This document shows positions 1-64,000 of a stretch of 64,000 bases of DNA, one piece after another. The translations under genes were made by a program, and so were the position numbers. Source of the DNA: Ancylobacter crimeensis (GTDB lineage: Bacteria; Pseudomonadota; Alphaproteobacteria; Rhizobiales; Xanthobacteraceae); NCBI RefSeq assembly GCF_023016805.1, contig NZ_JALKCH010000006.1:62001-126000 (forward strand), given 5' to 3'. Numbering within the stretch: the first letter of the stretch is position 1; the number at the start of each line of letters is the position of its first letter. The notes beneath the pieces were generated by a model. It saw only the letters and a program-made list of their open reading frames with translations, was not told the origin of the DNA and searched no databases.

Positions 1-629
1 GCAAGCCGGGCGGCGGCCGCCTCCGCGCCATAGGCGGTATCGACGTCAACCAGATCGAGACGGCGCCCGAACGGTCCGCCCGAGACGTTCGCTGCGCCGA
101 GAGCCTGCTTCAGACCGGCGAGCACATCCCGCCCGACCTCGCCGGACGGCCCGCTGAGCGGCAGCAGCGTTCCCAGCGTGATCGCGTCGGCGCTCACGCC
201 GGGCGGCAGATCCTTCGCCGTGCCGAGCCGATGGAGATAGGCGAGGAGTGCCGCGGCCTCGGCCGGCGCCAGCCGGAAGCGCGGCATGACCGCATTCAGG
301 CTCGTTCCATCACGTCCTGCCCCGGTCGCGATGGCGGCCAGCACGGCGGCCTCGTCGCGAAATGCCGGCGCGTCGCCGCGCGGGTGCATGAGATCGGACC
401 AGACCAGCGGGGGAATGCGCACCGCGCCCTCCCGGCTGCCGGCTCCATCCGCGCCGTGGCAGCGGGCGCATGCGCCGAAGCCCGCGGGAAGGCTGGTGGT
501 GCCCGGTGCGAAGGCGGCGATGCCCTGATAGAGCGCGCGTCCGTCCGGCGCCGCACCCGCGCCCGTTGTCGCGACTGCCGCCATCGTTGCGGCGAGGAAC
601 GCACACAGGATGGCGGGGTAACGTATCAT
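1..629 (-). CDS. Cytochrome c fused to a type I periplasmic ligand-binding domain (partial, C-terminus off the window)
   Basis: Read by hand on the minus strand from the ATG at 629; the frame stays open to the window edge (about 209 residues visible). Residues 1-27 are an Ala-rich export signal. A single CXXCH haem site follows (Cys54-Ala-Arg-Cys57-His58), with Met115 in 'NAVMPRF' as probable axial ligand, so the first part is a class I c-type cytochrome. From about residue 149 the sequence 'ITLGTLLPLSGPSGE' is the typical first strand and helix of a branched-chain-amino-acid-type (Peripla_BP_6) binding protein. The start overlaps the stop of the SCO gene (ATGA), so it is the last visible gene of the oxidase operon. 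A periplasmic electron carrier tethered to a ligand sensor is inferred. The missing C-terminus leaves the size of the binding domain unknown. Confidence 0.8.
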   Translation of the reverse strand, partial: MIRYPAILCAFLAATMAAVATTGAGAAPDGRALYQGIAAFAPGTTSLPAGFGACARCHGADGAGSREGAVRIPPLVWSDLMHPRGDAPAFRDEAAVLAAIATGAGRDGTSLNAVMPRFRLAPAEAAALLAYLHRLGTAKDLPPGVSADAITLGTLLPLSGPSGEVGRDVLAGLKQALGAANVSGGPFGRRLDLVDVDTAYGAEAAAARL

Positions 630-1204
630 GGCGCGGCCTGCAGCAGCAGTTCGGCCAGCCGTTGCGGCGTGACCTCCGGCGACAGCACGCTCGTTCTCGT
701 CCATTGGCGACGCGACGGATAGCCGATCCAGAGTGTGTCGGAATGCGTGTCGGGGTCGGTCCCTCCGGCCTGGAAGGCGCTCCAGACCGGTGTCAGTTCC
801 TCGAAAGAGCCGGTCAACATCAGCCAGCCCTCCTGCCGGCCGAGGCGGGCGTCGAACTGGGCGGCATAGGCGCGGATCTCGCCGGGCGTGTCGGTGAGCG
901 GATTGAGCGAAACCGAGAGCAGCAGCGGCCTCGCGCCGGCCTCGGCGCGATTGTGCAGTTCCTCCTGCAAGGCCCGCAGCAGAGCGGTCTGGGGCGGGCA
1001 GATGCGGGTGCAGCCGGTGAAGAAGAAGCTCACCAGCACGGGCCGGTCGCCGAACAGTTCGCTGAACCGGATCGCGCGACCGTCCTGGTCGAGTACATCG
1101 ACCGCAGGCAGGCGCGGGCCGGGCGACATCCATGACACGCCTGCCGTTGCCGCCGCCGTGAACAGGACGGACAAAGCGAGGGATGTCGCGAAAAGCCGTT
1201 TCAT
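626..1204 (-). CDS. SCO1/SenC family protein
   Basis: A 192-residue exported thioredoxin-fold protein of the SCO family, which delivers copper to oxidases or reduces their cysteine ligands. An N-terminal hydrophobic segment (about residues 4-22) anchors or exports it. The metal site is complete: Cys65 and Cys69 in 'CTRICP' and His154 in 'DTHSDTLW'. The ATG overlaps the stop of the beta-propeller gene (ATGA) and its own stop overlaps the cytochrome start, so the three are translationally coupled. With a very large multicopper oxidase in the same operon, copper loading of that enzyme, or electron transfer from it, is the likely role. The family call is firm; the partner is inference. Confidence 0.9.
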   Translation of the reverse strand: MKRLFATSLALSVLFTAAATAGVSWMSPGPRLPAVDVLDQDGRAIRFSELFGDRPVLVSFFFTGCTRICPPQTALLRALQEELHNRAEAGARPLLLSVSLNPLTDTPGEIRAYAAQFDARLGRQEGWLMLTGSFEELTPVWSAFQAGGTDPDTHSDTLWIGYPSRRQWTRTSVLSPEVTPQRLAELLLQAAP

Positions 1205-3132
1205 GGCCGTGCCCCGCCGAGCGGCAGCGCGCCGAGGAAGCCGTCGGTGTAGCCGAGATTGGCCGATATGCTCGATGCCAGCAGATCGTAGCGTCCCGGC
1301 CGAGGCAGCCGAACCTCGGCCTCATAGAGGGCGCCGTCGGTGCGGCGCAGCTTCACGCGCTCCTGCCAACCGCTGTGCCGGTCGAACACAAGAAGCGTCA
1401 GATCAGAAACAGAATCAACAGGCTGAGCGCTTTCCTTCGGAGGATCGAGCCGCACTTCGATGGTCGTATACAGCGGATCGGCGCGGTCGGCCGGGCGGGC
1501 GCCGACAAAGGCGGGGCGCGGCTTGGGCACCTCGGTCGGCGGCGGTCTCCCTCCCTCCAGCTCCACGCTTGCACAGGCCTGAAAGCGCGGCCGCGGGGCG
1601 GCGAGGACCAGCGTATAGGCCCCGCCGTCCTGCGCCCGGATGACGCCGCGATAGAACCCCGGCGCCACCTCGCGCACGGAGGGATCGAAGATGTCGAGCG
1701 CGATGGCGGCGCGGCGATAATTCGAGAAATTCCCGCTCGGTGCCATCATGCCTTCATTGTAGCGATAGACGGCGCCGTCGGTCGGATTGGCGAAGAGCAG
1801 GCCGTCGCCGCCGGGGGCCGCAACGGTCAACGCCGCACCCGATCCGCCGGGAGCGGCACGGCCGAGTTGCACCGACACCGGCGCCAGCTTGCCGGCCCGC
1901 AGATCGGCGATCGACCAGAGGGTGGCGCGCCCTTCGGAAGCGCCGATCGCATAGATGAAGCGCTCGCTCACCAGCAGCGCATCCGCCGCGGCCGGCGCAT
2001 CGAGGGTCATGGTCACGGTGCCCTGCGCCAGATCGACCACCGAGGCGCGGCCCGCTCCCATCAGCAGCGCCCGGCGGCCTCCATCGAACACGGACATGGC
2101 ACTAACATCATGATATATCGAAATCTTTCGTTCCACAGCAGAGTCGCCACGCGCCAGATCGAGCCAGAACAGCGTGCCGTTGCGCGCCGCCACCAGCACC
2201 GTGCGGGCAAGAGGGCTGTAGCCGGCGACGGCGGGCGGTTCCGGCAGGATCCAGCGACGCTCGCCATCGTTTCCATGCAGGATCACGGTCCCGTCGCGGT
2301 GCAGGCTGACCACGCCGGGCAACGACAGCGCATCCTCGCCGAGGCGCTGCGGCTGGGAGAATAGAGCAATGGTTCCAAGGTCTTGACCAGACGAAAGTGC
2401 CGTATCCGGCCGGGCGATGTCGAGGCTGGCGAGCCCTCCGTCGACGAAGGCGAGCCAGAGGCGGCGGCTCGCGGGGTCATATCCCAGCGTTCGCGCCGGG
2501 CCGGGAAGGTCGAGGGTGCGGGCGATGCGGCGGGCCTGCAGGTCGAAGGCAAGCAGGCGGGCGGGCTCGTCGAGTGCGACCCAGGCCTCGGCACGTTCGG
2601 GGATGGTAAGCCAAGCCCTTGGCGTGCCTGGCAATTCCGTGATGCTTTCGAGCTTCGACCCGCTCAGCCCGACAAAGGGATTGATGATGGCAAGCGTCCG
2701 GTCGGTGTTGAGCGTCACCAGCCGGTAATCGTTGAGATCGAGGCTTGCGCGGGCGCCAAGCCCTGGGCCGGTAAGGGCTTTTACCCGATCCGCGCAATTC
2801 TCCTCGGCATCCAGCACGCTGCTGCGCCGACGTTGCAGCCAGGCGGCGACCTGCCCGCCATCGAGCCGCAGCGGAGCGCCGCCGAGGCCCTCGCTGAGGC
2901 GCACCTCCAGCGTTGCGAGCCCCGGTTCGCCGGCCTCTGCCAGCGGCCTTATGGTCCAGGCGACATGCACCCCGCCGTCATCAGCCTCACCGCTCTGGGC
3001 CCCCTCCGCACGGGCCGCAGACGGGTGGGTGGTGAGTGCAGTGAGGAGGACGATGAGTCCAAAGCCCGCCGCATGGGCGAGCAAGCGCCGAACAGGTCCC
3101 GCGGGCGACCCTATGGTCCGCGCGCGGGCCAT
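1201..3132 (-). CDS. Exported beta-propeller (YncE/WD40-like) protein
   Basis: About 643 residues. I place the start at the ATG at 3132, two bases after the stop of the upstream gene, because it begins a clear signal peptide ('LIVLLTALTTHPSAARAEG', cleavage after about residue 43); an upstream in-frame extension to 3381 would run through that gene. The middle (about residues 110-450) carries repeated blade-like segments such as 'RTLDLPGPARTLGYDPASR' and 'LALVDGGL'-type strands, as in YncE or cytochrome-d1-like propellers. The last ~100 residues look like a separate beta-sandwich ending 'GYTDGFLGALPLGG'. No haem or catalytic motif is visible. It probably acts as a periplasmic or surface scaffold for the oxidase; no specific function is recognised. 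Confidence 0.75.
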   Translation of the reverse strand: MARARTIGSPAGPVRRLLAHAAGFGLIVLLTALTTHPSAARAEGAQSGEADDGGVHVAWTIRPLAEAGEPGLATLEVRLSEGLGGAPLRLDGGQVAAWLQRRRSSVLDAEENCADRVKALTGPGLGARASLDLNDYRLVTLNTDRTLAIINPFVGLSGSKLESITELPGTPRAWLTIPERAEAWVALDEPARLLAFDLQARRIARTLDLPGPARTLGYDPASRRLWLAFVDGGLASLDIARPDTALSSGQDLGTIALFSQPQRLGEDALSLPGVVSLHRDGTVILHGNDGERRWILPEPPAVAGYSPLARTVLVAARNGTLFWLDLARGDSAVERKISIYHDVSAMSVFDGGRRALLMGAGRASVVDLAQGTVTMTLDAPAAADALLVSERFIYAIGASEGRATLWSIADLRAGKLAPVSVQLGRAAPGGSGAALTVAAPGGDGLLFANPTDGAVYRYNEGMMAPSGNFSNYRRAAIALDIFDPSVREVAPGFYRGVIRAQDGGAYTLVLAAPRPRFQACASVELEGGRPPPTEVPKPRPAFVGARPADRADPLYTTIEVRLDPPKESAQPVDSVSDLTLLVFDRHSGWQERVKLRRTDGALYEAEVRLPRPGRYDLLASSISANLGYTDGFLGALPLGGARP

Positions 3133-3134
3133 GG

Positions 3135-3737
3135 TCAGGCGACCCAGAGCAGGTTGGAGAGGACCAGATAGGGAAACGGCCGTCGTCCCATCAGCGTGCC
3201 GTCGAAGGTCACCGCGTCGATCGTATCGGTGCCCTGAGCCCGCACACCGACGAAGGCGGCGTTGGACGGGGTACCGTGGGGCAGCACCGGACCCATCGGG
3301 CCGTTGGCGGAGACGGAGGCGACCCAGTTGGGCGAGCCGGTGAAGCGCACCCACAGGATCGCGTGCAGCCGGCGCTTCCACAGCGCGTCGGAATCGCCCG
3401 CCGCCGTCACATAGGCGCCGACCTCGCGGAGCGGGGTGTAGAATTTCAGCTTGATCGGCGCCGCGTCGGGCAGCAGGTCCGCCGGCGGCACGATGGCCAC
3501 CAGCATGGAGGAGCGGTCCGGCAGGTTGACGTTCATGCTGGTGGTGTCGCGAGCGAAGGCCTGCACGCCTTGGTCGTTCACCACCACCGGCCTGCCATTG
3601 GCCTCGTAGATGTCGGGCAGGCCGGAGACGGGCATGCCGACGATGCTCTGGCCGGTCATGGCGTCGGTGCCCCAGTCGAGGCTCTGCGCGCCGGCGCTGA
3701 AGCCGGTCTCGTCCAGGATCTGCGTGACTGTGGGCAC
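3135..3737 (-). CDS. Conserved hypothetical protein of the oxidase operon
   Basis: A 200-residue protein if started at the GTG at 3737, which has an excellent Shine-Dalgarno sequence (GAGGAGG, six bases upstream). An ATG at 3800 in the same frame would add 21 basic residues and overlap the oxidase gene by 29 bases, so I prefer the GTG. There is no signal peptide, transmembrane segment or cysteine cluster. It is rich in beta-type sequence, and the segment 'FVGVRAQGTDTIDAVTFDG' resembles the last strands of jelly-roll domains. I do not recognise the family. Its position between the oxidase and the propeller genes, with two bases to the next start, ties it to the oxidase system. Confidence 0.65.
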   Translation of the reverse strand: MPTVTQILDETGFSAGAQSLDWGTDAMTGQSIVGMPVSGLPDIYEANGRPVVVNDQGVQAFARDTTSMNVNLPDRSSMLVAIVPPADLLPDAAPIKLKFYTPLREVGAYVTAAGDSDALWKRRLHAILWVRFTGSPNWVASVSANGPMGPVLPHGTPSNAAFVGVRAQGTDTIDAVTFDGTLMGRRPFPYLVLSNLLWVA

Positions 3738-3771
3738 GGGGACCTCCTCGCGTTGGACCAGCCGGGCACGC

Positions 3772-6700
3772 TTAGCGGGCAGGCGTCGGGGACGTTTCAT
3801 CGTTCTGAACCCTGAGCAGGCCCCACAGGCCGCCGTCGAACAGGAAGCTCGCCTGGCTGCGGAACAGGTAGTCCATGGGGCGCGCCTGCCCGCCGCCGGC
3901 GGGCACTTCCAGCGTGATCCCCATCATCGGGCCGAAGCCGTTATAGACGCCCTGCCGGATGCTGGAGCCGGCCTCCCGGTTGAGGACATGGGAACCCTTG
4001 TCCCAGGGAAAGGGGTTCCAGACATGGCCGCTGAGGGCGAGACCCTGCTGGCGGGTGTGGCCGCCGGGATGGACGATCTCGAGCCGCACCACCTCGCCGG
4101 GGCGGGCCCGCATGACGGGGGTCTCCGGGTCGCAGGGATGGGTCCGCGCCAGGATCGGCGAGACGCCGGACCGACAGCGCAGCACGCCGCCCACCGTCTC
4201 CTCGGCGGAGCTCAGCATCAGGCTCTGGTCCTGGTCGTTGCGGTCCTCGAAGGCGAGGGAGGGGTCGCCGCCGGTGCGCGCCCAGAGCGGCTCGGTGGCA
4301 TAGTTGATGGCCTTCACCCCGTAATCGTCCGGCTCCTCCGCGCCCCACAGATTCGGCACCGGCATGTCGCCGCGCCGGGCATTCACCGCGTCCTGCATGA
4401 CGAGGGCATGGTCGACATAGAGGTGCTTGCCCGCCGCGTCGCAGATCTCCGCACTCGGCCCGCCGGTCTCGCGGCGCTCGATCACCCCGGTGAGGGGATT
4501 GCGCCAGCGGGTGGCGAAGCGGTCATCGGCGCAGACCCGCGAGCCCACCGGCCCCACCACCAGCGCGCCGACGAGACCATGGGCGGGGTGCTTGATCGGA
4601 TCGCCGAAGCTGCGCAGCGGCAGCGCGCCGAACTCGACCGGGGTATTGGCGCCCTGCGCCGTGGCGAGGAAATCGGTGAGGCTCCAGATCATGGAGCCGC
4701 GGCAGTTGAACTCCAGCGGGCCGTCATGCACGCGGTTTCCGGTGCAGGGCGGCACAAGCGAGCCGGCACGCTCCCGATTGGTGGCGGCCGTGCTGTTCTG
4801 ACCGACATTGGAGCCGTCGCCGAACACCGGGTTCTGCGCCACCCGCGGCGCCGACAGCCCGACCGTGCTCGACATGCGGAACTGGTTGATGTTGAAGCCG
4901 TCGGTGATCATCGGCAGGAAATTGTAGAAGGCGCGGTTTTCCGGCAGCGGCACGGGGCCGCCGGCATCGTCCGGCAGCGGGCCGTCTTCGAGCACGGGGG
5001 GAAGCTGGTTGCGCAGGCCGATATAGAGGCACTGGCCCGCCGCCGCCCGCAGCACGAGGGGCGTCAGCGGCCGGCCGGCGACGAACTGGCCGCGCAGCTC
5101 CGCCAGCACCTCCGCATTGGGCCGGCGCGACCAGCTGGTGCGCAGGCTCTCGCAGGCGGCGCGGTCGTCGCAATCGACCGGGTCCTGGTCCAGCACATAG
5201 GCGAGGGCCTGCGGGTCGGTGATGCCGAAGCGGCTGTTATAGGTGATGCCGGTCGGGGACGGCGCCTCGCAATCGCCGTGGAGGTCGCACACCCGTACCG
5301 CGCTGATGCCGAAGAAGCGGAAGGCGTCCTTCTTCTGCAGGGTTTCGGCCGGGCAGAGCTCCTCGACATTGCCGCTCGTCTTCGGCACCCGCAGCCGCGT
5401 GTCGAGCGCGGCGAGCGGCGGGCGTTGCGGGTCCGTGCGGGCCTCGCCGGGAGCAGGGGCGGTGTAGCTGCGCATCACGCCCCACAGCCCGTCCCAGAGC
5501 TGGTCGACCGAGGAGCCGAAATAGAGGTAGTCGGCTCGCGGCATCTGCACCGGATTGACAGTGACGTCGAACTCGAAATGCTCGGAAATGCCGAGCGGCT
5601 GCGCGTTGGTGAAGCCGGAATCGTTGATCGCGGCCCCGTTCGAGGCGCCGGGCAGGCGGAACCACTTCACCCCGTTCATGGTGAAGATGTGCTGCGCCTC
5701 CTGCGCCCCCTGGATGAGGCGGATCTGCACCGGGTCCCGCTCGAAGGTCGGCAGGATGGGCGTTGCCGGGTCGCCGAAGGCGCGCCACGGTTCGAGACGC
5801 TGGAGCCCGGCCGGGCAGCCCGCGCTGACGAGGCTCTCCGAATAGAGCGCGCAGTTGAAGTTGCGGCGCCACTGCTCGACATCGGCCAGCACCGGGTCGA
5901 GCAGGGATTCGGCCGGGGTGCCGGCGAGCAGCGCGCGGGTCTGCGGCAGCACCACGGCAGGCAGCGGGTTGCGGGCCAGGTCCTCATCCTTGCGGGCGAA
6001 GACGGCGGTGCTGAAGCCGTTGGCGGGATCGCCCCGGCAATCGGTGTCGCCGGGCTGGCAAGGGGTCGTGCCGTCGGCCCGCGCCCTCGCCTGCCGGTAG
6101 TCCCAGCCGCCGATCGCGGCATTGGGACTCGCCTCCGACAGGCGCAGCGCCAGCGGCTCGTGGCGGTAGTTGAAATACTGGCTGCCGGGATCCTCGCCGG
6201 AAATGCCGAGCGGGTGGGCCAGCGCGGTCGCGACATGGCGCTGGCCGAAGCGCACGCGGGTGGTGTCGCGGATGGCGGAATCGCCGAGCGGCTCGGGATT
6301 GATGGGCTCCAGCGCGGTGTTGTAGGCGATGCCGAAATCGGCGATCGCCAGCGCGAATTCACGGCGGGTGTCGTAGGTGTAGCGGTCCTGCGGGCAGACG
6401 ATCTGGCCGCTTGCGTCGCGTGAGGGGGCGGCGCGGTTGAGGCCGGAGGCGGGCTGCGACGGGTTGGAATCGCTGTCGCCGATGCAGGCCGGGGCGGTGA
6501 TGTTCACCTTGGTCGCGGTCGGCCCGCCATCGGCGCGCAGCTTGAGCGGCACCCGCGGCTCGACCGGGCCCTCCAGCCGGTTGCCCGGCCGCAGCAGATT
6601 GAGCGCGGTCTTCGCGGCGAGGTTGGAGCCGCCGATCAGCTTGTCGCAGAAGGCCGGGCGGCCGGGCGTTCCCGGCGCCCCGGCGCAGGCCAGCACGCCG

Positions 6701-9700
6701 CTGGCGGGGACCCCGGCCCAGTCGGTCCTTTCCGGCTTGGTGGTGAGGGTGGTCCACACCGAATTGGCCGGCTCGATCACCAGCCCGGCATAGAGCCCGT
6801 GCTGCTGGTGGGAGCTGGGGCCGAGATGGTCGTGGGTGAAGACGGTGCGCAGGGTGTTGTCCTTGCCGGTCACCGGATTGACGATGGGGTCCGCCCACCA
6901 GCGCTGCACCGTGCGCTGGGCGCCGCAGAGCGGGTGCTCGTGATTCAGCCGGGCCTCGTAGTCGTGGTCGCTCTCGCCGGCCTCCTGCGCCGGGCACAGG
7001 CCCTTCTTCAGGATCGGGCCGTAGATGGGGGTGTCGACGCTGCCGGCCGCGGCCTCGTAGATGTCGCCGCCGGGCCGGAACAGGGGATGCGGCCGGGGTT
7101 CGAGACGCGCCGGCTGGCCGGGGGCGTGGGGCGAGCGGTTATAGGCGAAGATGCGCTCGCGCACCTCCTCCGGCGAGAAGGTCGCGTCCTCATAGTTGAA
7201 GCCGTTGGCCGAGCCGTCCGAGGAGGTGACGTCGAACTTCACCAGATGGATGTGCTGGCCGATGGTGTCGGTCGGCGTATAGACTTGGAAGTCGTCGGCA
7301 TTCAGCGCGTTGGGCATGAAGTTCGACGACTTGAAGACGATGCACTCGCCCGAATTGGCGCGGAAGAACAGCGGCTCCGGCAATTTGGTGCGGGTGTTGG
7401 GGTCGATGACGTCCTTGATGTCGTTCTCGAGGATGACGATGCGGCCCTGCGGGTCGAACCAGCCATGCTTGTTGTAGGTCAGCTCGGTCTGGATGAAGGC
7501 GGCGCGGTAGTCGCGCTGCGGGATGCCCGCCGGGCAAGGATTGGCGAAGGGCGCCCCGGCGGCGCGCGGCCGGTCGTTGACGAAGAACAGCGCGGGCGTC
7601 GTGCGCGGCTTCTGCAGGGCGCTGAGCGTCGCCGCCCATGAGGTGCGATAGGCGGTGTCGGGCGCCCACCAGCGCTCGTGCGGCTGGCCGGAGGTCGGCA
7701 CCGCCACCGGGGTAAGGCCCGGCGCCACCAGCTTGCCCTCGTGGAACGACATGGCGCGCTTCTCGTCCGCCGTGCCGCTATGGGGCACCGGGTCGATGCG
7801 GATGCTGGCCCAGTTCGCCGCGAAGGCCTCGACCGCGCCGGGATCCTGCCGGGCGACGCGCTGGGCGATGACCTGCGCGGCATCGCCACCCTTGCGGATC
7901 GCCTCGTCATAGACCGGCTGCGAACGGTTCAGCGTGCCGTCGGCCACCACGTGGCGCGGCAGGCCGCCATCGACGATCTGCGCCGGGTCCGGCTCGACCG
8001 CGAGGTTGGCGGGCGGGTTCTCGACATCCATGTCGAGCACCGGCTGCGGCGGGCGGTGGCCGGCCTTGCCGGGGATGTAGAACGGATAGCCGCGGAAGGC
8101 CGCCGTCGGCATGGGCGCCAGCGCGCTGCCGGGGATCGGCACCAGAGCCGGGGATTGCGTGCCTTCCGCGATTTCGGGATCCGGCAGGTTCATCATGCCG
8201 GGGTCGTTGCCGGGGCCGACCGGCCGGTCGGCATGGAAGAAGCCGGGGCGGCCGTCGTCGAACGCATCGTGTACCCGCCACAGCTCCCACATCCCTTGAG
8301 CGAAATGCGGGTAGAGGTGGCAATGGAAGATCGAGTCGCCCGGCGTGTAGTTGCGGTTGCCGGCTCCTCCGAACTCGATGCCGTAGCTGAAGGTTGCGCC
8401 GGGGGAGATGGTCTGGCTGTCGAGATAGCTCGAATCCGGGTTGCTGGCGTCCTGCATCCACTGGTGGGCGTGCAGGTGGAAGACGTGGGTCTCCTTCGGC
8501 CCGGCATGAAGGTTGCGGAACCGCACCGGGTCGCCGAGATAGGAATGGTGCACGTTGGAGGGATCGTCGGGGTAGAGCGCGCCGCTCGCCCGGTCGTCGT
8601 CGTCATATTTCAGCAGCAGCGCCGGGTCGCCATTGGCCCAGGAGGAGAGGAAGAACTCCTCCGCCCGGCATTCCGGGCAGTTCTTCGCCGGCCAGACCCC
8701 GCGCATCGCCGGGGTCGACATCACCAGCGATCCCATGCTGGAGACGCCGTAATTGATGCCCATGCCGTCGCGCAGGCTGTGCAGCGGATTGCCCTCGTCC
8801 TCCAGCTCCGGGAAGGCCTGCTGGGCGTGCACCTCGTCGTGGAAGATGACGGTGAATTCGCGGAACGAGCGCTGGCAGGTGTTGCCGAAGGCGGCGCCGG
8901 TGCACTGGGCGGATTCCGGTTGGCCGGGATGCTTTTCGTCCAGCACGACGATGGCGTTGAGATCGGTGGCGACGATCCGGTTGTCCGCATCCAGCATGCC
9001 GAGCACGGGCTGGACGCGGCCTCTTATGCTGGCGGTGCGGTCATAGTCGATCGCGCCATAGGGATGGCCGCCGCCGCTGTTGCCCCGCAGCGCCTGCAGC
9101 ACGTCGTAAGTGACCTGCGAGCGGTACCATTTCGAGCCCTCCGGCTCGACCGTCACGGCGCCGAACAGGCCGAGACCGATCTGCCCGCCATCGCCCTCCC
9201 CGCCCACCGGAGCCCCGGTGGAATAGGCGAAATAGGTGCCTTCGCGGCCCGCCTTCCACCGCGTCACCACGGTCTGGCCGGGCTTCGCCAGCGAACCGAT
9301 GTCGAAGCTCGCGCGCACATCGGCGCCGGTGGCGGGGTTGAAGCCGATGCCCTGCTGCGCCGGCAGGCCGACATTGCCGCCATCCCCGCCGCAGGCCGCG
9401 TCGAGCGGGCATTCGGCATCGAGGATCGGCACCAGTTCGAAGCCGGTGATGTGGAAGGACGCGGCGCGGGTGAGCGGGGCATCGACGCTCACCTTTTCCG
9501 GCCGCGCCAGAGCGCCGTCCTGCGGAGTGCCGCGCAGCGGCGCGGCATAGTCCGGCAGGCGCCCGCCATTCTCGCGCGGGATGCCGCCTTCCTCCGATTT
9601 GGCATCGGCGAGAAGGTTGGTGAAGCGGACGTCGAGGCAATCGCCCTCATTGGCGCGCAGCACGATGGGCCGGGGCCGCTTGTCCGGCCTCAGCCGGACG

Positions 9701-10017
9701 TGGCCGGGCTCGAGACGCGCGCGGCCGTCGGTGGGAACCACGTCGCTCTTCAGCGCGAACATCATGCCCGCGGGCACGTAGGAGCCGAAGCGGTTCAGCA
9801 GATAGGCCTGTTCGAATGCCACCACCTCCGCCACGGTCCTGCGCTTGCACGCGGGAGCGGCCGGGGATGGGGCGGAGGATGTGGCGGCGGGGGCGACTGC
9901 CGCTTCCGCCCGGCGCGGCATGGGGAAGCCGGCTGCCAGGCCCGACAGAACGGCACCCGTGAAAAGCGCGCCGATGAGCGGCCTGCCGAAGGGACACAGC
10001 ATGCGATGAGGAACCAT
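3772..10017 (-). CDS. Giant exported multicopper oxidase (manganese-oxidase-like)
   Basis: About 2,081 residues, four times the length of a laccase and in the range of the large bacterial Mn(II) oxidases of the MnxG/McoA type. The ATG at 10017 follows a GAGGG ribosome site; the adjacent GTG at 10020 is too close to it. Residues 1-40 form a Sec signal ending near 'RRAEA'. Copper motifs: 'HLHAHQW' near residue 512, 'HCHLYPHFAQGMW' near 565 (the HCH...H...M type 1/type 3 cluster), 'HIHLVKF' near 920, 'HDHLGPSSHQQHG' near 1062, 'HIFTMNGVKWF' near 1443 and 'HPAHGLVGALV' near 1810. At least two complete oxidase units are therefore present among several cupredoxin domains. It heads an operon with SCO and cytochrome genes. 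Mn(II) as substrate is inference from size and motifs only. Confidence 0.85.
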   Translation of the reverse strand: MVPHRMLCPFGRPLIGALFTGAVLSGLAAGFPMPRRAEAAVAPAATSSAPSPAAPACKRRTVAEVVAFEQAYLLNRFGSYVPAGMMFALKSDVVPTDGRARLEPGHVRLRPDKRPRPIVLRANEGDCLDVRFTNLLADAKSEEGGIPRENGGRLPDYAAPLRGTPQDGALARPEKVSVDAPLTRAASFHITGFELVPILDAECPLDAACGGDGGNVGLPAQQGIGFNPATGADVRASFDIGSLAKPGQTVVTRWKAGREGTYFAYSTGAPVGGEGDGGQIGLGLFGAVTVEPEGSKWYRSQVTYDVLQALRGNSGGGHPYGAIDYDRTASIRGRVQPVLGMLDADNRIVATDLNAIVVLDEKHPGQPESAQCTGAAFGNTCQRSFREFTVIFHDEVHAQQAFPELEDEGNPLHSLRDGMGINYGVSSMGSLVMSTPAMRGVWPAKNCPECRAEEFFLSSWANGDPALLLKYDDDDRASGALYPDDPSNVHHSYLGDPVRFRNLHAGPKETHVFHLHAHQWMQDASNPDSSYLDSQTISPGATFSYGIEFGGAGNRNYTPGDSIFHCHLYPHFAQGMWELWRVHDAFDDGRPGFFHADRPVGPGNDPGMMNLPDPEIAEGTQSPALVPIPGSALAPMPTAAFRGYPFYIPGKAGHRPPQPVLDMDVENPPANLAVEPDPAQIVDGGLPRHVVADGTLNRSQPVYDEAIRKGGDAAQVIAQRVARQDPGAVEAFAANWASIRIDPVPHSGTADEKRAMSFHEGKLVAPGLTPVAVPTSGQPHERWWAPDTAYRTSWAATLSALQKPRTTPALFFVNDRPRAAGAPFANPCPAGIPQRDYRAAFIQTELTYNKHGWFDPQGRIVILENDIKDVIDPNTRTKLPEPLFFRANSGECIVFKSSNFMPNALNADDFQVYTPTDTIGQHIHLVKFDVTSSDGSANGFNYEDATFSPEEVRERIFAYNRSPHAPGQPARLEPRPHPLFRPGGDIYEAAAGSVDTPIYGPILKKGLCPAQEAGESDHDYEARLNHEHPLCGAQRTVQRWWADPIVNPVTGKDNTLRTVFTHDHLGPSSHQQHGLYAGLVIEPANSVWTTLTTKPERTDWAGVPASGVLACAGAPGTPGRPAFCDKLIGGSNLAAKTALNLLRPGNRLEGPVEPRVPLKLRADGGPTATKVNITAPACIGDSDSNPSQPASGLNRAAPSRDASGQIVCPQDRYTYDTRREFALAIADFGIAYNTALEPINPEPLGDSAIRDTTRVRFGQRHVATALAHPLGISGEDPGSQYFNYRHEPLALRLSEASPNAAIGGWDYRQARARADGTTPCQPGDTDCRGDPANGFSTAVFARKDEDLARNPLPAVVLPQTRALLAGTPAESLLDPVLADVEQWRRNFNCALYSESLVSAGCPAGLQRLEPWRAFGDPATPILPTFERDPVQIRLIQGAQEAQHIFTMNGVKWFRLPGASNGAAINDSGFTNAQPLGISEHFEFDVTVNPVQMPRADYLYFGSSVDQLWDGLWGVMRSYTAPAPGEARTDPQRPPLAALDTRLRVPKTSGNVEELCPAETLQKKDAFRFFGISAVRVCDLHGDCEAPSPTGITYNSRFGITDPQALAYVLDQDPVDCDDRAACESLRTSWSRRPNAEVLAELRGQFVAGRPLTPLVLRAAAGQCLYIGLRNQLPPVLEDGPLPDDAGGPVPLPENRAFYNFLPMITDGFNINQFRMSSTVGLSAPRVAQNPVFGDGSNVGQNSTAATNRERAGSLVPPCTGNRVHDGPLEFNCRGSMIWSLTDFLATAQGANTPVEFGALPLRSFGDPIKHPAHGLVGALVVGPVGSRVCADDRFATRWRNPLTGVIERRETGGPSAEICDAAGKHLYVDHALVMQDAVNARRGDMPVPNLWGAEEPDDYGVKAINYATEPLWARTGGDPSLAFEDRNDQDQSLMLSSAEETVGGVLRCRSGVSPILARTHPCDPETPVMRARPGEVVRLEIVHPGGHTRQQGLALSGHVWNPFPWDKGSHVLNREAGSSIRQGVYNGFGPMMGITLEVPAGGGQARPMDYLFRSQASFLFDGGLWGLLRVQNDETSPTPAR

Positions 10018-10032
10018 CACGCCCTCACAGAT

Positions 10033-10053
10033 CGTACTCTTTGAAAATGTACG
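10033..10053. promoter_or_regulatory. Inverted repeat just upstream of the multicopper oxidase gene
   Basis: CGTAC at 10033-10037 and its complement GTACG at 10049-10053 are separated by 11 bases and lie 16 bases before the oxidase ATG. The spacing between arm centres (about 16 bases) and the position suit a repressor site, but no regulator for this operon is visible in the window. Confidence 0.3.
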
Positions 10054-10773
10054 GACGATTCACTGCGCAATACACGACGTCAGCAGAACAACGCCGTTCG
10101 ATCCGGCCATGCCTTCGGTCGAAGGATACGCCCGCAGGCACCAGTCGCAGTTACCCGGAAAGCCCGGGAATAGAGACACACAATCATCGACATGCGCGAA
10201 AAACGCGGCGAACACAGGTCGATAAAGATCACAAATTACGACTTGTTGGCGGTTTATCGCACTTTTCCCCTGATCCCGCAAGCAAGACGAATCCGAAAAC
10301 GCTGGGGTAGGCAATATACTGGATCCTTCCTCTGCGAATGCCTTCCGCAGAGGGATGAAACCACTCTTCCATCAATGGTTTGACTTGCCTTTGCGACATG
10401 CTCGGGCACGTCGCGGCGCAACACTCGAAACGGTATTCCGATGCGTTAAAGCTGGTATCGGATGAACCACGCCAGCGCGCGGCCCGACCGGGGTGCTCTC
10501 TCCGGCTTGCGCGGTCGCGGCGAGGGGCGCGCAGGCAGGGTCGGTCGACGGCACGCAAGCAGGGCGAAAACATGGGCGATGCCGGTATCGAACGGATAGG
10601 CCTATCGCTCTGCGCACGCTCCCAAAGGATAGCCGGATGCCCGGATTTGTCCCTTTGGATCGAGGTTCCGTGCGGGAATTCCATTAAACTCGGAGAGGTT
10701 TTTTCAACACCCGTGCAGCGCGTCTCCGACCGACGATCCCGATGCACAGCGTAGCCATTGCGCGTGAGGCAAG
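10054..10773. other. Intergenic region between two divergent transcripts
   Basis: About 720 bases separate the minus-strand oxidase operon from the plus-strand Wzz-kinase gene. Both promoters must lie here. Short open frames occur on both strands but none has a convincing ribosome site or a protein-like composition. A less GC-rich segment at about 10170-10330 is the likeliest promoter area. I see no RNA gene or repeat. Confidence 0.5.
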
Positions 10774-12660
10774 ATGTTCATTTCGTCTTCGACGTCGTTC
10801 AGGAGAAATCAGATTTCCGCCGGCCCCAACTGGTCTCAGGAACCGCCGGCACGCGATCATTTCAGCCTTTCCGATATTACCTCCTTTTTTCTCCGCTACT
10901 GGATGACGATCGCCATTCCGATGGTGTTCGCGGTTCTGGTCTGCGGGTTCTACCTCAAGGTGGCGACCCCGCTGTTCACCGCCCGTGCGCAGATCATCAT
11001 CGACCCTCGCGTGCAGGAACAGTGGAACAGCCAGACCGGCAACGCCGTGCTCGCGCTCGACACCGCCCAGGTGGAGAGCCAGATCGCGGTGCTGCGCTCC
11101 GAACGCATCGCCAAGGCGGTGATCGCCGAGCTCAATCTCGGCGAGGATCCCGACTTCCAGCCTCGTCCGGGCATCATGCGCCGGATGCTGGCGCGCATCT
11201 GGAAGCCGCAGCCGATCCAGATGTCCCCGGAGGCGAAGGAACGTTTCATCATCGAATCCTTTGCCGGCAATCTCGATGTGCGCCGCTCCGGCCTTTCCTA
11301 CGCCATCGACATCTCCTTCAGCTCGACCAATCCCGAGCGTGCGGCAGAGGTCGCCAATGCGACGGCCGAGTCCTATATCCGCCACCAGCTCGCCGCGCGG
11401 TCGGAAACCGCCCGCGTCGGCGGCGACTGGCTGGAGGCGCGCACGCTGGAGCTGCGCACCCAGATGAGCGCGGCGATGCGCGCGGTGCAGGAGTTCAAGG
11501 CCCGCCGCGACTACCGCATCGCCCGCCCCTCGGAAGGAACCGGCGCACCCGCCGCGAGCCCCGGCAACCCCGATGCGGCCCCCGCCGATGGCGGCAAGCC
11601 CCCCGCGACGCTGGAAGAGCTGGAGACCACCGCGCAGATCTACCAGCGGGTCTATGAGAGCTTCCTCCAGGGCTTCACCGAAGCGGTGCAGCGGCAGTCC
11701 TTCCCGGTCGCCGATGCGCGGGTGTTGACGTCGGCCACGGCGCCGTTTTCCAAGACCGAGCCGCGCGGTACCATGGTGCTGGCGCTCGGTCTGCTGATCA
11801 GCGCGCTGTTCGGCACCGGCGTCGGCCTGCTGCGCCACCAGCTCGACCACACCATCCGCTCGCCGCGGCAGATCCGCAGCGAACTGGGGCTGGAATATCT
11901 CGGCAGCCTGCCGGGCTCCATGCCCTCGCCCACCAGCGCGTTGCGAAGCTGGCTGAAGCGGCTGCGCACGAAAGCGCGCCGCCGGACGCAGGCGGCGCTG
12001 CCGGCGACGCTCTCGGCCACCACCCAGACCGCGCCCGCCGCGGGTCTGCTGCCCCTCCCCGGCCGTCGCGCCCGCGAGGCGCTCATCGAGATCCGGGAGC
12101 GCGTCGACATCTGCATGCGCCCGGCCGAGCGCTTCACCCTCGGCATCACCTCGCATCGCGAGGGCGAGGGCAAGACCGTGCTCGCCTGCCACCTGGCCGG
12201 CATGTTCGCGATGAGCGGCCGACGCACGCTGCTGATCGACGCCAACACGACCAACCCGACCCTGACCCGCGCCACCGACTCCACCGACCGGCCCGGTCTG
12301 CTGGAGGTCATGAAGGGTCATGCGCGGCTGGCGGACGCGCTGGAGAACCTGCCGGGCTCGGGGGTGGACGTGCTGCCGCTCGGCCACTCGACCCGGCCCG
12401 CCGCCTTCCACCAGGAAAACGCCACGGCCCTGCGCGCGGTTCTCGCCGGCGTGATGAAGGACTACGACGTGGTGCTGGTCGACCTGCCGCCGATGACGCC
12501 CTCCCATGGCGGCCTCGCGCTGTATGTCTGCCTCGACGCGCTGCTGCTGGTGGTCGAATCCGGGCGCATCACCCGGAACGTGCTGGAGGAAGACATGCAC
12601 TGGCTCCAGACGCTGCAGGCCAGGCTGCTGGGCGCCGTCATCACCAAGGCCGGGCAATAA
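10774..12660 (+). CDS. Wzz-type chain-length regulator fused to a BY-kinase-like ATPase (ExoP-like)
   Basis: A 628-residue inner-membrane protein; the ATG follows GAGG at five bases. Order: first transmembrane helix at about residues 40-62, Wzz periplasmic domain with a coiled region, Pro/Ala-rich insert near 255-275, second helix at about 333-352, then a cytoplasmic ATPase domain. Walker A is 'HREGEGKTV' near residue 465, the A' strand reads 'LLIDANTTNP' and Walker B is 'VVLVDLPPM' near 570. This family sets polysaccharide chain length and couples polymerisation to export. Two oddities: the A' motif lacks the usual second Asp (normally LLIDADxRxP), and the C-terminus ('GAVITKAGQ') has no tyrosine cluster, so autophosphorylation of a tail is unlikely. 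It belongs functionally with the exopolysaccharide genes at 29493-41743. Confidence 0.88.
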   Translation: MFISSSTSFRRNQISAGPNWSQEPPARDHFSLSDITSFFLRYWMTIAIPMVFAVLVCGFYLKVATPLFTARAQIIIDPRVQEQWNSQTGNAVLALDTAQVESQIAVLRSERIAKAVIAELNLGEDPDFQPRPGIMRRMLARIWKPQPIQMSPEAKERFIIESFAGNLDVRRSGLSYAIDISFSSTNPERAAEVANATAESYIRHQLAARSETARVGGDWLEARTLELRTQMSAAMRAVQEFKARRDYRIARPSEGTGAPAASPGNPDAAPADGGKPPATLEELETTAQIYQRVYESFLQGFTEAVQRQSFPVADARVLTSATAPFSKTEPRGTMVLALGLLISALFGTGVGLLRHQLDHTIRSPRQIRSELGLEYLGSLPGSMPSPTSALRSWLKRLRTKARRRTQAALPATLSATTQTAPAAGLLPLPGRRAREALIEIRERVDICMRPAERFTLGITSHREGEGKTVLACHLAGMFAMSGRRTLLIDANTTNPTLTRATDSTDRPGLLEVMKGHARLADALENLPGSGVDVLPLGHSTRPAAFHQENATALRAVLAGVMKDYDVVLVDLPPMTPSHGGLALYVCLDALLLVVESGRITRNVLEEDMHWLQTLQARLLGAVITKAGQ

Positions 12661-13453
12661 GGCCCCGGCAGACGGAACAGGAGGCGGCCGACGTTTCGGG
12701 CGCAGACGATTTCCGTCGCCGCCATATCCATCCGCCCGTCTCCCCGGCCACGGCTTCTCCGGCCGCGCCGCGCAGCAAGCCCGAGCGGAGCGCGGCGCCT
12801 TATGGACAATCATCGGTCCGGGCGCTGCCACCTTCCGACATCCGTTTCCACTCCCGCCGGACCGACCCGCATGGCGGGCAGCAACCCGTAGGGCGGCCGG
12901 TGGCGGCCTCTCTATGGCGGCTGGAGAGGTTGCAGCCGTGCGGTTGCCGGCGATGGTCCTTGCCGGCGAAGCGTCTGCGCAGGCGATGCCCCGACGACAG
13001 CGGCACCCCTCCGCTCCGTCACCGCCATGACTGCGGCGGCGGGGCTACGTCTTCGGCAACAAGGCCGGACACAGGCGCTGGGGGAAGCGGCGGGGGATGG
13101 TCACTTTCGGGTGTGTCGCACCTTCGTCGGCGCCTATGGACCCCCTCCGCGCGTGCCATGGAGGAGGCGCGCGTCTCGCGGCGGCCCGGGGCTGCATGCA
13201 CGATCCTGGCCTTCTGCGCCTTCGGCTCGGGCCGGAAAACGTTGAGGCCGACACCATGAAGATGGTGCCGGCCTCACAACATGACCCGGCATAAAGGCCG
13301 GACGCGTCATCAACGGAGCATCGACGGCCGTGACCGGCGATGCGGATCATGAAAACGAAAAAGGCAATATAACAACGTTTGAAAAGGCACGGGTCTTTAA
13401 GAAACACGCAAGGCACCTATCATCGAAACGCCGGGGACATCGGCAAGATGTCA
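12661..13453. other. Intergenic region between convergent genes
   Basis: About 790 bases between the stops of the Wzz-kinase gene and the LuxR-type gene. It is very GC-rich and contains several short open frames on both strands whose compositions (Arg/Gly/Pro-rich, no ribosome site) look like chance. The only structured element I see is the hairpin at 13244-13275. It may be the remains of a deleted gene, but no fragment is recognisable. Confidence 0.5.
13244..13275 (-). terminator. Strong hairpin, probable terminator of the LuxR-type gene
   Basis: Two 14-base arms (13244-13257 and 13262-13275) pair with one mismatch around a four-base loop. Read on the minus strand the stem is followed by AACGTTTT, a short T-rich tail. 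It lies about 180 bases beyond the stop at 13454, so it could end that transcript. The tail is weak and a different role for the hairpin is possible. Confidence 0.45.
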
Positions 13454-14254
13454 TCAGTTGCCGGTATCGTCCGGGAACATGTTGGCCGTGAGGAGGGCAA
13501 CCTCCGTCCGGTTCTTGGCCTTCAGCTTCTTCATGATGTTGCGCACGTGAACCTTCACGGTGCTTTCGCACATGTTGAGCTGATAGGCGATGACCTTGTT
13601 GGGCGCACCCTTGCGCAGGGCGCGCGCCACCATGAGCTGGCGCTGCGAGGTGAAGATCGAATTGTCGTCGGTGGGCCGCATCTGCGGCGCGGCGGGATTG
13701 TCCGCCATCGCCATCAGGCTGGTCGCCGGAACGAAGGTGCCGCCGAACTTCATCAGCTGCAGGATCTGCGCGATCACCTCGATGGAGATGCTGGTCGGGA
13801 TATAGCCCTGCGCACCGCTCTGGATGGCGTTCATGACGTGCTTGGGCGACTCCCGGTCCGAGAGGATCGCGAACTTGACCGGCGGCTTGCAGGCCTTCAG
13901 ATCGGCGAGCTCCTTCTTCACGTCGAAGCTCGCCGTCAGGTCTTCGGAGAGGTCCGGCGCGGAGATGATGACCAGCGCGGTCGTCGACGCGTCGGAGGAC
14001 TGCCGCCATTCCGCCACGCTTCCATAAACGCGCAGGGCATTCGCCTGGTCCACCGAACGCAGCGCGATCGATAGGCACTGGCCAAGCAGACGCCGGGGCT
14101 CGATCAGAGCAATGCAGGCATCTGCCTGACCTGCGACGGGAATATTATTCGCTTTCAGAGCCTTCAGCTCAGAATTCGCACCGCTGTTTCGCGGCGCGAC
14201 ATCGATGTAACGCGAAACCCTGTCGATCGTTACATCAAAATTGGCGCTTTCCAT
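13454..14254 (-). CDS. LuxR-type regulator with a degenerate receiver domain
   Basis: About 266 residues from the ATG at 14254, which has a G-rich stretch eight bases upstream; an ATG at 14290 would add 12 residues. The last ~65 residues form a LuxR/GerE helix-turn-helix ('NKVIAYQLNMCESTVKVHV' is the recognition region). The preceding ~125 residues keep the outline of a response-regulator receiver, but the phospho-acceptor position at the end of beta-3 reads 'ALVIISAPD' where 'DLVLLD' is usual, and the conserved Lys near 'QGYIPTS' is absent. It is therefore probably not switched by phosphorylation. Its place between the Wzz-kinase gene and the NRPS-PKS cluster makes polysaccharide or NRPS control a reasonable inference. 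No partner kinase is present. Confidence 0.85.
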   Translation of the reverse strand: MESANFDVTIDRVSRYIDVAPRNSGANSELKALKANNIPVAGQADACIALIEPRRLLGQCLSIALRSVDQANALRVYGSVAEWRQSSDASTTALVIISAPDLSEDLTASFDVKKELADLKACKPPVKFAILSDRESPKHVMNAIQSGAQGYIPTSISIEVIAQILQLMKFGGTFVPATSLMAMADNPAAPQMRPTDDNSIFTSQRQLMVARALRKGAPNKVIAYQLNMCESTVKVHVRNIMKKLKAKNRTEVALLTANMFPDDTGN

Positions 14255-15028
14255 GCTTTCGTACCCCCCGGGGATGCGCATGCTCCACATGGATCAAGCC
14301 ATCGAAGGCCCAGGACCGTGTGGATATTCATGTCGCAATTATGCTTATCCGGAAACCAGCAGGAGGCTTCCGACCTTACCAAATTACTGAGCGTCTGCCG
14401 CCAACCGCATACGCGGAACACGAGACAGGACAGGCGGGTCCGCAACTTCGTAGTAGGACCCTAACCAACTCGACGCGAAAATGTTCCGATAATTAAAACG
14501 AAAATGCAACTAATTTTTTCGAGGACATTGCTGAAGGGAATGAGCCCACATGTTCATACCCTGCCGAAACGCTCTGCACGGAAGAGAGGGTCGCGTCTGA
14601 CGCGACGACCCCCAGTTGGGTCCGGACCCGAGGACGGGATGGACCATCCAGATGCACCCTTTGGCGAATAATCAGGCAGCGGAGCCTAATCATTTGGCGG
14701 TGGGCGACTCACATCTCGCTCACAAATTATGAGCGATATTTCCACTTTATAAATCCAGATCCGCATCGACTTTTGAAAAATTTGATTTTCGAAATATATC
14801 AGAATGAATGATTGACAGCCACTCAATTCGCTTGCGGCATCATCCGAAAGATATCGCCGTCCCACACCCTTCGGATTATTTCGAAGGCCACATTTCATCC
14901 ATAAGACGTGGAATATTTCTCATGGAGGAATGGTTTTTACTTTCGTGAAATTGTATGGGCGCCTGGAATAACCGTGCCCCTTGGGCAACACCGTTCGGCT
15001 CAATGCCGCACGGAAACGGGCAATCAGG
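14255..15028. other. Intergenic region, partly AT-rich
   Basis: About 770 bases with no supported gene. The stretch 14480-14530 and especially 14690-14960 is clearly more AT-rich than the rest of the window. The first part should hold the promoter of the LuxR-type gene. The second lies beyond the end of the hydrolase gene and may hold a terminator or foreign DNA. No hairpin with a T-run is obvious. Confidence 0.5.
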
Positions 15029-16192
15029 CTACCACGCGAGCGTGTGCAGACGCTCCACCCCGGACGGCAGGACACTCTCGTCCAGGCAGCCCGCATCCTT
15101 CCGGCCATCATCCGCCTGGTCATGCAGATGACGGCCGAAGAAAGCGGCCAGGCAGGAATCGGCCAACGCCTTGGTGCGGATCGGGTCAACCCGAAACCAG
15201 GTGCGCCAGTATGCGGGTGCCGCAGCGAGGTCGGACAAGTTTTCGTGAACCGTGCGCGGAAAGCGGATGGCGAGGCTCTCCGGCCGTTCGATGAGGCGGC
15301 GCTCCTCGATGAGATCGCGACGGGTCAGCCGTGCCTCGTAGCGCCGCTCCGGCACCGGATCGTCGAGCACGGGATCCGCCGGAAAGGGGAAGTCGCTCAG
15401 CATCAGCAGATAGGGCACCGCGACGCCCCCGCGCGCCGCCATGCCGAACAGCCAGCCGTCGAGATTGGCGACGGCGACGATGCGCGGGTCGCCGATGCTG
15501 GCTTCCGCGGCCGTCGAGCCGCCGAACGACCAGCCGAAGGCGCCTACGCGATCGAGCGGCAGGCCGGCCAGCCATGCCGGCGCATCCGGCTGCCGTTGCA
15601 GAGCGGCGAGGCGGTCCAGCACGCTCGACAGCCGCGCCGCCTGCAGCGCGACCTTCACGTCGCCGTCCCCGAGCGTCGCCTCATAGGCCGAGCCCGAGCT
15701 GAAATCGAACGCCAGCGGCCGCATTCCGCTCTGCGCGAGTTCCGGCGCCTGCTCGATGTCGTCCAGCGCCACCACGACGAAACCCCGCGCGGCGAGATCC
15801 GCCGCCGTCGCAGCGTTGTCGCGGCGGGTCTTGCCCGAGCCGGGGGTGTAGAGCAGCAGACGGCGCTCCCGCCGGCCGGCGGCGGCCGAATGCCAGACAT
15901 CCACGGTGATGAAGGGGGTCGATCGCGACGTTCCATCATCCGGCAGGCGAAGCGTCTCGTGGAGGATGTCGCGGGGGCCGGCGACGGCCCGGCGGGCCTG
16001 CGAGAGCAGCGTGGCGGCGAAGGTGGCGATCGGCCGCCCCGCCTGCCCGCTCACGCGCCAGCTCTCCGGCCGGCCAATTCCGGCAAGGCCCAGCGCGGCG
16101 AGGGCCAACCCGGAAAAGGCGAGGATCGCGACCAGCACCGCAAGCACGATCGCGGACCGCCATCGGCCTTGCCGTTGCCGGCCCGCGGGCAT
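15029..16192 (-). CDS. Membrane-anchored alpha/beta hydrolase (PAF-acetylhydrolase/dienelactone-hydrolase-like)
   Basis: A 387-residue protein whose ATG lies seven bases after the stop of the C-PCP-TE gene, so it is the last gene of the NRPS-PKS operon. One transmembrane helix (about residues 13-38) puts the catalytic domain in the periplasm. The nucleophile elbow is 'GWSFGGS' (Ser near 222); 'ANLDGW' supplies a candidate Asp and 'HENLSD' a candidate His. The fold resembles bacterial PAF-acetylhydrolase-like esterases. It could trim or deacylate the product, act on polysaccharide esters, or give self-protection; context cannot choose. The family level is confident, the substrate unknown. Confidence 0.75.
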   Translation of the reverse strand: MPAGRQRQGRWRSAIVLAVLVAILAFSGLALAALGLAGIGRPESWRVSGQAGRPIATFAATLLSQARRAVAGPRDILHETLRLPDDGTSRSTPFITVDVWHSAAAGRRERRLLLYTPGSGKTRRDNAATAADLAARGFVVVALDDIEQAPELAQSGMRPLAFDFSSGSAYEATLGDGDVKVALQAARLSSVLDRLAALQRQPDAPAWLAGLPLDRVGAFGWSFGGSTAAEASIGDPRIVAVANLDGWLFGMAARGGVAVPYLLMLSDFPFPADPVLDDPVPERRYEARLTRRDLIEERRLIERPESLAIRFPRTVHENLSDLAAAPAYWRTWFRVDPIRTKALADSCLAAFFGRHLHDQADDGRKDAGCLDESVLPSGVERLHTLAW

Positions 16193-16199
16193 CGCCCGC

Positions 16200-18866
16200 T
16201 CACTCGGCCGCCAATTGGGGCGAGCGCGGCTTCCTTGCCGGGATCTGCCGGAGCAGCGGTTGCAGATGCGCCGCGATGATCCGCGCGCCCTCGCCCTGGA
16301 ACATGTCGGCGTGCCAGCCCGGTATCGCGTAGGATTTCGGAACCTGCGGCAGCAGGGGAGACCATCCCATGTCTTCCCCGAGATCGGCGGTGATCATCTC
16401 CTCGCTGCGCAGCAGCACGATCGGCGCCTTGATCGGACGGGGCCGGTAGGCGTTGCGGGCGCGCTCCAGCGTCGCCAGGAACCAGCGGTTCCCCCAGTCC
16501 TCCTGGTTGTAGGCGCGGTCCTCGATCATCCCGACCCGGCCGGCGAGCCGGAGAACGCCGGTGCGGCGGATGCTCGGATAGGTCGCCAGCACGTCGGCGA
16601 GCCCGGTCTCGCGCGCCGAAAGGCGCGCCATGTGCCGCTTCAGCATGTGCCAGCGATAGGCGCGCTGGAACCGGGCGCGCCGGGGCGCGGGCAGGTCGGC
16701 GATGAAGCCCGGCCGCCAGGTATCGGCCAGCACGACGAGGGAGACGACCTCCCCCGCTTCCTCGAGCTGCCGCGCCGCCTCATAGGCCAGCGCGCCGGCC
16801 ACGCACAGGCCGAACAGCACATAGGGCCCGTGCGGACGGGCGGCGCGGATCAGCGCGACATAGTCGGTGGCGAAGGCCTCGAGCGGACGCTCCTCGATCA
16901 CGCGCGGGCTGTTGGGGTCGAAGAGCTGCACCCCGATGAAGGGATGCGCCGTCCCGATGGCGAGCGCGACATTGCGATAGGCCAGCGTGTTGTTGATGGC
17001 GATGATCGGCACGTCCTGCCCTTCGGGCTGGATCCGCACCACGTTCCAGCTCTCGATCCGGGGCGGGGCGTCGCGACCGGCCGCGGCGGGCAGGCCCGCC
17101 TGCGCCGCATCCGCGCGCGCCGCATCCGCGCGCGCCGCATCTGCGCTCGCCTCGTCCGCCTGGGCCCCTTCCGTCAAGCCATCGATATGGGCGGCGAGCT
17201 GGCCGAGGGTCGGCGCCTCGAACAGGGTCAGCGGGTCGATACGGTGGCCGAAATGCTCGCGCACCCGCGACAGCATGCGGATCGCCAGCAGCGAATGGCC
17301 GCCCAGCGCGAAGAAATCGGCATCGGCCTTCGGCTCCGCGACACCGAGCACATCGCGCCAGATGGCGGCCAGCGCCTGCTCGGTCGCCGGGCTGGCGACG
17401 CGCGCGGGGACCGCGGATGCCGCGCCGGGATGACCGGCGGCCGCCGGCTTCACCTCGCGCGGCGGCACCGGTTTGCGTTCGGGCGCTACCAGGCTTTCCA
17501 GCGCGAAGTCGGGCTCCAGGGTGGCCCGCTGCATGGTCGCGTGCCACAGCGCGAGAAAGGCGCGCCCGGTCTCCTCGCTGAAGATGTCGGGGTTGTATTC
17601 CATCGCCATGCGCCAGCCATCCGGCCAGCGCACGACGAAGAAGTTGAGGTCGTAGAGCGAGCCCGCCGAAACCGAGGGCACGCCATCCAGATGGAAGGGG
17701 CCATAGCTCCTGGCGTCGAGCGCGCCCTTGAGCATGGTAAAGTTCACCGAGATCAGCGGGGTGCGGGCCGGATCGCGCGGGGGATTGAGCAGTTCCACCA
17801 GCCGATGGAAGGGCATGGCCTGATGCACCAGCCCTTCGCGCACCGTGTCGTTGGTCCGCGCCAGCAGCTCGGAAAAGCGCGTCACATGCCGCGTATCGAC
17901 CCGCAGCACGACATTGTTGATGAAGACGCCGACGAGGTTCTCCAGATCCGCGTCGTCGCGCCCCGCCACCTGCGTGCCGATGGTGATGTCGCGCCAGCCG
18001 CTCACGCAGCGGAGCATGGCGACGGTCGCCGCGCAGCCGAGCGCGAAGGGCGTGACGCCGAGCCGGCGCGCGGTCTCCTCCATCCGGCCGCCCATCTCGG
18101 GCGAGAGCATTTCGGCAAGGATGATGCCGCGATGCGAGGGTCGGTCGGGCTTGGGGAAGTCGCCGGGCACTTCGAAATAGGGCGCGTGGACCAGCTGATC
18201 GTACCAGTAGCGCTCATGCCGGGGCGCCTCGACCGCGAGATATTCCTTCTGCCAACGGGCATAGTCGCCATATTGCAGCGGCAGCTCGGGCAGCTCCGGG
18301 GCACGCCCCTCCTCGATGGCGGCGAGGCATTCGCCGAATTCGTTGGCCATCACCCGGATCGACCAGCCGTCGAACACGATCTGGTGCACGGTGAGGAGAA
18401 TGTTCACCCGGTCGTCGGCCATGCGCAACAGGGTGATGCGGGTCAGCGGCAGGGCATAGAGGTCGAAGGGAAGGTGCGATTCCCGTTCGGCGAGCTGCCG
18501 CGCGGTCTGGGCCCGGCTCTCGGGCGGCAGGTGCCGCAGGTCGACGACGTCGAGCGTGAGGGTCAGCTCGGGCACCACCTCCTGCATCGGCTCGCCGTCG
18601 ACGTCCACGAAGCGGGTGCGGAGCGCCTCGTGGCGCGCCACGATCATATTGAACGCCTGTTCGATCGCCTCGTCCCGAACCGGCCCGGTGAGATCCCAGC
18701 GCAGCGCCACGTTGAGGGCGGCGCTGCCGGGGTCCAGCGCATTGATGAACCAGCAGCGCTGCTGCGACGACGAACACGGAAAACGGAGCAGATCTTGCGA
18801 CCCGCTCTCCGGCACGTCCGGTACGAAGGCCTGGGTGGCGTCCGTCTTCATGGCCGTTTCATTCAT
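16200..18866 (-). CDS. NRPS termination protein: condensation, carrier and thioesterase domains (C-PCP-TE)
   Basis: About 888 residues from the ATG at 18866; a TTG at 18896 would overlap the previous stop and add ten. Domains: condensation (about 20-440), peptidyl carrier ('GGHSLLAIR', Ser near 518), a repetitive Ala/Asp linker (about 575-600) and a type I thioesterase (about 610-870). Three points stand out. There is no adenylation domain, so nothing in this protein can load its carrier. The condensation motif reads HQIVFDG near residue 160, with Gln where the catalytic second His of HHxxxDG belongs. The thioesterase nucleophile is Cys ('GLCVAG', near 683), with Asp in 'LADTW' and His in 'GWHADMF' near 850. 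It receives the chain from the large PKS-NRPS protein and releases it; whether it also adds a residue is doubtful. Confidence 0.88.
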   Translation of the reverse strand: MNETAMKTDATQAFVPDVPESGSQDLLRFPCSSSQQRCWFINALDPGSAALNVALRWDLTGPVRDEAIEQAFNMIVARHEALRTRFVDVDGEPMQEVVPELTLTLDVVDLRHLPPESRAQTARQLAERESHLPFDLYALPLTRITLLRMADDRVNILLTVHQIVFDGWSIRVMANEFGECLAAIEEGRAPELPELPLQYGDYARWQKEYLAVEAPRHERYWYDQLVHAPYFEVPGDFPKPDRPSHRGIILAEMLSPEMGGRMEETARRLGVTPFALGCAATVAMLRCVSGWRDITIGTQVAGRDDADLENLVGVFINNVVLRVDTRHVTRFSELLARTNDTVREGLVHQAMPFHRLVELLNPPRDPARTPLISVNFTMLKGALDARSYGPFHLDGVPSVSAGSLYDLNFFVVRWPDGWRMAMEYNPDIFSEETGRAFLALWHATMQRATLEPDFALESLVAPERKPVPPREVKPAAAGHPGAASAVPARVASPATEQALAAIWRDVLGVAEPKADADFFALGGHSLLAIRMLSRVREHFGHRIDPLTLFEAPTLGQLAAHIDGLTEGAQADEASADAARADAARADAAQAGLPAAAGRDAPPRIESWNVVRIQPEGQDVPIIAINNTLAYRNVALAIGTAHPFIGVQLFDPNSPRVIEERPLEAFATDYVALIRAARPHGPYVLFGLCVAGALAYEAARQLEEAGEVVSLVVLADTWRPGFIADLPAPRRARFQRAYRWHMLKRHMARLSARETGLADVLATYPSIRRTGVLRLAGRVGMIEDRAYNQEDWGNRWFLATLERARNAYRPRPIKAPIVLLRSEEMITADLGEDMGWSPLLPQVPKSYAIPGWHADMFQGEGARIIAAHLQPLLRQIPARKPRSPQLAAE
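17101..17145. repeat. Three tandem 15-base units inside the C-PCP-TE gene
   Basis: Three units of 15 bases, each close to CGCGCCGCATCCGCG, encode an Ala-Asp-Ala-Ala-Arg repeat in the linker between carrier and thioesterase. Because the unit is five codons, gain or loss by slippage would keep the frame and only change linker length. Confidence 0.8.
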
Positions 18867-18892
18867 GATGTCAGCCCCCCACGGCCCGACGA

Positions 18893-21800
18893 TCAATTTG
18901 CCTCGCCGATGGCGCGCCCGGCGCTGCGGCGGAAGCTGCTGAGCCTCGGTGCCGCCGTCACGCCGCTGCGCGCGATCTCCTCGGCAGCACGGGCGAGGCC
19001 GGCGATGGTAGGATGTTGCATGACGTGCCGGGCTTCAAGGCCCAGTCCGTTGCTCAACATGCGCGCGGCGATCTTGAACAGCTGGATCGAGTCGGCCCCG
19101 AGCTCGAACAGGTCGTCCTCGACGCCGACCTCGCGAAGCTGCAGCACCTCGCACCAGATGTCCGCCAGCTTCTGCTCCATGGCGTTACGCGGGCGCAGCA
19201 CGGTACGCTCGGCCGCTACCGCCGTCCATTCCGGCCGCGGCAGGGCCTTGCGGTCGAGCTTGCGGTTCAGGGTCTGGGGAAGCGCGTCAAGCTTCATCCA
19301 GAGCGCCGGACGCATGTAGTCCGGCAGAAGTTGCCCGACATGGCGCTGCAGCGCGGCCGGCAGGCCTTCCGCGCCGAGCCCTTCGACATCCGGTGCCGCG
19401 ACATAGTAGCCGACGAGGCGCGCCGCCTCGCCTTCGCCCACCAGTGCCACCGCCGCGGCGGCGACGCCGGGGCACCCGCGCGCTGCGGATTCGATGTCCT
19501 CCAGCTCGATGCGGAACCCGTGCAGCTTGATCTGCAGGTCGCGCCGGCCGAGATGCTGGATGCGCCCGTCCGGCAGCCGCCGGGCGAGATCGCCAGTGTG
19601 GTAGAACCGCGCCGCCGCGCCGGTACCCGGCTGCTCGGTGCGGAACGTCGCCTCGGTGAGCGCGGGCTGGTGGAAATAGCCCTTCGCCAGTCCCATGCCC
19701 CCGATCACCAATTCGCCCGCGACCCCGAGCGACGCGACATGGCCGCTGGCGTCGACAACATGGAGCTGCGTGTTCTGGATCGGCTCGCCGATGGTGACCG
19801 GACCGGTGCCCGGCTGCACGCGCCCGGCGCTCGACCAGATCGTGGTCTCCGTAGGGCCATAGACGTTCCACAGCTCGCCGGCCCCGCCCGAGAGCTGGTC
19901 GGCGAGGTCGCGCGGCAGCGGTTCGCCGCCACACAGCATGACGAGGCCTTGATAGGGCCGGAAACCGGTTTCCAGCAGCATGCGCCACAGCGAAGGCGTC
20001 GCCTGGATGTGGGTCGGCCGTTCGGCGTCGATCAGGTCCTTCAGGCCGAAACCGCTGCGCACCGCGTCGCGGTCGGCGATGATGACCGTGCCGCCGGTCA
20101 CGAGCGGCAGGAACAGCTCCAGCAGCGCAATATCGAACGACACGGTGGTGACGGCCAGCAGCGTCTGGCCGGCGCGGAAGCCCGGCTTTTCCGCGAAGGA
20201 CCACAACAGGTTCGACAGCGCCGCATGACTGATCTCGACGCCCTTCGGCACCCCGGTCGAACCCGAAGTGAAGATGACATAGGCGCTGTCCTCCGGCCGC
20301 ACCCGCACCGGCGCAGGCTCGGCCGCCGCCTGCGGGCCGGCCACCGGCACCGCGACCGAGAGATCGACCAGCGGAAGGCCCGGCACCAGATCGGCGGCGC
20401 GGGGATCGTCGCTTACCAGCGCATCGAGCTCGGCCGTGCGGGTGACGAGACCGAGCCGCGTCTCCGGGTGCTCGGGGTCGAGCGGGACGAAGGCGTGCCC
20501 GGCCTTCACGATGGCGACGAGGCCCGCCACCAGATCGGCGGAGCGCTTCATCAGGATACCGACGCGGCCGCCGGGCTGCGGTACCAGCTTCTGCAGCCGG
20601 GCCGCCAGCACGTCGGAGGCCGCATCGAGCTCGGCATAGGAGAGCGAGCGTTCGTGCCAGCGCACCGCCACCGCCTCGGGCGTACGCGCCGCCTGCGCGC
20701 GGACGAGGTCCGGCAGAGGCGTGAGGTCGACGTCCACAGCCGTCGCGTTGAGGGTTTCTGTGATCCAGCGAAGGCTCACCGCGTCGAAGATCGGGAGCTC
20801 GCGGACCGGACGGCCGGCGTCCTCGACCAGGGCGCGCAGCACCTGCTCGAAATGGCCGAGCCAGCGGGCGACGGTGCTCTCGTCGAACAGATCGGTGCTG
20901 TAGTCGCAATCGAGACGGAGCCCGTCGGGCCCTTCGATCACATTGAGGAAGATGTCGAAATTGGTGAACGCCTTGGCGTTCGGCGTCACGGCGGCCTCGA
21001 CCTCGCCGAAGCGCAGCCTGTCGCCGAGCCGCTCGAGGTTGAACTGCACCTGCGTCAACGGCAGGCGCGCGCGGTTGCGCGGCAGCGTGAGTTCGCGCAC
21101 CAGCGTGCCGAAGGTAAAGTTCTGGTGCTCGTTGAGCTCCACCATCGCCTTCTGCACGGTCTTGAGCAGGCCGCCGGCCGGCGCATCCGCCTCGATGAGC
21201 GTGCGCAGCGGCAGGAAGTTCACGCAGTGCCCGACCAGCGGGCCGCCCTCCGCCAGGCTCTGCCCGGCGGTCGGGATCGCCACCACCTGATCGGATTGCC
21301 CGGTCAGCCGCCACGTCACGATCTGGAACGCGGTGGCGAGCGTGGTGAACAGTGTGGCGCCTTGCCTGGCTCCGGCCTTCTTCACCGCGCGGGCGAGATC
21401 GGCGTCGATCTGCGAACGGTAGGTCGCGCCGCGAAAGCTCTTCATCGCCTCGCGCGGCCGGTCGGACGGCAGCTCGGCATCCGGCGGCAGGGTGTCGAAG
21501 CGCTTGAGCCAATAGGTGCGATCAGCCGTGCCGCTGCCGGCGAGGGCCGCTACGTCGGCGGCATAACGGCGGAACGGCAGCGGCGTGTCGAGAGCTGGGG
21601 CCGCCTGACCGTAGTGCCGCGCCATCTCGTCGAGGATTATGTTCATCGACCAGCCGTCGCAGACGATGTGATGGCCGGTCAGCACCAGCACATGAGACGC
21701 CGGCGACAGCGTCGCCAGCGCCGCGCGCAGCAGCGGGCCGCGCACCAGGTCGAAGGGGGTGGCGGCGTCGTTCCTCAGGATCGCGGCAAGCTCGCCTTCC

Positions 21801-24800
21801 GGGTCGGGCACGCCGGACAGGTCGATCGCCTGCAACGGCACATCGAGCGTGTCCTCGACGATAAAGGTCTCGCCCCCGGCATCGAACCGGCCGCGCAGGG
21901 CGTCGTGCCGTGCCACCACCGCATTGAGGGCGCGCCCGAGCGCTTCGGCGTCGATGGCGCCGTCGAGACGCACGCTCACCGATTCATTGAAGGCGCAGGA
22001 GGCTTCCGGGCCGATCTGCGCCGCCAGCCAGATCTCGCGTTGCGGTTCGGTGGGCGCGATGGCGCGAGGCAAGGGAGCGGAAACGGGAGCCGCCGGGGCC
22101 GCGGCGTGGGCCGGTGCGACCGGCGCAGCCGCGCCCGCGCCCTTCGCGCCGGGGAGGATGCCGACCTCCTGCAACGCATCGAGGCTCTCGCCGAAGATGC
22201 GCACCACCTCGTCGATTTCCTCCGGCCCGTGGCAGGTGGTGAGGAATTTGGGAAAGCCGTCCTGAATGTGCAGGCCGAGCGAGCGGGCCTGCGGGAAGAA
22301 CAGCGAGCCGAAGCGGTCTTCCTCGTGGAAATTCAGGTAGAACCAGCTCGAATAGGTTTCGGCGCGCGTGGCGATGCCACGGCGTTCCAGATCCGCATTG
22401 ATGCGCCCGACCAAACCGGCGGTGCGCGCGGCAAGACCCTGCTGGAGCGCGGGGCCAGCCGCCTTCAGATGCAGCAGCACGGCGCGGGCAGCGGCGAGGG
22501 CCATCGGGTGGCGCACGAAGGTGCCGGCGAAGAAGGTCGGCGCCACCTCCGGCACTGACTCGTCGCCATAGCGCCACTGGCCGCCGTCGAGCGCGTCCAT
22601 GAAGCGGGCCTTGCCAGCGAGCACGCCGATCGGCAGGCCGCCGCCGATCACCTTGCCGTAGGTGGCGAGGTCGGCGCGGATGCCAAGCACCGCCTGCATG
22701 CCGCCCGGATGGGTGCGGAAGCCGGTCACCACCTCGTCCATGACGAAGGCGGTGCCCGCTTCCTCGGTGATGGCGCGCAGCTCGCGCAGAAAATCGACCG
22801 GAACGAGGCCGGGATGGCGGCTCTGCACCGGCTCGGTGATGACGCAGGCGATGCTGTCCGCATTCGCACGGATCCAGGACAGGCTGTCCGGCGAGGCGAA
22901 GGGGAGCACCACCATGTTGCCGACCGAGCCGGTCGGGATTCCCGGCGCCACCGGCAGCGCGCGCGGCGGCGCGGTAAGGCTGCCGCCCTTCACCAGCACC
23001 TCGTCGAACTGGCCGTGATAGCCACCGCCGAACAGCACGACGCGGTTGCGACCGGTAACCGTGCGGGCGACGCGCATCGCCGCCATCACCGCTTCCGAAC
23101 CGGTGTTGCAGAAGGTCACGCGCTCATTGCCGGTGAGCTCGCGCACCAGATCCGCCACCTCCCCGGCGAGCGGGGATTGCGGGCCGATGGCGAAGCCTTC
23201 GGCCATCTGCGCCGCGACGGCCTCCAGAACGAAGTCCGGTGCATGACCGAAGGCGGTCTGGCCGTAGCCGTTCACGAGGTCGACATAGGCATTGCCGTCC
23301 ACGTCCCAGATCCGCGAACCCTTGGAGCGGGCGCAGACGACGGGGAACACGAGTTCCTTCCACTCCGCGCGGAAGCCGGCGGCCGCACGCGGATCGGCCA
23401 GCACGCCGCGATGCTGCTGGGTGTAGGCCTTCGAGCCGGCGGCGCGGGCGCTGAAGCGCGTCTCCAGATCGGCGATGAAGGCCTTCTGCCGGTCGGTGAG
23501 CGGCACGGGGGCGGACTTTGCCGCGCGATAGACCTGGAAGCGCAGCGGCTGTTCGCCGGAATCGGCAGGGGCTTCAGAGGCGAGCGCGGCGGGGGCAGGA
23601 ACCGCAGGCGGAACCGACACCGCGGGCGGAACCGACACGGCGGCTGGAGCGGGTGCCACGGCCGGGACCGCCGCTGCCACCGCTTCCGCAGGCAGAAGGA
23701 CGGCGGGAGCGCCCTGCAGGGCGGCGATCTGCTGGTTGATGACCTGCTGCATCGCCCCGAGCTGGAGACGGAACAGATCGGCCATCCCGCCGGCACCGCC
23801 AGGCACGGCATGCGCCGCTGCGAAGGGAACGGGCGCTCCTGCGAGAAGAACGGGCGCGGCCGGCGCCGCGGGGACCGGCGCAGAGACCGGGGGCACCGCT
23901 GCCACCGGGGTCGCATCCTCCGCGGGCTCCGGCATCTGCGCGACGAGGTGGCAGGCGAGATCCGCGATGGTCGGCAGGTCGGCGAGCAGCTGGCGGAAGG
24001 TGACCGGTACCTTGAAGCTCTGCTGCACCCGCGTCGCTACCTGCGCAAGGAACAGCGAATCGAAGCCCAGTTCGAGGAAGGAGGTATGGCGCTCGCCAGC
24101 CGGAATGGTTTCACCGGACAGGTCTTCCAGCACCGCAACAAGGTCGGTTTCCACCGCGGCGGCGCGTGCCGCGCCTCGGCTCTGGGCCTGCGGGGCAATC
24201 TGTTCGGCAATGGTGGCCATCGAAGGAGTTCCCGTCTCGAAAAGGGGAGCAGATGAATCAGGTGTGGCGCTGCCGGAAATCGCGTCATGCAACGGCTGTG
24301 GCTGCGGGGTCGAAGCAATCGGAGTCTGTGATGCAGGCGGGGGCGGCTCGATCCAGTGCCGCTCGCGCTGGAAGCGATAGGTCGGCAGCGACACCCGGCG
24401 GCAGCCGGGCCCGGTGAGGACGGCCCAGTCCGGGGCGACGCCGCGGACCCAGAGCGCGGCGACGGCTTCGCGCAGCGTGAGGGCCTCCTCGCCGGGCGTG
24501 CCGAAGGTCTGGATCACGCCGGCATAATCGTCCTTCGCCAGCGTCTGCCGGGCGAAGGTCGTGAGCACGCGGCCGGGCCCGATTTCGACCAGCAGCGGCT
24601 GGCCGAGCGCGGCGATGGCGTCCAGCGCCTGGCTGAACCGCACCGGGGAGCGGCATTGCCGGCCCCAATAGGTGGGCTCCGGCGCCGAACCGGCGTCGAT
24701 CCAGGTGCCGGTGACGCACGACAGGAAGGGAATGGCCGGCGCCTGCGCCGGCAGCGCGGCAAAGCACGCCGTCAGCGGCTCGGCCACGGGCTCCATCATC

Positions 24801-27016
24801 GCTGAATGGAAGGCGTGCGAGGTCCGCAGCCGCTGGGTCGCGATCCCTCGGCCGTCCAGCAGCGCCTGCAGCGCGTCGATGCCGGCATGTTCGCCGGCCG
24901 CGACGGTCTGCCGACGGCCGTTCACCGCGGCGATGGTGACCCCTGCGGGCAGCAGCGGCTCCAGTTCCTCGACCGCCAGCCGCACCGAGAGCATGGAGCC
25001 GGCGGGCTGGGCATGGATGAGCTGCGCGCGCCGGGCAATGGCGCGGGCAGCATCCTCGAAGCGGTAAACGCCGGCGAGCGTCGCCGCCACCAGTTCGCCG
25101 AGGCTGTGGCCCGCCATGGCGTCGGGCCGGATGCCCCACTCCATCAGCAGGCGGGCGGTGGCGTATTCGATCAGGAACAGCGCCGGTTGGGTGTTCAGGG
25201 TGACGTCGAGCGCACCGGTGTCCGGCCCGGAGGGAAACAGCACCTCACGGATGTCGGTGCCGGTGACCTCCGCGACGCAGGCGGCGCCGCGATCGACGAT
25301 GTCGCGGAACAGCGGTTCGCTCTCGTAGAGCCCGCGCCCCATCCCGACCGCCTGCGCGCCCTGGCCGGGGAACAGGAAGACGATGGGCCGCTTCTCCTCG
25401 ACCCGACCCGCGGCGGGCGCCGCCCGCAGCTTGGCCGCCAGCTCCTCATGCGAACGCGCGACCACGGCGGCGCGATGGTCGAAGCCCCGGCGGCCGGCGG
25501 CGAGCGTGTGCGCGATGTCCTCCAGTCGCTGCTCGGGATGGGCCAGCGCATGGTCGGCAAGCGCCGCCGCGGCCTCGCCAAGCGCGGCCGGCGTGCGGGC
25601 GGAAAGCGGGAACAGCAGAGCCCGGCCCTCGCCGCGCGCGGCACGGATGGCGGCGCGCGGGGCTTCCTCCATCACCACATGGACGTTCGTGCCGCCGACG
25701 CCGAAGGCACTGGTGCCGGTGCGCCGCGGCGTCGGGCCGGCAGGCCATTGCCGCGCTTCGGCGCTGATGAAGAACGGGCTGGCGGCGAGATCGATCTCGG
25801 GGTTGGCGCGCTCGAAATGCAGCTGCGGCGGGATCTCGCCATGGTGCAGCACCAGCGCGGTCTTGATGAGCCCGGTGACGCCGGCGGCGGCGTCGAGATG
25901 GCCGACATTCGCCTTCACCGAACCCAGCGCGCAGGTGCCGTTGACATCGCTCGTCGCGCGAAAGGCCTTGAGGAGCCCGGTGAACTCGATCGGGTCGCCG
26001 AGCGAGGTCGCCGTGCCGTGCGCCTCGACATAGCCCACGGTGTCGGCGGTGATGCCGGCGAGCTGGTGCGCGGTGGCGATGGCGCGGGCCTGCCATTCCG
26101 GGCTCGGCGAGGTGAAGCCGACCTTGCCGGCGCCGTCATTGTTGACGCCGCAGCCGCGGATGACCGCATAGACCTGATCGCCGTCATTGAGCGCGTCTTC
26201 CAGCCGGCGCAGCACCACGAGGCCGGCGCCGCTGCCGAACACGGTGCCGCCGGCGGCCGCGTCGAAGGGACGGCAACGCCCGTCCGGCGAGACCATGCCG
26301 CCTTCCTGGTGCATGTAGCCGCGCTGCTGCGGGAAGGAGATGGAGGCCCCGCCCGCCAGCGCCATGTCGCACTGATAGGTCTGGAGACTCTGCACCGCCT
26401 GCGACACCGCCAGCAGCGAGGTCGAGCAGGCGCTCGCCAGCGTCATCGCCGGGCCGTGCAGGCCGAGCTTGTAGGCGATGCGGGTGGCGACGAAATCGTG
26501 GCCGGCGCCGACCAGAAGCGGATATTGCCCGACCTGGAACTCGTCGGTGAAACCCTCGATGATGCGCCGGTTGGCAAGGACGTGGCGCAGAAAATAGGTG
26601 TTCATCGAGCAGCCGGCGAAGACGCCGATCAGCCCCTCGAACGCCGCCGGGTCATGGCCGGCATCCTCCAGCCCCTCCCATGCGCATTCCAGCAGCACGC
26701 GCTGCTGGGGGTCCGTCAGCGCGCTCTCGCGGGCGTGCATACCGAAGAAGGGCGCGTCGAATCGATCGACGTCGGTCAAAATGGGCCGGGCCGCGACATA
26801 GTTCGGATCCCGGTGCACCTCCGCGCCGAACGTGTCCTCGATCTGATCGGGACCGAAGGCGGAGATGCTGTCCACGCCGGCCCGGATGTTCTCCCAGAAC
26901 TGGCGCACCGAAGGGGCGCCGGGGAAACGCCCGGCCATGCCCACGATGGCGACGGCGCCGAGGTCCAGCAATGCGCGCAGTGACTCGTCGGGCTGGTCGA
27001 AGCTGTGCATGTTCAT
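18893..27016 (-). CDS. Hybrid PKS-NRPS: KS-AT-ACP-aminotransferase-C-A-PCP
   Basis: 2,707 residues. Ketosynthase 20-450 (Cys near 197 in 'SACSTSL', His in 'EAHGTATS' and 'NVGHLD'); acyltransferase 540-860 with 'GHSLGE' near 635 and 'HAFHS' near 733, the malonyl-CoA signature; ACP 'LGFDSL' near 982; Ala/Pro-rich linker 1005-1160; class III PLP aminotransferase 1165-1620 (Lys in 'YGKVIGGG' near 1450), like the amination domain of the mycosubtilin/iturin synthetases; condensation domain with intact 'HHIVCDG' near 1779; adenylation domain ('TSGSTGVPKG' near 2250, 'NVYGPTETT' near 2380); carrier 'LGADSIQL' near 2635. No ketoreductase, dehydratase or enoylreductase exists, which fits amination of the beta-keto group. 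My reading of the A-domain code is D-I-L-Q-M-C-V-I-W-K, nearest to glycine-type codes but uncertain. The start overlaps the A-PCP stop (ATGA). Confidence 0.93.
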   Translation of the reverse strand: MNMHSFDQPDESLRALLDLGAVAIVGMAGRFPGAPSVRQFWENIRAGVDSISAFGPDQIEDTFGAEVHRDPNYVAARPILTDVDRFDAPFFGMHARESALTDPQQRVLLECAWEGLEDAGHDPAAFEGLIGVFAGCSMNTYFLRHVLANRRIIEGFTDEFQVGQYPLLVGAGHDFVATRIAYKLGLHGPAMTLASACSTSLLAVSQAVQSLQTYQCDMALAGGASISFPQQRGYMHQEGGMVSPDGRCRPFDAAAGGTVFGSGAGLVVLRRLEDALNDGDQVYAVIRGCGVNNDGAGKVGFTSPSPEWQARAIATAHQLAGITADTVGYVEAHGTATSLGDPIEFTGLLKAFRATSDVNGTCALGSVKANVGHLDAAAGVTGLIKTALVLHHGEIPPQLHFERANPEIDLAASPFFISAEARQWPAGPTPRRTGTSAFGVGGTNVHVVMEEAPRAAIRAARGEGRALLFPLSARTPAALGEAAAALADHALAHPEQRLEDIAHTLAAGRRGFDHRAAVVARSHEELAAKLRAAPAAGRVEEKRPIVFLFPGQGAQAVGMGRGLYESEPLFRDIVDRGAACVAEVTGTDIREVLFPSGPDTGALDVTLNTQPALFLIEYATARLLMEWGIRPDAMAGHSLGELVAATLAGVYRFEDAARAIARRAQLIHAQPAGSMLSVRLAVEELEPLLPAGVTIAAVNGRRQTVAAGEHAGIDALQALLDGRGIATQRLRTSHAFHSAMMEPVAEPLTACFAALPAQAPAIPFLSCVTGTWIDAGSAPEPTYWGRQCRSPVRFSQALDAIAALGQPLLVEIGPGRVLTTFARQTLAKDDYAGVIQTFGTPGEEALTLREAVAALWVRGVAPDWAVLTGPGCRRVSLPTYRFQRERHWIEPPPPASQTPIASTPQPQPLHDAISGSATPDSSAPLFETGTPSMATIAEQIAPQAQSRGAARAAAVETDLVAVLEDLSGETIPAGERHTSFLELGFDSLFLAQVATRVQQSFKVPVTFRQLLADLPTIADLACHLVAQMPEPAEDATPVAAVPPVSAPVPAAPAAPVLLAGAPVPFAAAHAVPGGAGGMADLFRLQLGAMQQVINQQIAALQGAPAVLLPAEAVAAAVPAVAPAPAAVSVPPAVSVPPAVPAPAALASEAPADSGEQPLRFQVYRAAKSAPVPLTDRQKAFIADLETRFSARAAGSKAYTQQHRGVLADPRAAAGFRAEWKELVFPVVCARSKGSRIWDVDGNAYVDLVNGYGQTAFGHAPDFVLEAVAAQMAEGFAIGPQSPLAGEVADLVRELTGNERVTFCNTGSEAVMAAMRVARTVTGRNRVVLFGGGYHGQFDEVLVKGGSLTAPPRALPVAPGIPTGSVGNMVVLPFASPDSLSWIRANADSIACVITEPVQSRHPGLVPVDFLRELRAITEEAGTAFVMDEVVTGFRTHPGGMQAVLGIRADLATYGKVIGGGLPIGVLAGKARFMDALDGGQWRYGDESVPEVAPTFFAGTFVRHPMALAAARAVLLHLKAAGPALQQGLAARTAGLVGRINADLERRGIATRAETYSSWFYLNFHEEDRFGSLFFPQARSLGLHIQDGFPKFLTTCHGPEEIDEVVRIFGESLDALQEVGILPGAKGAGAAAPVAPAHAAAPAAPVSAPLPRAIAPTEPQREIWLAAQIGPEASCAFNESVSVRLDGAIDAEALGRALNAVVARHDALRGRFDAGGETFIVEDTLDVPLQAIDLSGVPDPEGELAAILRNDAATPFDLVRGPLLRAALATLSPASHVLVLTGHHIVCDGWSMNIILDEMARHYGQAAPALDTPLPFRRYAADVAALAGSGTADRTYWLKRFDTLPPDAELPSDRPREAMKSFRGATYRSQIDADLARAVKKAGARQGATLFTTLATAFQIVTWRLTGQSDQVVAIPTAGQSLAEGGPLVGHCVNFLPLRTLIEADAPAGGLLKTVQKAMVELNEHQNFTFGTLVRELTLPRNRARLPLTQVQFNLERLGDRLRFGEVEAAVTPNAKAFTNFDIFLNVIEGPDGLRLDCDYSTDLFDESTVARWLGHFEQVLRALVEDAGRPVRELPIFDAVSLRWITETLNATAVDVDLTPLPDLVRAQAARTPEAVAVRWHERSLSYAELDAASDVLAARLQKLVPQPGGRVGILMKRSADLVAGLVAIVKAGHAFVPLDPEHPETRLGLVTRTAELDALVSDDPRAADLVPGLPLVDLSVAVPVAGPQAAAEPAPVRVRPEDSAYVIFTSGSTGVPKGVEISHAALSNLLWSFAEKPGFRAGQTLLAVTTVSFDIALLELFLPLVTGGTVIIADRDAVRSGFGLKDLIDAERPTHIQATPSLWRMLLETGFRPYQGLVMLCGGEPLPRDLADQLSGGAGELWNVYGPTETTIWSSAGRVQPGTGPVTIGEPIQNTQLHVVDASGHVASLGVAGELVIGGMGLAKGYFHQPALTEATFRTEQPGTGAAARFYHTGDLARRLPDGRIQHLGRRDLQIKLHGFRIELEDIESAARGCPGVAAAAVALVGEGEAARLVGYYVAAPDVEGLGAEGLPAALQRHVGQLLPDYMRPALWMKLDALPQTLNRKLDRKALPRPEWTAVAAERTVLRPRNAMEQKLADIWCEVLQLREVGVEDDLFELGADSIQLFKIAARMLSNGLGLEARHVMQHPTIAGLARAAEEIARSGVTAAPRLSSFRRSAGRAIGEAN
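23607..23638. repeat. Direct repeat in the ACP-aminotransferase linker
   Basis: The 14-base sequence GGCGGAACCGACAC occurs at 23607-23620 and again at 23625-23638 (period 18), giving a repeated Val-Ser-Val-Pro-Pro-Ala peptide. It lies in a low-complexity linker and is most simply a slippage product. Confidence 0.7.
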
Positions 27017-28932
27017 GGCGTCCTCCCGAGCCGGTTGTCGCGCATGCGCCTGAGCGCCGCCTGGCGGGAATCGGCCCGGGTGGCCAGGTCGCCGCCGAGG
27101 ACGCCGCCAAAGTCGCCGCCGCGATCGCCGGCGAGGCGCTCCCCGGCACCTGCGCCGGGATCGAGCCGTGCCGCGAGGCTGGCGACGGTCGGGTGATCGA
27201 AGAGCTCCACCAGGCGGAGCGGCGTACCGGCGATCTCGCCGAGTCGGGCGTGGATGTTCATCAGCCGTAGCGAGGTACCGCCGAGTTCGAAGAAGTTCAC
27301 GTCGCGCGGCACATGGGTCAGGCCAAGCACCTCACCCCACAGCCGGGCGAGCCGGGCCTCGATGCCGGACATCGCCTGCGCGGCAGCCGCGGATACGTCG
27401 GGGGTTTCGACCTCCGGCGTTTCGGCGAGGCCGACAAGTGCCTTCCGGTCGGTCTTGCCGTTCGCGGTCAGGGGCAGCTCGTCGATCAGGCGGAAACCGG
27501 AGGGCACCATATAGGCCGGCAGCGAACGACGCAGGCGCTCCGTCAGCGCGGATGCCAGCGTCTCCCGTGCCGCCGGCATGGCCGGCTTCACGAAGGCGAC
27601 GAGGCGACGACCCGCCGCGGGACTGCCGCAGGCGACGATCGCGGCGTCGGCGACCTCGGGCTCCCGGCGCAGCGCGCTCTCGATCTCCTCGATCTCGACC
27701 CGGTTGCCGTCGATCTTGACCTGCTGGTCCAGTCGCCCGAGAAACTCGAAGGTACCGCCGGGCCGGCACCGTGCGAGATCGCCGGTGAGATAGAGCCGCT
27801 CGCCGACGGAGGGGACCACGCGGAACTTCTCCGCCGTCAGCTCCGGCGCATTGAGGTAACCGAGCGCCAGCCCCGCGCCGCCGACGCAAAGCTGCCCGGC
27901 CTCTCCCGCCGGGACCGGATGGAAATCCTGGTCGAGGACATAGGCCGTGCTATGGGCGATGGGCCGGCCGATCGGCAGTGCGCCGCCCTCGATCCGGTCG
28001 ATGATGTGGCAGCAGGAAAAGGTGGTGTTCTCGGTCGGGCCGTAGCCGTTGACGAAGGTGCAGTGAGGCAGCGCGGCGCGGGCGCGGGCGATGTGAGCCG
28101 GCGAAACGACGTCGCCGCCGGTGAGAATACGGCGCAGCGGGCGCAGGCCCTCGAGCCGCTGGTCGACCAGCAGATGGAACAGCCCAGCCGTGAACCACGC
28201 CGTCGACACGCCATAGGCGGCGATCGCGGCCACGATGTCGTCGAGCGCCGGCTTCGCCGCCGGCACCACGCCGAGGCTGCCGCCATTGAGCAGCGCGCCC
28301 CAGATCTCGAAGGTGCTGGCATCGAAGGCAAGCGGTGCGAGATGAAGGATCACCTCGTCCGGCGCGAAGCGGGCATAGGTCTGCCCGCTCACCAGCCGGG
28401 CGATGGCCCGATGCGGCACCACCACGCCCTTTGGGCGCCCGGTCGAGCCGGACGTGTACATCACATAGGCCGGGTCCTCGCCCGATACGCATTCGGGCAA
28501 CACCTCGGCCGACAGCGCGGCGGAGGCGTCACGGGCCCCGGCGAGATCGACGAACCGCTCGCCGGCCGCCTGCGCGATGCCGGGCGAGAGCTCCGCATGC
28601 CCGACAACCAGCACGGGCGCGGCGTCGCCCAGCATGTGGGCAAGGCGCTCGGCCGGGTAGGCCGGGTCCAGCGGAACGAACACCGCGCCGACCTTGAGGA
28701 TGGCGAGGATGGCGAGGATGGCATCGGCCGAACGCCCGGTCAGCAACGCCACGCGATCGCCGGCACCGACATCGCGCTCCAGCAGATAACGGGCAAGTTG
28801 ATTGGAGCGGAAATCGAGATCCGCATAGGTAAGGCGCAGCCCGCCTTCTCTTATTGACGTAGCGTTAGGTGCCGAATGAACCTGCCGGGCAAAAAGTCCA
28901 TGAACGGTCATATTTTGTCTGAAATAAAACAT
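27013..28932 (-). CDS. NRPS loading protein: adenylation and carrier domains (A-PCP)
   Basis: About 639 residues from the ATG at 28932 (GGA six bases upstream); a GTG at 29010 would add 26 residues and an ATG at 28911 would remove seven. The adenylation domain has 'YTSGSTGRPKG' near residue 158, 'FDASTFEIW' and 'NGYGPTENT'. My hand alignment to GrsA gives the specificity code D-A-F-W-L-G-G-T-F-K, one change from the well-known valine code DAFWIGGTFK, so valine or another branched residue is likely. The carrier motif is 'LGGTSLRL' near 548. With no condensation domain before or after it, and an ATGA overlap with the ketosynthase gene, it is the starter module that hands an aminoacyl group to the ketosynthase. 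It is the first gene of the NRPS-PKS operon. Confidence 0.9.
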   Translation of the reverse strand: MFYFRQNMTVHGLFARQVHSAPNATSIREGGLRLTYADLDFRSNQLARYLLERDVGAGDRVALLTGRSADAILAILAILKVGAVFVPLDPAYPAERLAHMLGDAAPVLVVGHAELSPGIAQAAGERFVDLAGARDASAALSAEVLPECVSGEDPAYVMYTSGSTGRPKGVVVPHRAIARLVSGQTYARFAPDEVILHLAPLAFDASTFEIWGALLNGGSLGVVPAAKPALDDIVAAIAAYGVSTAWFTAGLFHLLVDQRLEGLRPLRRILTGGDVVSPAHIARARAALPHCTFVNGYGPTENTTFSCCHIIDRIEGGALPIGRPIAHSTAYVLDQDFHPVPAGEAGQLCVGGAGLALGYLNAPELTAEKFRVVPSVGERLYLTGDLARCRPGGTFEFLGRLDQQVKIDGNRVEIEEIESALRREPEVADAAIVACGSPAAGRRLVAFVKPAMPAARETLASALTERLRRSLPAYMVPSGFRLIDELPLTANGKTDRKALVGLAETPEVETPDVSAAAAQAMSGIEARLARLWGEVLGLTHVPRDVNFFELGGTSLRLMNIHARLGEIAGTPLRLVELFDHPTVASLAARLDPGAGAGERLAGDRGGDFGGVLGGDLATRADSRQAALRRMRDNRLGRTP

Positions 28933-29492
28933 ATCAAATCCATGGCAACGAAATGTACTTCCGGTAATCTCCTTCACGACTGGCCGCACGGGGAAAGAGC
29001 ACCCGGCCACGACCTCATGGTCCGCGACCGATGCCCAACTTGCATCCTCGGAAAACGTCGAGTTGGCTACGCCTTTCAGCCAGTTTCCGATGATCGGAAG
29101 GATAAGTCTGCCGACCCCCCTACCTCCTCGCTATCCTTCGGTATGGATTTCGGCCCCACGCCGCGAAAACGGGGAAGGCGCAACCTGTCTCCTCGCCGTT
29201 AGGTCAACTTGTCACAGTCTTCCGCAGCGATATGCGAAGCGCCACCGCCCGGGCCGGACCCTCCACCCTTCGGCGGATCGGCCTTCGGGCACGCGAAATC
29301 ATCTCCCGGCCAACGAACATCTTCACGCAGAAGGGATCGGGCGCGTATCCGGCTTCGATTGCGATGCCGACCTGTCGGGGCGCATGTTGCCGTCGGCGGC
29401 CGCCCGGCTTTCCGGCATGCGCCCTTCCCCCGACCTGTCGCGCCCACCGAGAGCGACGCAGGATGATCCCGCAGCCGCGGATGGAGACCAGC
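28933..29492. other. Divergent promoter region
   Basis: About 560 bases between the first gene of the NRPS-PKS operon (minus) and the glycoside hydrolase gene (plus). The part next to the NRPS start is AT-richer and should hold its promoter. A plus-strand frame runs through 29232-29492 in phase with the hydrolase, but its Arg/Pro-rich composition does not look like protein. I see no RNA or repeat. Confidence 0.5.
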
Positions 29493-30515
29493 ATGCACGG
29501 CCTGTTGCTTCGACTTGTCGTCGCGCTGCTGGTTCTGGGCTCCCTCGGCCGGGTGGCGCTGGCTGAAATGCTGTGGGGCGTCAACGGTCATCCGCTGGTT
29601 TCCTACACCGGAGTGACGATCGACGAGCAGATGGACCTGATCCAGCATCTGGGCCTGCGCTCCTACCGCGTCGACGTCACGACCATCGACCAAGTCGACC
29701 GCCTGGCCGCTCTCGTCGAGGCCGGGCGCAAGCGCGGCGTCTCCATCCTGCCGGTTCTGGTCGCCTCCGACGATCTCGACACCACCGACGAGACGACGCT
29801 GCATCGCGACGCTTTCGCCTTCGCCTCCGCCCTTGCGCGCCGCTTTGCCTCCACCATCGACGTGTGGGAGCTCGGCAACGAAATGGAGAACTATGCGCTG
29901 CTCGAGCCCTGCGAGATGCGCGACGACGGAACGACCTATCCCTGCGAATGGGGCACCGCCGGGGGCATGGGTCCGCTCGACTATTACGGCCCGCGCTACA
30001 AGAAGATCGCGGCCGTGCTGCGCGGCCTCTCGGAAGGCGTGAAGGAGGGCAACCCGGCGGCCCGCCGCGCCATCGGCTCGGCAGGGTGGGGCCATCTCGG
30101 CATCTTCGACCGCTACCATGCCGACGGCATCGAATGGGACATTTCGGTCTGGCACATGTACGGCCAGGATCCCGAACCCGCCTTCCAGCGTCTCGCCGCC
30201 TTCGGCAAGCCGATCTGGGTGACGGAATTCAACCATCCCTTCGACAGCACGCAGAACGAGGCCGACCGCGAGGCCGGGCAAGCCAAGGGCATCGTCCACT
30301 GGATGGAACGCCTGAAGGCGCTGAGCGCGACCTATCGCGTCGAGGCCGCGCAGATCTACGAGCTGTTCGACGAGGCTTACTGGGCCCCCAATCCGGAAGC
30401 CCATATGGGGCTCTACCGCCTGACGCCACGCCCCGATGACGGGGGTTGGGCTCCCGACGCACCCAAGCCGGCATTCCATGCCGTGCAACAGTTTCTGGCG
30501 TCCGGAAACCGCTGA
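29493..30515 (+). CDS. Secreted clan GH-A glycoside hydrolase
   Basis: A 340-residue protein from the ATG at 29493, eight bases after GGAG; the frame is open further upstream but the signal peptide (residues 1-24, ending 'GRVALAE') starts here. A TIM-barrel hydrolase of clan GH-A is indicated by 'WELGNE' (Glu130, acid/base after the conserved Asn) and 'WVTEFNHP' (Glu245, nucleophile), with 'VWHMYG' before it. GH39- or GH5-like families are the closest in style. It sits at the edge of the exopolysaccharide genes, and trimming or degrading the exported polymer is the natural inference. The exact family cannot be fixed by eye. Confidence 0.8.
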   Translation: MHGLLLRLVVALLVLGSLGRVALAEMLWGVNGHPLVSYTGVTIDEQMDLIQHLGLRSYRVDVTTIDQVDRLAALVEAGRKRGVSILPVLVASDDLDTTDETTLHRDAFAFASALARRFASTIDVWELGNEMENYALLEPCEMRDDGTTYPCEWGTAGGMGPLDYYGPRYKKIAAVLRGLSEGVKEGNPAARRAIGSAGWGHLGIFDRYHADGIEWDISVWHMYGQDPEPAFQRLAAFGKPIWVTEFNHPFDSTQNEADREAGQAKGIVHWMERLKALSATYRVEAAQIYELFDEAYWAPNPEAHMGLYRLTPRPDDGGWAPDAPKPAFHAVQQFLASGNR

Positions 30516-30815
30516 ATCACCCAGGCTACGTCGCTCGTGGTGCACTGCGGCAAACCCGAACTGATAATCCGCCATCTATGGGATTAGACCGGGCCGCGGA
30601 CGATAACCAGGCTACGCCTAATGCGCTCCTTTACGCGACGGACGCTCCAGTCTGAAATGACTGCAACGGAATTCAAACTAAATCTCACCGAAAAAGAGAA
30701 ATTTAGCATCCAATCAATGGCATACCGGCAGAAGCGTATTGCTCTTCGATTGCGTAGGTAAAATAGTATTTAGTCGGCGATTTTAAGTATTAAAATTCCC
30801 CGGGGCGAGCACATC
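30516..30815. other. AT-rich promoter region of the polysaccharide genes
   Basis: About 300 bases without a gene. The stretch 30655-30800 is strongly AT-rich for this window and precedes the initiating sugar transferase, so it probably contains its promoter. No clear -35/-10 pair with correct spacing, operator or hairpin stands out. Confidence 0.45.
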
Positions 30816-31517
30816 ATGGACGCGGACATCAACCTTAACGCATTTGCCCTCGTAAAGGGCGGCCATCTCGGCTCCCAGCGTCAGCCTTCCATGAACAATG
30901 ATTGCGTTGGCGGTGGTGGAAAGCGTTTCATGGATCTGACGCTTGCCACGATCGGCCTGCTTTTCCTGTCGATTCTGATGATCGTCATCGCAGCGCTCAT
31001 CCGCTGCACCATGGGTGGCCCGGCGATCTTCCGTCATGTTCGCGTGGGTCATGGCGGCATTCCGTTCGAGTGCCTGAAGTTCCGCACCATGGTCGTGGAC
31101 AGCGAGGCTGTGCTTGCACGGCACCTCGCCGCCGACCCCGCAGCCGCGGAGGAATGGCAGCGTACCCGCAAGCTGAAGAAGGACCCCCGCGTCACCTGGC
31201 TCGGCCGGGCGCTGCGGACGTCGAGCCTTGACGAGTTGCCCCAGCTCATCAACATCATCAAGGGTGACATGAGCTGTGTCGGCCCCCGTCCTATCATCGC
31301 GGACGAGCTGGAGCTCTATGGCACCGATGCCGCCAAATACCTCGCCGCCCGTCCGGGTCTGACCGGGCTGTGGCAGGTCAGCGGGCGCAGCACCCTCAGC
31401 TATGCCGAGCGCGTCGCGCTCGATGCGGAATATGTGAACGCCTGGTCGATCTGGTCGGATGTCGAGATCATGGCCCGCACCGTGCCGGCCATGCTCAAGT
31501 CACACCAGACATCCTGA
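30816..31517 (+). CDS. Initiating sugar (glycosyl-1-phosphate) transferase, ExoY-like
   Basis: A 233-residue protein with one hydrophobic N-terminal segment (about 42-62) and the compact catalytic domain of the WbaP/ExoY family, which transfers a sugar phosphate from a UDP-sugar to undecaprenyl phosphate on the inner face of the membrane. Diagnostic motifs: 'KFRTM', 'SLDELPQLINIIKGDMS', 'GPRP' and 'PGLTGLWQVSGRS'. The length matches rhizobial ExoY (about 226 residues) rather than the longer WbaP forms. It starts repeat-unit assembly for the polymer exported by the surrounding genes. A second Met at residue 26 is an alternative start. Confidence 0.92.
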   Translation: MDADINLNAFALVKGGHLGSQRQPSMNNDCVGGGGKRFMDLTLATIGLLFLSILMIVIAALIRCTMGGPAIFRHVRVGHGGIPFECLKFRTMVVDSEAVLARHLAADPAAAEEWQRTRKLKKDPRVTWLGRALRTSSLDELPQLINIIKGDMSCVGPRPIIADELELYGTDAAKYLAARPGLTGLWQVSGRSTLSYAERVALDAEYVNAWSIWSDVEIMARTVPAMLKSHQTS

Positions 31518-31559
31518 GCGAGCGGTCCTGCACCGGCCGGTCCCTGCGCTCGCCGGGCT

Positions 31560-31787
31560 TCATTCGGCCCGCAGCAGCGAATCGGCGATCGCTCCGATGA
31601 GATAGGCGATCTGGTAGAGAACCATCAGGATGAGCCCGAAACCGATCGCCTCGCCAATACCTTGGCCGGTATAAAGTCCATAGCAGATACCGCCCGAGAA
31701 TATCGAGGGGCAAAACAGGAACAAAAGATAGGCCTGGAAGATAAATCCAGAAATGATGCCGAATACAAATGTCGACATGACCAGCAT
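31560..31787 (-). CDS. Small two-helix membrane protein, possibly ExoX-like
   Basis: A 75-residue protein with two hydrophobic helices (about 5-28 and 44-68) and a short charged tail 'SLLRAE'. The ATG at 31787 has a GAGAT-type site upstream; Met4 is an alternative. It is convergent with the ExoY-like gene. In rhizobia a small membrane protein, ExoX, encoded next to exoY, restrains polysaccharide synthesis; size, topology and neighbourhood fit that, but the residues do not let me claim homology. It could also be an unrelated small membrane protein. Confidence 0.55.
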   Translation of the reverse strand: MLVMSTFVFGIISGFIFQAYLLFLFCPSIFSGGICYGLYTGQGIGEAIGFGLILMVLYQIAYLIGAIADSLLRAE

Positions 31788-31887
31788 TTATCTCTATCCG
31801 GCGGTCCAGGTGACGCCGGGAGAGCATAGGTAGCTCACGGGAATTTTACAACAGGATTGTCGACCCCTCGCTGTCAGGATACACGTC

Positions 31888-33420
31888 GTGCAGGTCACCT
31901 TGATTGGCGTAACGGTTTGCGCCCTGCTGCTGCTCATCGGTCGCACGCCCGGTGCCTCGCTCATTGTCGCCCTGCTCGCTTCCTCCGCATTCGGCAGCAC
32001 CTCCATCGCTTCGCTGGGCGGTCTCGGCACGCCGCTGATCTACATCGTCTTCGAACTTGTCATCATCCTCGTCGTGCTGCTGCGCCGGCGCTTCATCGAC
32101 GATCTGGCCCACACCTTCCGGCTTTATCCGATCTGCTGGATCCTGCTCGCCTTGCTCATCTATTCCGCGGGCAGCGCGGTGATCCTGCCGCGGCTGTTCG
32201 CCGGAACGACCGGGGCCTTCGTGCCGGTGCAGGGGCTGATCTCCGAGGTTCCGCTCGGTCCGGTGCCCGGCAACATCGCCCAGAGCGGCTATTTCGTCGT
32301 CGGTGGATTGACCTTCCTGGCGGTGTGCCTGCTGCTCGCGGTGCGGGAGCACGAGGCCACGGCGGCGCATGGCGGCGCATCCGGATCCAGCGCGGCAGCG
32401 GGCGACGGCCATCTCGCCATGCTGCTGGCGATCCGCAAGGGCTTCATGTTCTGGATCATCCTGAACACGGCGACCGGGGCGCTCGACCTCCTGGGCAAGA
32501 TGGCCGGAGGCGGCGACCTGATGCTGCCGCTGCGCACCGCCGCCTACGCCTTCCTCACCGATACCGAACATGCGGGTTTCTTCCGCATCGCCGGCCTGTA
32601 TTCCGAAGCCTCGGCCTTCGGCGCCGCGGCACTGGGCGGGCTGGCCTTCTCCTTCACCTATTGGCGCGCCACGCGCTCGCGGATGGCGCTCGGCCTTGCC
32701 ATCGGACTGCTCACCCTGACATTGCTGTCGACCTCCACCACGGCCTATGCCGGTCTCGCCGTCATGTCGGCGGTGGCGATGGGAACCGTCGCACGCTCGG
32801 TCCTGTCCGGGCGCCTGCTGCACACGGATGCGGGTTGGATCGGCCTGCTGCTCGTCGTTCTGGCCGTGGTCCTGACCCTGCTGCTGGTGGACAGCGCCGC
32901 CTTCGACAAGATCGACACCCTCCTGCGGGTCACGATCCTGGAAAAGTCCGGCTCGGCGTCCGGCGTCGAGCGCGCCTACTGGAACCAGCGCAGCCTCGAC
33001 TCCTTCTTCACCACTTCGATGCTCGGCATCGGGCTCGGCAGTTCGCGCTCATCGAGCTGGGTGATCGCGGTGCTCTCTCAGCTCGGTCTCATCGGTTCGC
33101 TGCTGATCGGCGTCCTCGTCGCCGCTCTTGCCCTCCCGCTGCGCCGGCACGTCTGGGGCGACCCGCCTCTGGGCTCGGAGGCCCGCAGCGTAGTCGCGCT
33201 GCACGACAGCTCCCGCGCCATGGCCCTCGCCATGCTGCTGGCGGCTACCATCGGCGGCGGCGCGGCGGATCCGGGCATCCTCTTCTTCATGGCGCTCGCC
33301 ACCGTGCTCGGCTGCCGGCGCTATCTGGAGCGCGTCTGCAAGCCCGCTCAACCGGTGGAACATCTGCCGCTGTGGTCGCCCCGCGAACATGCGCGGGGGC
33401 AGATCGGACAGACCGGCTGA
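31888..33420 (+). CDS. Wzy-like polysaccharide polymerase
   Basis: A 510-residue protein with about ten to twelve transmembrane helices. It starts at a GTG with AGGA eight bases upstream. The large external loop contains 'RAYWNQRSLDSF' followed by 'MLGIGLGSSRSSSW', the arrangement seen in O-antigen polymerase and ligase families (arginine-containing loop, then a Gly-rich membrane re-entry). It would join lipid-linked repeat units outside the inner membrane, with chain length set by the Wzz-type protein at 10774. Polymerase rather than ligase is inferred from the Wzx/Wzy setting. Confidence 0.8.
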   Translation: MQVTLIGVTVCALLLLIGRTPGASLIVALLASSAFGSTSIASLGGLGTPLIYIVFELVIILVVLLRRRFIDDLAHTFRLYPICWILLALLIYSAGSAVILPRLFAGTTGAFVPVQGLISEVPLGPVPGNIAQSGYFVVGGLTFLAVCLLLAVREHEATAAHGGASGSSAAAGDGHLAMLLAIRKGFMFWIILNTATGALDLLGKMAGGGDLMLPLRTAAYAFLTDTEHAGFFRIAGLYSEASAFGAAALGGLAFSFTYWRATRSRMALGLAIGLLTLTLLSTSTTAYAGLAVMSAVAMGTVARSVLSGRLLHTDAGWIGLLLVVLAVVLTLLLVDSAAFDKIDTLLRVTILEKSGSASGVERAYWNQRSLDSFFTTSMLGIGLGSSRSSSWVIAVLSQLGLIGSLLIGVLVAALALPLRRHVWGDPPLGSEARSVVALHDSSRAMALAMLLAATIGGGAADPGILFFMALATVLGCRRYLERVCKPAQPVEHLPLWSPREHARGQIGQTG

Positions 33421-33680
33421 TCGCAACCGACGCGCGAAAAGCCGGAAGACTATCCGTTTTGGCTACGCCTTTCGGGTGAAGCGGCGTTCGACAGGCACTG
33501 TTTTCGGCTTCTAGGTGGAGGCCGGCACGCGATCGAACCCCGATGTGGCGGCACATGGCTGCTAGACTGCAGGGATCGGCCCTGTCTCCCGCAGCGGCTG
33601 CATGGGGCAGGTGCAATCCGCTCTTCATGGGCGGCCTGCCCGCCGAAGGCGCTCATCCGGGTACGAGACGCGAGGACTTC

Positions 33681-35186
33681 ATGATCGGCCTGCGACGGGC
33701 ACTTTTCTTCTCCATCACCGAGCGCTACGTCGCCATCGCCCTGAACTTCGTCATGGTGGCGACCCTCGCCCGGCTGCTGACGCCCGAGGAATTCGGCTAT
33801 TCGGTCATCGGCGCGGCAACGATCGGCTTCGTCGAATGCCTGCGCGATTTCGGCACCAGCGGCTATCTGGTGCAGGCGCAGACCGTCACCCGCCAGGCGA
33901 CGCGGACCGCCTTCACCGTCATGCTGGTGCTGTCGCTGGCGGTGGCCGGCACGCTGTGGCTGGGTGCGGAAACCATCGCCTCCTTCTACCACAAGGAGGG
34001 ATTGACCCATTACCTGCACGTCACTGCGCTCGGCCTGCTGTCCGGGCCGTTCGCCGCGCCTTCGCTCGCCCTGCTGCGCCGGGACCTGCAGTTCCGCTCG
34101 GTGGCGATCATCAACGTGGCGAGCGCCGTCACTCTTACAGGCGTCACCGTGCTGCTCGCCCTGGCGGGCGCCAGCTATATGAGCTTCGCCTGGGGAATCC
34201 TGGCAGGCGCCTATGTGACGGCCGGGCTCGCCATCCTGCTGCAGGGCGATATCCGCATCTTCTGGCCGAGCGTTTCCGACTGGCGTGCCGTGCTGTCCTT
34301 CGGAGGCTATTCGAGTGCAGCCGGCATGTTCGGAAAGCTTCAGGAATTCGTGCCCTCGCTGATCGTCGGGCGCCTCATCGGCTTCGATGCCGTCGGCCTG
34401 TTCAGCCGGGCCGTCATGGTCTGCCAGTTGCCCGACAAATGCCTGCTGAGCGGCCTGATGCCCGTCGCCCTCCCCGCTTTGGCGGTGGAGGCGCGCGCGG
34501 GGCGCAGCCTCGCCGCCGCCTATCTCAAGGCAACGACCTTCATCACCGCGGTGCAGTGGCCGGCGCTGCTGCTGCTCGCCTGCCTCGCCCATCCCGCCGT
34601 GCTCATCCTGCTGGGCGGGCAATGGGAAAGCATCGTGCCGCTGGTGCAGATCATCGCGCTCGGCCTGCTGGCGGCTTTTCCGAACGTACTCGCCTATCCG
34701 CTGCTGGCCGCATCCGGCGGCATCCGCCATGCGATGCTCTCCGCGCTGCTCACCCTGCTCACGAGCTCGATGCTGGCGCTGCTGACCGCCCGCTGGGGCC
34801 TCACCGCAATGGCGCTCGGCGTCGCGGCGACGGTCTCCATCCAGGCGGTGATCTCGTTGCGCCTGGTGCGCATCTATGCGCCCTTCGAACTGCGGGAAAT
34901 GTTCCTCAGCCTGCGCAAGAGCGCAATGGTCGCCGGCATCTCGACGCTGGTGCCGCTGGCCGCCTTCGCCGTCAACGGATTTTCCTTCGCATTCTCGCCG
35001 CTGGCCGGCATCGCGATCGGCATCGGTGCGGTGATCGCGTGGATCATCGCGATCCGGCTCACCCGACATGCCCTTGCCGCCGAGCTGAACCTCGTGCTCG
35101 ACGTCGCGGCCCGGGCGCTCGGCAGCCTGCTCGGCGACATCCGCGGCCGGCTCGCCGTCACCCGGCGCTCGCAGGCCGAAACCTGA
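33681..35186 (+). CDS. Wzx-type oligosaccharide flippase
   Basis: About 501 residues from the ATG at 33681, which follows GAGGA at six bases; the frame is open further upstream but the added sequence is not membrane-like. It has 12-14 transmembrane helices and the MOP-superfamily pattern of lipopolysaccharide flippases: 'ARLLTPEEFGYSVIG' in the first loop and 'SAAGMFGKLQEFVPSLIVG' in the middle. It would move lipid-linked repeat units across the inner membrane. Its stop is one base from the stop of the convergent glycosyltransferase gene. Confidence 0.88.
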   Translation: MIGLRRALFFSITERYVAIALNFVMVATLARLLTPEEFGYSVIGAATIGFVECLRDFGTSGYLVQAQTVTRQATRTAFTVMLVLSLAVAGTLWLGAETIASFYHKEGLTHYLHVTALGLLSGPFAAPSLALLRRDLQFRSVAIINVASAVTLTGVTVLLALAGASYMSFAWGILAGAYVTAGLAILLQGDIRIFWPSVSDWRAVLSFGGYSSAAGMFGKLQEFVPSLIVGRLIGFDAVGLFSRAVMVCQLPDKCLLSGLMPVALPALAVEARAGRSLAAAYLKATTFITAVQWPALLLLACLAHPAVLILLGGQWESIVPLVQIIALGLLAAFPNVLAYPLLAASGGIRHAMLSALLTLLTSSMLALLTARWGLTAMALGVAATVSIQAVISLRLVRIYAPFELREMFLSLRKSAMVAGISTLVPLAAFAVNGFSFAFSPLAGIAIGIGAVIAWIIAIRLTRHALAAELNLVLDVAARALGSLLGDIRGRLAVTRRSQAET

Positions 35187-35187
35187 G

Positions 35188-36354
35188 CTACGCCGTCACC
35201 GGGTCTTTCGCGTCGATCCCGGCCATCAAGCCGAGATAGGTCACGGCAATGCGACGCCAGCTGAAATAGGCGGCGCGCTCCCGGCCGGCGGCCGCCAGGC
35301 GCCGATGCAACGGCGCATCGGCCAGCACACGCTGCACCGCTGCCACCCACGCTGCATCGTCATCGGGATCGGCGAACAGCGCCGCCTCGCCGCAGACCTC
35401 CGGCAGGCAGGGCGCGTTCGAGGAGATCACGGGACAGCCCCAGCTCATCGCCTCGACGACCGGCAGTCCGAACCCTTCGGTACGCGAGGGAAAGAGGAAG
35501 CACAGGGCCTGCTTCAGCACGGCAGCGAAGTCATCGTCGCTGATGCGGCCGAGCAGGCGGATGTTCGGCGCTCCCTCCCGCTGCACCCGTGCCTCCAGTT
35601 CCGCATCGAGCTGGCCCATCATGACAAGGTCGACGCCGAGAGCGTCGAGCGGGCGGGCGAGGCGGATCAGCAGGTCAGGGTTCTTGTGCGGCTGGTTGCG
35701 CAACAGGCAGAGTGCGAAGGGACGCTCGCCGCCAAGCCGGAGCGTCGAACGCTCCGGCTTCCATCCGCGCGCATGGTCGCTGCCATTATAGGTCACCACG
35801 ATCTTCTCCGCCGGCGCCACGCCGAAGCGGACCAGATCGTCGCGCGACAGGCTCGACACCGTGGTGACGGCCGCGGCGCGCCGGCCGAGCAACGGCAGGA
35901 CGACGCGATGCGCCAGCCGGAAGCCGCGCGAATAGCTCGCCGGCGAGGTGAAGGTCTGCAGATCGTGGATGCAGACGATCTGCCGCCTCACGCCGACGGG
36001 TGCAAGATTGCAGAAGCTGAGCAGACCTCCCGGCACATGGCGTGGCAATTGCGCCTGCACCCAGAACTGCGGGAGGCGGGGGCGGGCATATTCGGGAACG
36101 AGGCGCGTGGGGATCGCCTGCAGCCCGAGATCGCCGGCCGGCGGCCGGGGCATGACGAGGTCCAGCGAAAGGCCAAGGGTCAAGGGGTGCCCCTCGTCGA
36201 GTAGCGCGTCCAGCGCCAGCGTCACCTCCCGCGCATAGCGCGCAACCCCCGTCGGGCTGAGAGTGGTGAAGTCGCCATTGATGGTCCATCGGCGGGTCAT
36301 CGGCGGCGTCTGCGGGAGGCGCCGGCCGCCCTCGTCCTCGTCAGGCCTGAACAT
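35188..36354 (-). CDS. Family 4-type glycosyltransferase (GT-B fold)
   Basis: About 388 residues from the ATG at 36354, which has GAGGT five bases upstream. A second ATG at 36300 starts right at the conserved 'RRWTINGDF' and is the alternative; the frame is open to 36504 but that part is not protein-like. The C-terminal nucleotide-sugar site is typical: '[13 protein letters not shown]', '[20 protein letters not shown]' (EX7E) and '[10 protein letters not shown]'. It is clearly a paralog of the next, divergent gene. It would add one sugar of the repeat unit; the sugar cannot be read from sequence. Confidence 0.85.
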
Positions 36355-36615
36355 GCAACCTCGCGCAAGCCGGAGCGTACGGAACCCCGGCGCTGGATCC
36401 TTGCCCCATTCTGGTCCCAGCCCGCGTCCCCTCCGGCAACGCATTGCGGCCGCTGGGGCAGGAAAAGCGGTAGCAGTGCTGACGCAAGGGAGAAGGCAGG
36501 TCACTTTTGGTCATGCAACCCCACCTTAGGCGTGCGCCACCCCGAGGCAAACGGGTGGGAGAATGAGGTGCCGGCAAATCCTGCCGCGCAAGCATATTTT
36601 GGCTGGATCATCGCT

Positions 36616-37779
36616 ATGCGGCGTCACTGGGCCATCAATGGCCGGTTCCTGACCCAGAAGGTCACAGGTGTCCAGCGCTATGCCCGCGAGATCGTGGAAG
36701 CGTTGGACCGCCGGATCGCTGCCGGAGATCCGCTGACACGGGGCCTCGATGTCGAACTGCTGGTGCCTGCCGGCGCGGCGACCACGCTCCATCTCACGGC
36801 GATCCGGCCCCGTGTGGTCGGGCCGGCCCGCGGGCCGCTGGCCTCCGGGCATCTGTGGGAACAGTTCAGCCTGCCCCGCGGCCTCGAAGGTGGTCTCATC
36901 AGCCTCGGCAATGGCGGGCCGCTGCTTCATCGCCGGCAGATCGCCTGCATACACGACGTCAGTACGCGCAGCTTTCCGCAGAGCTATTCCGTGCCCTTCC
37001 GCCTGCTCCAGCGCGTCATGGTGCCGGCCATCGGGCGCGCCGCCGCCATGATTTCAACGGTGTCGCACCATTCGGCGGGCGAGCTGACCGAGCGCGGTCT
37101 CTGTGCCGCCGACAAGCTGCTGGTCGCCCCCAATGGCCACGAGCACACGCGCCACTGGCACCCGCAGCATACGCCCGCCACGCGCGCCGTCGCCGGGCCG
37201 GGCACCATCGTGCTGCTCGGAAGCCCGGCGCCTCACAAGAACATGGACCTCCTGCTCGGCATCGCCGATCGCCTCGCGGCGCAGGACCTGCAGCTCGCCA
37301 TCGTAGGCAATGTGGACGGGCGGGTGCTGCGCAATGGCGGCGACCGGGCGACAGGCGAGAACATCCATTGGCTGGGCAGGCTGTCGGACGATGCGCTGGC
37401 GGCGCTGCTGCAGGATTCGCTCTGTCTCGCCTTCCCGTCCTTCGTCGAGGGCTTCGGGCTGCCACTGCTCGAAGCCATGGCGATCGGCTGCCCCGTGGTG
37501 ACCTCCGACACCGCCAGCATGCCCGAGGTCTGCGGCCCGGCGGCGCTCTATGCCTCGCCCGGCAACCCCGACGCCTGGATGGACCGCTTCGCGCGACTGC
37601 GCCGGGAGGAGGGCTTGCGCGAGCGGATGATCGCGGCAGGACACAAGCGTACCCAGCGCTTCTCCTGGCACGTCTCGGCCGGTCTCTATCTCGAGGCGAT
37701 GGCTGCGCTCGACGGACTCGCCGAAGCCCGGTGGGGAGCCGGGAAGGCCGGCGGAATCGCACACAGGATCCTAGTCTGA
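36616..37779 (+). CDS. Family 4-type glycosyltransferase (paralog of the neighbour)
   Basis: About 387 residues from the ATG at 36616, chosen because it matches the start of its divergent paralog ('RRHWAINGRF' against 'RRWTINGDF'); the ribosome site is weak and a GTG at 36532 is possible. Motifs: 'GVQRYAREI', 'SPAPHKNMDLLL', 'FPSFVEGFGLPLLEAMAIGCPV' and 'MPEVCGPAALY'. The two genes diverge from a shared promoter region of about 260 bases. It ends in a strong terminator at 37833. Confidence 0.85.
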   Translation: MRRHWAINGRFLTQKVTGVQRYAREIVEALDRRIAAGDPLTRGLDVELLVPAGAATTLHLTAIRPRVVGPARGPLASGHLWEQFSLPRGLEGGLISLGNGGPLLHRRQIACIHDVSTRSFPQSYSVPFRLLQRVMVPAIGRAAAMISTVSHHSAGELTERGLCAADKLLVAPNGHEHTRHWHPQHTPATRAVAGPGTIVLLGSPAPHKNMDLLLGIADRLAAQDLQLAIVGNVDGRVLRNGGDRATGENIHWLGRLSDDALAALLQDSLCLAFPSFVEGFGLPLLEAMAIGCPVVTSDTASMPEVCGPAALYASPGNPDAWMDRFARLRREEGLRERMIAAGHKRTQRFSWHVSAGLYLEAMAALDGLAEARWGAGKAGGIAHRILV

Positions 37780-37832
37780 ACGGGCACCGGGACGACCGCC
37801 CCCTTCATCCCCTGTCTGTCCCCGAAAGAGAT

Positions 37833-37866
37833 CGGGCGACCCGTTTGCGCGGGCCGCCCGGTTTTT
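37833..37866 (+). terminator. Rho-independent terminator
   Basis: An 11-base stem (37833-37843 with 37850-37860, one mismatch) around a six-base loop TTTGCG is followed by GTTTTT. It lies 53 bases after the stop of the plus-strand glycosyltransferase and 17 bases before the convergent gene's stop. It is the clearest intrinsic terminator in the window. Confidence 0.9.
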
Positions 37867-37882
37867 CTTGGATCATCGTCTG

Positions 37883-39136
37883 TCAGACGGAATTCCGCAT
37901 GGCCACGGCCCGCTCCATCGCCTGCTCGATCTGAACGCGGAAACGCTCGGGTGAGAAGCGGGTCGCGTTCAACCAGCAGGCATCCGGTGAGATGTCGCTC
38001 TCATTGACCTCGAAACAGCCGATCGCGTCCTTGATGGACTCCACGGTCTGCTGGCGGAACAGGAGGCCGGTGGGCTCTGTCGACGAGCCCAGCGGGCGGA
38101 CGATGTCGCGCGCTCCGCCTCTCCCGAAGGCGATGACCGGCGTGCCATAGGCCTGCGCTTCGGCCATGGCGATGCCGAAATCCTCGCAGCCGGCAAAGAC
38201 CAGCGCCCGTGCATGGCCCACGGTCGAGACATAATCGGGACGCGGCAGGTAACTCGTGAACTCGATGTTGCTACCGGTCGCCAGGGAGCGCAGCGAGCGG
38301 GCCTGCTGGCCGTCGCCGACCACCACCAGCCGCCGCGTCGGCATCTCGTTGAAGGCCCGGATGACGAGGTCGGTGCGTTTGTAAGGCGCCAGGAACGAGG
38401 CCGTCACATAGTAATCGTCCTTGGTTGCGATGTATTCGCTTCCGGAAGGATCGATCGGCACCGGCGGATGCACCACCTCGGCATCCCGCCCGTAGATACG
38501 GCGGATGCGGTCGCGCACATAGCAGGAATTCGCCAGCATCACGTCCGGGCCATGGGCAGTGCGAGTGTCCCATATGCGCAGATTGTGCAGCATGTGGCGG
38601 AACAGCAGCCCCTTCGGCCCATAGCCGAGCCGCCCCTCGCTCAGATAGGAGAACTGCTCGTCCCAGGCATAGCGCACCGGGCTGTGCACATAGCACAGAT
38701 GGGGCTGGTCGGGCCGGGTAAGCACGCCACGCGCGAAGGCCGCCGACGATGAAATGACCGCGTCGTGCTGCGTAACGTCGAACTGCTCGATCAGAAACGG
38801 GCAGAGGAAGAAGAGCGAGCGGTAGTATTTCTCGATCAGCGGCAGGCGGTCGGCCGCGGAGGTGTGAAACGAGACGCCGGGAAAGAAGTCTTCCTTTACG
38901 TCCGCCGTCAGGAAGTCGAACAGCGTGTAGACATCCGTCGATCCCGTGATCTTGCACAGCTCGGCAAGCACCCGCTCGCCGCCTCGGAACGACGGACACC
39001 AGTCATGGACGAGGGCGATGCTACCCACGGAGGTGAAAGGAGAGCTGTGTCCTGCAGAAAGCGTCGCCGGTCCTTGGGTCGTGAGGGGACGGGCTGTCAC
39101 TGCGGCTGCAGGCGGCTCGACCGCTACATCGCTCAT
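37883..39136 (-). CDS. Family 4-type glycosyltransferase
   Basis: About 417 residues from the ATG at 39136 ('MSDVAVEPP'); the frame is open to 39262, but the upstream part is His/Arg/Phe-rich and not conserved-looking. The GT-B pattern is seen in 'ALVHDWCPSFRGGERVLAEL' at the N-terminus (nucleotide-binding Gly loop), 'YVHSPVRYAWDE' and 'FAGCEDFGIAMAEAQAYGTPV' (EX7E). The HSPVRYAWD element is common in mannosyl/glucosyltransferases of exopolysaccharide loci. It acts at the inner face of the membrane. Sugar specificity is unknown. Confidence 0.85.
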   Translation of the reverse strand: MSDVAVEPPAAAVTARPLTTQGPATLSAGHSSPFTSVGSIALVHDWCPSFRGGERVLAELCKITGSTDVYTLFDFLTADVKEDFFPGVSFHTSAADRLPLIEKYYRSLFFLCPFLIEQFDVTQHDAVISSSAAFARGVLTRPDQPHLCYVHSPVRYAWDEQFSYLSEGRLGYGPKGLLFRHMLHNLRIWDTRTAHGPDVMLANSCYVRDRIRRIYGRDAEVVHPPVPIDPSGSEYIATKDDYYVTASFLAPYKRTDLVIRAFNEMPTRRLVVVGDGQQARSLRSLATGSNIEFTSYLPRPDYVSTVGHARALVFAGCEDFGIAMAEAQAYGTPVIAFGRGGARDIVRPLGSSTEPTGLLFRQQTVESIKDAIGCFEVNESDISPDACWLNATRFSPERFRVQIEQAMERAVAMRNSV

Positions 39137-39444
39137 AAGCCGAAAATCCACGTGAAAAATGATATGATGAAAACACCGCTGGTCCGCGAAGGTTTTCATC
39201 CGGACACCATCGGAGAAAGAGCGAAGGCGGGCGCGGTGGAAGCGCTTTAGGCGTATCTGCATCCTCCGAACGGATGTGCCCCACCTCCTTCTCGCAGGTA
39301 TGGCCTTTTGCGCATCCAGGTTCAGTCGGATTGATACGAAAACCGCCGCCTGACGCGGCCCCTTCCGTTGCGGTGCGGCCTATCCTCCGGAGATTATTCA
39401 TTGACCCTGCCGCTGGCAGATTGCCGAACCCGCGAGTGAACCGC
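39137..39444. other. Divergent promoter region between two glycosyltransferase genes
   Basis: About 310 bases. The AT-richer part at 39130-39200 lies just before the minus-strand gene. No hairpin, operator repeat or additional small gene is convincing. Confidence 0.45.
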
Positions 39445-40317
39445 ATGAAACTTGCCGTCGTGATCCCGACGCTGGGTCGCAAGGCGGTCGTAAGCCGTCT
39501 TCTTTCGTATCTCGAAGAACAACGTAGGCTGCCCGACCACGTCTTCATCACCGCGCCCGATGAAAGCCACATCGAGAGCGGGCAGGCTTTTTCCTACCCC
39601 GTGTCGCTGGTTCTGGGCGCGCGCGGCCTGTGTGCGCAGCGCAACCGGGCGCTGGAGCAGGTCGTGGGCGACTTTGACGTGGTGACCTTCTTCGACGACG
39701 ATTTCCTGCCGGCTGTCGACTATCTCGAGGAAATCGAGCGCGCGTTCACGGAACATGCCGATTACGCCGTGCTGATGGGCGACGTGCTGCGCGACGGCGC
39801 GCGCGACACCGGCTGCAGCTTCGAGGAAGGCTTCGCCATCCTCCGCCAGGCCGCGATCGACCCGCCGCCCTATCACGACCCGGTCGATCATCCCGGTGCC
39901 TATGGGTGCAACATGTCGATCCGGGCAAGCGCGATCGGCGACGTGCGGTTCGACGAGAAGCTGCCGCTCTATGGCTGGCAGGAAGACATCGACTTCACCG
40001 CCCAGATGCGCCGGCATGGCCGCATCGTGCGCCTCGCCTCGCTGCTCGGGGTTCATCTCGGGATCAAGAGCGGTCGCGTCAGCGGCGTGCGCTTTGGTTA
40101 TTCGCAGGTGGTCAACCCGGTGTATCTCGCCCGCAAGGGCACCATGCCGGTACGATTCGCGGCAGAGCTGGTCATCCGCAATCTCTGCGCCAATGTCGCC
40201 AGGAGCCTGTCACCGGAACCCCATGTCGATCGGCGCGGGCGGCTCAAGGGCAACCTTATTGGCATCCGCCATTTGTTCACGGGTCGCGTCGAGCCCGAAT
40301 ATGTTCTGGAGCTGTAA
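39445..40317 (+). CDS. Family 2 glycosyltransferase (GT-A fold)
   Basis: A 290-residue protein from the ATG at 39445. Its first residues 'MKLAVVIPTLGR' are the usual GT2 start. The metal/nucleotide site is 'TFFDDDFLP' near residue 95, and 'GWQEDIDF' near 180 is the ED motif carrying the catalytic base. 'CAQRNRAL' also fits. It is followed after four bases by the ExoF-like gene, so the two form an operon. It adds a sugar to the lipid-linked repeat unit; donor and linkage are not readable. Confidence 0.87.
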   Translation: MKLAVVIPTLGRKAVVSRLLSYLEEQRRLPDHVFITAPDESHIESGQAFSYPVSLVLGARGLCAQRNRALEQVVGDFDVVTFFDDDFLPAVDYLEEIERAFTEHADYAVLMGDVLRDGARDTGCSFEEGFAILRQAAIDPPPYHDPVDHPGAYGCNMSIRASAIGDVRFDEKLPLYGWQEDIDFTAQMRRHGRIVRLASLLGVHLGIKSGRVSGVRFGYSQVVNPVYLARKGTMPVRFAAELVIRNLCANVARSLSPEPHVDRRGRLKGNLIGIRHLFTGRVEPEYVLEL

Positions 40318-40321
40318 GGCA

Positions 40322-41743
40322 ATGGACCATCAACGCCACACACCCGGACAGAGCAACCCGCCGGCGGCCGGGCGGTTTCCGCTCCTTCACGCCGTGAAGC
40401 GCACGACAGCCCTCGCCATCGCCGTTGCCGCCATCGCCCTGTGGACCAGCACGGCGAGCGCGTCGGACGTGGCGGCCGCGAGCACCGCGAGCACCGCGAG
40501 CACCGCGAGCAATGAATATCGCCTCGGACCAGAGGACAAGATCCGCCTGAAGGTTCTCGAATGGCGGGCGACGCAGGACGAGATCTTCGAATGGCAGTCC
40601 ATGACCGGTGAATTCGCGGTCAATCCGGAAGGCCATCTCGAGCTGCCGCTCATCGGCACGGTACAGGCCAGCGGGCGCACATCCGCCGATATCGGCCGCG
40701 AGGTGGGCGAAAGCCTGCAGCACCTCATGGGCCTTGCCGAGGTGCCGCGTGTCGCGATCGAGATTTCCTCGTTCCGCCCCTTCTACGCAACCGGCGAAGT
40801 GGCGAAGCCGGGCCCCTATCCTTACCGGCCCAAACTCACCGTGCTGCAGGCGGTCGCCATCGCCGGGGGAATCCAGCGTCCAGCCGATGCCGGCATGATG
40901 CGGCTCGGGCGCGACGTCATTTCCGGCCGCGGCGAGATCACCGTGCTCGGCCAGGAGCTCGACGCGCTGCGCGCCAAGCTCGCCCGGCTGCAGTCCGAGC
41001 TGGACAATGCCGCCGATATCGCCTTCTCGCCCGAACTCATGAAGCGAACGGATGAGCGCGCCATCACGCTGCTGATGCAGCAGGAACGCCAGATCTTCGT
41101 CGGCCGGCGGGACGCCTTCAAGTCGCAGAACGATGCGTTGGTGAACCTGAAATCATTCCTCGACAAGGAAGTCGTCACCCTTCAGGGCCAGCTCGATGCC
41201 CAGGACAAGCAGATGGCGCTGGTCAACCAGGAGCTTCAGACCATCTCCGGCCTGGTGGAGAAGGGCTACGCGGTCTCATCCCGCCAGCTTGGGCTGGAGC
41301 GCACCGTCGCGCAGATCCAGGGCGACAAGCTGCGGCTCGAGACGGAGCTGCTGCGCGTGCGGCAGGACAGCAGCCGCGCCGACATCTCGATGAACGACCT
41401 GAAGAACACGCGCACCAACGAGCTGACCGCCGACCTGCGCGCCACCCAGGCCAAGATCGACGACACCCGCCAGAAGATGAAGACCGCCCAGCAGCTTCTC
41501 TACGAAGCCAGCGTGGTCGCGCCCCACCGGTATCAGCAGCGCAATCGCGGCCTGCAGACCGAGGCAAGCTATGTGATCGTCCGAAACACCGGAACCGAAA
41601 TTACCGAGATCGACGCCACCGAGACGACGCTGGTCCAGCCCGGCGACACGCTGAAGGTGACCCTGCCCCTGCCGGATGACCCGGACGACCCCACCCTCGA
41701 CTCCGGCAGCGCCCCGCTTCAGACGCTGGGTGCCCAGCCTTGA
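40322..41743 (+). CDS. Polysaccharide export protein of the OPX family, ExoF-like
   Basis: A 473-residue exported protein. The signal region is residues 20-48 (ending 'STASAS'), followed by a Thr-Ala-Ser repeat. The polysaccharide export domain begins at 'YRLGPEDKIRLKVLEW' and continues with 'PEGHLELPLIGTVQASG' and an SLBB-type segment 'FYATGEVAKPGPYPYRP'. Residues about 220-400 form long coiled coils, and the C-terminus contains a second beta domain. OPX plus coiled coil is the ExoF layout, which with the ExoP/Wzz protein builds the export channel. No lipoprotein cysteine is present, unlike Wza. It sits four bases after the GT2 gene. Confidence 0.88.
   Translation: MDHQRHTPGQSNPPAAGRFPLLHAVKRTTALAIAVAAIALWTSTASASDVAAASTASTASTASNEYRLGPEDKIRLKVLEWRATQDEIFEWQSMTGEFAVNPEGHLELPLIGTVQASGRTSADIGREVGESLQHLMGLAEVPRVAIEISSFRPFYATGEVAKPGPYPYRPKLTVLQAVAIAGGIQRPADAGMMRLGRDVISGRGEITVLGQELDALRAKLARLQSELDNAADIAFSPELMKRTDERAITLLMQQERQIFVGRRDAFKSQNDALVNLKSFLDKEVVTLQGQLDAQDKQMALVNQELQTISGLVEKGYAVSSRQLGLERTVAQIQGDKLRLETELLRVRQDSSRADISMNDLKNTRTNELTADLRATQAKIDDTRQKMKTAQQLLYEASVVAPHRYQQRNRGLQTEASYVIVRNTGTEITEIDATETTLVQPGDTLKVTLPLPDDPDDPTLDSGSAPLQTLGAQP
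40478..40511. repeat. Tandem 9-base repeat in the export-protein gene
   Basis: The unit GCGAGCACC is repeated 3.8 times (40478-40511), coding Ala-Ser-Thr repeats just after the predicted signal cleavage site. It is an in-frame slippage site that changes only a flexible linker. Confidence 0.85.
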
Positions 41744-41870
41744 AGATAGAGGGCGGCATATGTTGTCTGGCGTCGCGCTAACGGCAGCACAAAGCCAAAG
41801 CAGCGGGCGTCTGGAAAACGCGGGGCGGTTCACAGCTCTATGCTGGTGACGCCTCGTCAGCTTCATATAC

Positions 41871-44156
41871 TCAACCGTTATCGACGCAATGTTCCGGCAC
41901 GAAAGCCGCTTTAGGAATGACAGCGTGGATACCCCAGTTGCCATCCGCAACCTGCGTGATGCCGAAATCGACGGCGGTGGACATGAAGGTCGTGGCCGCG
42001 TCCTCGTCTAGAGTCCACGCATCCATGAGGAATTTTCGCGTGGCACGAAAGGCCGAGCGTAGCGCGAGATCGAGCGACGAGCGCCTATAGACCTCAGCCT
42101 GCGCGTCCTGTCCGAGATCTCGCAGATAGTCGGGATAGCTGAACCCGTGGATGACGAACTCCGCCGGAGTTTCCAAGAGCGGGCAGTTGAGGCCGGAAAG
42201 GAACGGCTTGCTCGCCGTCTCGCCTTTCTTGTGCAGGATGAAGCGGAATGTACCGTTCAGCGAGCATTCCAGCGCCGTACCATTCACCTCGCCATCGCCC
42301 AGCGCGAGGTGTCCATCGCCCACCGAAAACAGTGCGCCGGGCACCAGCACGGGCAGATAGAGCGTCGATCCCTTGCCTGCGCGCCAATTGTCGAGATTGC
42401 CACCGAAATTGCCCGGTGGGATGGAATCGACCAGCACATGCTCCTTTGGCGCGACCGCCATGCAGCCGAAATGCGGAAACAGCGGCACCCTTATGTTTGG
42501 CATCGGGTCGAAGGTCTTGGTGACAGTCGAGTGGTCGACCGGCACGCCGGGATAGTCGATAATCGGGTGGCGGATACCGTAGGGGTCGGTCTGTGGTGTC
42601 CAGCGGAACGAATAGACCGCGCGGGCGGTGTCGCCGTCGGGCTCCACCTCGAAAATGGTGACGACCTCGCGGAAATCCGCGCTGTCGAGATAGTCCGAAT
42701 ATTGGTAGCCCCACCAGGTGGAGGTGTTGCTCGCGAAGCATCGACCCTCGAAGTCAGGGTTGGCGCTCGGCCGGGGCGCGATGTCGAGTATCTGGACTTC
42801 CAGTATGTCGCCAGGCGCCGCGTCCTCGATGAAGATCGGTCCCGTCAGGATGTGGACGCCGAAGCCTTCTCCCGCGCCGCGGCCGAGCAGCGAGGCATCG
42901 AGCGGGCCTGCACCGCGACGTTCGACATTCTTGCCCTCGGCGGTCCAGTGGAACACACTTTCCGCACCGGCATCGCCGCGGATCATGCGGTCATGATCGT
43001 CCGAGGCGTGTTGGGTCAATGTCTCGATCACAACCTCCGAGCCTGACGGGACCCTGAGAACCGGCGGGATATCGCGGCTCAGAAAGCCCCAGTGGACCGT
43101 TTCCGCGTGAGCCCGCATCCGTAGCGGCTCGCCTTCGCGCGCATGGCTCTCCTGATGAGGAAGCGGCCTTGGGGCGTCCGCTGTGATTGACTGCCCGGCG
43201 TGATGGGTTCCAGTCGGTCGCCCGCGATTATACGGTCTGGCTATCGCGGGCTCCTGCGCCATCGCACGACACGCGCGGGGCGTGAGGCCGAAGGCGGCGC
43301 GGAACAGGCGGCTGAAATGTCCTTGGTCGCTGAAACCGCACTGGAACGCGATCTGCGCGATGCTGGCGCTCTTCTGGTCCTGCGACTGCAGGGCCGCGCG
43401 CGCTTTCTCAAGCCGGCGCGTGCGCACGAAATCCGAGAAAGTCGTGTGATGAAGCTCGAACAGCTTTTGCAGGTAGCGTTGCGACATGCCTTCGCTCGCT
43501 GCGACATCGCGCATGGCGAGTTCAGGTTGGGACAGCTTTGCCTCCACAGCCGCCGTCACGCGCTGGAAGTGCGAGGACTGCACCTGCGTTGCGCCCGCTT
43601 TCTCCATACGGCGATCAAGACGGAGGAGTGACGACAACAGCCCCATCAGTGCCGTCTCCAGCGGGGCGAGTTCCATCGCCTCCAGCGCGTCGAAACGGTC
43701 ATGGATCGTGCCGAGCAACTGGCGCGCGGACTGGCCAAGGACCCCGCCGCCGAGCCGCAATGGCGAGGGGCAGGCGCTGCTGCCGAGCGCACCAAAGATC
43801 AGGTCCCGTCGTACCCGCAGAACGAGGAGATCGACCTCGCCGTCAAGGGCCAGGCGCCAGGGCAGCGCGCCGTCGCTAATGTGGAGTGCCGCGTCCTCGC
43901 TGAGAGCGTCGGGAGAGGTCCGGTCGAACATCACATAAGCGCTCGCCCGGGTGGCAGCAGCAGGGCGGTACGCGAGGTCAGTCGGGCCGCTGCGGATGCG
44001 GGCGAAAAGCGACCCGCTGGGTGCCGTCCGTACGTCGATGGCGGCCCAGACGGGCGTGTCGGTGTCGCCCGCCTCCTGCAGGCCGAGATCGGCCAGCGCT
44101 TCGGCCCATTTGCCGCGCTGCGCCGCCAGCGGAATCGTCGCGAGGCTGACATTCAT
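41871..44156 (-). CDS. AraC-family regulator fused to an acetamidase/formamidase
   Basis: One open frame of about 761 residues from the ATG at 44156; an ATG at 44192 would add 12. Residues 1-185 are an AraC ligand-binding domain ('YVMFDRTSPD', 'LLVLRVRRDLI'). Residues 190-297 are a complete two-helix-turn-helix AraC domain ('MRDVAASEGMSQRYLQKLF' and 'IAQIAFQCGFSDQGHFSRLF'). After a hydrophilic linker, residues from about 347 are a full acetamidase: 'VHILTGPIFIEDAAPGDILE', 'PPGNFGGNLDN', 'GDGEVNGTALE'. An internal ATG at 43118 could start a separate enzyme, but no ribosome site stands five to ten bases before it and no stop intervenes. It would be an amide hydrolase carrying its own DNA-binding regulator. 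A lost stop codon, with two proteins made separately, is the alternative. Confidence 0.85.
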   Translation of the reverse strand: MNVSLATIPLAAQRGKWAEALADLGLQEAGDTDTPVWAAIDVRTAPSGSLFARIRSGPTDLAYRPAAATRASAYVMFDRTSPDALSEDAALHISDGALPWRLALDGEVDLLVLRVRRDLIFGALGSSACPSPLRLGGGVLGQSARQLLGTIHDRFDALEAMELAPLETALMGLLSSLLRLDRRMEKAGATQVQSSHFQRVTAAVEAKLSQPELAMRDVAASEGMSQRYLQKLFELHHTTFSDFVRTRRLEKARAALQSQDQKSASIAQIAFQCGFSDQGHFSRLFRAAFGLTPRACRAMAQEPAIARPYNRGRPTGTHHAGQSITADAPRPLPHQESHAREGEPLRMRAHAETVHWGFLSRDIPPVLRVPSGSEVVIETLTQHASDDHDRMIRGDAGAESVFHWTAEGKNVERRGAGPLDASLLGRGAGEGFGVHILTGPIFIEDAAPGDILEVQILDIAPRPSANPDFEGRCFASNTSTWWGYQYSDYLDSADFREVVTIFEVEPDGDTARAVYSFRWTPQTDPYGIRHPIIDYPGVPVDHSTVTKTFDPMPNIRVPLFPHFGCMAVAPKEHVLVDSIPPGNFGGNLDNWRAGKGSTLYLPVLVPGALFSVGDGHLALGDGEVNGTALECSLNGTFRFILHKKGETASKPFLSGLNCPLLETPAEFVIHGFSYPDYLRDLGQDAQAEVYRRSSLDLALRSAFRATRKFLMDAWTLDEDAATTFMSTAVDFGITQVADGNWGIHAVIPKAAFVPEHCVDNG

Positions 44157-44614
44157 CGCTTGCCACCCTTTGGTCGCCGGCGGCATCGCCACCGTCAGGG
44201 AAGCTTAACAAAATCGCGGCGCTCGATTGGGATGGGCGCGATCAAAGATTGTGACGATCGCGCATCGCTGGGGCCGGACCAAGGGCCGGCGCATGGCCTC
44301 AACCCGTTGGTAATCCGTATTTTACGGCCGCCGCCACGTCGGTAGCCTACGCGGCGCCTCGGCGAAGGCTCGAGTATTAGCATGTAGCGCCGAATAAAAT
44401 CGCGCGCTAGCGTCTTTGGGCGAGAGATGGAAAGGGACTTCGCCAAAATATCTGGCAACTCAGTCGAAGCGCACTTCAGACCTTAACGGAATTGACGCTT
44501 CGTCTCTTTCGTCCGACGCGTCTGTGCCGATGCGAAAAGCACGCGGTACCATCGAAAAACAATCAAAACAATTAAGACCGCCCGATGATTTCGGGCGTCT
44601 GGGAGGAAGCTTGG
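44157..44614. other. Divergent regulatory region of the amide genes
   Basis: About 460 bases between the AraC-acetamidase gene and the XapX genes. An inverted repeat CCGTA-TTT-TACGG lies at 44315-44327. The DNA becomes AT-richer toward 44440-44590. AraC-type binding sites are expected here, but I cannot identify paired direct repeats with confidence. Confidence 0.45.
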
Positions 44615-44851
44615 ATGTCGATACATTACATCTATGTGGGGCGAAATGAACTTGTTGCCCTTGTCGTCGGTCTGGTGACCGGTACGCTCTACTCGTGGCT
44701 AGAACTGCCCATTCCGGCGCCGAACGTGATCGGCGGCATTATCGCGATCATCTTCACCTTCATTGGCTACGTGATCGTGCAGAAAGTACGCGGACAGGTC
44801 GCTTTCGGGCCGCCGCCAGCGATCAACAAATCCTTCGCTCCGGGAGAATGA
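44615..44851 (+). CDS. XapX domain small membrane protein 1
   Basis: A 78-residue protein from the ATG at 44615, eight bases after GGAGG. It has two hydrophobic helices with the family core 'GLVTGTLYSWLELPIPAPN' and a following Gly-rich helix 'GGIIAIIFTFIGYVIV'. XapX (DUF1427) proteins are small inner-membrane proteins of unknown biochemical role, often beside hydrolase or transport genes. Its stop overlaps the start of a second XapX gene (ATGA). Permeation or sensing of the amide substrate is only a guess from context. Confidence 0.85.
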   Translation: MSIHYIYVGRNELVALVVGLVTGTLYSWLELPIPAPNVIGGIIAIIFTFIGYVIVQKVRGQVAFGPPPAINKSFAPGE

Positions 44852-45045
44852 CGATGCTCAATATTGCCATTGGCTCCATCGAACTTCAGGCCGCAGCCGT
44901 CGGTCTGGTGACAGGTCTTCTTTACACGACCGTACGCGCTCCCATACCCGCGCCGAATGTTCTTGGCGGAATCTTCGCGATCATCGGCACGTTCATCGGC
45001 TTTGCGGCGGTCGCCGCAGCGCGCGGACAGCTCACCTTCGGGTGA
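44848..45045 (+). CDS. XapX domain small membrane protein 2
   Basis: A 65-residue paralog of the preceding gene ('GLVTGLLYTTVRAPIPAPN', 'GGIFAIIGTFIGFAAVA'). The ATG at 44848 overlaps the previous stop; the ATG at 44854, two codons later, is better spaced from GGGAGA and may be the real start. Two adjacent, related but diverged copies suggest a hetero-oligomeric membrane unit. It is followed after 31 bases by the acetamidase gene in the same transcript. Confidence 0.83.
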   Translation: MTMLNIAIGSIELQAAAVGLVTGLLYTTVRAPIPAPNVLGGIFAIIGTFIGFAAVAAARGQLTFG

Positions 45046-45076
45046 ATTAAAACTCAAGAAAAGACAGGAGACGACC

Positions 45077-46156
45077 ATGAATGCGGTGACCCCAATCAAG
45101 GCCGAAACGACCTCCCACAAGGTCCATCATCTTCCCGCGACGCTGGAAACCATCCAGTGGGGCTATTTTGACGGCAGCGTCGAGCCGGTGCTTCGGGTCA
45201 ATTCCGGCGACTATGTCGAGATCGAGTGCCTGTGCCACCACGCCGGCGATGCACCCGACTATCTGATGGATGACGTTATCCGGGAGATCTACGAGAAGGT
45301 GCCGGAAGAGACCCGCTCTCCCGGCGTGCATATCCTCACCGGACCGATCTATATCGAAGGCGCGGAACCCGGCGACACGCTCGAATGCCGCGTGCTGCAC
45401 ATGGCGCCCCGGCTGAAATACGGCGTCAACTTCGTCGCGCAGTGGGGTCTGCTGCACGAGGAATTCGGCCGCAAGGAGCATGTGCTGATCTATGAGGCCG
45501 ACGTGCACAAGAACGTCGCCCGGCCGGTGTTCCAGTTCGAGTATGACAGCCCGGAGAAGGGTGTGCCTGGTCGCATCACCACGGTGCCGGCCTCGGAGCG
45601 CAAGCATGCGCCCGAAGGCATCGCGGTGCCGCTGCGCCTGCATTTCGGCACGGCGGGCGTCTGCCCCGCGGAGGACGGGCGCCTCAGCACCGTGCCACCC
45701 GGCTCCTGGGGCGGCAATGTTGACAACCGCGAATTTGTCGCCGGAACCGCCATGTTCTATCCGGTGAACCGCAAGGGCGCGCTGTTCTGGGCCGGCGACA
45801 CCCATTTCGCGGAGGGCGATGGCGAGGTGAACGGCACGGCCATCGAGGCGCATGTGAACGCCACGATCCAGCTCATCCTCCACAAGGGCAGAGGCGAGCA
45901 TAACCCCGGCCGCACGATGAAGAATCCGGTTCTGGAGACGCCAGAACTCTGGATCACGCACGGTTTCAACGAAGATCTCGACGAGGCCGCGCGCGAGGCC
46001 GTGTTGGAGATGATCGACCTTCTCGTGCGCGAATGGGGCATCACCCGGGTCGAGGCCTATTCGCTCTGCTCTGTCGCCGGCGATCTGCGCGTGACGCAGG
46101 TGGTCGATGGCGTGAAGGGCATCCACATGGCGATGCGGCGCGATATCAAGCGCTGA
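45077..46156 (+). CDS. Acetamidase/formamidase
   Basis: A 359-residue cytoplasmic amidase of the FmdA/AmdA family, hydrolysing short-chain amides to carboxylate and ammonia. The ATG follows AGGAG at seven bases. Family blocks are intact: 'GVHILTGPIYIEGAEPGD', 'LHFGTAGV', 'VPPGSWGGNVDN' and 'GDTHFAEGDGEVNGTAIE'. It is the third gene after two XapX genes. It is full-length and clearly distinct from the acetamidase half of the AraC fusion opposite, so the locus encodes two amidases, perhaps for different amides. Confidence 0.9.
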   Translation: MNAVTPIKAETTSHKVHHLPATLETIQWGYFDGSVEPVLRVNSGDYVEIECLCHHAGDAPDYLMDDVIREIYEKVPEETRSPGVHILTGPIYIEGAEPGDTLECRVLHMAPRLKYGVNFVAQWGLLHEEFGRKEHVLIYEADVHKNVARPVFQFEYDSPEKGVPGRITTVPASERKHAPEGIAVPLRLHFGTAGVCPAEDGRLSTVPPGSWGGNVDNREFVAGTAMFYPVNRKGALFWAGDTHFAEGDGEVNGTAIEAHVNATIQLILHKGRGEHNPGRTMKNPVLETPELWITHGFNEDLDEAAREAVLEMIDLLVREWGITRVEAYSLCSVAGDLRVTQVVDGVKGIHMAMRRDIKR

Positions 46157-46171
46157 CAGAGTGCAGGAAAG

Positions 46172-46204
46172 GCTGGGCGGCGCGGTGCATCCGAGTCGCC
46201 CAGC
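46172..46204 (+). terminator. Hairpin after the acetamidase gene
   Basis: GCTGGGCG at 46172-46179 pairs perfectly with CGCCCAGC at 46197-46204 across a 17-base loop, 15 bases after the stop. There is no T-run, so it is at best a weak or factor-assisted terminator. Confidence 0.4.
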
Positions 46205-46220
46205 ATGACGATTAGGCTCT

Positions 46221-46405
46221 CTATCGTGCGGTGGCCTTGCATGCGTCGCTTCGCGGTCGTGGTTGTAACCAGGTGAAGGCCATGATCTGGTCGAGCGTCA
46301 TACCGTCCTCGCCATAGACCTCCAGCAGCACCGACGATACCGAGGCGAGCTTGAAACGCTGCTTGACCACGCGGACGGAGACGAAGAAGGCCGCGGCGGG
46401 CGGCC
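46221..46405 (-). pseudogene. Fragment of a plasmid-type ParB partition protein
   Basis: Reading the minus strand gives 'FFVSVRVVKQRFKLASVSS' followed by 'LLEVYGEDGMTLDQIMAFTW'. This is the helix-turn-helix segment of ParB proteins of the type carried on alphaproteobacterial plasmids and integrated elements (compare 'VKQRLKLASVSP...MTLEQLMAF'). The match is lost after 'MAFTW' and the frame ends at 46221. No start, nuclease domain or C-terminus remains, so it is a remnant. Confidence 0.7.
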
Positions 46406-46411
46406 AAGAGC

Positions 46412-46438
46412 CTCTCTCTCTCTCTCTCTCTCTCTCTC
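46412..46438. repeat. (CT)13.5 dinucleotide microsatellite
   Basis: An uninterrupted CT run of 27 bases directly beside the ParB fragment. Such a long pure dinucleotide tract is unusual in bacteria and prone to slippage. On the minus strand it codes alternating Arg-Glu if translated, but no intact gene spans it. Confidence 0.95.
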
Positions 46439-46563
46439 GACCTCCGACCCGTCACGAAGCGCAGCGCCGCCCTCTCACTCTGGAGGGCGACGCTCCAGAA
46501 CCGCACAAGTGAAAAGACACAAAGCCGGAGGCACGGATGTCCGCATCTCCGGTTTTCCGGAAA

Positions 46564-46735
46564 TCAGGTTGCCCGATCGAGCCGCGCATCCTGGTTCGGC
46601 TTGTCGCAGGCGATGGCGATGATGCCCTGCACGAAGTCGAAGATGCTCTCGGCCTCGCGCCCTTCCTCGGCCAGCACCGTGTCGATGATCTTGGCGGAGT
46701 CGGCCTTGGAGAAGCCCCGGTTGCGCAGGAATCCC
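46564..46735 (-). pseudogene. C-terminal fragment of a DUF932 (plasmid-associated) protein
   Basis: The minus-strand frame reads 'GFSKADSAKIIDTVLAEEG', then 'FDFVQGIIAIACDKPNQDARLD', the C-terminal end of DUF932 proteins ('FDFVQGITA...HQDARLD'), which lie just upstream of parB-like genes on plasmids and integrated elements. It breaks off at about 46735 and ends early at the stop at 46564. Order and strand relative to the ParB fragment match the intact arrangement, so both are leftovers of one lost element. Confidence 0.65.
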
Positions 46736-46740
46736 CATCC

Positions 46741-47077
46741 GACCTCTCACTCTTACCGGCACGGTGAGGTACCGGGAGATGCGTTACGTCGAGCGGAGCC
46801 TTCCTTCCGCCGCTCCCAGAACCACCGGTGGATGACGATGACGTCATTGATTGTCCGAGCCCGCCGAGCTGACCGCCTGAGCTCGGATAGGCCACAGATC
46901 GGCATCCGGGGACTGCAGGGCAAATGACGCATAGGCCATTTTCGGGCGTTGTCGACCTCGCATTGCACCTGGCAGAGGCGAGGAAGGGCGCCGTCAGCGC
47001 GCCATGCTATCCGGCGACTTTCGTGCCGATGCTTCCGTTTTGCTTCCAGCGCGCGCAGCCAAGAGCTTCGGAAGCAG
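46741..47077. other. Scar region between the DUF932 fragment and tRNA-Gly
   Basis: About 340 bases with no recognisable gene. A 10-base palindrome ATGACGTCAT lies near 46840. I looked for a copy of the tRNA 3' end that would mark the attachment site of the lost element and did not find one by eye. Confidence 0.4.
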
Positions 47078-47096
47078 AAAACGCCCCGAAGGGCGC
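47078..47096 (-). terminator. Intrinsic terminator of the tRNA-Gly gene
   Basis: On the minus strand, CGCCC pairs with GGGCG around a TTCG tetraloop and is followed by TTTT (47081-47078). It starts about 30 bases after the tRNA 3' end. The stem is short but the stable tetraloop and T-run are typical of tRNA terminators. Confidence 0.7.
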
Positions 47097-47126
47097 TTGC
47101 TAAATATCTGATTTTTCTAGGAAAAT

Positions 47127-47201
47127 TGGAGCGGGCGATGGGATTCGAACCCACGACCCCAACCTTGGCAAGGTTGTGCTCTACCCCTGAGCTACACCCG
47201 C
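47127..47201 (-). tRNA. tRNA-Gly (anticodon GCC)
   Basis: A complete cloverleaf is readable. The acceptor stem GCGGGTG pairs with CGCCCGC (one U-G pair), and the discriminator is followed by an encoded CCA (47129-47127). The D arm is 'TAGCTCAGGGGTAGAGCA', the anticodon loop TTGCCAA sits in stem CAACC/GGTTG, and the T loop is TTCGAAT. It reads GGC and GGU codons. Element remnants lie immediately on its 3' side, the usual insertion side for tRNA-targeting integrases. Confidence 0.97.
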
Positions 47202-47462
47202 ACCGCTCCTGTTCGCCAGCGCCGGGCGGCGCGTCGAACGTGGCGCCTCTATGCCCCACGCCGCCGGCGAATGCAACTGCCTTGTCACGTCACTTTCCAC
47301 AGCCAGTGGAAAAATCGAATGCGACAGCGCCGCGATCCGACAGCCGAGCAATGAAAACGGCACGCCTTGCCGCTTGTCTCTCCCAATGGAATATGGGAGG
47401 CCCTGAGGGCGCCCCTCCCGGCGTGGTGCGCGAAATCCGGCGACCCTGCGAAGGAAGAAGGC

Positions 47463-48356
47463 ATGCGTGAACTCACCGTGGCAGCCACCCAGATGGCCTG
47501 CGACTGGGACATTCCCGGCAATATCGCCCGTGCGGAGAAGCTGGTACGGGAGGCGGCCGGCCGCGGAGCCCGGTTGATCCTGCTGCAGGAGCTGTTCGAG
47601 ACCCCCTATTTCTGCCAGGACCAGCTCTACGAGTTCCTCGCCCTCGCCAGACCGGCGGACGACAACCCCCTGATCGCGCATTTCTCGGCACTGGCGCGCG
47701 AGCTTGGCGTGGTGCTGCCGCTCAGCTTCTTCGAGCGGGCGGGACAGGCCGCGTTCAACAGCCTCGCGGTGATCGACGCGGACGGCTCGGTGCTCGGCAT
47801 CTACCGCAAGAGCCACATTCCCGACGGGCCGGGCTATACGGAGAAGTTCTACTTCTCGCCCGGCGACACCGGCTTCCGCGTGTGGGACACGGCGGTCGGG
47901 CGTGTCGGCATCGGCATCTGCTGGGATCAGTGGTTCCCCGAATGCGCGCGCGCCATGGCGCTGATGGGCGCGGAGATTCTGCTCTATCCCACCGCCATCG
48001 GCTCCGAGCCGCACGATGCGGAGCTCGATTCCGCCGCGCACTGGCAGCGGGTGATGCAGGGCCATGCCGGCGCGAACCTCATGCCGCTCCTCGCCTCCAA
48101 CCGCATCGGGACCGAGCCCGGGCGGGCCGCCACCTCGCTCACCTTCTACGGCTCCTCCTTCATCGCCGGGCCGACAGGCGAAAAGGTCGCCGAGGCCGGA
48201 CAGGAGGAAGCCGTGCTGACGGCGAGCTTCGATCTCGACGCCATCGCCCGGCAGCGCCAGTCCTGGGGCGTGTTCCGCGACCGCCGGCCGGAGCTCTACA
48301 CGCCGCTGCTGAGCCTCGACGGGCGCCATGCACATGCCGGTATCGGATCGCGCTGA
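47463..48356 (+). CDS. aguB: N-carbamoylputrescine amidase
   Basis: A 297-residue nitrilase-superfamily enzyme that turns N-carbamoylputrescine into putrescine, CO2 and ammonia. The Glu-Lys-Cys triad is present: Glu43 in 'LLQELFE', Lys116 in 'YRKSHIPDGPGY' and Cys153 in 'GICWDQWFPE'; 'HIPDGPGY' and 'ICWDQWFPE' are characteristic of AguB. The ATG at 47463 has a GAAGG-type site. The agmatine deiminase gene follows after 16 bases, so the operon converts agmatine to putrescine. Confidence 0.95.
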   Translation: MRELTVAATQMACDWDIPGNIARAEKLVREAAGRGARLILLQELFETPYFCQDQLYEFLALARPADDNPLIAHFSALARELGVVLPLSFFERAGQAAFNSLAVIDADGSVLGIYRKSHIPDGPGYTEKFYFSPGDTGFRVWDTAVGRVGIGICWDQWFPECARAMALMGAEILLYPTAIGSEPHDAELDSAAHWQRVMQGHAGANLMPLLASNRIGTEPGRAATSLTFYGSSFIAGPTGEKVAEAGQEEAVLTASFDLDAIARQRQSWGVFRDRRPELYTPLLSLDGRHAHAGIGSR

Positions 48357-48372
48357 GAGAGGCCGCAACCCC

Positions 48373-49461
48373 ATGACTTTGCTCACTCTCCCCGCGGCCG
48401 ATGGCTTCCGCATGCCAGCGGAATGGGAACCGCATGCCGGCACCTACATGATCTGGCCGATGCGTCCCGACAATTGGCGGGCCGGAGCGGTTCCCGCGCA
48501 GCAGGCCTTCGCGCTGGTGGCCGGCGCCATTGCGCGGTTCGAGCCCTGCACCATGCTGGTGCCGCCGGCCGGGCTCGCCAGCGCCCGTGCGACCCTGCTG
48601 CCCTCCGTGACCGTCGTCGAGATGGCGAGCAACGATTCCTGGTGTCGCGACAGCGGGCCGACCTTCGTGACCGACAAGGGCGGCCGCGTGCGGGGAATTC
48701 ATTGGGATTTCAACGCTTGGGGCGCGCTCTATCCCGATTTCGAGCAGGACCGCGCCCTCGGCGGTGAGGTGCTGGCGCGGGCCGGCGTACCCGAATATCG
48801 CGCCCCCTTCGTGCTGGAAGGCGGGTCGATCCATGTCGATGGCGAAGGCACGGTGCTGACCACGGCTGAGTGCCTGCTCAATCCCAACCGCAATCCCGCG
48901 CTCTCCCGCGAAGAGATCGAGCGCAGCCTGCGCGACTATCTCGGGGTGTCTTCAGTCATCTGGCTGGAGTCCGGTCTGGTGGACGATGAGACCAGTGGGC
49001 ACATCGACAACATCGCCTGCTTCGTGCGGCCGGGTGTCGTCGCACTGACCTGGTGCGAGGATCCTGCCGACCCGCAGCACGCCATCTCGAAGGACGCCTA
49101 TGAGCGTCTGACCCGCGCCCGCGACGCACAGGGGCGCACGCTGGAGGTGGTGAAGCTGCCGCTGCCCGGCCCGCTCTACCGTACCCCGGAGGAAGCCGTC
49201 GCGATGGAGGTCGCCGCGGGCGGCACCATGAATCGCGGCGTCGGCGAGCGGCTGGGCGGCTCCTATGTGAATTATTACGTCGGCAACGGCTTCGTGCTGA
49301 TGCCTGCGCTCGACCCGCGCCATGATGAGGAGGCGCGTGCCATCCTCGTCCGGCTGTTCCCGGATCGCGAGGTGGTGGCGCTGCCGACGCGCGAGATCCT
49401 GCTCGGCGGCGGCAACATCCACTGCATCACCCAGCAGATGCCGGCCGGCACGCCCGGCTGA
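48373..49461 (+). CDS. aguA: Agmatine deiminase
   Basis: A 362-residue enzyme of the peptidylarginine-deiminase-like superfamily, hydrolysing agmatine to N-carbamoylputrescine and ammonia. Motifs: 'MPAEWEPHAGTYMIWP' near the start, 'SNDSWCRDSGP', 'EGGSIHVDGEGT', 'TSGHIDN' and the catalytic Cys351 in 'GGGNIHCITQQMP'. It is co-transcribed with aguB. Its stop is four bases from the stop of the convergent AroQ-like gene. Confidence 0.95.
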   Translation: MTLLTLPAADGFRMPAEWEPHAGTYMIWPMRPDNWRAGAVPAQQAFALVAGAIARFEPCTMLVPPAGLASARATLLPSVTVVEMASNDSWCRDSGPTFVTDKGGRVRGIHWDFNAWGALYPDFEQDRALGGEVLARAGVPEYRAPFVLEGGSIHVDGEGTVLTTAECLLNPNRNPALSREEIERSLRDYLGVSSVIWLESGLVDDETSGHIDNIACFVRPGVVALTWCEDPADPQHAISKDAYERLTRARDAQGRTLEVVKLPLPGPLYRTPEEAVAMEVAAGGTMNRGVGERLGGSYVNYYVGNGFVLMPALDPRHDEEARAILVRLFPDREVVALPTREILLGGGNIHCITQQMPAGTPG

Positions 49462-49465
49462 GCTG

Positions 49466-49912
49466 TCAGGCCGTCAGCCGCCGGATCAGGGCCTCCACCG
49501 CCATGCCATAGCCCGTCGGGCCCAACCCGATGATGCAGCCGACGGCCACTGCCGAGATCGGCGAGTGGTGACGGAAGGCCTCCCGGGTGAAGACGTTGCT
49601 GACATGGACCTGGATCGCCGGCCGGCCGCTGGCGGCGAGGGCGTCGGGTATGGCGATCGAGGTGTAGGACAGGCTGCCGGCATTGATCACGAGGCCGTCG
49701 GCCTCCCGCGCGCCCCCACGCCGGCAGGACTGGATCAGGTCCACCAGCTCGCCCTCATGGTTCGACTGGGCGAAATCAAGGCTCGCCCCCAGCGCCTGCG
49801 CGCGCCGCCGGCAATCGGCCTCGATGTCGGCGATGGTGAGCGTGCCATAGGGGCCGGAGGGGTCGAGCCCGTACAGATTGGTGTTGGGACCGCTGATGAC
49901 CGCGATGTGCAT
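49466..49912 (-). CDS. aroQ: AroQ-like (type II 3-dehydroquinate dehydratase family) protein with altered active site
   Basis: A 148-residue protein of the small flavodoxin-like type II dehydroquinase family ('GPNTNLYG', 'SNHEGELVDLI', 'HVSNVFTREAFRHHS'). By hand alignment the catalytic Tyr (Tyr22) and His (His103) are kept. However, the essential lid-loop Arg of 'GTREP' is Asp17 ('YGLDPSG'), the substrate-binding His of 'YTHTS' is Tyr83 ('LSYTS'), and the Glu of 'EVH' is Gln101. It is the last gene of a catabolic operon rather than a shikimate locus. It may be a related dehydratase with another substrate; classical AroQ activity should not be assumed. Confidence 0.8.
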   Translation of the reverse strand: MHIAVISGPNTNLYGLDPSGPYGTLTIADIEADCRRRAQALGASLDFAQSNHEGELVDLIQSCRRGGAREADGLVINAGSLSYTSIAIPDALAASGRPAIQVHVSNVFTREAFRHHSPISAVAVGCIIGLGPTGYGMAVEALIRRLTA

Positions 49913-49929
49913 GATTGATCCGTCAGGCC

Positions 49930-50355
49930 TCAGGGAATCTGGTCGTCGGCGCCGATCGCCCTGAGCCCGGCCCGCGCCACCTCGACATCCTGCGCACCGG
50001 TGCCCGAGCCGACACCGATGGCGCCGATGCAGTGGCCGTCGATCACGATCGGCAGGCCGCCCTCCAGATTGGTGAGGCGCTGGCCGGCGGCGAGCGAGAG
50101 CTTCACCTCGTCGGCCGGGTTGAGCCGGGAGCTGGGCTGCCGGTGCGAGGCGGCGGTGACGGCCTTGGACAGCGAGGTCTCGCGCGAGAGCAACTTGGCG
50201 CCGTCCATGCGGACGAAGGCCAGCAGGTTGCCGCCCTCGTCCACGATGGTGATGTTCTGCGGCACGCCGAGTTCCTCGGCCTTGTCCAGCGCGCCGCCAA
50301 GGGCTTTCAGCGCGCCGTCATGGGTGAGCCGCAGGCTCGGGCGTGTCACGGGCAT
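49930..50355 (-). CDS. GlcG/HbpS-family protein
   Basis: A 141-residue protein of the GlcG/HbpS (DUF336) family. Hallmarks are 'VDEGGNLLAFVRMDGA', 'KAVTAA' and the C-terminal 'GLPIVIDGHCIGAIGVGSG'. Members bind haem or small molecules and occur in many catabolic operons, where they probably act in binding or isomerisation; the reaction is not established for most. It lies six bases after the DUF1028 gene and 17 before the AroQ-like gene. Confidence 0.88.
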   Translation of the reverse strand: MPVTRPSLRLTHDGALKALGGALDKAEELGVPQNITIVDEGGNLLAFVRMDGAKLLSRETSLSKAVTAASHRQPSSRLNPADEVKLSLAAGQRLTNLEGGLPIVIDGHCIGAIGVGSGTGAQDVEVARAGLRAIGADDQIP

Positions 50356-50361
50356 GTGGCC

Positions 50362-51039
50362 TCACTTGTCGCCGGGCACGCCGTAGGACGGCGCGGTGGA
50401 GGGATCGAGCGCGCGCGTCACATAGGCGTCCATCTGGGGCTGCCACAATGTCCACAGCCCGGCGAGCTCCGCGATGGGGTCGCCCTCCGTCCAGTCGACC
50501 CTGAGGTCGGCGACCGGCCAGCCCACCTTGTCCACCAGCAGCATGCCGGCGGAATGGACCGGGCCTTCCTCGCCGCCCGCCGCCACCGCCGCCGCCATGG
50601 CGGCGAGGATGCGCTCGCCCAGCGGCGCCTCAGGCTCGGCCTCGAAGGCGGCGACCATGGCCTCTGGCACGGCGGTGGAGGCGAGCAGGTTGCCCGCCGC
50701 CGCCACATCCCTGCCCACCGCGACAGCATGGGTGCCGAGCGTCCTGGCGCCGGAATGGAAAGCGACATGCCCTTCGCGGTCCAGCACCACCACCTGCCGG
50801 TAGTCGAAATGTGGCGCCTCCTCACGGAAGCGCTCCATCACCGCATCGGCGGAAAGGCCGGACGCCATCAGGTCCAGCCCCTTGGGGCCGAGCATGGGGT
50901 CGGTGATGTTCTGCGTCGCAACCACGCCGACCCCGGCGCGGGCATGGGCGCAGCGCGCCGCAACGCAGGGCGAGGAGGACGACACCGCGATGCCGAACAT
51001 GCCGGTGCGCGCGCAGCGGGCGGAAACGGAGAAGGTCAC
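50362..51039 (-). CDS. DUF1028 family Ntn-hydrolase-like protein
   Basis: A 225-residue protein started at a GTG (51039) with GGGAG about eight bases upstream. 'TFSVSARCARTGMFGIAVSS', 'RAGVGVVATQN' and 'PVHSAGMLLVDKVGWP' mark DUF1028, a family with an N-terminal-nucleophile hydrolase-like fold and no settled biochemical function. These genes recur next to RidA and amidase or deacetylase genes, as here, so hydrolysis of an amide or an enamine product is plausible. Confidence 0.85.
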   Translation of the reverse strand: MTFSVSARCARTGMFGIAVSSSSPCVAARCAHARAGVGVVATQNITDPMLGPKGLDLMASGLSADAVMERFREEAPHFDYRQVVVLDREGHVAFHSGARTLGTHAVAVGRDVAAAGNLLASTAVPEAMVAAFEAEPEAPLGERILAAMAAAVAAGGEEGPVHSAGMLLVDKVGWPVADLRVDWTEGDPIAELAGLWTLWQPQMDAYVTRALDPSTAPSYGVPGDK

Positions 51040-51050
51040 GCTGCGCTCCC

Positions 51051-51473
51051 TCAGGCTTCGTCGGGGATGACGGCGGTAGCCTCGATCTCGACCACCCATT
51101 CGGGGCGGGCGAGGGCCGGCACCACGAGGCCGGTGGAGACCGGGAACACGCCCTTCAGCCACTTGCCCATCTCGCGATAGACCGCCTCGCGATAGCGAAT
51201 GTCGGTGAGATAGACCACGATGCGGCAGATGTGCTGCATCTCGCCGCCGGCTTCCTCCAGCAGCATCTTGATGTTCGACATCGCCTTCTCGGCCTGCTTT
51301 CCGGGATCGCCGACATGCAGACTCTCGCGGGTGTCGAGGTCCTGCGCGATCTGGCCGCGCAGGAACACCATGGTCCCCCGTGCCACCACCGCCTGGCAGA
51401 GATCGTTGTCGAGCTTCTGCTCGGGATAGGTGTCCTTGGTGTTGAAGGGGCGGATGCGCTTGTGGACGGGCAT
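51051..51473 (-). CDS. RidA family protein
   Basis: A 140-residue YjgF/YER057c/UK114 protein. 'RGQIAQDLDT', 'ICRIVVYLTDIRYREAVYREM' and 'PALARPEWVVEIEATAVI' are the family blocks, including the Arg in 'LARPEW' and the Glu of 'EIEA' used by enamine/imine deaminases. It would hydrolyse a reactive imine made in the pathway. Position: 27 bases after the ArgE-like gene, 11 bases before DUF1028. Confidence 0.9.
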   Translation of the reverse strand: MPVHKRIRPFNTKDTYPEQKLDNDLCQAVVARGTMVFLRGQIAQDLDTRESLHVGDPGKQAEKAMSNIKMLLEEAGGEMQHICRIVVYLTDIRYREAVYREMGKWLKGVFPVSTGLVVPALARPEWVVEIEATAVIPDEA

Positions 51474-51500
51474 GGTCGACGCTTCTCTCCAGTGTGATCC

Positions 51501-52712
51501 TCAGACCGGCGACGCCGGCCAGTCCTCGACGGGCGTGCCGAGACGGGCGGCGATGCGGGCCATCATGGCCCCGGCCGCCGCCAGCTCGTCCCGCCCGATC
51601 CACTCATCCGCCTTGTGGGCCCGCGAAATGTCGCCCGGCCCGCACACGATGGTGGGAATGCCTGCCTTTGCGTAGAGGCCCGCTTCGGTGCCGAAGGCGA
51701 GCGTGACCGGCTCGCCTTCCATCTGCGCCAGATCGCAGGCAAGGCGCGTGGCGCGGCTGTCCGGCGCGGTGGCGAGCCCGGGATAGGCGCTGATCGGCTC
51801 GACCGCGACATCGGCCTCCGGCGCCTGAGCCTTCAGGGCGGCGCGCGCCTCCTCAACCAGCGCGTCGAGCCGGGCGACAAGCGCCGCCTCATCCTCGCCG
51901 GGAATGGTACGCACCTCAAATTCCAGCACCGCGCGATCGGGCACGAGGTTGAGCGCACCGCCGCCATGAAGCGAGCCGACATGCACGCTCGACCATGGGG
52001 GATCGAAGGCGGCATCGCTGCGCAGGCGCAGGTCGCGGCCGAGATCGGCCAGCGCCACCGCCATGCGCGCAGCGGCCTCCACCGCATTGGCGGCCCGGTG
52101 CGGCAAGGCGGAGTGTCCGCCGCGACCGGTGAAGACCAGTCGGCGCGCCAGCTTGCCCTTGTGGGCGCAGGCAACGTTGAGCCCGGTCGGTTCGCCGACG
52201 ATGCAGAGCGCCGGGCGGGCGGGGAGCGCGGCCACCGCGGCCACGAGATCGTCGGCCCCCGCGCAGCCCAGTTCCTCATCATAGGAAAGAGCGATGTGGA
52301 TCGGCGTTTCGCTGGCGGCGGCGATGAAATCCGGCACCGCGGCAAGAACCGTGGCGATGAAGCCCTTCATGTCGGTCGCGCCACGGCCGAAGATCCGACC
52401 ACCGCGCGTGGTCGCGGCGAAGGGAGGGCTTGACCAGTCCTGCCCCTCGACCGGGACGACATCGGTGTGGGCCGAGAGCACAACGCCCGGCCGGTCGAGC
52501 GGACCGATGGAGGCGAGGATGGCCCATTTGTCGCCGGCCGCATTCGGCAGCAGGTAGCTCGGCACGCCATGGCTGGCGAGATGGGCCACGATATAGTCGA
52601 CGATGGCGCGGTTGGAATGGCGGCTCACGCTGTCGAAACCGATAAGATCGGCGAGCAGCGCCTCAGTGCCCACCATCATCCGGGCCGGGGTCGCGTCCGC
52701 CGCCATCGCCAT
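51501..52712 (-). CDS. argE: ArgE-like (M20) deacetylase
   Basis: About 403 residues from the ATG at 52712, which has AAGGTG six bases upstream; a TTG at 52730 is less likely. Zinc ligands of the M20 family are visible: 'SAHTDVVP', 'GRGATDMKGF', 'YDEELGCAGA', 'GEPTGL' and a late His in 'ISRAHKADEW'. The dimerisation segment begins 'GRGGHSALPHRAANAVE'. The sequence is typical of acetylornithine deacetylase, but it stands in an operon with a monooxygenase, RidA and DUF1028, so the in vivo substrate is likely another N-acyl amino acid or amide. Confidence 0.88.
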   Translation of the reverse strand: MAMAADATPARMMVGTEALLADLIGFDSVSRHSNRAIVDYIVAHLASHGVPSYLLPNAAGDKWAILASIGPLDRPGVVLSAHTDVVPVEGQDWSSPPFAATTRGGRIFGRGATDMKGFIATVLAAVPDFIAAASETPIHIALSYDEELGCAGADDLVAAVAALPARPALCIVGEPTGLNVACAHKGKLARRLVFTGRGGHSALPHRAANAVEAAARMAVALADLGRDLRLRSDAAFDPPWSSVHVGSLHGGGALNLVPDRAVLEFEVRTIPGEDEAALVARLDALVEEARAALKAQAPEADVAVEPISAYPGLATAPDSRATRLACDLAQMEGEPVTLAFGTEAGLYAKAGIPTIVCGPGDISRAHKADEWIGRDELAAAGAMMARIAARLGTPVEDWPASPV

Positions 52713-52823
52713 CAGCGCACCTTCGTTCAATGCCGCGTCCCCTGCTTTCCCGCCTCGTTCGTCCCGACTCTCGCCGCCCTCGACTGCGCCTCCGGTCGGA
52801 ATGACCGTGAACGAGCGCTCCCC

Positions 52824-53309
52824 TCACGCCGACAGGCGGCGATAGGCGCGGCGGGAATAGACCAGCGGTTCCTCGGCATGGGTTTCCACCGCCACCACCT
52901 CGCCGGCGACGATGCGATGCGTGCCGAAATCGAACAGGCCGGCGATGCGGCAGTCGAAGCGGCAGAGCGCACCGACCAGCAGCGGCGATCCGGTCTCGCG
53001 GATGTCCCATTCGCCGGCGGCGAAGCGGTCGTCGCGCAGCTCCGGGATCAGGCCGGCGAAGCTGTCGGCGATACGGTGCTGCTCATGGCCGAGGATGTTC
53101 GCGGCGAAGACGCCGTTGGCGATCAGCGCGGGCAGCGAGCGGCTGTCCCGGTGCACGCAGAATAGCACCGAGGGCGGCTCCATGGAGAGCGAGCACAGCG
53201 AGGAGACGGTGAGCCCCGCGCGCCCCGCCTCGCCGTCGGTGGTCACCACGGTGACGCCGGCGGCGGTGCGGCCCATGGCCTCGCGGAAAAGGGCGGGATC
53301 GATGGTCAT
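52824..53309 (-). CDS. Flavin reductase (HpaC-like)
   Basis: A 161-residue FMN-binding split-barrel reductase: 'REAMGRTAAGVTVVTTDG', 'GLTVSSLCSLSMEPPSVLFC' and 'CRFDCRI' followed by 'GTHRIVAGEVVAVE' are diagnostic. It supplies reduced flavin to a two-component monooxygenase. Its ATG overlaps the stop of the HpaB-type gene (ATGA), so the pair is translationally coupled and almost certainly forms one enzyme system. Confidence 0.92.
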   Translation of the reverse strand: MTIDPALFREAMGRTAAGVTVVTTDGEAGRAGLTVSSLCSLSMEPPSVLFCVHRDSRSLPALIANGVFAANILGHEQHRIADSFAGLIPELRDDRFAAGEWDIRETGSPLLVGALCRFDCRIAGLFDFGTHRIVAGEVVAVETHAEEPLVYSRRAYRRLSA

Positions 53310-54763
53310 TGTTTCTTCGCTCCGAGAACCTTGTCGGACAGGCCGGCCGCCTTGCGCACGAAATCGAGCGGGCCTTCGAAATCGAAGGCACCATACACCG
53401 CCGCGAGGTGGTTGAAGTGCGGAGCCTGCGCGAACTGCACGAAGGTGAGCCGGTGGCCGGCATAATCGGAGTTCAGGAGATCGCGGGCAAAGGCGAGCAG
53501 CTTGCGCCGGTCCTCCGCCTCCCACTCCTCGTTGAGCGAGTAGAACTTCTTCAGCCACTCGCCGGAGCCCGGCGCCTCGAAGGCGGCGGCGTTCGGGGTG
53601 ACGCAGATCTGGCCGCCGCACAGCTCGCGGGCGATGTGCATCATGGCGGGAAGCTGCGAGCAGGCGTGGACGCGGCCGGCATAGAGCAACGACTGGTTGG
53701 GCATCAAAAGGCCGCCGGGGCTCTTCTCCGCCAAGGTGATCGAGGCGGTGAGGTGGGCGTTGATGCCCTCGCGATAGCAGACGAGATCGGCGAGCTTCTC
53801 GCGAACCGACTGCAGCTTGTCGAGGCCGGTCTGCTTCGCGTTCCACATCGCAGCGCCGATCATCATGTCGGCGACATAGAGCAGGCGCTGCACATAGGGG
53901 AAGGCCGAGTAGCGGTGCAGCGTGGCGCGGATGTACTGCGCCGCCTTGGTGTGACGGTAGAAGAACACGTCCTCCCACGGGATCAGCACGTTGTCGAACA
54001 CCACCAGCGCCTCGACCTCGTCGAAGCGGTTGGCGAGCGGGTAGTCCTTCGGGTCGGAACGGCCGGCGAAGCCCGAGCGGCAGATATGCTTCACGCCCGG
54101 CGCGCCCATCTTCACGATGCAGCCTACCGCGTAATCGGAGAGCTTCTCGTTCGCCCAGGCGCCGACGGTCGGCTTCAGGAAGGCCTGGTCGGCATAGGCG
54201 GCGGCGGTCTCGTATTTGGCGCCGCGGATGACGATGCCGGCGTCTGTCTCCTTCACGACATGCACCATCATGTCGGGATCCTGATCCTGCGGGGGCTTGG
54301 AGCGGTCGCCCTTCGGATCGGTGTTGGCCGAGACATGGAAGATGTCGTTGTCGAAGATGTTCTGGACATGCCGGTCGACATTGTCGGCAAAGCGCGGGTC
54401 GAACTCGGCCAGCACGTCGCGCCCGTCGATCAGTGACCAGACCTCGCCGATCGTCTCGTCGCCGACGCGGGTAACGACGCCGCCGATGTCCTTCATCACC
54501 AGATCGACCGCGGTAACCTTGTCGGTCCAGTCCCTGGTTTCTTTCGGCGGCTTGTAGAATATGGTGTTGCGCTTGTTGTCCTCGACATAGGTGAGGCGGT
54601 CCTGATAGGCGGCCTCATGCTGCATGTCGTACATGCGCGCCTTCACGTCGATGATCGGACGGAAGGCCGGATGACCGGTGATGTCCGACACCCGCTCGCC
54701 GTCGATCCAGACCTCGCGCCCGTCGCGCAGCCCGTTGCGATATTCATCACCCGTGCGGATCAT
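53306..54763 (-). CDS. HpaB-type flavin-dependent monooxygenase (4-hydroxyphenylacetate 3-hydroxylase family)
   Basis: A 485-residue oxygenase component of a two-component FADH2-dependent monooxygenase. Typical blocks are 'MIRTGDEYRNGLRDGREVW', 'HVVKETDAGIVIRGAKYETA', 'PWEDVFFYRH' and 'CGGQICVTPN'. AGGA lies eight bases before the ATG. Family members hydroxylate 4-hydroxyphenylacetate, phenols or N-heteroaromatics such as pyrrole carboxylate. The absence of homoprotocatechuate genes nearby argues against the 4-hydroxyphenylacetate pathway. It is the first gene of the operon that continues to the AroQ-like gene. Confidence 0.9.
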   Translation of the reverse strand: MIRTGDEYRNGLRDGREVWIDGERVSDITGHPAFRPIIDVKARMYDMQHEAAYQDRLTYVEDNKRNTIFYKPPKETRDWTDKVTAVDLVMKDIGGVVTRVGDETIGEVWSLIDGRDVLAEFDPRFADNVDRHVQNIFDNDIFHVSANTDPKGDRSKPPQDQDPDMMVHVVKETDAGIVIRGAKYETAAAYADQAFLKPTVGAWANEKLSDYAVGCIVKMGAPGVKHICRSGFAGRSDPKDYPLANRFDEVEALVVFDNVLIPWEDVFFYRHTKAAQYIRATLHRYSAFPYVQRLLYVADMMIGAAMWNAKQTGLDKLQSVREKLADLVCYREGINAHLTASITLAEKSPGGLLMPNQSLLYAGRVHACSQLPAMMHIARELCGGQICVTPNAAAFEAPGSGEWLKKFYSLNEEWEAEDRRKLLAFARDLLNSDYAGHRLTFVQFAQAPHFNHLAAVYGAFDFEGPLDFVRKAAGLSDKVLGAKKQ

Positions 54764-54800
54764 GTGCCCATCCTTTTCTCGTGGGCAAATCTTGTGCGAT

Positions 54801-54828
54801 ACGAATGGATCGGTAAAATATTTTTCGT
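54801..54828. promoter_or_regulatory. Candidate LysR-type operator in the HpaB/LysR divergent region
   Basis: In the 89-base gap between the divergent genes, ACGAA (54801-54805) and TTCGT (54824-54828) form an inverted repeat around an AT-rich core with the perfect 10-base palindrome AAAATATTTT (54815-54824). Dyads of this kind between a LysR gene and its target are the usual binding sites and also overlap both promoters. Confidence 0.5.
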
Positions 54829-54852
54829 CGTTCCTTGAGATAATATTTTCCG

Positions 54853-55797
54853 ATGAACCTATCGCTCCGCGCCCTGCGCTACATCGTGGCGACCGCCGAT
54901 TGCGGCAATCTCACCGAGGCGGCGCGCCAGCTCAACGTCTCGCAGCCTTCCATCTCGGCGGCCATCGCCCAGTTCGAGGCGGAATGCGGGGTGCAGATCT
55001 TCGTGCGCCACCACGCCAAGGGCGTGACCACCACCATCGCCGGCACCCGCATCATCAACGAGGCGCGGCTGCTGCTGAACCATGCCCGCGACTTCGGTCA
55101 GAACGCGCGCGACATGACCAACGAGGTTCGCGGCGAAATCTCGGTGGGCTGCTTCTGGACGCTCGCCACCCATTTCATGCCCGGCCTCATCTCGCGCTTC
55201 ACCCAGACCCATCCCGGCATCAGCGTCAATCTCGACGAGGGCGACCAGCAGCTCGTCCTCGACGCCCTCATTGCCGGGCGCACAGAGATCGCGCTCTCCT
55301 ATGATTTCGCCCGCCCCGAAGAGATCGTGGCCGACAGCCTGGCCGAACTGCCGCCCTATGCGGTGCTGCCCCCCGACCATCCGCTGGCCGCGCGCGAGAG
55401 CGTGACGCTGGCCGACCTTGCGCCGGAGCCCTTCATCCTGCTCGATCTGCCCTATTCGCGGGACTATTTCGTCCGGCTGTTCCGCTCCGCCGGGCTGGAG
55501 CCGCGCATCGCCTTTCGCTCGCGGGTCTATGAGCTGACGCGCGGCCTTGTGGGACAAGGGCTCGGCTACACCATCCAGAACGTCATGCCCCGCACCCAGC
55601 TCACCGCCGATGGCGGGCGGGTCGCCTCGGTGCCGATCGTCGATGCGCTGGAGCCGGTGCGCCTCGTCGCGCTGCGGCTCAAGCGGCAGGCGGCACGCCC
55701 GGCGGTCGAGGTGTTCGCGCGCCACCTCGCCGCCAGCTTCAGCGAAGGCGGCCTGTTCGCGCCGGGCACCCTCTCCCCGCGCCACACGCTGCGTTGA
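54853..55797 (+). CDS. LysR-family transcriptional regulator
   Basis: A 314-residue regulator with an N-terminal winged helix ('NLTEAARQLNVSQPSISAAI', residues about 18-37) and a type 2 periplasmic-binding-like effector domain from about 92 ('GEISVGCFWTLATHFMPGL'). It is transcribed divergently from the HpaB-type operon across an 89-base gap and is its likely activator. The sequence resembles LysR proteins that control aromatic or heterocycle degradation; the effector is unknown. Confidence 0.92.
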   Translation: MNLSLRALRYIVATADCGNLTEAARQLNVSQPSISAAIAQFEAECGVQIFVRHHAKGVTTTIAGTRIINEARLLLNHARDFGQNARDMTNEVRGEISVGCFWTLATHFMPGLISRFTQTHPGISVNLDEGDQQLVLDALIAGRTEIALSYDFARPEEIVADSLAELPPYAVLPPDHPLAARESVTLADLAPEPFILLDLPYSRDYFVRLFRSAGLEPRIAFRSRVYELTRGLVGQGLGYTIQNVMPRTQLTADGGRVASVPIVDALEPVRLVALRLKRQAARPAVEVFARHLAASFSEGGLFAPGTLSPRHTLR

Positions 55798-55928
55798 GCG
55801 GGATAGGCCGGCCCGATGCGCTGGATCGAAAAACGGTCTGCCGCAGGGCATTGCCGGGAGGCGGGAGCGCTCGCTAGCCTGACGGAGCAGGCTGCGCGAG
55901 TGCGCGGCACATTGCGAGAGTGCGCGGA

Positions 55929-56579
55929 ATGACGGCAATCATGGAGACAGGAACGGAGAAGGGGATCACGCCCCGTCTCCAGCTCATCCGCCCAGTCGAC
56001 CACCGCGTGACGCCGTGGAAGAACGGCGCCGGGGTGACCCGCGACGTGCTGCTGCTTCCCGAGGGGGCGGGGCATGAGGATTTCGATATCCGCATCAGCC
56101 TCGCGCCGATTCCCGTCGAGGGACCCTTCTCGTCCTTTCCCGGCATCGACCGCCACATCACGCTGCTGCACGGCTCGCGGCTGGAACTCGTCTTCGCCAA
56201 CGGCACCCGCACCCTTCTGCCGCTGGCACCGCTCTATTTCGACAGCGCCCAGGCGCCGACCTCCCGCCTGCCGGACGGGCCGGTCGAGGTGCTGAACATC
56301 ATGACCCGACGCGGGCGCTGGACGGCGCAGGTGATGCCGCTCACCGACCGCTCGGCATCCCTCCTCGCCGCGCCAGCCGGCGGCCATGTCGTGCTCCATG
56401 CGGCGGCCGGAACGTGGCGGGTGAGCGGGGAGCGCGGCGCAATCGAGCTCGCGCCCGGCGACACGCTGGTGACCCATGGCGAGGTCACGCTCAGCGCCGC
56501 CCCGCACGAGGGAAGGGCAGGCGCGAGCGCCCTCGCAGGCTTCCTCGCCCCTGTCCGGGACGACGGCGCCGACCCATGA
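55929..56579 (+). CDS. HutD/Ves family protein
   Basis: About 216 residues from the ATG at 55929 (an ATG at 55941 is possible). It is a bicupin-like HutD protein: 'VTPWKNGAGVTRDVLL' and 'DFDIRISLAPIPVEGPFSSFPGIDRHI' are the family signature. HutD modulates histidine-utilisation regulation in pseudomonads, but no hut gene is in the window, so the role here is open. Confidence 0.9.
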   Translation: MTAIMETGTEKGITPRLQLIRPVDHRVTPWKNGAGVTRDVLLLPEGAGHEDFDIRISLAPIPVEGPFSSFPGIDRHITLLHGSRLELVFANGTRTLLPLAPLYFDSAQAPTSRLPDGPVEVLNIMTRRGRWTAQVMPLTDRSASLLAAPAGGHVVLHAAAGTWRVSGERGAIELAPGDTLVTHGEVTLSAAPHEGRAGASALAGFLAPVRDDGADP

Positions 56580-56729
56580 GACCTTCCGGCTGCTTGCATC
56601 GCCCGGGCGGCATGGCCATTGCTTCGACCGGGGCGAGGTTCCGGGCTGCGGCCCGACAGGTGAGGAGTCAAGGGGCGTGAGAGCTGCACAGGACGGACGG
56701 ACAGAGCATAGGATCGGAGCGATGTCGGC

Positions 56730-57665
56730 ATGAGCAAGGAAGCCCTCGTCTTCTACAGCGCCGTCGACGATCCGGCCGCCTGGCGCGAGGCGCTCACCGC
56801 CGAGCTGCCCGAGCTCGATTTCCGCGTGGCGCCCGAGATCGGCGATCCGTCCGAGGTGAGCTATGCGCTGGTGTGGTCGCCGCCGGCCGGCTTCTTCGCG
56901 GGCTTTCCCAACCTGAAGCTCGTCACCAATCTCGGGGCCGGCGTCGATGCGCTGGTGCGCCGCGATGACCTGGTGCCGGTGCCGATCTCCCGGCTCAACG
57001 ATCCCGGCATGGTGCAGATGATGGCGAGCTACATCATCTTCGCCGTCACCCGCTACGCCCGCGACATCCCGGTTTTCGAAGAGGCGCAGCGGCGCGGCGA
57101 ATGGACCTATGTGCACCCGCGCGCGCTCTCCGAGATCAGGGTCGGCGTGCTGGGGTTGGGCGAACTCGGCGGCCCGGCGGCAGCGGCCCTGGCACGGATG
57201 GGCTTCACCGTCTCCGGCTGGTCGCGCAGCGCCAAGCGGATCGAGGGCGTCACCAGCTTCACCGGGCGCGACGGGCTGGAGCACATCCTCTCCGACAGCG
57301 AGATCGTGGTGGTGCTGGTGCCGCTGACGCGCGACAGCGAGGGCCTGATCGGCGCGGCCGAGCTGGCGCTGATGAAGAAAGGCGCGAAACTGGTGAACGC
57401 CTCGCGCGGCCGCCTCGTGGACGAGCCGGCCTTGATCGCGGCGCTCGCGAGCGGCCATCTCGGCGGGGCGACGCTGGATGTCTTCGTCGAGGAACCGCTG
57501 CCCGCAAGCCACACGCTCTGGACCACGCCGAACGTGCTCATCACCCCGCACATCGCCAGCATCACCGTGCCCTCCGGCGCCGCCCGCGACGTTGCGGAGA
57601 GCATCCGGCGCGTGCGTCGCGGCGAACCGCCGCTGCACGAGGTGCATCCGATGCGGGGCTATTGA
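56730..57665 (+). CDS. GhrA-like glyoxylate/hydroxypyruvate (2-hydroxyacid) dehydrogenase
   Basis: A 311-residue D-2-hydroxyacid dehydrogenase reducing glyoxylate or hydroxypyruvate with NADPH. The nucleotide loop is 'GVLGLGELGGPAAAAL'. The catalytic trio is Arg in 'NASRGRLVDE', Glu in 'DVFVEEPLP' and His in 'TPHIAS'. GGAGCG lies about eight bases before the ATG. GhrA-type proteins lack the extra residues of serine-pathway enzymes, and the length agrees. Confidence 0.9.
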   Translation: MSKEALVFYSAVDDPAAWREALTAELPELDFRVAPEIGDPSEVSYALVWSPPAGFFAGFPNLKLVTNLGAGVDALVRRDDLVPVPISRLNDPGMVQMMASYIIFAVTRYARDIPVFEEAQRRGEWTYVHPRALSEIRVGVLGLGELGGPAAAALARMGFTVSGWSRSAKRIEGVTSFTGRDGLEHILSDSEIVVVLVPLTRDSEGLIGAAELALMKKGAKLVNASRGRLVDEPALIAALASGHLGGATLDVFVEEPLPASHTLWTTPNVLITPHIASITVPSGAARDVAESIRRVRRGEPPLHEVHPMRGY

Positions 57666-58218
57666 GGCACTGCCAAGGGTGGCAGAAGGGGCGGCCCGCG
57701 CCGCCGCCCCATTCTCTCTGCCCGGTCAAGTCTCGCCCGGCGCGCTCCTAGGTATAGACATAATCTCGGACGAAGCGGAGCCCGTGCTGCGACAATGCTC
57801 GAGCGGGACCGCGCTGAATGGCGCACGGGCCGCGGGCGTTGTACGAACCCTTGCGGCATGCCTCAGCCTCTGCCGGCGCCCACTTCATTGCCGCGCTGCC
57901 AGCCATCGCCAGCGAATACCTTGATACAGGTGGCCCCTATTCAGTTTTCCGGTAGTTCCCGGTCGCCTTCCTGCAAGTAAATCCCGGCCCTGCGACGCTG
58001 TTACCGTTTTGCCGCAAGTTTTTGCACGGACCGCGCACCTTCCTCAGCGGCCGTCATGCCCCGCGTCTGGCATAGCAATTGCTTTTCAACTTGAGACGGT
58101 TCACCGCGCTGGCGGTTCCGTCCATGGGCTCTCGCAAACATTTCGGCCGGGCCTTCCCGCCGCATGGATGCGCGGAGGCTTCGCCTGCACCCTTGGCATG
58201 ATCTGAGGAATTGACCCA
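57666..58218. other. Intergenic region before the ABC importer operon
   Basis: About 550 bases. It begins with the hairpin at 57688. The part from about 57930 to 58100 is less GC-rich and should contain the importer promoter. Minus-strand frames crossing it have no ribosome sites and improbable composition. No RNA gene is apparent. Confidence 0.5.
57688..57710 (+). terminator. GC-rich hairpin after the GhrA-like gene
   Basis: GGGGCGGC (57688-57695) pairs perfectly with GCCGCCCC (57703-57710) across a seven-base loop, 22 bases after the stop. The following ATTCTCTCT is only moderately T-rich, so termination efficiency is uncertain. Confidence 0.5.
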
Positions 58219-59205
58219 ATGCTGAACACGTTTTTCCGCCGGCACGTCGCCGGCGCGCTGTGCGGGACGGTGCTGGCGGCGCTCGCCTCGCAGGCGGCCT
58301 TCGCAGGCAAGATCTCCATCGGCCACACGATCTGGGTCGGCTACGGCCCGCTCTATCTCGCCAAGGAGCTCGGCTACTTCAAGGAAAACGGCGTCGACGT
58401 CGAGTTTCAGGTGGTGGACGATTCCGCGCTCGCCATGGCGGCACAGGCCGCCGGCAAGCTCTCCGGCACCGCGACCACGATCGACGAGATCCTGAAGTAC
58501 CGCTCCGACAAGTTCTGCTTCAAGGCGGTCGGCGTGTTCGACGAGAGCCATGGCGGCGACGGCATGGTGACCACCAGCGCCATCAACAGCCTCGACGACC
58601 TCAAGGGCAAGACGGTCGCGATGAACGAGGGCTCGACCTCGCAGTTCTGGTTCTCCTACCTGCTCAAGAAGAAGGCCATCCCGCTGAAGGAGATCGAGGT
58701 GCTCAACATGAGCGCCGACGCCGCCGCGGCCGCCTTCATCGCCGGACAGGTTCCCGCCGCGGTGACCTGGGAGCCCAACCTCACTCTGGTGAGGACCAAG
58801 AATGTCGGCAAGGTGCTGACCTCCAGCGCCGATACTCCCGGCGTCATCGTCGACGTGCTGGAGCTGTCCTGCTCGGTGATCGAGAAGCAGCCCAAGGACG
58901 TGAAGGGCTTCCTCGACGCGCTCTACAAGGCGGTCGACTACATGAAGGCCAACCCGGAGAAGGCCAACGCCATCATGGCCAAGGGCGTCGGCGGCTACCT
59001 CAAGGATCCGAAGGACTTCGCCGACGCCGCCGCGGGCGTGAAGTTCTACGACAAGCCGATGACCATCGACTATCTGGGCACCAAGGAGAAGCCGGGCCCG
59101 ATCGCCGACGTGATCAAGCTCGGCAACGAGATCTGGTCCGATCTCGGCAAGATGAAGAGCACCGTCACCTACGATCAGGTCGTGGATTCCGGCCACCTCA
59201 AGTGA
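58219..59205 (+). CDS. ABC importer substrate-binding protein (NitT/TauT/SsuA type)
   Basis: A 328-residue periplasmic protein with signal peptide (residues 1-29, 'ALASQAAFAG'). 'GYGPLYLAKELGYFKENGVDVEF', broken by no gaps, is the classic opening of nitrate/sulfonate/taurine-type binding proteins; 'DDLKGKTVAMNEGSTSQFW' and 'AAVTWEPNL' follow. GAGGA precedes the ATG. It delivers the solute to the permease and ATPase encoded next. The ligand cannot be read; sulfonates, pyrimidine precursors and aromatic acids are all known for the family. Confidence 0.92.
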   Translation: MLNTFFRRHVAGALCGTVLAALASQAAFAGKISIGHTIWVGYGPLYLAKELGYFKENGVDVEFQVVDDSALAMAAQAAGKLSGTATTIDEILKYRSDKFCFKAVGVFDESHGGDGMVTTSAINSLDDLKGKTVAMNEGSTSQFWFSYLLKKKAIPLKEIEVLNMSADAAAAAFIAGQVPAAVTWEPNLTLVRTKNVGKVLTSSADTPGVIVDVLELSCSVIEKQPKDVKGFLDALYKAVDYMKANPEKANAIMAKGVGGYLKDPKDFADAAAGVKFYDKPMTIDYLGTKEKPGPIADVIKLGNEIWSDLGKMKSTVTYDQVVDSGHLK

Positions 59206-59301
59206 GGACGGGCGGGCGTCTGCCCGCCGCGCACCATCTGCCGCCGGCCGGCTCCCTCGCGGCGCCGGCCGGCACCGCCCTCCGATGCCGACGGAAGAGC
59301 C

Positions 59302-60105
59302 ATGGCCCGCAAGACCTCCCTCCTCGACCAGTGCCTGACGCCCAAGGCCGAGATTCCGACGGCCCTCAAATTCACCGTTTCCGCCGTCACCTGGGTGGCG
59401 GTGATCGGGGTGTGGTCGATTCTCACCTATGGCGGCTTCATGCAGGACATCTTCCTGCCCTCGCCGACGCAGGTGACCGACGCCTTCTTCCGCCTGCTCG
59501 ACGACGGCACCCTGGGCCAGCACATCTGGGCGAGCGTGCAGGTGGTGGTCACCGGCTTCGTCATCTCCTCCATCGTCGCCGTCCCGCTCGGCCTGCTGAT
59601 GGGCACGTTCAAGGTGGTGCAGGCCGCGCTCGAGCCGCTGGTGAACTTCATCCGCTACCTGCCGGTCACGTCCTTCGTGCCGCTGTTCATCCTGTGGATC
59701 GGCATCGGCATCGAGCAGCGGATCATGGTCATCATCTTCGGCACCTTCTTCCAGCAACTCGTGATGATCGCGGACGTCTCGCGCAGCGTGCCGAAGGATC
59801 TGCTGAACGCCTCCTACACGCTCGGCGCCTCGCGGCGCGACGCGCTGCTCCACGTCCTCACCCCGGCGGCGCTGCCCGGCATCATCGACACGCTGCGCGT
59901 CACCATGGGCTGGGCCTGGACCTATCTCGTGGTCGCCGAACTGGTCGCCGCCTCCTCGGGCCTCGGCTACATCTCGATGAAGGCCATGCGCGGCTTCCAG
60001 GTCGACGTGATCTTCCTCGCCATCGCCATCATCGGCCTTCTGGGACTGCTCACCGACCTCGTCTTCCGCCTGTTCCGCATGCGGCTGGTGGCGTGGGCGA
60101 ACTGA
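59302..60105 (+). CDS. ABC importer permease (NitT/TauT type)
   Basis: A 267-residue inner-membrane permease with six helices. The EAA-like loop that docks to the ATPase reads 'ASYTLGASRRDALLHVLTPAALPGI', and 'GWAWTYLVVAELVAASSGLG' is typical of SsuC/TauC. GGAAG lies five bases before the ATG. It is the middle gene of a binding protein-permease-ATPase operon. Confidence 0.93.
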   Translation: MARKTSLLDQCLTPKAEIPTALKFTVSAVTWVAVIGVWSILTYGGFMQDIFLPSPTQVTDAFFRLLDDGTLGQHIWASVQVVVTGFVISSIVAVPLGLLMGTFKVVQAALEPLVNFIRYLPVTSFVPLFILWIGIGIEQRIMVIIFGTFFQQLVMIADVSRSVPKDLLNASYTLGASRRDALLHVLTPAALPGIIDTLRVTMGWAWTYLVVAELVAASSGLGYISMKAMRGFQVDVIFLAIAIIGLLGLLTDLVFRLFRMRLVAWAN

Positions 60106-60148
60106 GCGGCGAACGGAGCCGGCGAACCCTTTTGCGAGAGATTTCCCG

Positions 60149-60982
60149 ATGAGCGTTGCAGTCGCCCCCAAGACCGGCCCGTACCCGGCCCAACCGGAAC
60201 CGGCCGGCCCGCATCTGTCGATCAAGGACGTGCGCCTCGAATACAAGGCGCGCACCGGCAAGAGCGTGCTCGCCATCGACCGGATTTCGATCGAGGTGCC
60301 GGACAACGAATTCGCCGTCATCGTCGGGCCGTCCGGCTGCGGCAAGTCGAGCCTGCTCTACCTCGTCGCCGGCCTCGCCGAACCGACCGAAGGGCACATC
60401 CTGCTGGACGGCACCGAGGTGAACGGCCCAGGCGCCGACCGGGGCATGGTGTTCCAGTCCTACACGCTGTTCCCGTGGCTCACGGTCCGCGAAAACGTCG
60501 AGTTCGGCCTCAAGCGCCGCAAGGTGCCGGCGGAGGAGCGCGAGCGGATCGTCAGCCAATACCTGAACGACACCGGCCTCGCCGCCTTCCATGACGCCTA
60601 TCCCAAGCAGCTCTCCGGCGGCATGATGCAGCGCGTGGCCATCGCCCGGGCGCTGGCCAATGATCCGCGCATCCTGCTGATGGACGAGCCGTTCGGCGCG
60701 TTGGACAGCCAGACCCGCACCTCGATGCAGAAGCTGCTGCTCAAGGTTTGGGAGCAGCACCAGAAGACGGTGCTGTTCGTCACCCACGACATCGACGAGG
60801 CGATCCTGCTGGGCGACCGCATCTATGTCATGACCGCCCGGCCGGGCCGGCTGAAGGAGGAGATCGTGGTGCCGATTCCGCGGCCGCGCTCGCTCGACAT
60901 GGTAATGGAGCCGGAATTCATCGCGGTGAAGCGCCGGATCCTCGAACTGCTGAAGAACGAGATCAAGGACGACGAGCACTGA
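60149..60982 (+). CDS. ABC importer ATPase (NitT/TauT type)
   Basis: A 277-residue ATPase. Walker A is 'GPSGCGKSS', the Q loop 'VFQSYTLFPWLTV', the signature 'LSGGMMQRVAIARAL', Walker B 'ILLMDEPFGALD' and the switch His is in 'FVTHDIDEA'. Met replaces the common Arg in LSGGMRQR, a minor variant. It drives the importer formed with the two preceding genes. Confidence 0.94.
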   Translation: MSVAVAPKTGPYPAQPEPAGPHLSIKDVRLEYKARTGKSVLAIDRISIEVPDNEFAVIVGPSGCGKSSLLYLVAGLAEPTEGHILLDGTEVNGPGADRGMVFQSYTLFPWLTVRENVEFGLKRRKVPAEERERIVSQYLNDTGLAAFHDAYPKQLSGGMMQRVAIARALANDPRILLMDEPFGALDSQTRTSMQKLLLKVWEQHQKTVLFVTHDIDEAILLGDRIYVMTARPGRLKEEIVVPIPRPRSLDMVMEPEFIAVKRRILELLKNEIKDDEH

Positions 60983-61046
60983 GCCTTCATACGCGGCCCG
61001 CCCTTCGGGAACAGGCCGCGGATCCGGCGATGGCGGGTCGATGCGC

Positions 61047-61844
61047 TTACGCCAGCCGCGCCACCGCCCGTCGGGCCATCACCCATGCGAGACGGGCGCG
61101 ATAGGCGCCGCTGCCGTGGATGTCGGCGATCATGTCCTCCGCCGGCAGTTGCAGGCCGTCCAATGCCGAGACGATGAAGCCGGCTTCCAGCGCCGTCTCG
61201 GCCTCCTCCCAGCGGAACACCCCGGACTGGCCGGCCCCGGTCACCGCCACGCGAACGCCGTCCGCCGTTTCCGCGACCATCACTCCGGCCATGGCGTAGC
61301 GCGACGCGGGGTTGGGAAACTTCTCATAGGCTGCACGGCGCGGGATCGGAAACCGCACCGCGACGATCGCCTCGTCCGGCTCCAGCGCGGTCTCGAAGAG
61401 GCCGAGGAAGAAGAGCCCCGCCGGAATCTCACGCCCGCTGGTCAGGATCACCGCATCGAAGGCGAGGCAGGCGGCAGGATAATCGGCGGTGGGATCATTA
61501 TTGGCGAGGGATCCGCCGAGGGTGCCGCGATTGCGCACCGCCGGATCGCCGATAAGCCCGGCGAGGCCAGCCAGCGCGGGCAGCACCGCACGCAGCCCGG
61601 CATGTTCGGCGACATCGGCATGCGGTGTCATCGCTCCGATCGTCACGCTCCCCGGCCCCACCGCGATCCCCCGCAGAGATGCGATCCCGGCGAGATCGAC
61701 CAACCCGCCCGGTGCGGCCAGGCGCTGCTTCAGCGTCGGGATCAGCGTCTGCCCCCCGGCGAGGAATTTGATGTCGTCACCGGCCGCGACGAGCACGCGG
61801 GCCGCATCAAGGCTGTCCGGGCGATGATAGTCGAAGGGAAACAT
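61047..61844 (-). CDS. FAD-binding (CoxM/CutM-like) subunit of a molybdenum hydroxylase
   Basis: A 265-residue medium subunit of the xanthine dehydrogenase/CO dehydrogenase family. FAD-binding motifs are '[16 protein letters not shown]' and '[20 protein letters not shown]'. It carries electrons from the iron-sulfur subunit to an acceptor. GAGAAG lies six bases before the ATG. The 2Fe-2S subunit gene lies 18 bases upstream, but no large molybdenum subunit gene follows before the convergent ABC ATPase, so the enzyme is incomplete here. Confidence 0.92.
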
Positions 61845-61862
61845 CGGTCGCTTCTCGCGGGC

Positions 61863-62387
<525 letters not shown>

Positions 62388-62782
62388 CGCTGTTCTCCTC
62401 CTGCTTGCGCTCCCGCACGCACGTCGCAACGCCCGTGCCAGCCTTTCGGCAGGCGGCGATCGGTTTCACGCCGCTCCCGGCCACCGGAGGACACCGTCGA
62501 TGCGATCATCTGCATCGAAATACGGCGCCATCTGCCCAATGATTGATCGTGACAAGCGTTGGATATGACGTCTGATTTCGACAATGGAATATGGTGATAC
62601 GGCACATAGGATGATGACGACCGATAGCACGCAGATGACGCGATGGCCGGCGACCACGGCTCCGTCTCTCCTCAACAGATCCGCCAACCGCCGGCAGCAT
62701 CGGTGGCGCCGCACGCATTGCCGCCGACAGAAGCGGAAGGAACAGCCGCGCCTGATTATTTAACCGATTGACACTCTTGCAA
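62388..62782. other. Intergenic region upstream of the CoxS-like gene
   Basis: About 395 bases containing the divergent promoters. A TTGACA hexamer at 62768-62773 points rightwards, with a poor -10 match 17 bases on (GATTTT). I see no gene in it. Confidence 0.4.
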
Positions 62783-62820
62783 AGACAGCAGATTTTGTCT
62801 GAATGGTACTATAGATAGTA
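62783..62820. promoter_or_regulatory. Two adjacent inverted repeats before the CoA-transferase operon
   Basis: AGACA (62783-62787) with TGTCT (62796-62800), then TACTAT (62807-62812) with ATAGTA (62815-62820). Both are perfect dyads lying between a TTGACA box and the first gene, in a locally AT-rich stretch. They look like operator half-sites. The second dyad touches an in-frame ATG at 62820 that I do not take as the start. Confidence 0.45.
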
Positions 62821-62879
62821 TGACATTCATCATCGTGAAACCCGGACATCGGGACACGTCCGACCCCCACAGGACGCGC

Positions 62880-63089
62880 ATGAACCCGTTTGACCTCCCC
62901 ACCGAGATCGTGGATCCGGCCGTCCATCGCCGCACGGTGACCCACCTTGCCGAGCGCGGCATCGCGGTCGAGGATTTCGAGCGCCGCCGGCACGCCTCGT
63001 TCCGGAAGGGGGTGACCGACCGGCTCGCCGCCCATGACGAACGCATCACCGCCATGAACCGCGACGCCGGCGTCGCGACGGCAGCCTGA
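62880..63089 (+). CDS. Small protein of unknown function before a CoA-transferase gene
   Basis: A 69-residue protein from the ATG at 62880, five bases after AGGA; an in-frame ATG at 62820 has no ribosome site. It is charged and helical ('VHRRTVTHLAERGIAVEDFERRRH'), without signal, membrane segment or cysteine. I do not recognise a family. The CoA-transferase ATG follows 10 bases after its stop, so it is probably a pathway-specific accessory protein. Confidence 0.6.
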   Translation: MNPFDLPTEIVDPAVHRRTVTHLAERGIAVEDFERRRHASFRKGVTDRLAAHDERITAMNRDAGVATAA

Positions 63090-63099
63090 GGAGACGGGG

Positions 63100-64000
63100 A
63101 TGGACAGCACCGGCGAACGGCGCGGCGGCGTCACGCCCTATCTCGAACTGCGCGCGGCGACCCGCGACCGCGACCGCTCGCTGCGCGACAAGGTGATGTC
63201 GCTGGAAGAGGCGGCGAAGCTCGTCTCCGATGGAGAGCACGTCTCGCTCGGCGGCTGCACGGCCTCGCGCACCCCCTTCGCGATGATCTGGGCGCTGATC
63301 CGGCGGGGCGTGAAGGACCTCGCCGTCTCGCGCTCCATCATCTCCACCGAGGGCGACCTGCTGTTCGCCTCCGGGGCGTCCCGCCACATCATGACGAGCT
63401 GGTTCAGCCAGGGCATCGTCTGGGGCGTCTCCAAGGTCATGCGGGCCCACACCGAGAGCGGCCGCGCCCGCTTCGAGGAGTGGAGCCACATGGCGATGGG
63501 CCTGCGCTACAAGGCAGGAGCCATGGGCGTGCCCTTCATGCCGATGCGCTCCATGCTGGGCTCGGGCGTGCTGGACCGCGCCGAGGGCGCACGCACCATG
63601 GAATGCCCCTTCACCGGCGAAACGCTGCTGCTGGTGCCCGCGCTCAATCCCGACGTCGCGCTCATCCATGTCCAGCGCTGCGACGCCTATGGCAACGCCC
63701 AGCTCGACGGCCTGACCTTCATGGATGTCGACATGGCGATGGCGGCGAAGCGCGTCATCCTCACCACCGAGCGCATCGTCTCCAACGAACAGATCCGCCG
63801 CGCGCCCGACCAGACCAAGATCGGCTTCTTCACCGTGGATGCCGTTGTAGAGGTGCCGTTCGGCTCGGCGCCCCATGAGTGCTACGGCATCTATGAGCCC
63901 TTCTACGGCCATATGGATCTCTATGCGGCAATGACCGCGAAAGATCCCGATGCCGGTGCCAAGGCCTATCTCGAGCGCTTCTATCACGAACCGAAGAACT
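63100..64000 (+). CDS. CoA-transferase subunit A, GctA-like (partial)
   Basis: About 300 residues are visible before the right edge. The ATG follows GAGGAG at seven bases. 'VSDGEHVSLGGCTASRTPFAM' is the type I CoA-transferase alpha start, and 'NPDVALIHVQRCDAYGNAQLDG' is the conserved block near 190, as in glutaconate CoA-transferase subunit A and related aromatic- or steroid-pathway enzymes. A beta subunit should follow outside the window. The acyl substrate cannot be told from this part. Confidence 0.88.
   Translation, partial: MDSTGERRGGVTPYLELRAATRDRDRSLRDKVMSLEEAAKLVSDGEHVSLGGCTASRTPFAMIWALIRRGVKDLAVSRSIISTEGDLLFASGASRHIMTSWFSQGIVWGVSKVMRAHTESGRARFEEWSHMAMGLRYKAGAMGVPFMPMRSMLGSGVLDRAEGARTMECPFTGETLLLVPALNPDVALIHVQRCDAYGNAQLDGLTFMDVDMAMAAKRVILTTERIVSNEQIRRAPDQTKIGFFTVDAVVEVPFGSAPHECYGIYEPFYGHMDLYAAMTAKDPDAGAKAYLERFYHEPKN

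Follow-up and report, generated by a model that had tools for sequence, protein, structure and literature searches.

Introduction

The synthetases of iturin and mycosubtilin (ItuA and MycA) carry an aminotransferase domain (AMT) behind an ACP, followed by C-A-PCP, and start their chain from a fatty acid. Thalassospiramide-type statine lines extend an aminoacyl unit by one malonate and reduce the 3-keto group; they include a module that lacks an A domain, and loading of A-less modules in trans occurs in both syringomycin and thalassospiramide lines. Statine units are protease-inhibitor motifs. The domain order A-CP-KS-AT-CP-PLP1 is listed in Table 2 of a 2013 paper for Pedobacter heparinus C6XWU5, Thiorhodococcus drewsii G2E5C9 and Salinisphaera F7QBN5, with Nrp-Mal-Gly-Pk as the monomers of the Pedobacter protein, all monomers in that table being software predictions only (PMC3870968, excerpt).

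Here we describe a hybrid NRPS-PKS assembly line of Ancylobacter crimeensis and its relatives. The window, that is the whole stretch of DNA that was analysed, comprises 64,000 nucleotides of contig NZ_JALKCH010000006.1 (positions 62,001 to 126,000). Like the iturin and mycosubtilin synthetases, the line places an AMT behind an ACP and continues with C-A-PCP, and its AMT is 43-44% identical to that of a Bacillus amyloliquefaciens synthetase classed as iturin-type by its gene content. It differs from these systems in its predicted starter, an amino acid delivered by an A-PCP instead of a fatty acid; in its AT, which is in cis, whereas no AT was matched in the Bacillus iturin-type locus, which carries fabD as a separate gene; and in its setting, an exopolysaccharide (EPS) locus rather than a lipopeptide locus. 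With the thalassospiramide-type lines it has in common an aminoacyl unit extended by one malonate and an A-less module, but here an AMT takes the place of 3-keto reduction. As judged by listed domain order, the proteins of PMC3870968 (excerpt) resemble it in having an amino-acid loading module directly before KS-AT-ACP-aminotransferase. The genes around the line are those of Wzx/Wzy EPS loci, with the same sugar transferase, Wzx, Wzy-like protein, glycosyltransferases, Wzc and Wza, and a complete assembly line in addition. The line is also less isolated than was originally thought, with relatives at 59 or more genome loci and A-CP-KS-AT-CP-PLP1 stretches in the excerpt of PMC3870968. A description of the family was not found among the matches listed (titles and abstract starts) in open-licence literature, a search that does not establish absence from print, and the family is not described in the excerpts of PMC9354803 and PMC5563371.

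Results and Discussion

Organisation of the assembly line

Three genes make up the line, with the following features.

27013-29010, minus strand: gene 1, A-PCP starter protein (Pfam)
About 27454-28893, minus strand: A domain of gene 1 (A1), code DAFWLGGTFK, Val-like (Pfam; code via alignment)
About 27163-27354, minus strand: PCP of gene 1 (Pfam)
18893-27016, minus strand: gene 2, KS-AT-ACP-AMT-C-A-PCP, 2707 aa (Pfam)
25811-26953, minus strand: KS domain, active site ACSTS (Pfam; motif)
24527-25381, minus strand: AT domain, GHSLG and HAFH, malonyl type (Pfam; motifs)
23927-24130, borders approximate, minus strand: ACP, GFDSL (Pfam PP-binding; motif)
22151-23494, borders approximate, minus strand: AMT domain, class III PLP aminotransferase, Lys in YGKVIGGG (Pfam; PDB match)
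20786-22051, minus strand: C2 condensation domain, HHIVCDG (Pfam; motif)
19259-20701, minus strand: A2 domain, code DILQLGVIWK, Gly-like (Pfam; code via alignment)
18986-19174, minus strand: PCP2 (Pfam)
16200-18896, minus strand: gene 3, C-PCP-TE terminal module without an A domain (Pfam)
17490-18779, minus strand: C3 condensation domain, HQIVFDG in place of HHxxxDG (Pfam; alignment)
17184-17378, minus strand: PCP3, GGHSL (Pfam)
16242-17054, minus strand: TE domain, nucleophile Cys in GLCVAG (Pfam; alignment columns)

Every domain lies above its Pfam cut-off, most by a wide margin, the weakest match being AMP-binding_C of the second A domain (25.5 bits, cut-off 24.5), and the gene 2 protein contains two PP-binding stretches (Pfam). 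KR, DH and ER have no Pfam match in the three genes. Genes 1 and 2 overlap through ATGA. Genes 2 and 3 touch through TTGA, and gene 3 could instead start from an ATG ten codons on, at about 18866. The line therefore has the ordered A, PCP, KS, AT, ACP, C and TE domains of a hybrid NRPS-PKS with their active-site residues present, the exception being Gln for the second His of C3. The KS Cys and first His, the AT HAFH and the AMT Lys are invariant in all 65 full-length family proteins listed. These results confirm the anatomy of the line as first described, including the domain order, the ATGA coupling of the first two genes and the lack of KR, DH and ER; the claim of a malonyl-type AT is also borne out, by GHSLG together with HAFH, which we take to denote that type.

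Substrates and priming of the KS

Read via alignment, the A-domain codes are DAFWLGGTFK (A1) and DILQLGVIWK (A2). The first had been called Val-like, and is indeed the code printed for Val in MlcM (PMC9113097, excerpt). The second is one residue off DILQLGMIWK, printed for four Gly-activating domains with a MOX insert (PMC12283262, excerpt). The closest PDB entry to the A2 core is AB3403 (4zxh), which has eight of nine aligned code positions in common with it. AB3403 presumably binds Gly. The 66 family loci together contain 67 A1-type domains, counting the second A domain of Aliiroseovarius L039, with 33 different codes, one of them incomplete. All 67 codes start with Asp, which we assume to be the residue binding the alpha-amino group, and the starter is therefore predicted to be an alpha-amino acid throughout the family. 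All but one of the 65 full-length gene 2 proteins listed carry a Gly-like A2 (56 have DILQLGMIWK itself), the exception again being Aliiroseovarius L039. Mean identity across the family is 46% for A1, 58% for A2, 66% for the KS and 69% for the AMT. As the A1 code varies and the remainder is nearly fixed, lineages are predicted to differ in the side chain, and the family seems to keep a single chemistry while swapping the side chain.

In the PDB, the AMT is matched best by subunit A of mycosubtilin synthase (6kfm; 400 bits across about 453 residues), and the succession of KS and ACP, then a MycA-type class III AMT and a C domain, is that of an iturin-type beta-aminating module. Entry of a fatty-acyl starter through an acyl ligase does not fit the line, in which the A-PCP has an amino-acid code. 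The strongest evidence that this A-PCP primes the KS comes from relatives in which the two are one protein: among the 65 full-length gene 2 proteins listed (window included), 11 have an A-PCP fused ahead of the KS, all 11 with A-domain core motifs and the PCP Ser. A twelfth candidate, L052, was rejected, its reading frame merely extending upstream over a separate A-PCP gene. Where the A-PCP and KS genes are separate, they overlap by 4 bases in 44 of 53 listed loci. Priming of the KS by an acyl chain as in iturin lines, with the separate A-PCP acting later, for example on PCP3, would accord with the mycosubtilin type of the AMT and with the free-standing A-PCP of most members (55 loci). Among the KS domains compared, the nearest one from outside the family, of Agrobacterium vitis (54%), also stands at the start of its protein and may be primed in either way. 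Against this, the window KS is nearer to the KS of Variovorax L025, which follows an A domain in the same frame (51%), than to that of the Bacillus iturin-type synthetase (40%), and no acyl ligase is named in seven annotated family loci. Together with the 4-base overlaps, and above all on account of the fusions, we have set acyl priming aside as highly improbable.

Priming by the A-PCP leads to a defined predicted product. A1, from its code, would load Val onto PCP1; the KS would take the valyl unit and extend it once with malonate to 4-amino-5-methyl-3-oxohexanoyl-ACP, as suggested by the domains and by the A-PCP-KS fusions in relatives; the AMT, by homology to that of mycosubtilin, would aminate the 3-oxo group to yield 3,4-diamino-5-methylhexanoyl-ACP; and C2 and A2, again from the code, would add Gly. 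The original prediction of an aminoacyl starter, one malonate and beta-transamination to a 3,4-diamino acid, joined to another residue, is supported by the codes, the malonyl-type AT, the mycosubtilin-like AMT and the fusions, with Gly as the next residue by code; this diamino-acid chemistry is likely, and is the best reading of the line. The original prediction was incomplete in overlooking the EPS locus, and in that the terminal module lacks the usual means of adding a residue.

The terminal module

A canonical terminal module has an A domain in cis and HHxxxDG in its C domain, and gene 3 has neither. In the alignment of 71 relatives, the C3 motif begins with HQ in 61, as in the window, and with HH in 10; the C2 motif begins with HH in no fewer than 63 of 65 family proteins. 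The spacer between C and PCP is 107-145 residues long in 39 of the 71 relatives and 19-44 in the others. Of five relatives whose long spacer was tested, four show a match there to an A domain in its C-terminal part, one of them above the Pfam cut-off. An A-domain relic that is present in some relatives and gone in others fits loss of function, and we infer that gene 3 is a module that lost elongation and was retained for chain transfer and release. C3 itself does not have the appearance of a decaying domain, as it is as conserved as other domains (mean identity 59%, compared with 55% for C2 and 36% for the TE). The role of the central His of C domains is debated, and altered motifs are commoner where the acceptor is small (PMC8097023, excerpt), so HQ need not signify a dead C domain and C3 may still condense.

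This tolerance of altered motifs by C domains (PMC8097023, excerpt) would also allow in-trans loading of PCP3, whether by A1, by A2 or by an enzyme encoded elsewhere, with C3 condensing to give a product with a further residue. Such a scheme would account for the PCP3 Ser, kept in all 71 aligned relatives, and for the HH of the 10 exceptional C3 domains, and it has parallels in the trans-loaded modules of syringomycin and thalassospiramide lines. We nevertheless consider it improbable, given the HQ of the large majority of C3 domains and the pattern of A-domain relics; with the reference set used, the family loci showed no conspicuous additional A-domain gene. Counting against a module kept for transfer and release, the Aliiroseovarius line L039, which is in an EPS locus, is without C3 and PCP3 and has a Val-like second A domain and a Ser-type TE at its end, so that not every member requires the odd terminal module.

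The TE nucleophile is Cys in 70 of 70 relatives with an intact TE (that of L072 is broken). A His occupies the usual column in 52 of these 70 and is missing there in 18, mostly Rhodobacterales (16 if a one-column shift is allowed in two), so that release may differ in those relatives. The window TE likely has the triad Cys698, Asp725 and His862, and the closest solved TE is that of AB3403 (4zxh). The GxCxG nucleophile is common to the Cys-type TE of ObiF, of the obafluorin system, but the conserved Asp of the window TE lies 27 residues after the Cys, whereas the Asp position is shifted in ObiF (PMC6668435, excerpt). No beta-hydroxy group is predicted in the window product, and hence no beta-lactone would form, unlike in obafluorin.

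The surrounding exopolysaccharide locus

The assembly line lies inside a Wzx/Wzy EPS locus of about 10.7-41.7 kb, with EPS genes on both flanks.

10774-12660, plus strand: Wzc-like Wzz/tyrosine autokinase (Wzz, AAA_31)
13454-14290, minus strand: LuxR/NarL-type regulator (PF00196), with homologues in several relatives' loci
15029-16192, minus strand: alpha/beta hydrolase adjoining gene 3, hydrophobic N-terminus (weak PF03403 match, E 0.001, below cut-off)
29232-30515, plus strand: glycosyl hydrolase (PF11790)
30816-31517, plus strand: initiating bacterial sugar transferase (PF02397, 205.6 bits)
31888-33420, plus strand: multi-spanning membrane protein, probable Wzy polymerase (no Pfam match; 8 hydrophobic segments)
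33543-35186, plus strand: Wzx flippase (PF13440, 183 bits)
35188-36504, minus strand: GT4 glycosyltransferase
36532-37779, plus strand: GT4 glycosyltransferase
37883-39262, minus strand: GT4 glycosyltransferase
39274-40317, plus strand: GT2 glycosyltransferase
40394-41743, plus strand: Wza-like polysaccharide export protein (PF02563, SLBB)

The sugar transferase, Wzx, Wzy, Wzc and Wza of a Wzx/Wzy-dependent EPS locus are thus all present, Wzy being assigned by its hydrophobic segments only. Homologues of the alpha/beta hydrolase are kept at the same place in related genera. The EPS locus of the window contains no phosphopantetheinyl transferase gene; none was found in the gap 14290-15029, where related loci carry one, and two PF01648 genes are present elsewhere in the genome. 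The EPS genes on both sides of the line, the lack of an A domain in the third module, its HQIVFDG C domain and its Cys TE had all been missed when the line was first described.

Linkage to exopolysaccharide genes across the family

A scan of genome contigs placed relatives of the line at no fewer than 59 genome loci. These belong to Rhizobiales and Rhodobacterales, to one MAG each of Hyphomonadaceae and Caulobacterales, and to alphaproteobacterial MAGs that are unplaced; the family was delimited from the controls by eye, on taxonomy, coverage and identity. Taking Wzx, Wza, Wzc, sugar transferase, pyruvyl transferase or GH16 as EPS core genes, 57 of the 59 listed loci have such a gene beside the line and 49 have two or more types. 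Sixteen of the 59 had none in their 10-kb flanks; 14 of these were extended upstream (edges verified) and all 14 were then positive, and the two that missed, L072 and L092, come from short contigs of 9.1 and 16.5 kb. A separate plasmid search, from which 16 loci were taken among the matches listed, some of the same species, gave 12 that were placed in the family, all 12 with EPS genes. No relative of the line was found on viral contigs. As controls, EPS genes were found at none of 21 other NRPS loci from the same scan, which are mostly from Cyanobacteria, Myxobacteria and other distant groups where the EPS reference set is less sensitive, several being on short contigs. They were likewise found at none of eight other NRPS loci of the genus and family (20 kb each side; one side cut at 6.7 kb), six of which look like one orthologous cluster by size. 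Among 30 genus genomes, gene 3 is present in four and Wzx at 69% identity or more in the same four, with one other genome having a Wzx at 41%; the genomes are related and so are non-independent samples, and no probability was attached to this co-occurrence. The linkage counts, the controls and the co-occurrence with Wzx in the genus together make chance proximity to EPS genes unlikely. Linkage can also reflect shared regulation or shared ancestry. Outside the family as counted here, Variovorax L025 and L044 have TIGR04325 methyltransferases and no EPS core gene in the flank examined; Burkholderia L045 and Agrobacterium vitis L026 have no EPS core gene in the flanks examined. These results weigh against a role in EPS.

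Linkage to EPS genes in nearly all relatives examined suggests that the product may be polymer-bound rather than free, and a role of the line in exopolysaccharide is likely from this linkage. It could be argued that the product is a free small molecule, perhaps a signal or a protease inhibitor of the aminostatine type, and that the line is merely encoded and regulated together with the EPS genes, in keeping with its typical assembly-line anatomy with a terminal TE, with the inhibitory character of statine units and with the fact that no attachment enzyme has been identified. We regard this as possible but rather unlikely, as the linkage persists at nearly all loci despite differing gene orders, is absent at all 29 other NRPS loci tested, and is matched by the joint occurrence of line and Wzx in the same four genus genomes. 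The gene after the TE differs by lineage, encoding a PAF-AH-like hydrolase, a GINT1_N protein or an S15-type hydrolase. In many Rhizobiales it encodes, from the predicted structure of the L054 copy, a formyltransferase-like part followed by a GH43/GH117-like propeller. The predicted structure would make the L054-type gene carbohydrate-related, yet it names no transfer step; no homologue of it was matched in the window.

A proposed model for acyl decoration of exopolysaccharide

The sequences themselves show the anatomy, conservation and genomic linkage of the line. On balance, we favour the view that this hybrid NRPS-PKS line makes an acyl decoration, a (3,4-diaminoacyl)-glycyl group with a lineage-specific side chain, for the surrounding EPS, the attachment being the part that we infer. 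The least certain step is that of the terminal module without an A domain, which would add no residue in the usual way: its C3 and PCP3 would receive the chain, and the Cys TE would pass it to a sugar or a lipid-linked repeat unit, at an amine or a hydroxyl. The decorated unit would then be exported by Wzx, Wzy and Wza. Counting against a decoration are the lack of an identified attachment enzyme, the fact that no polysaccharide structure of this kind came to light, the gene after the TE, which is not one conserved family, and the missing phosphopantetheinyl transferase gene in the window's EPS locus. For the family as a whole, we see an even chance that these lines form a system widespread among alphaproteobacteria, whose degenerate terminal module transfers vicinal 3,4-diaminoacyl-glycyl groups to EPS, the side chain of these groups being interchangeable.

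If this model is correct, assembly-line chemistry, which is usually credited with free metabolites, would also build parts of cell-surface polymers, and nature would offer, in such lines, a source of 3,4-diamino acids of the aminostatine type. Genome surveys which file such clusters under unknown metabolites would then be searching the wrong fraction, the medium and not the polymer. The EPS of soil, marine and nodule bacteria would carry positively charged vicinal diamines, with a bearing on adhesion, metal binding and host contact, and these assembly-line-made cationic polymer groups would vary by lineage, including the plasmid copies in root-nodule bacteria.

Genes flanking the assembly line in the window

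A phosphopantetheinyl transferase gene occupies the position equivalent to window 14290-15029 in related Ancylobacter loci, and a check of this gap in the window found no open frame for such an enzyme. Window 3772-10020 holds an open frame of 2082 aa that has no Pfam match at E 0.001, and its translation carries His-rich motifs resembling those of multicopper oxidases. Two acetamidase/formamidase matches, running in opposite directions, lie at window 41871-46156, and a match to an AraC-type DNA-binding domain falls in one of the open frames there as well. At window 47367-49461 a carbon-nitrogen hydrolase gene adjoins a peptidyl-arginine deiminase-like gene, the arrangement of agmatine-to-putrescine pairs.

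Related assembly lines and their surroundings

In the Rhizobiales locus L054, as in many loci of this order, a conserved protein lies immediately past the TE (L054:12999-14600). It consists of a GINT1_N/GH43-like propeller and a formyltransferase-like N-terminal part, and a homologue is present in 41 of the 59 family loci among the genome matches listed. Judged from the family consensus, this protein appears to lack HxSLLP, a motif of formyltransferases.

A related line, with an AMT, was also found on the Variovorax plasmids L025 and L044, which we count outside the family. The A domain precedes the KS in L025, and in both plasmids a 2OG-Fe(II) oxygenase gene lies before the line and two TIGR04325 methyltransferases after it, with no EPS (exopolysaccharide) core genes nearby. 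On the Aliiroseovarius plasmid L039, a member of the family, both A domains carry the code DALWLGGTFK and are 52% identical to each other. C3 and PCP3 are absent there, the TE is of the Ser type and fused to the end of the protein, and the line sits within an EPS locus.
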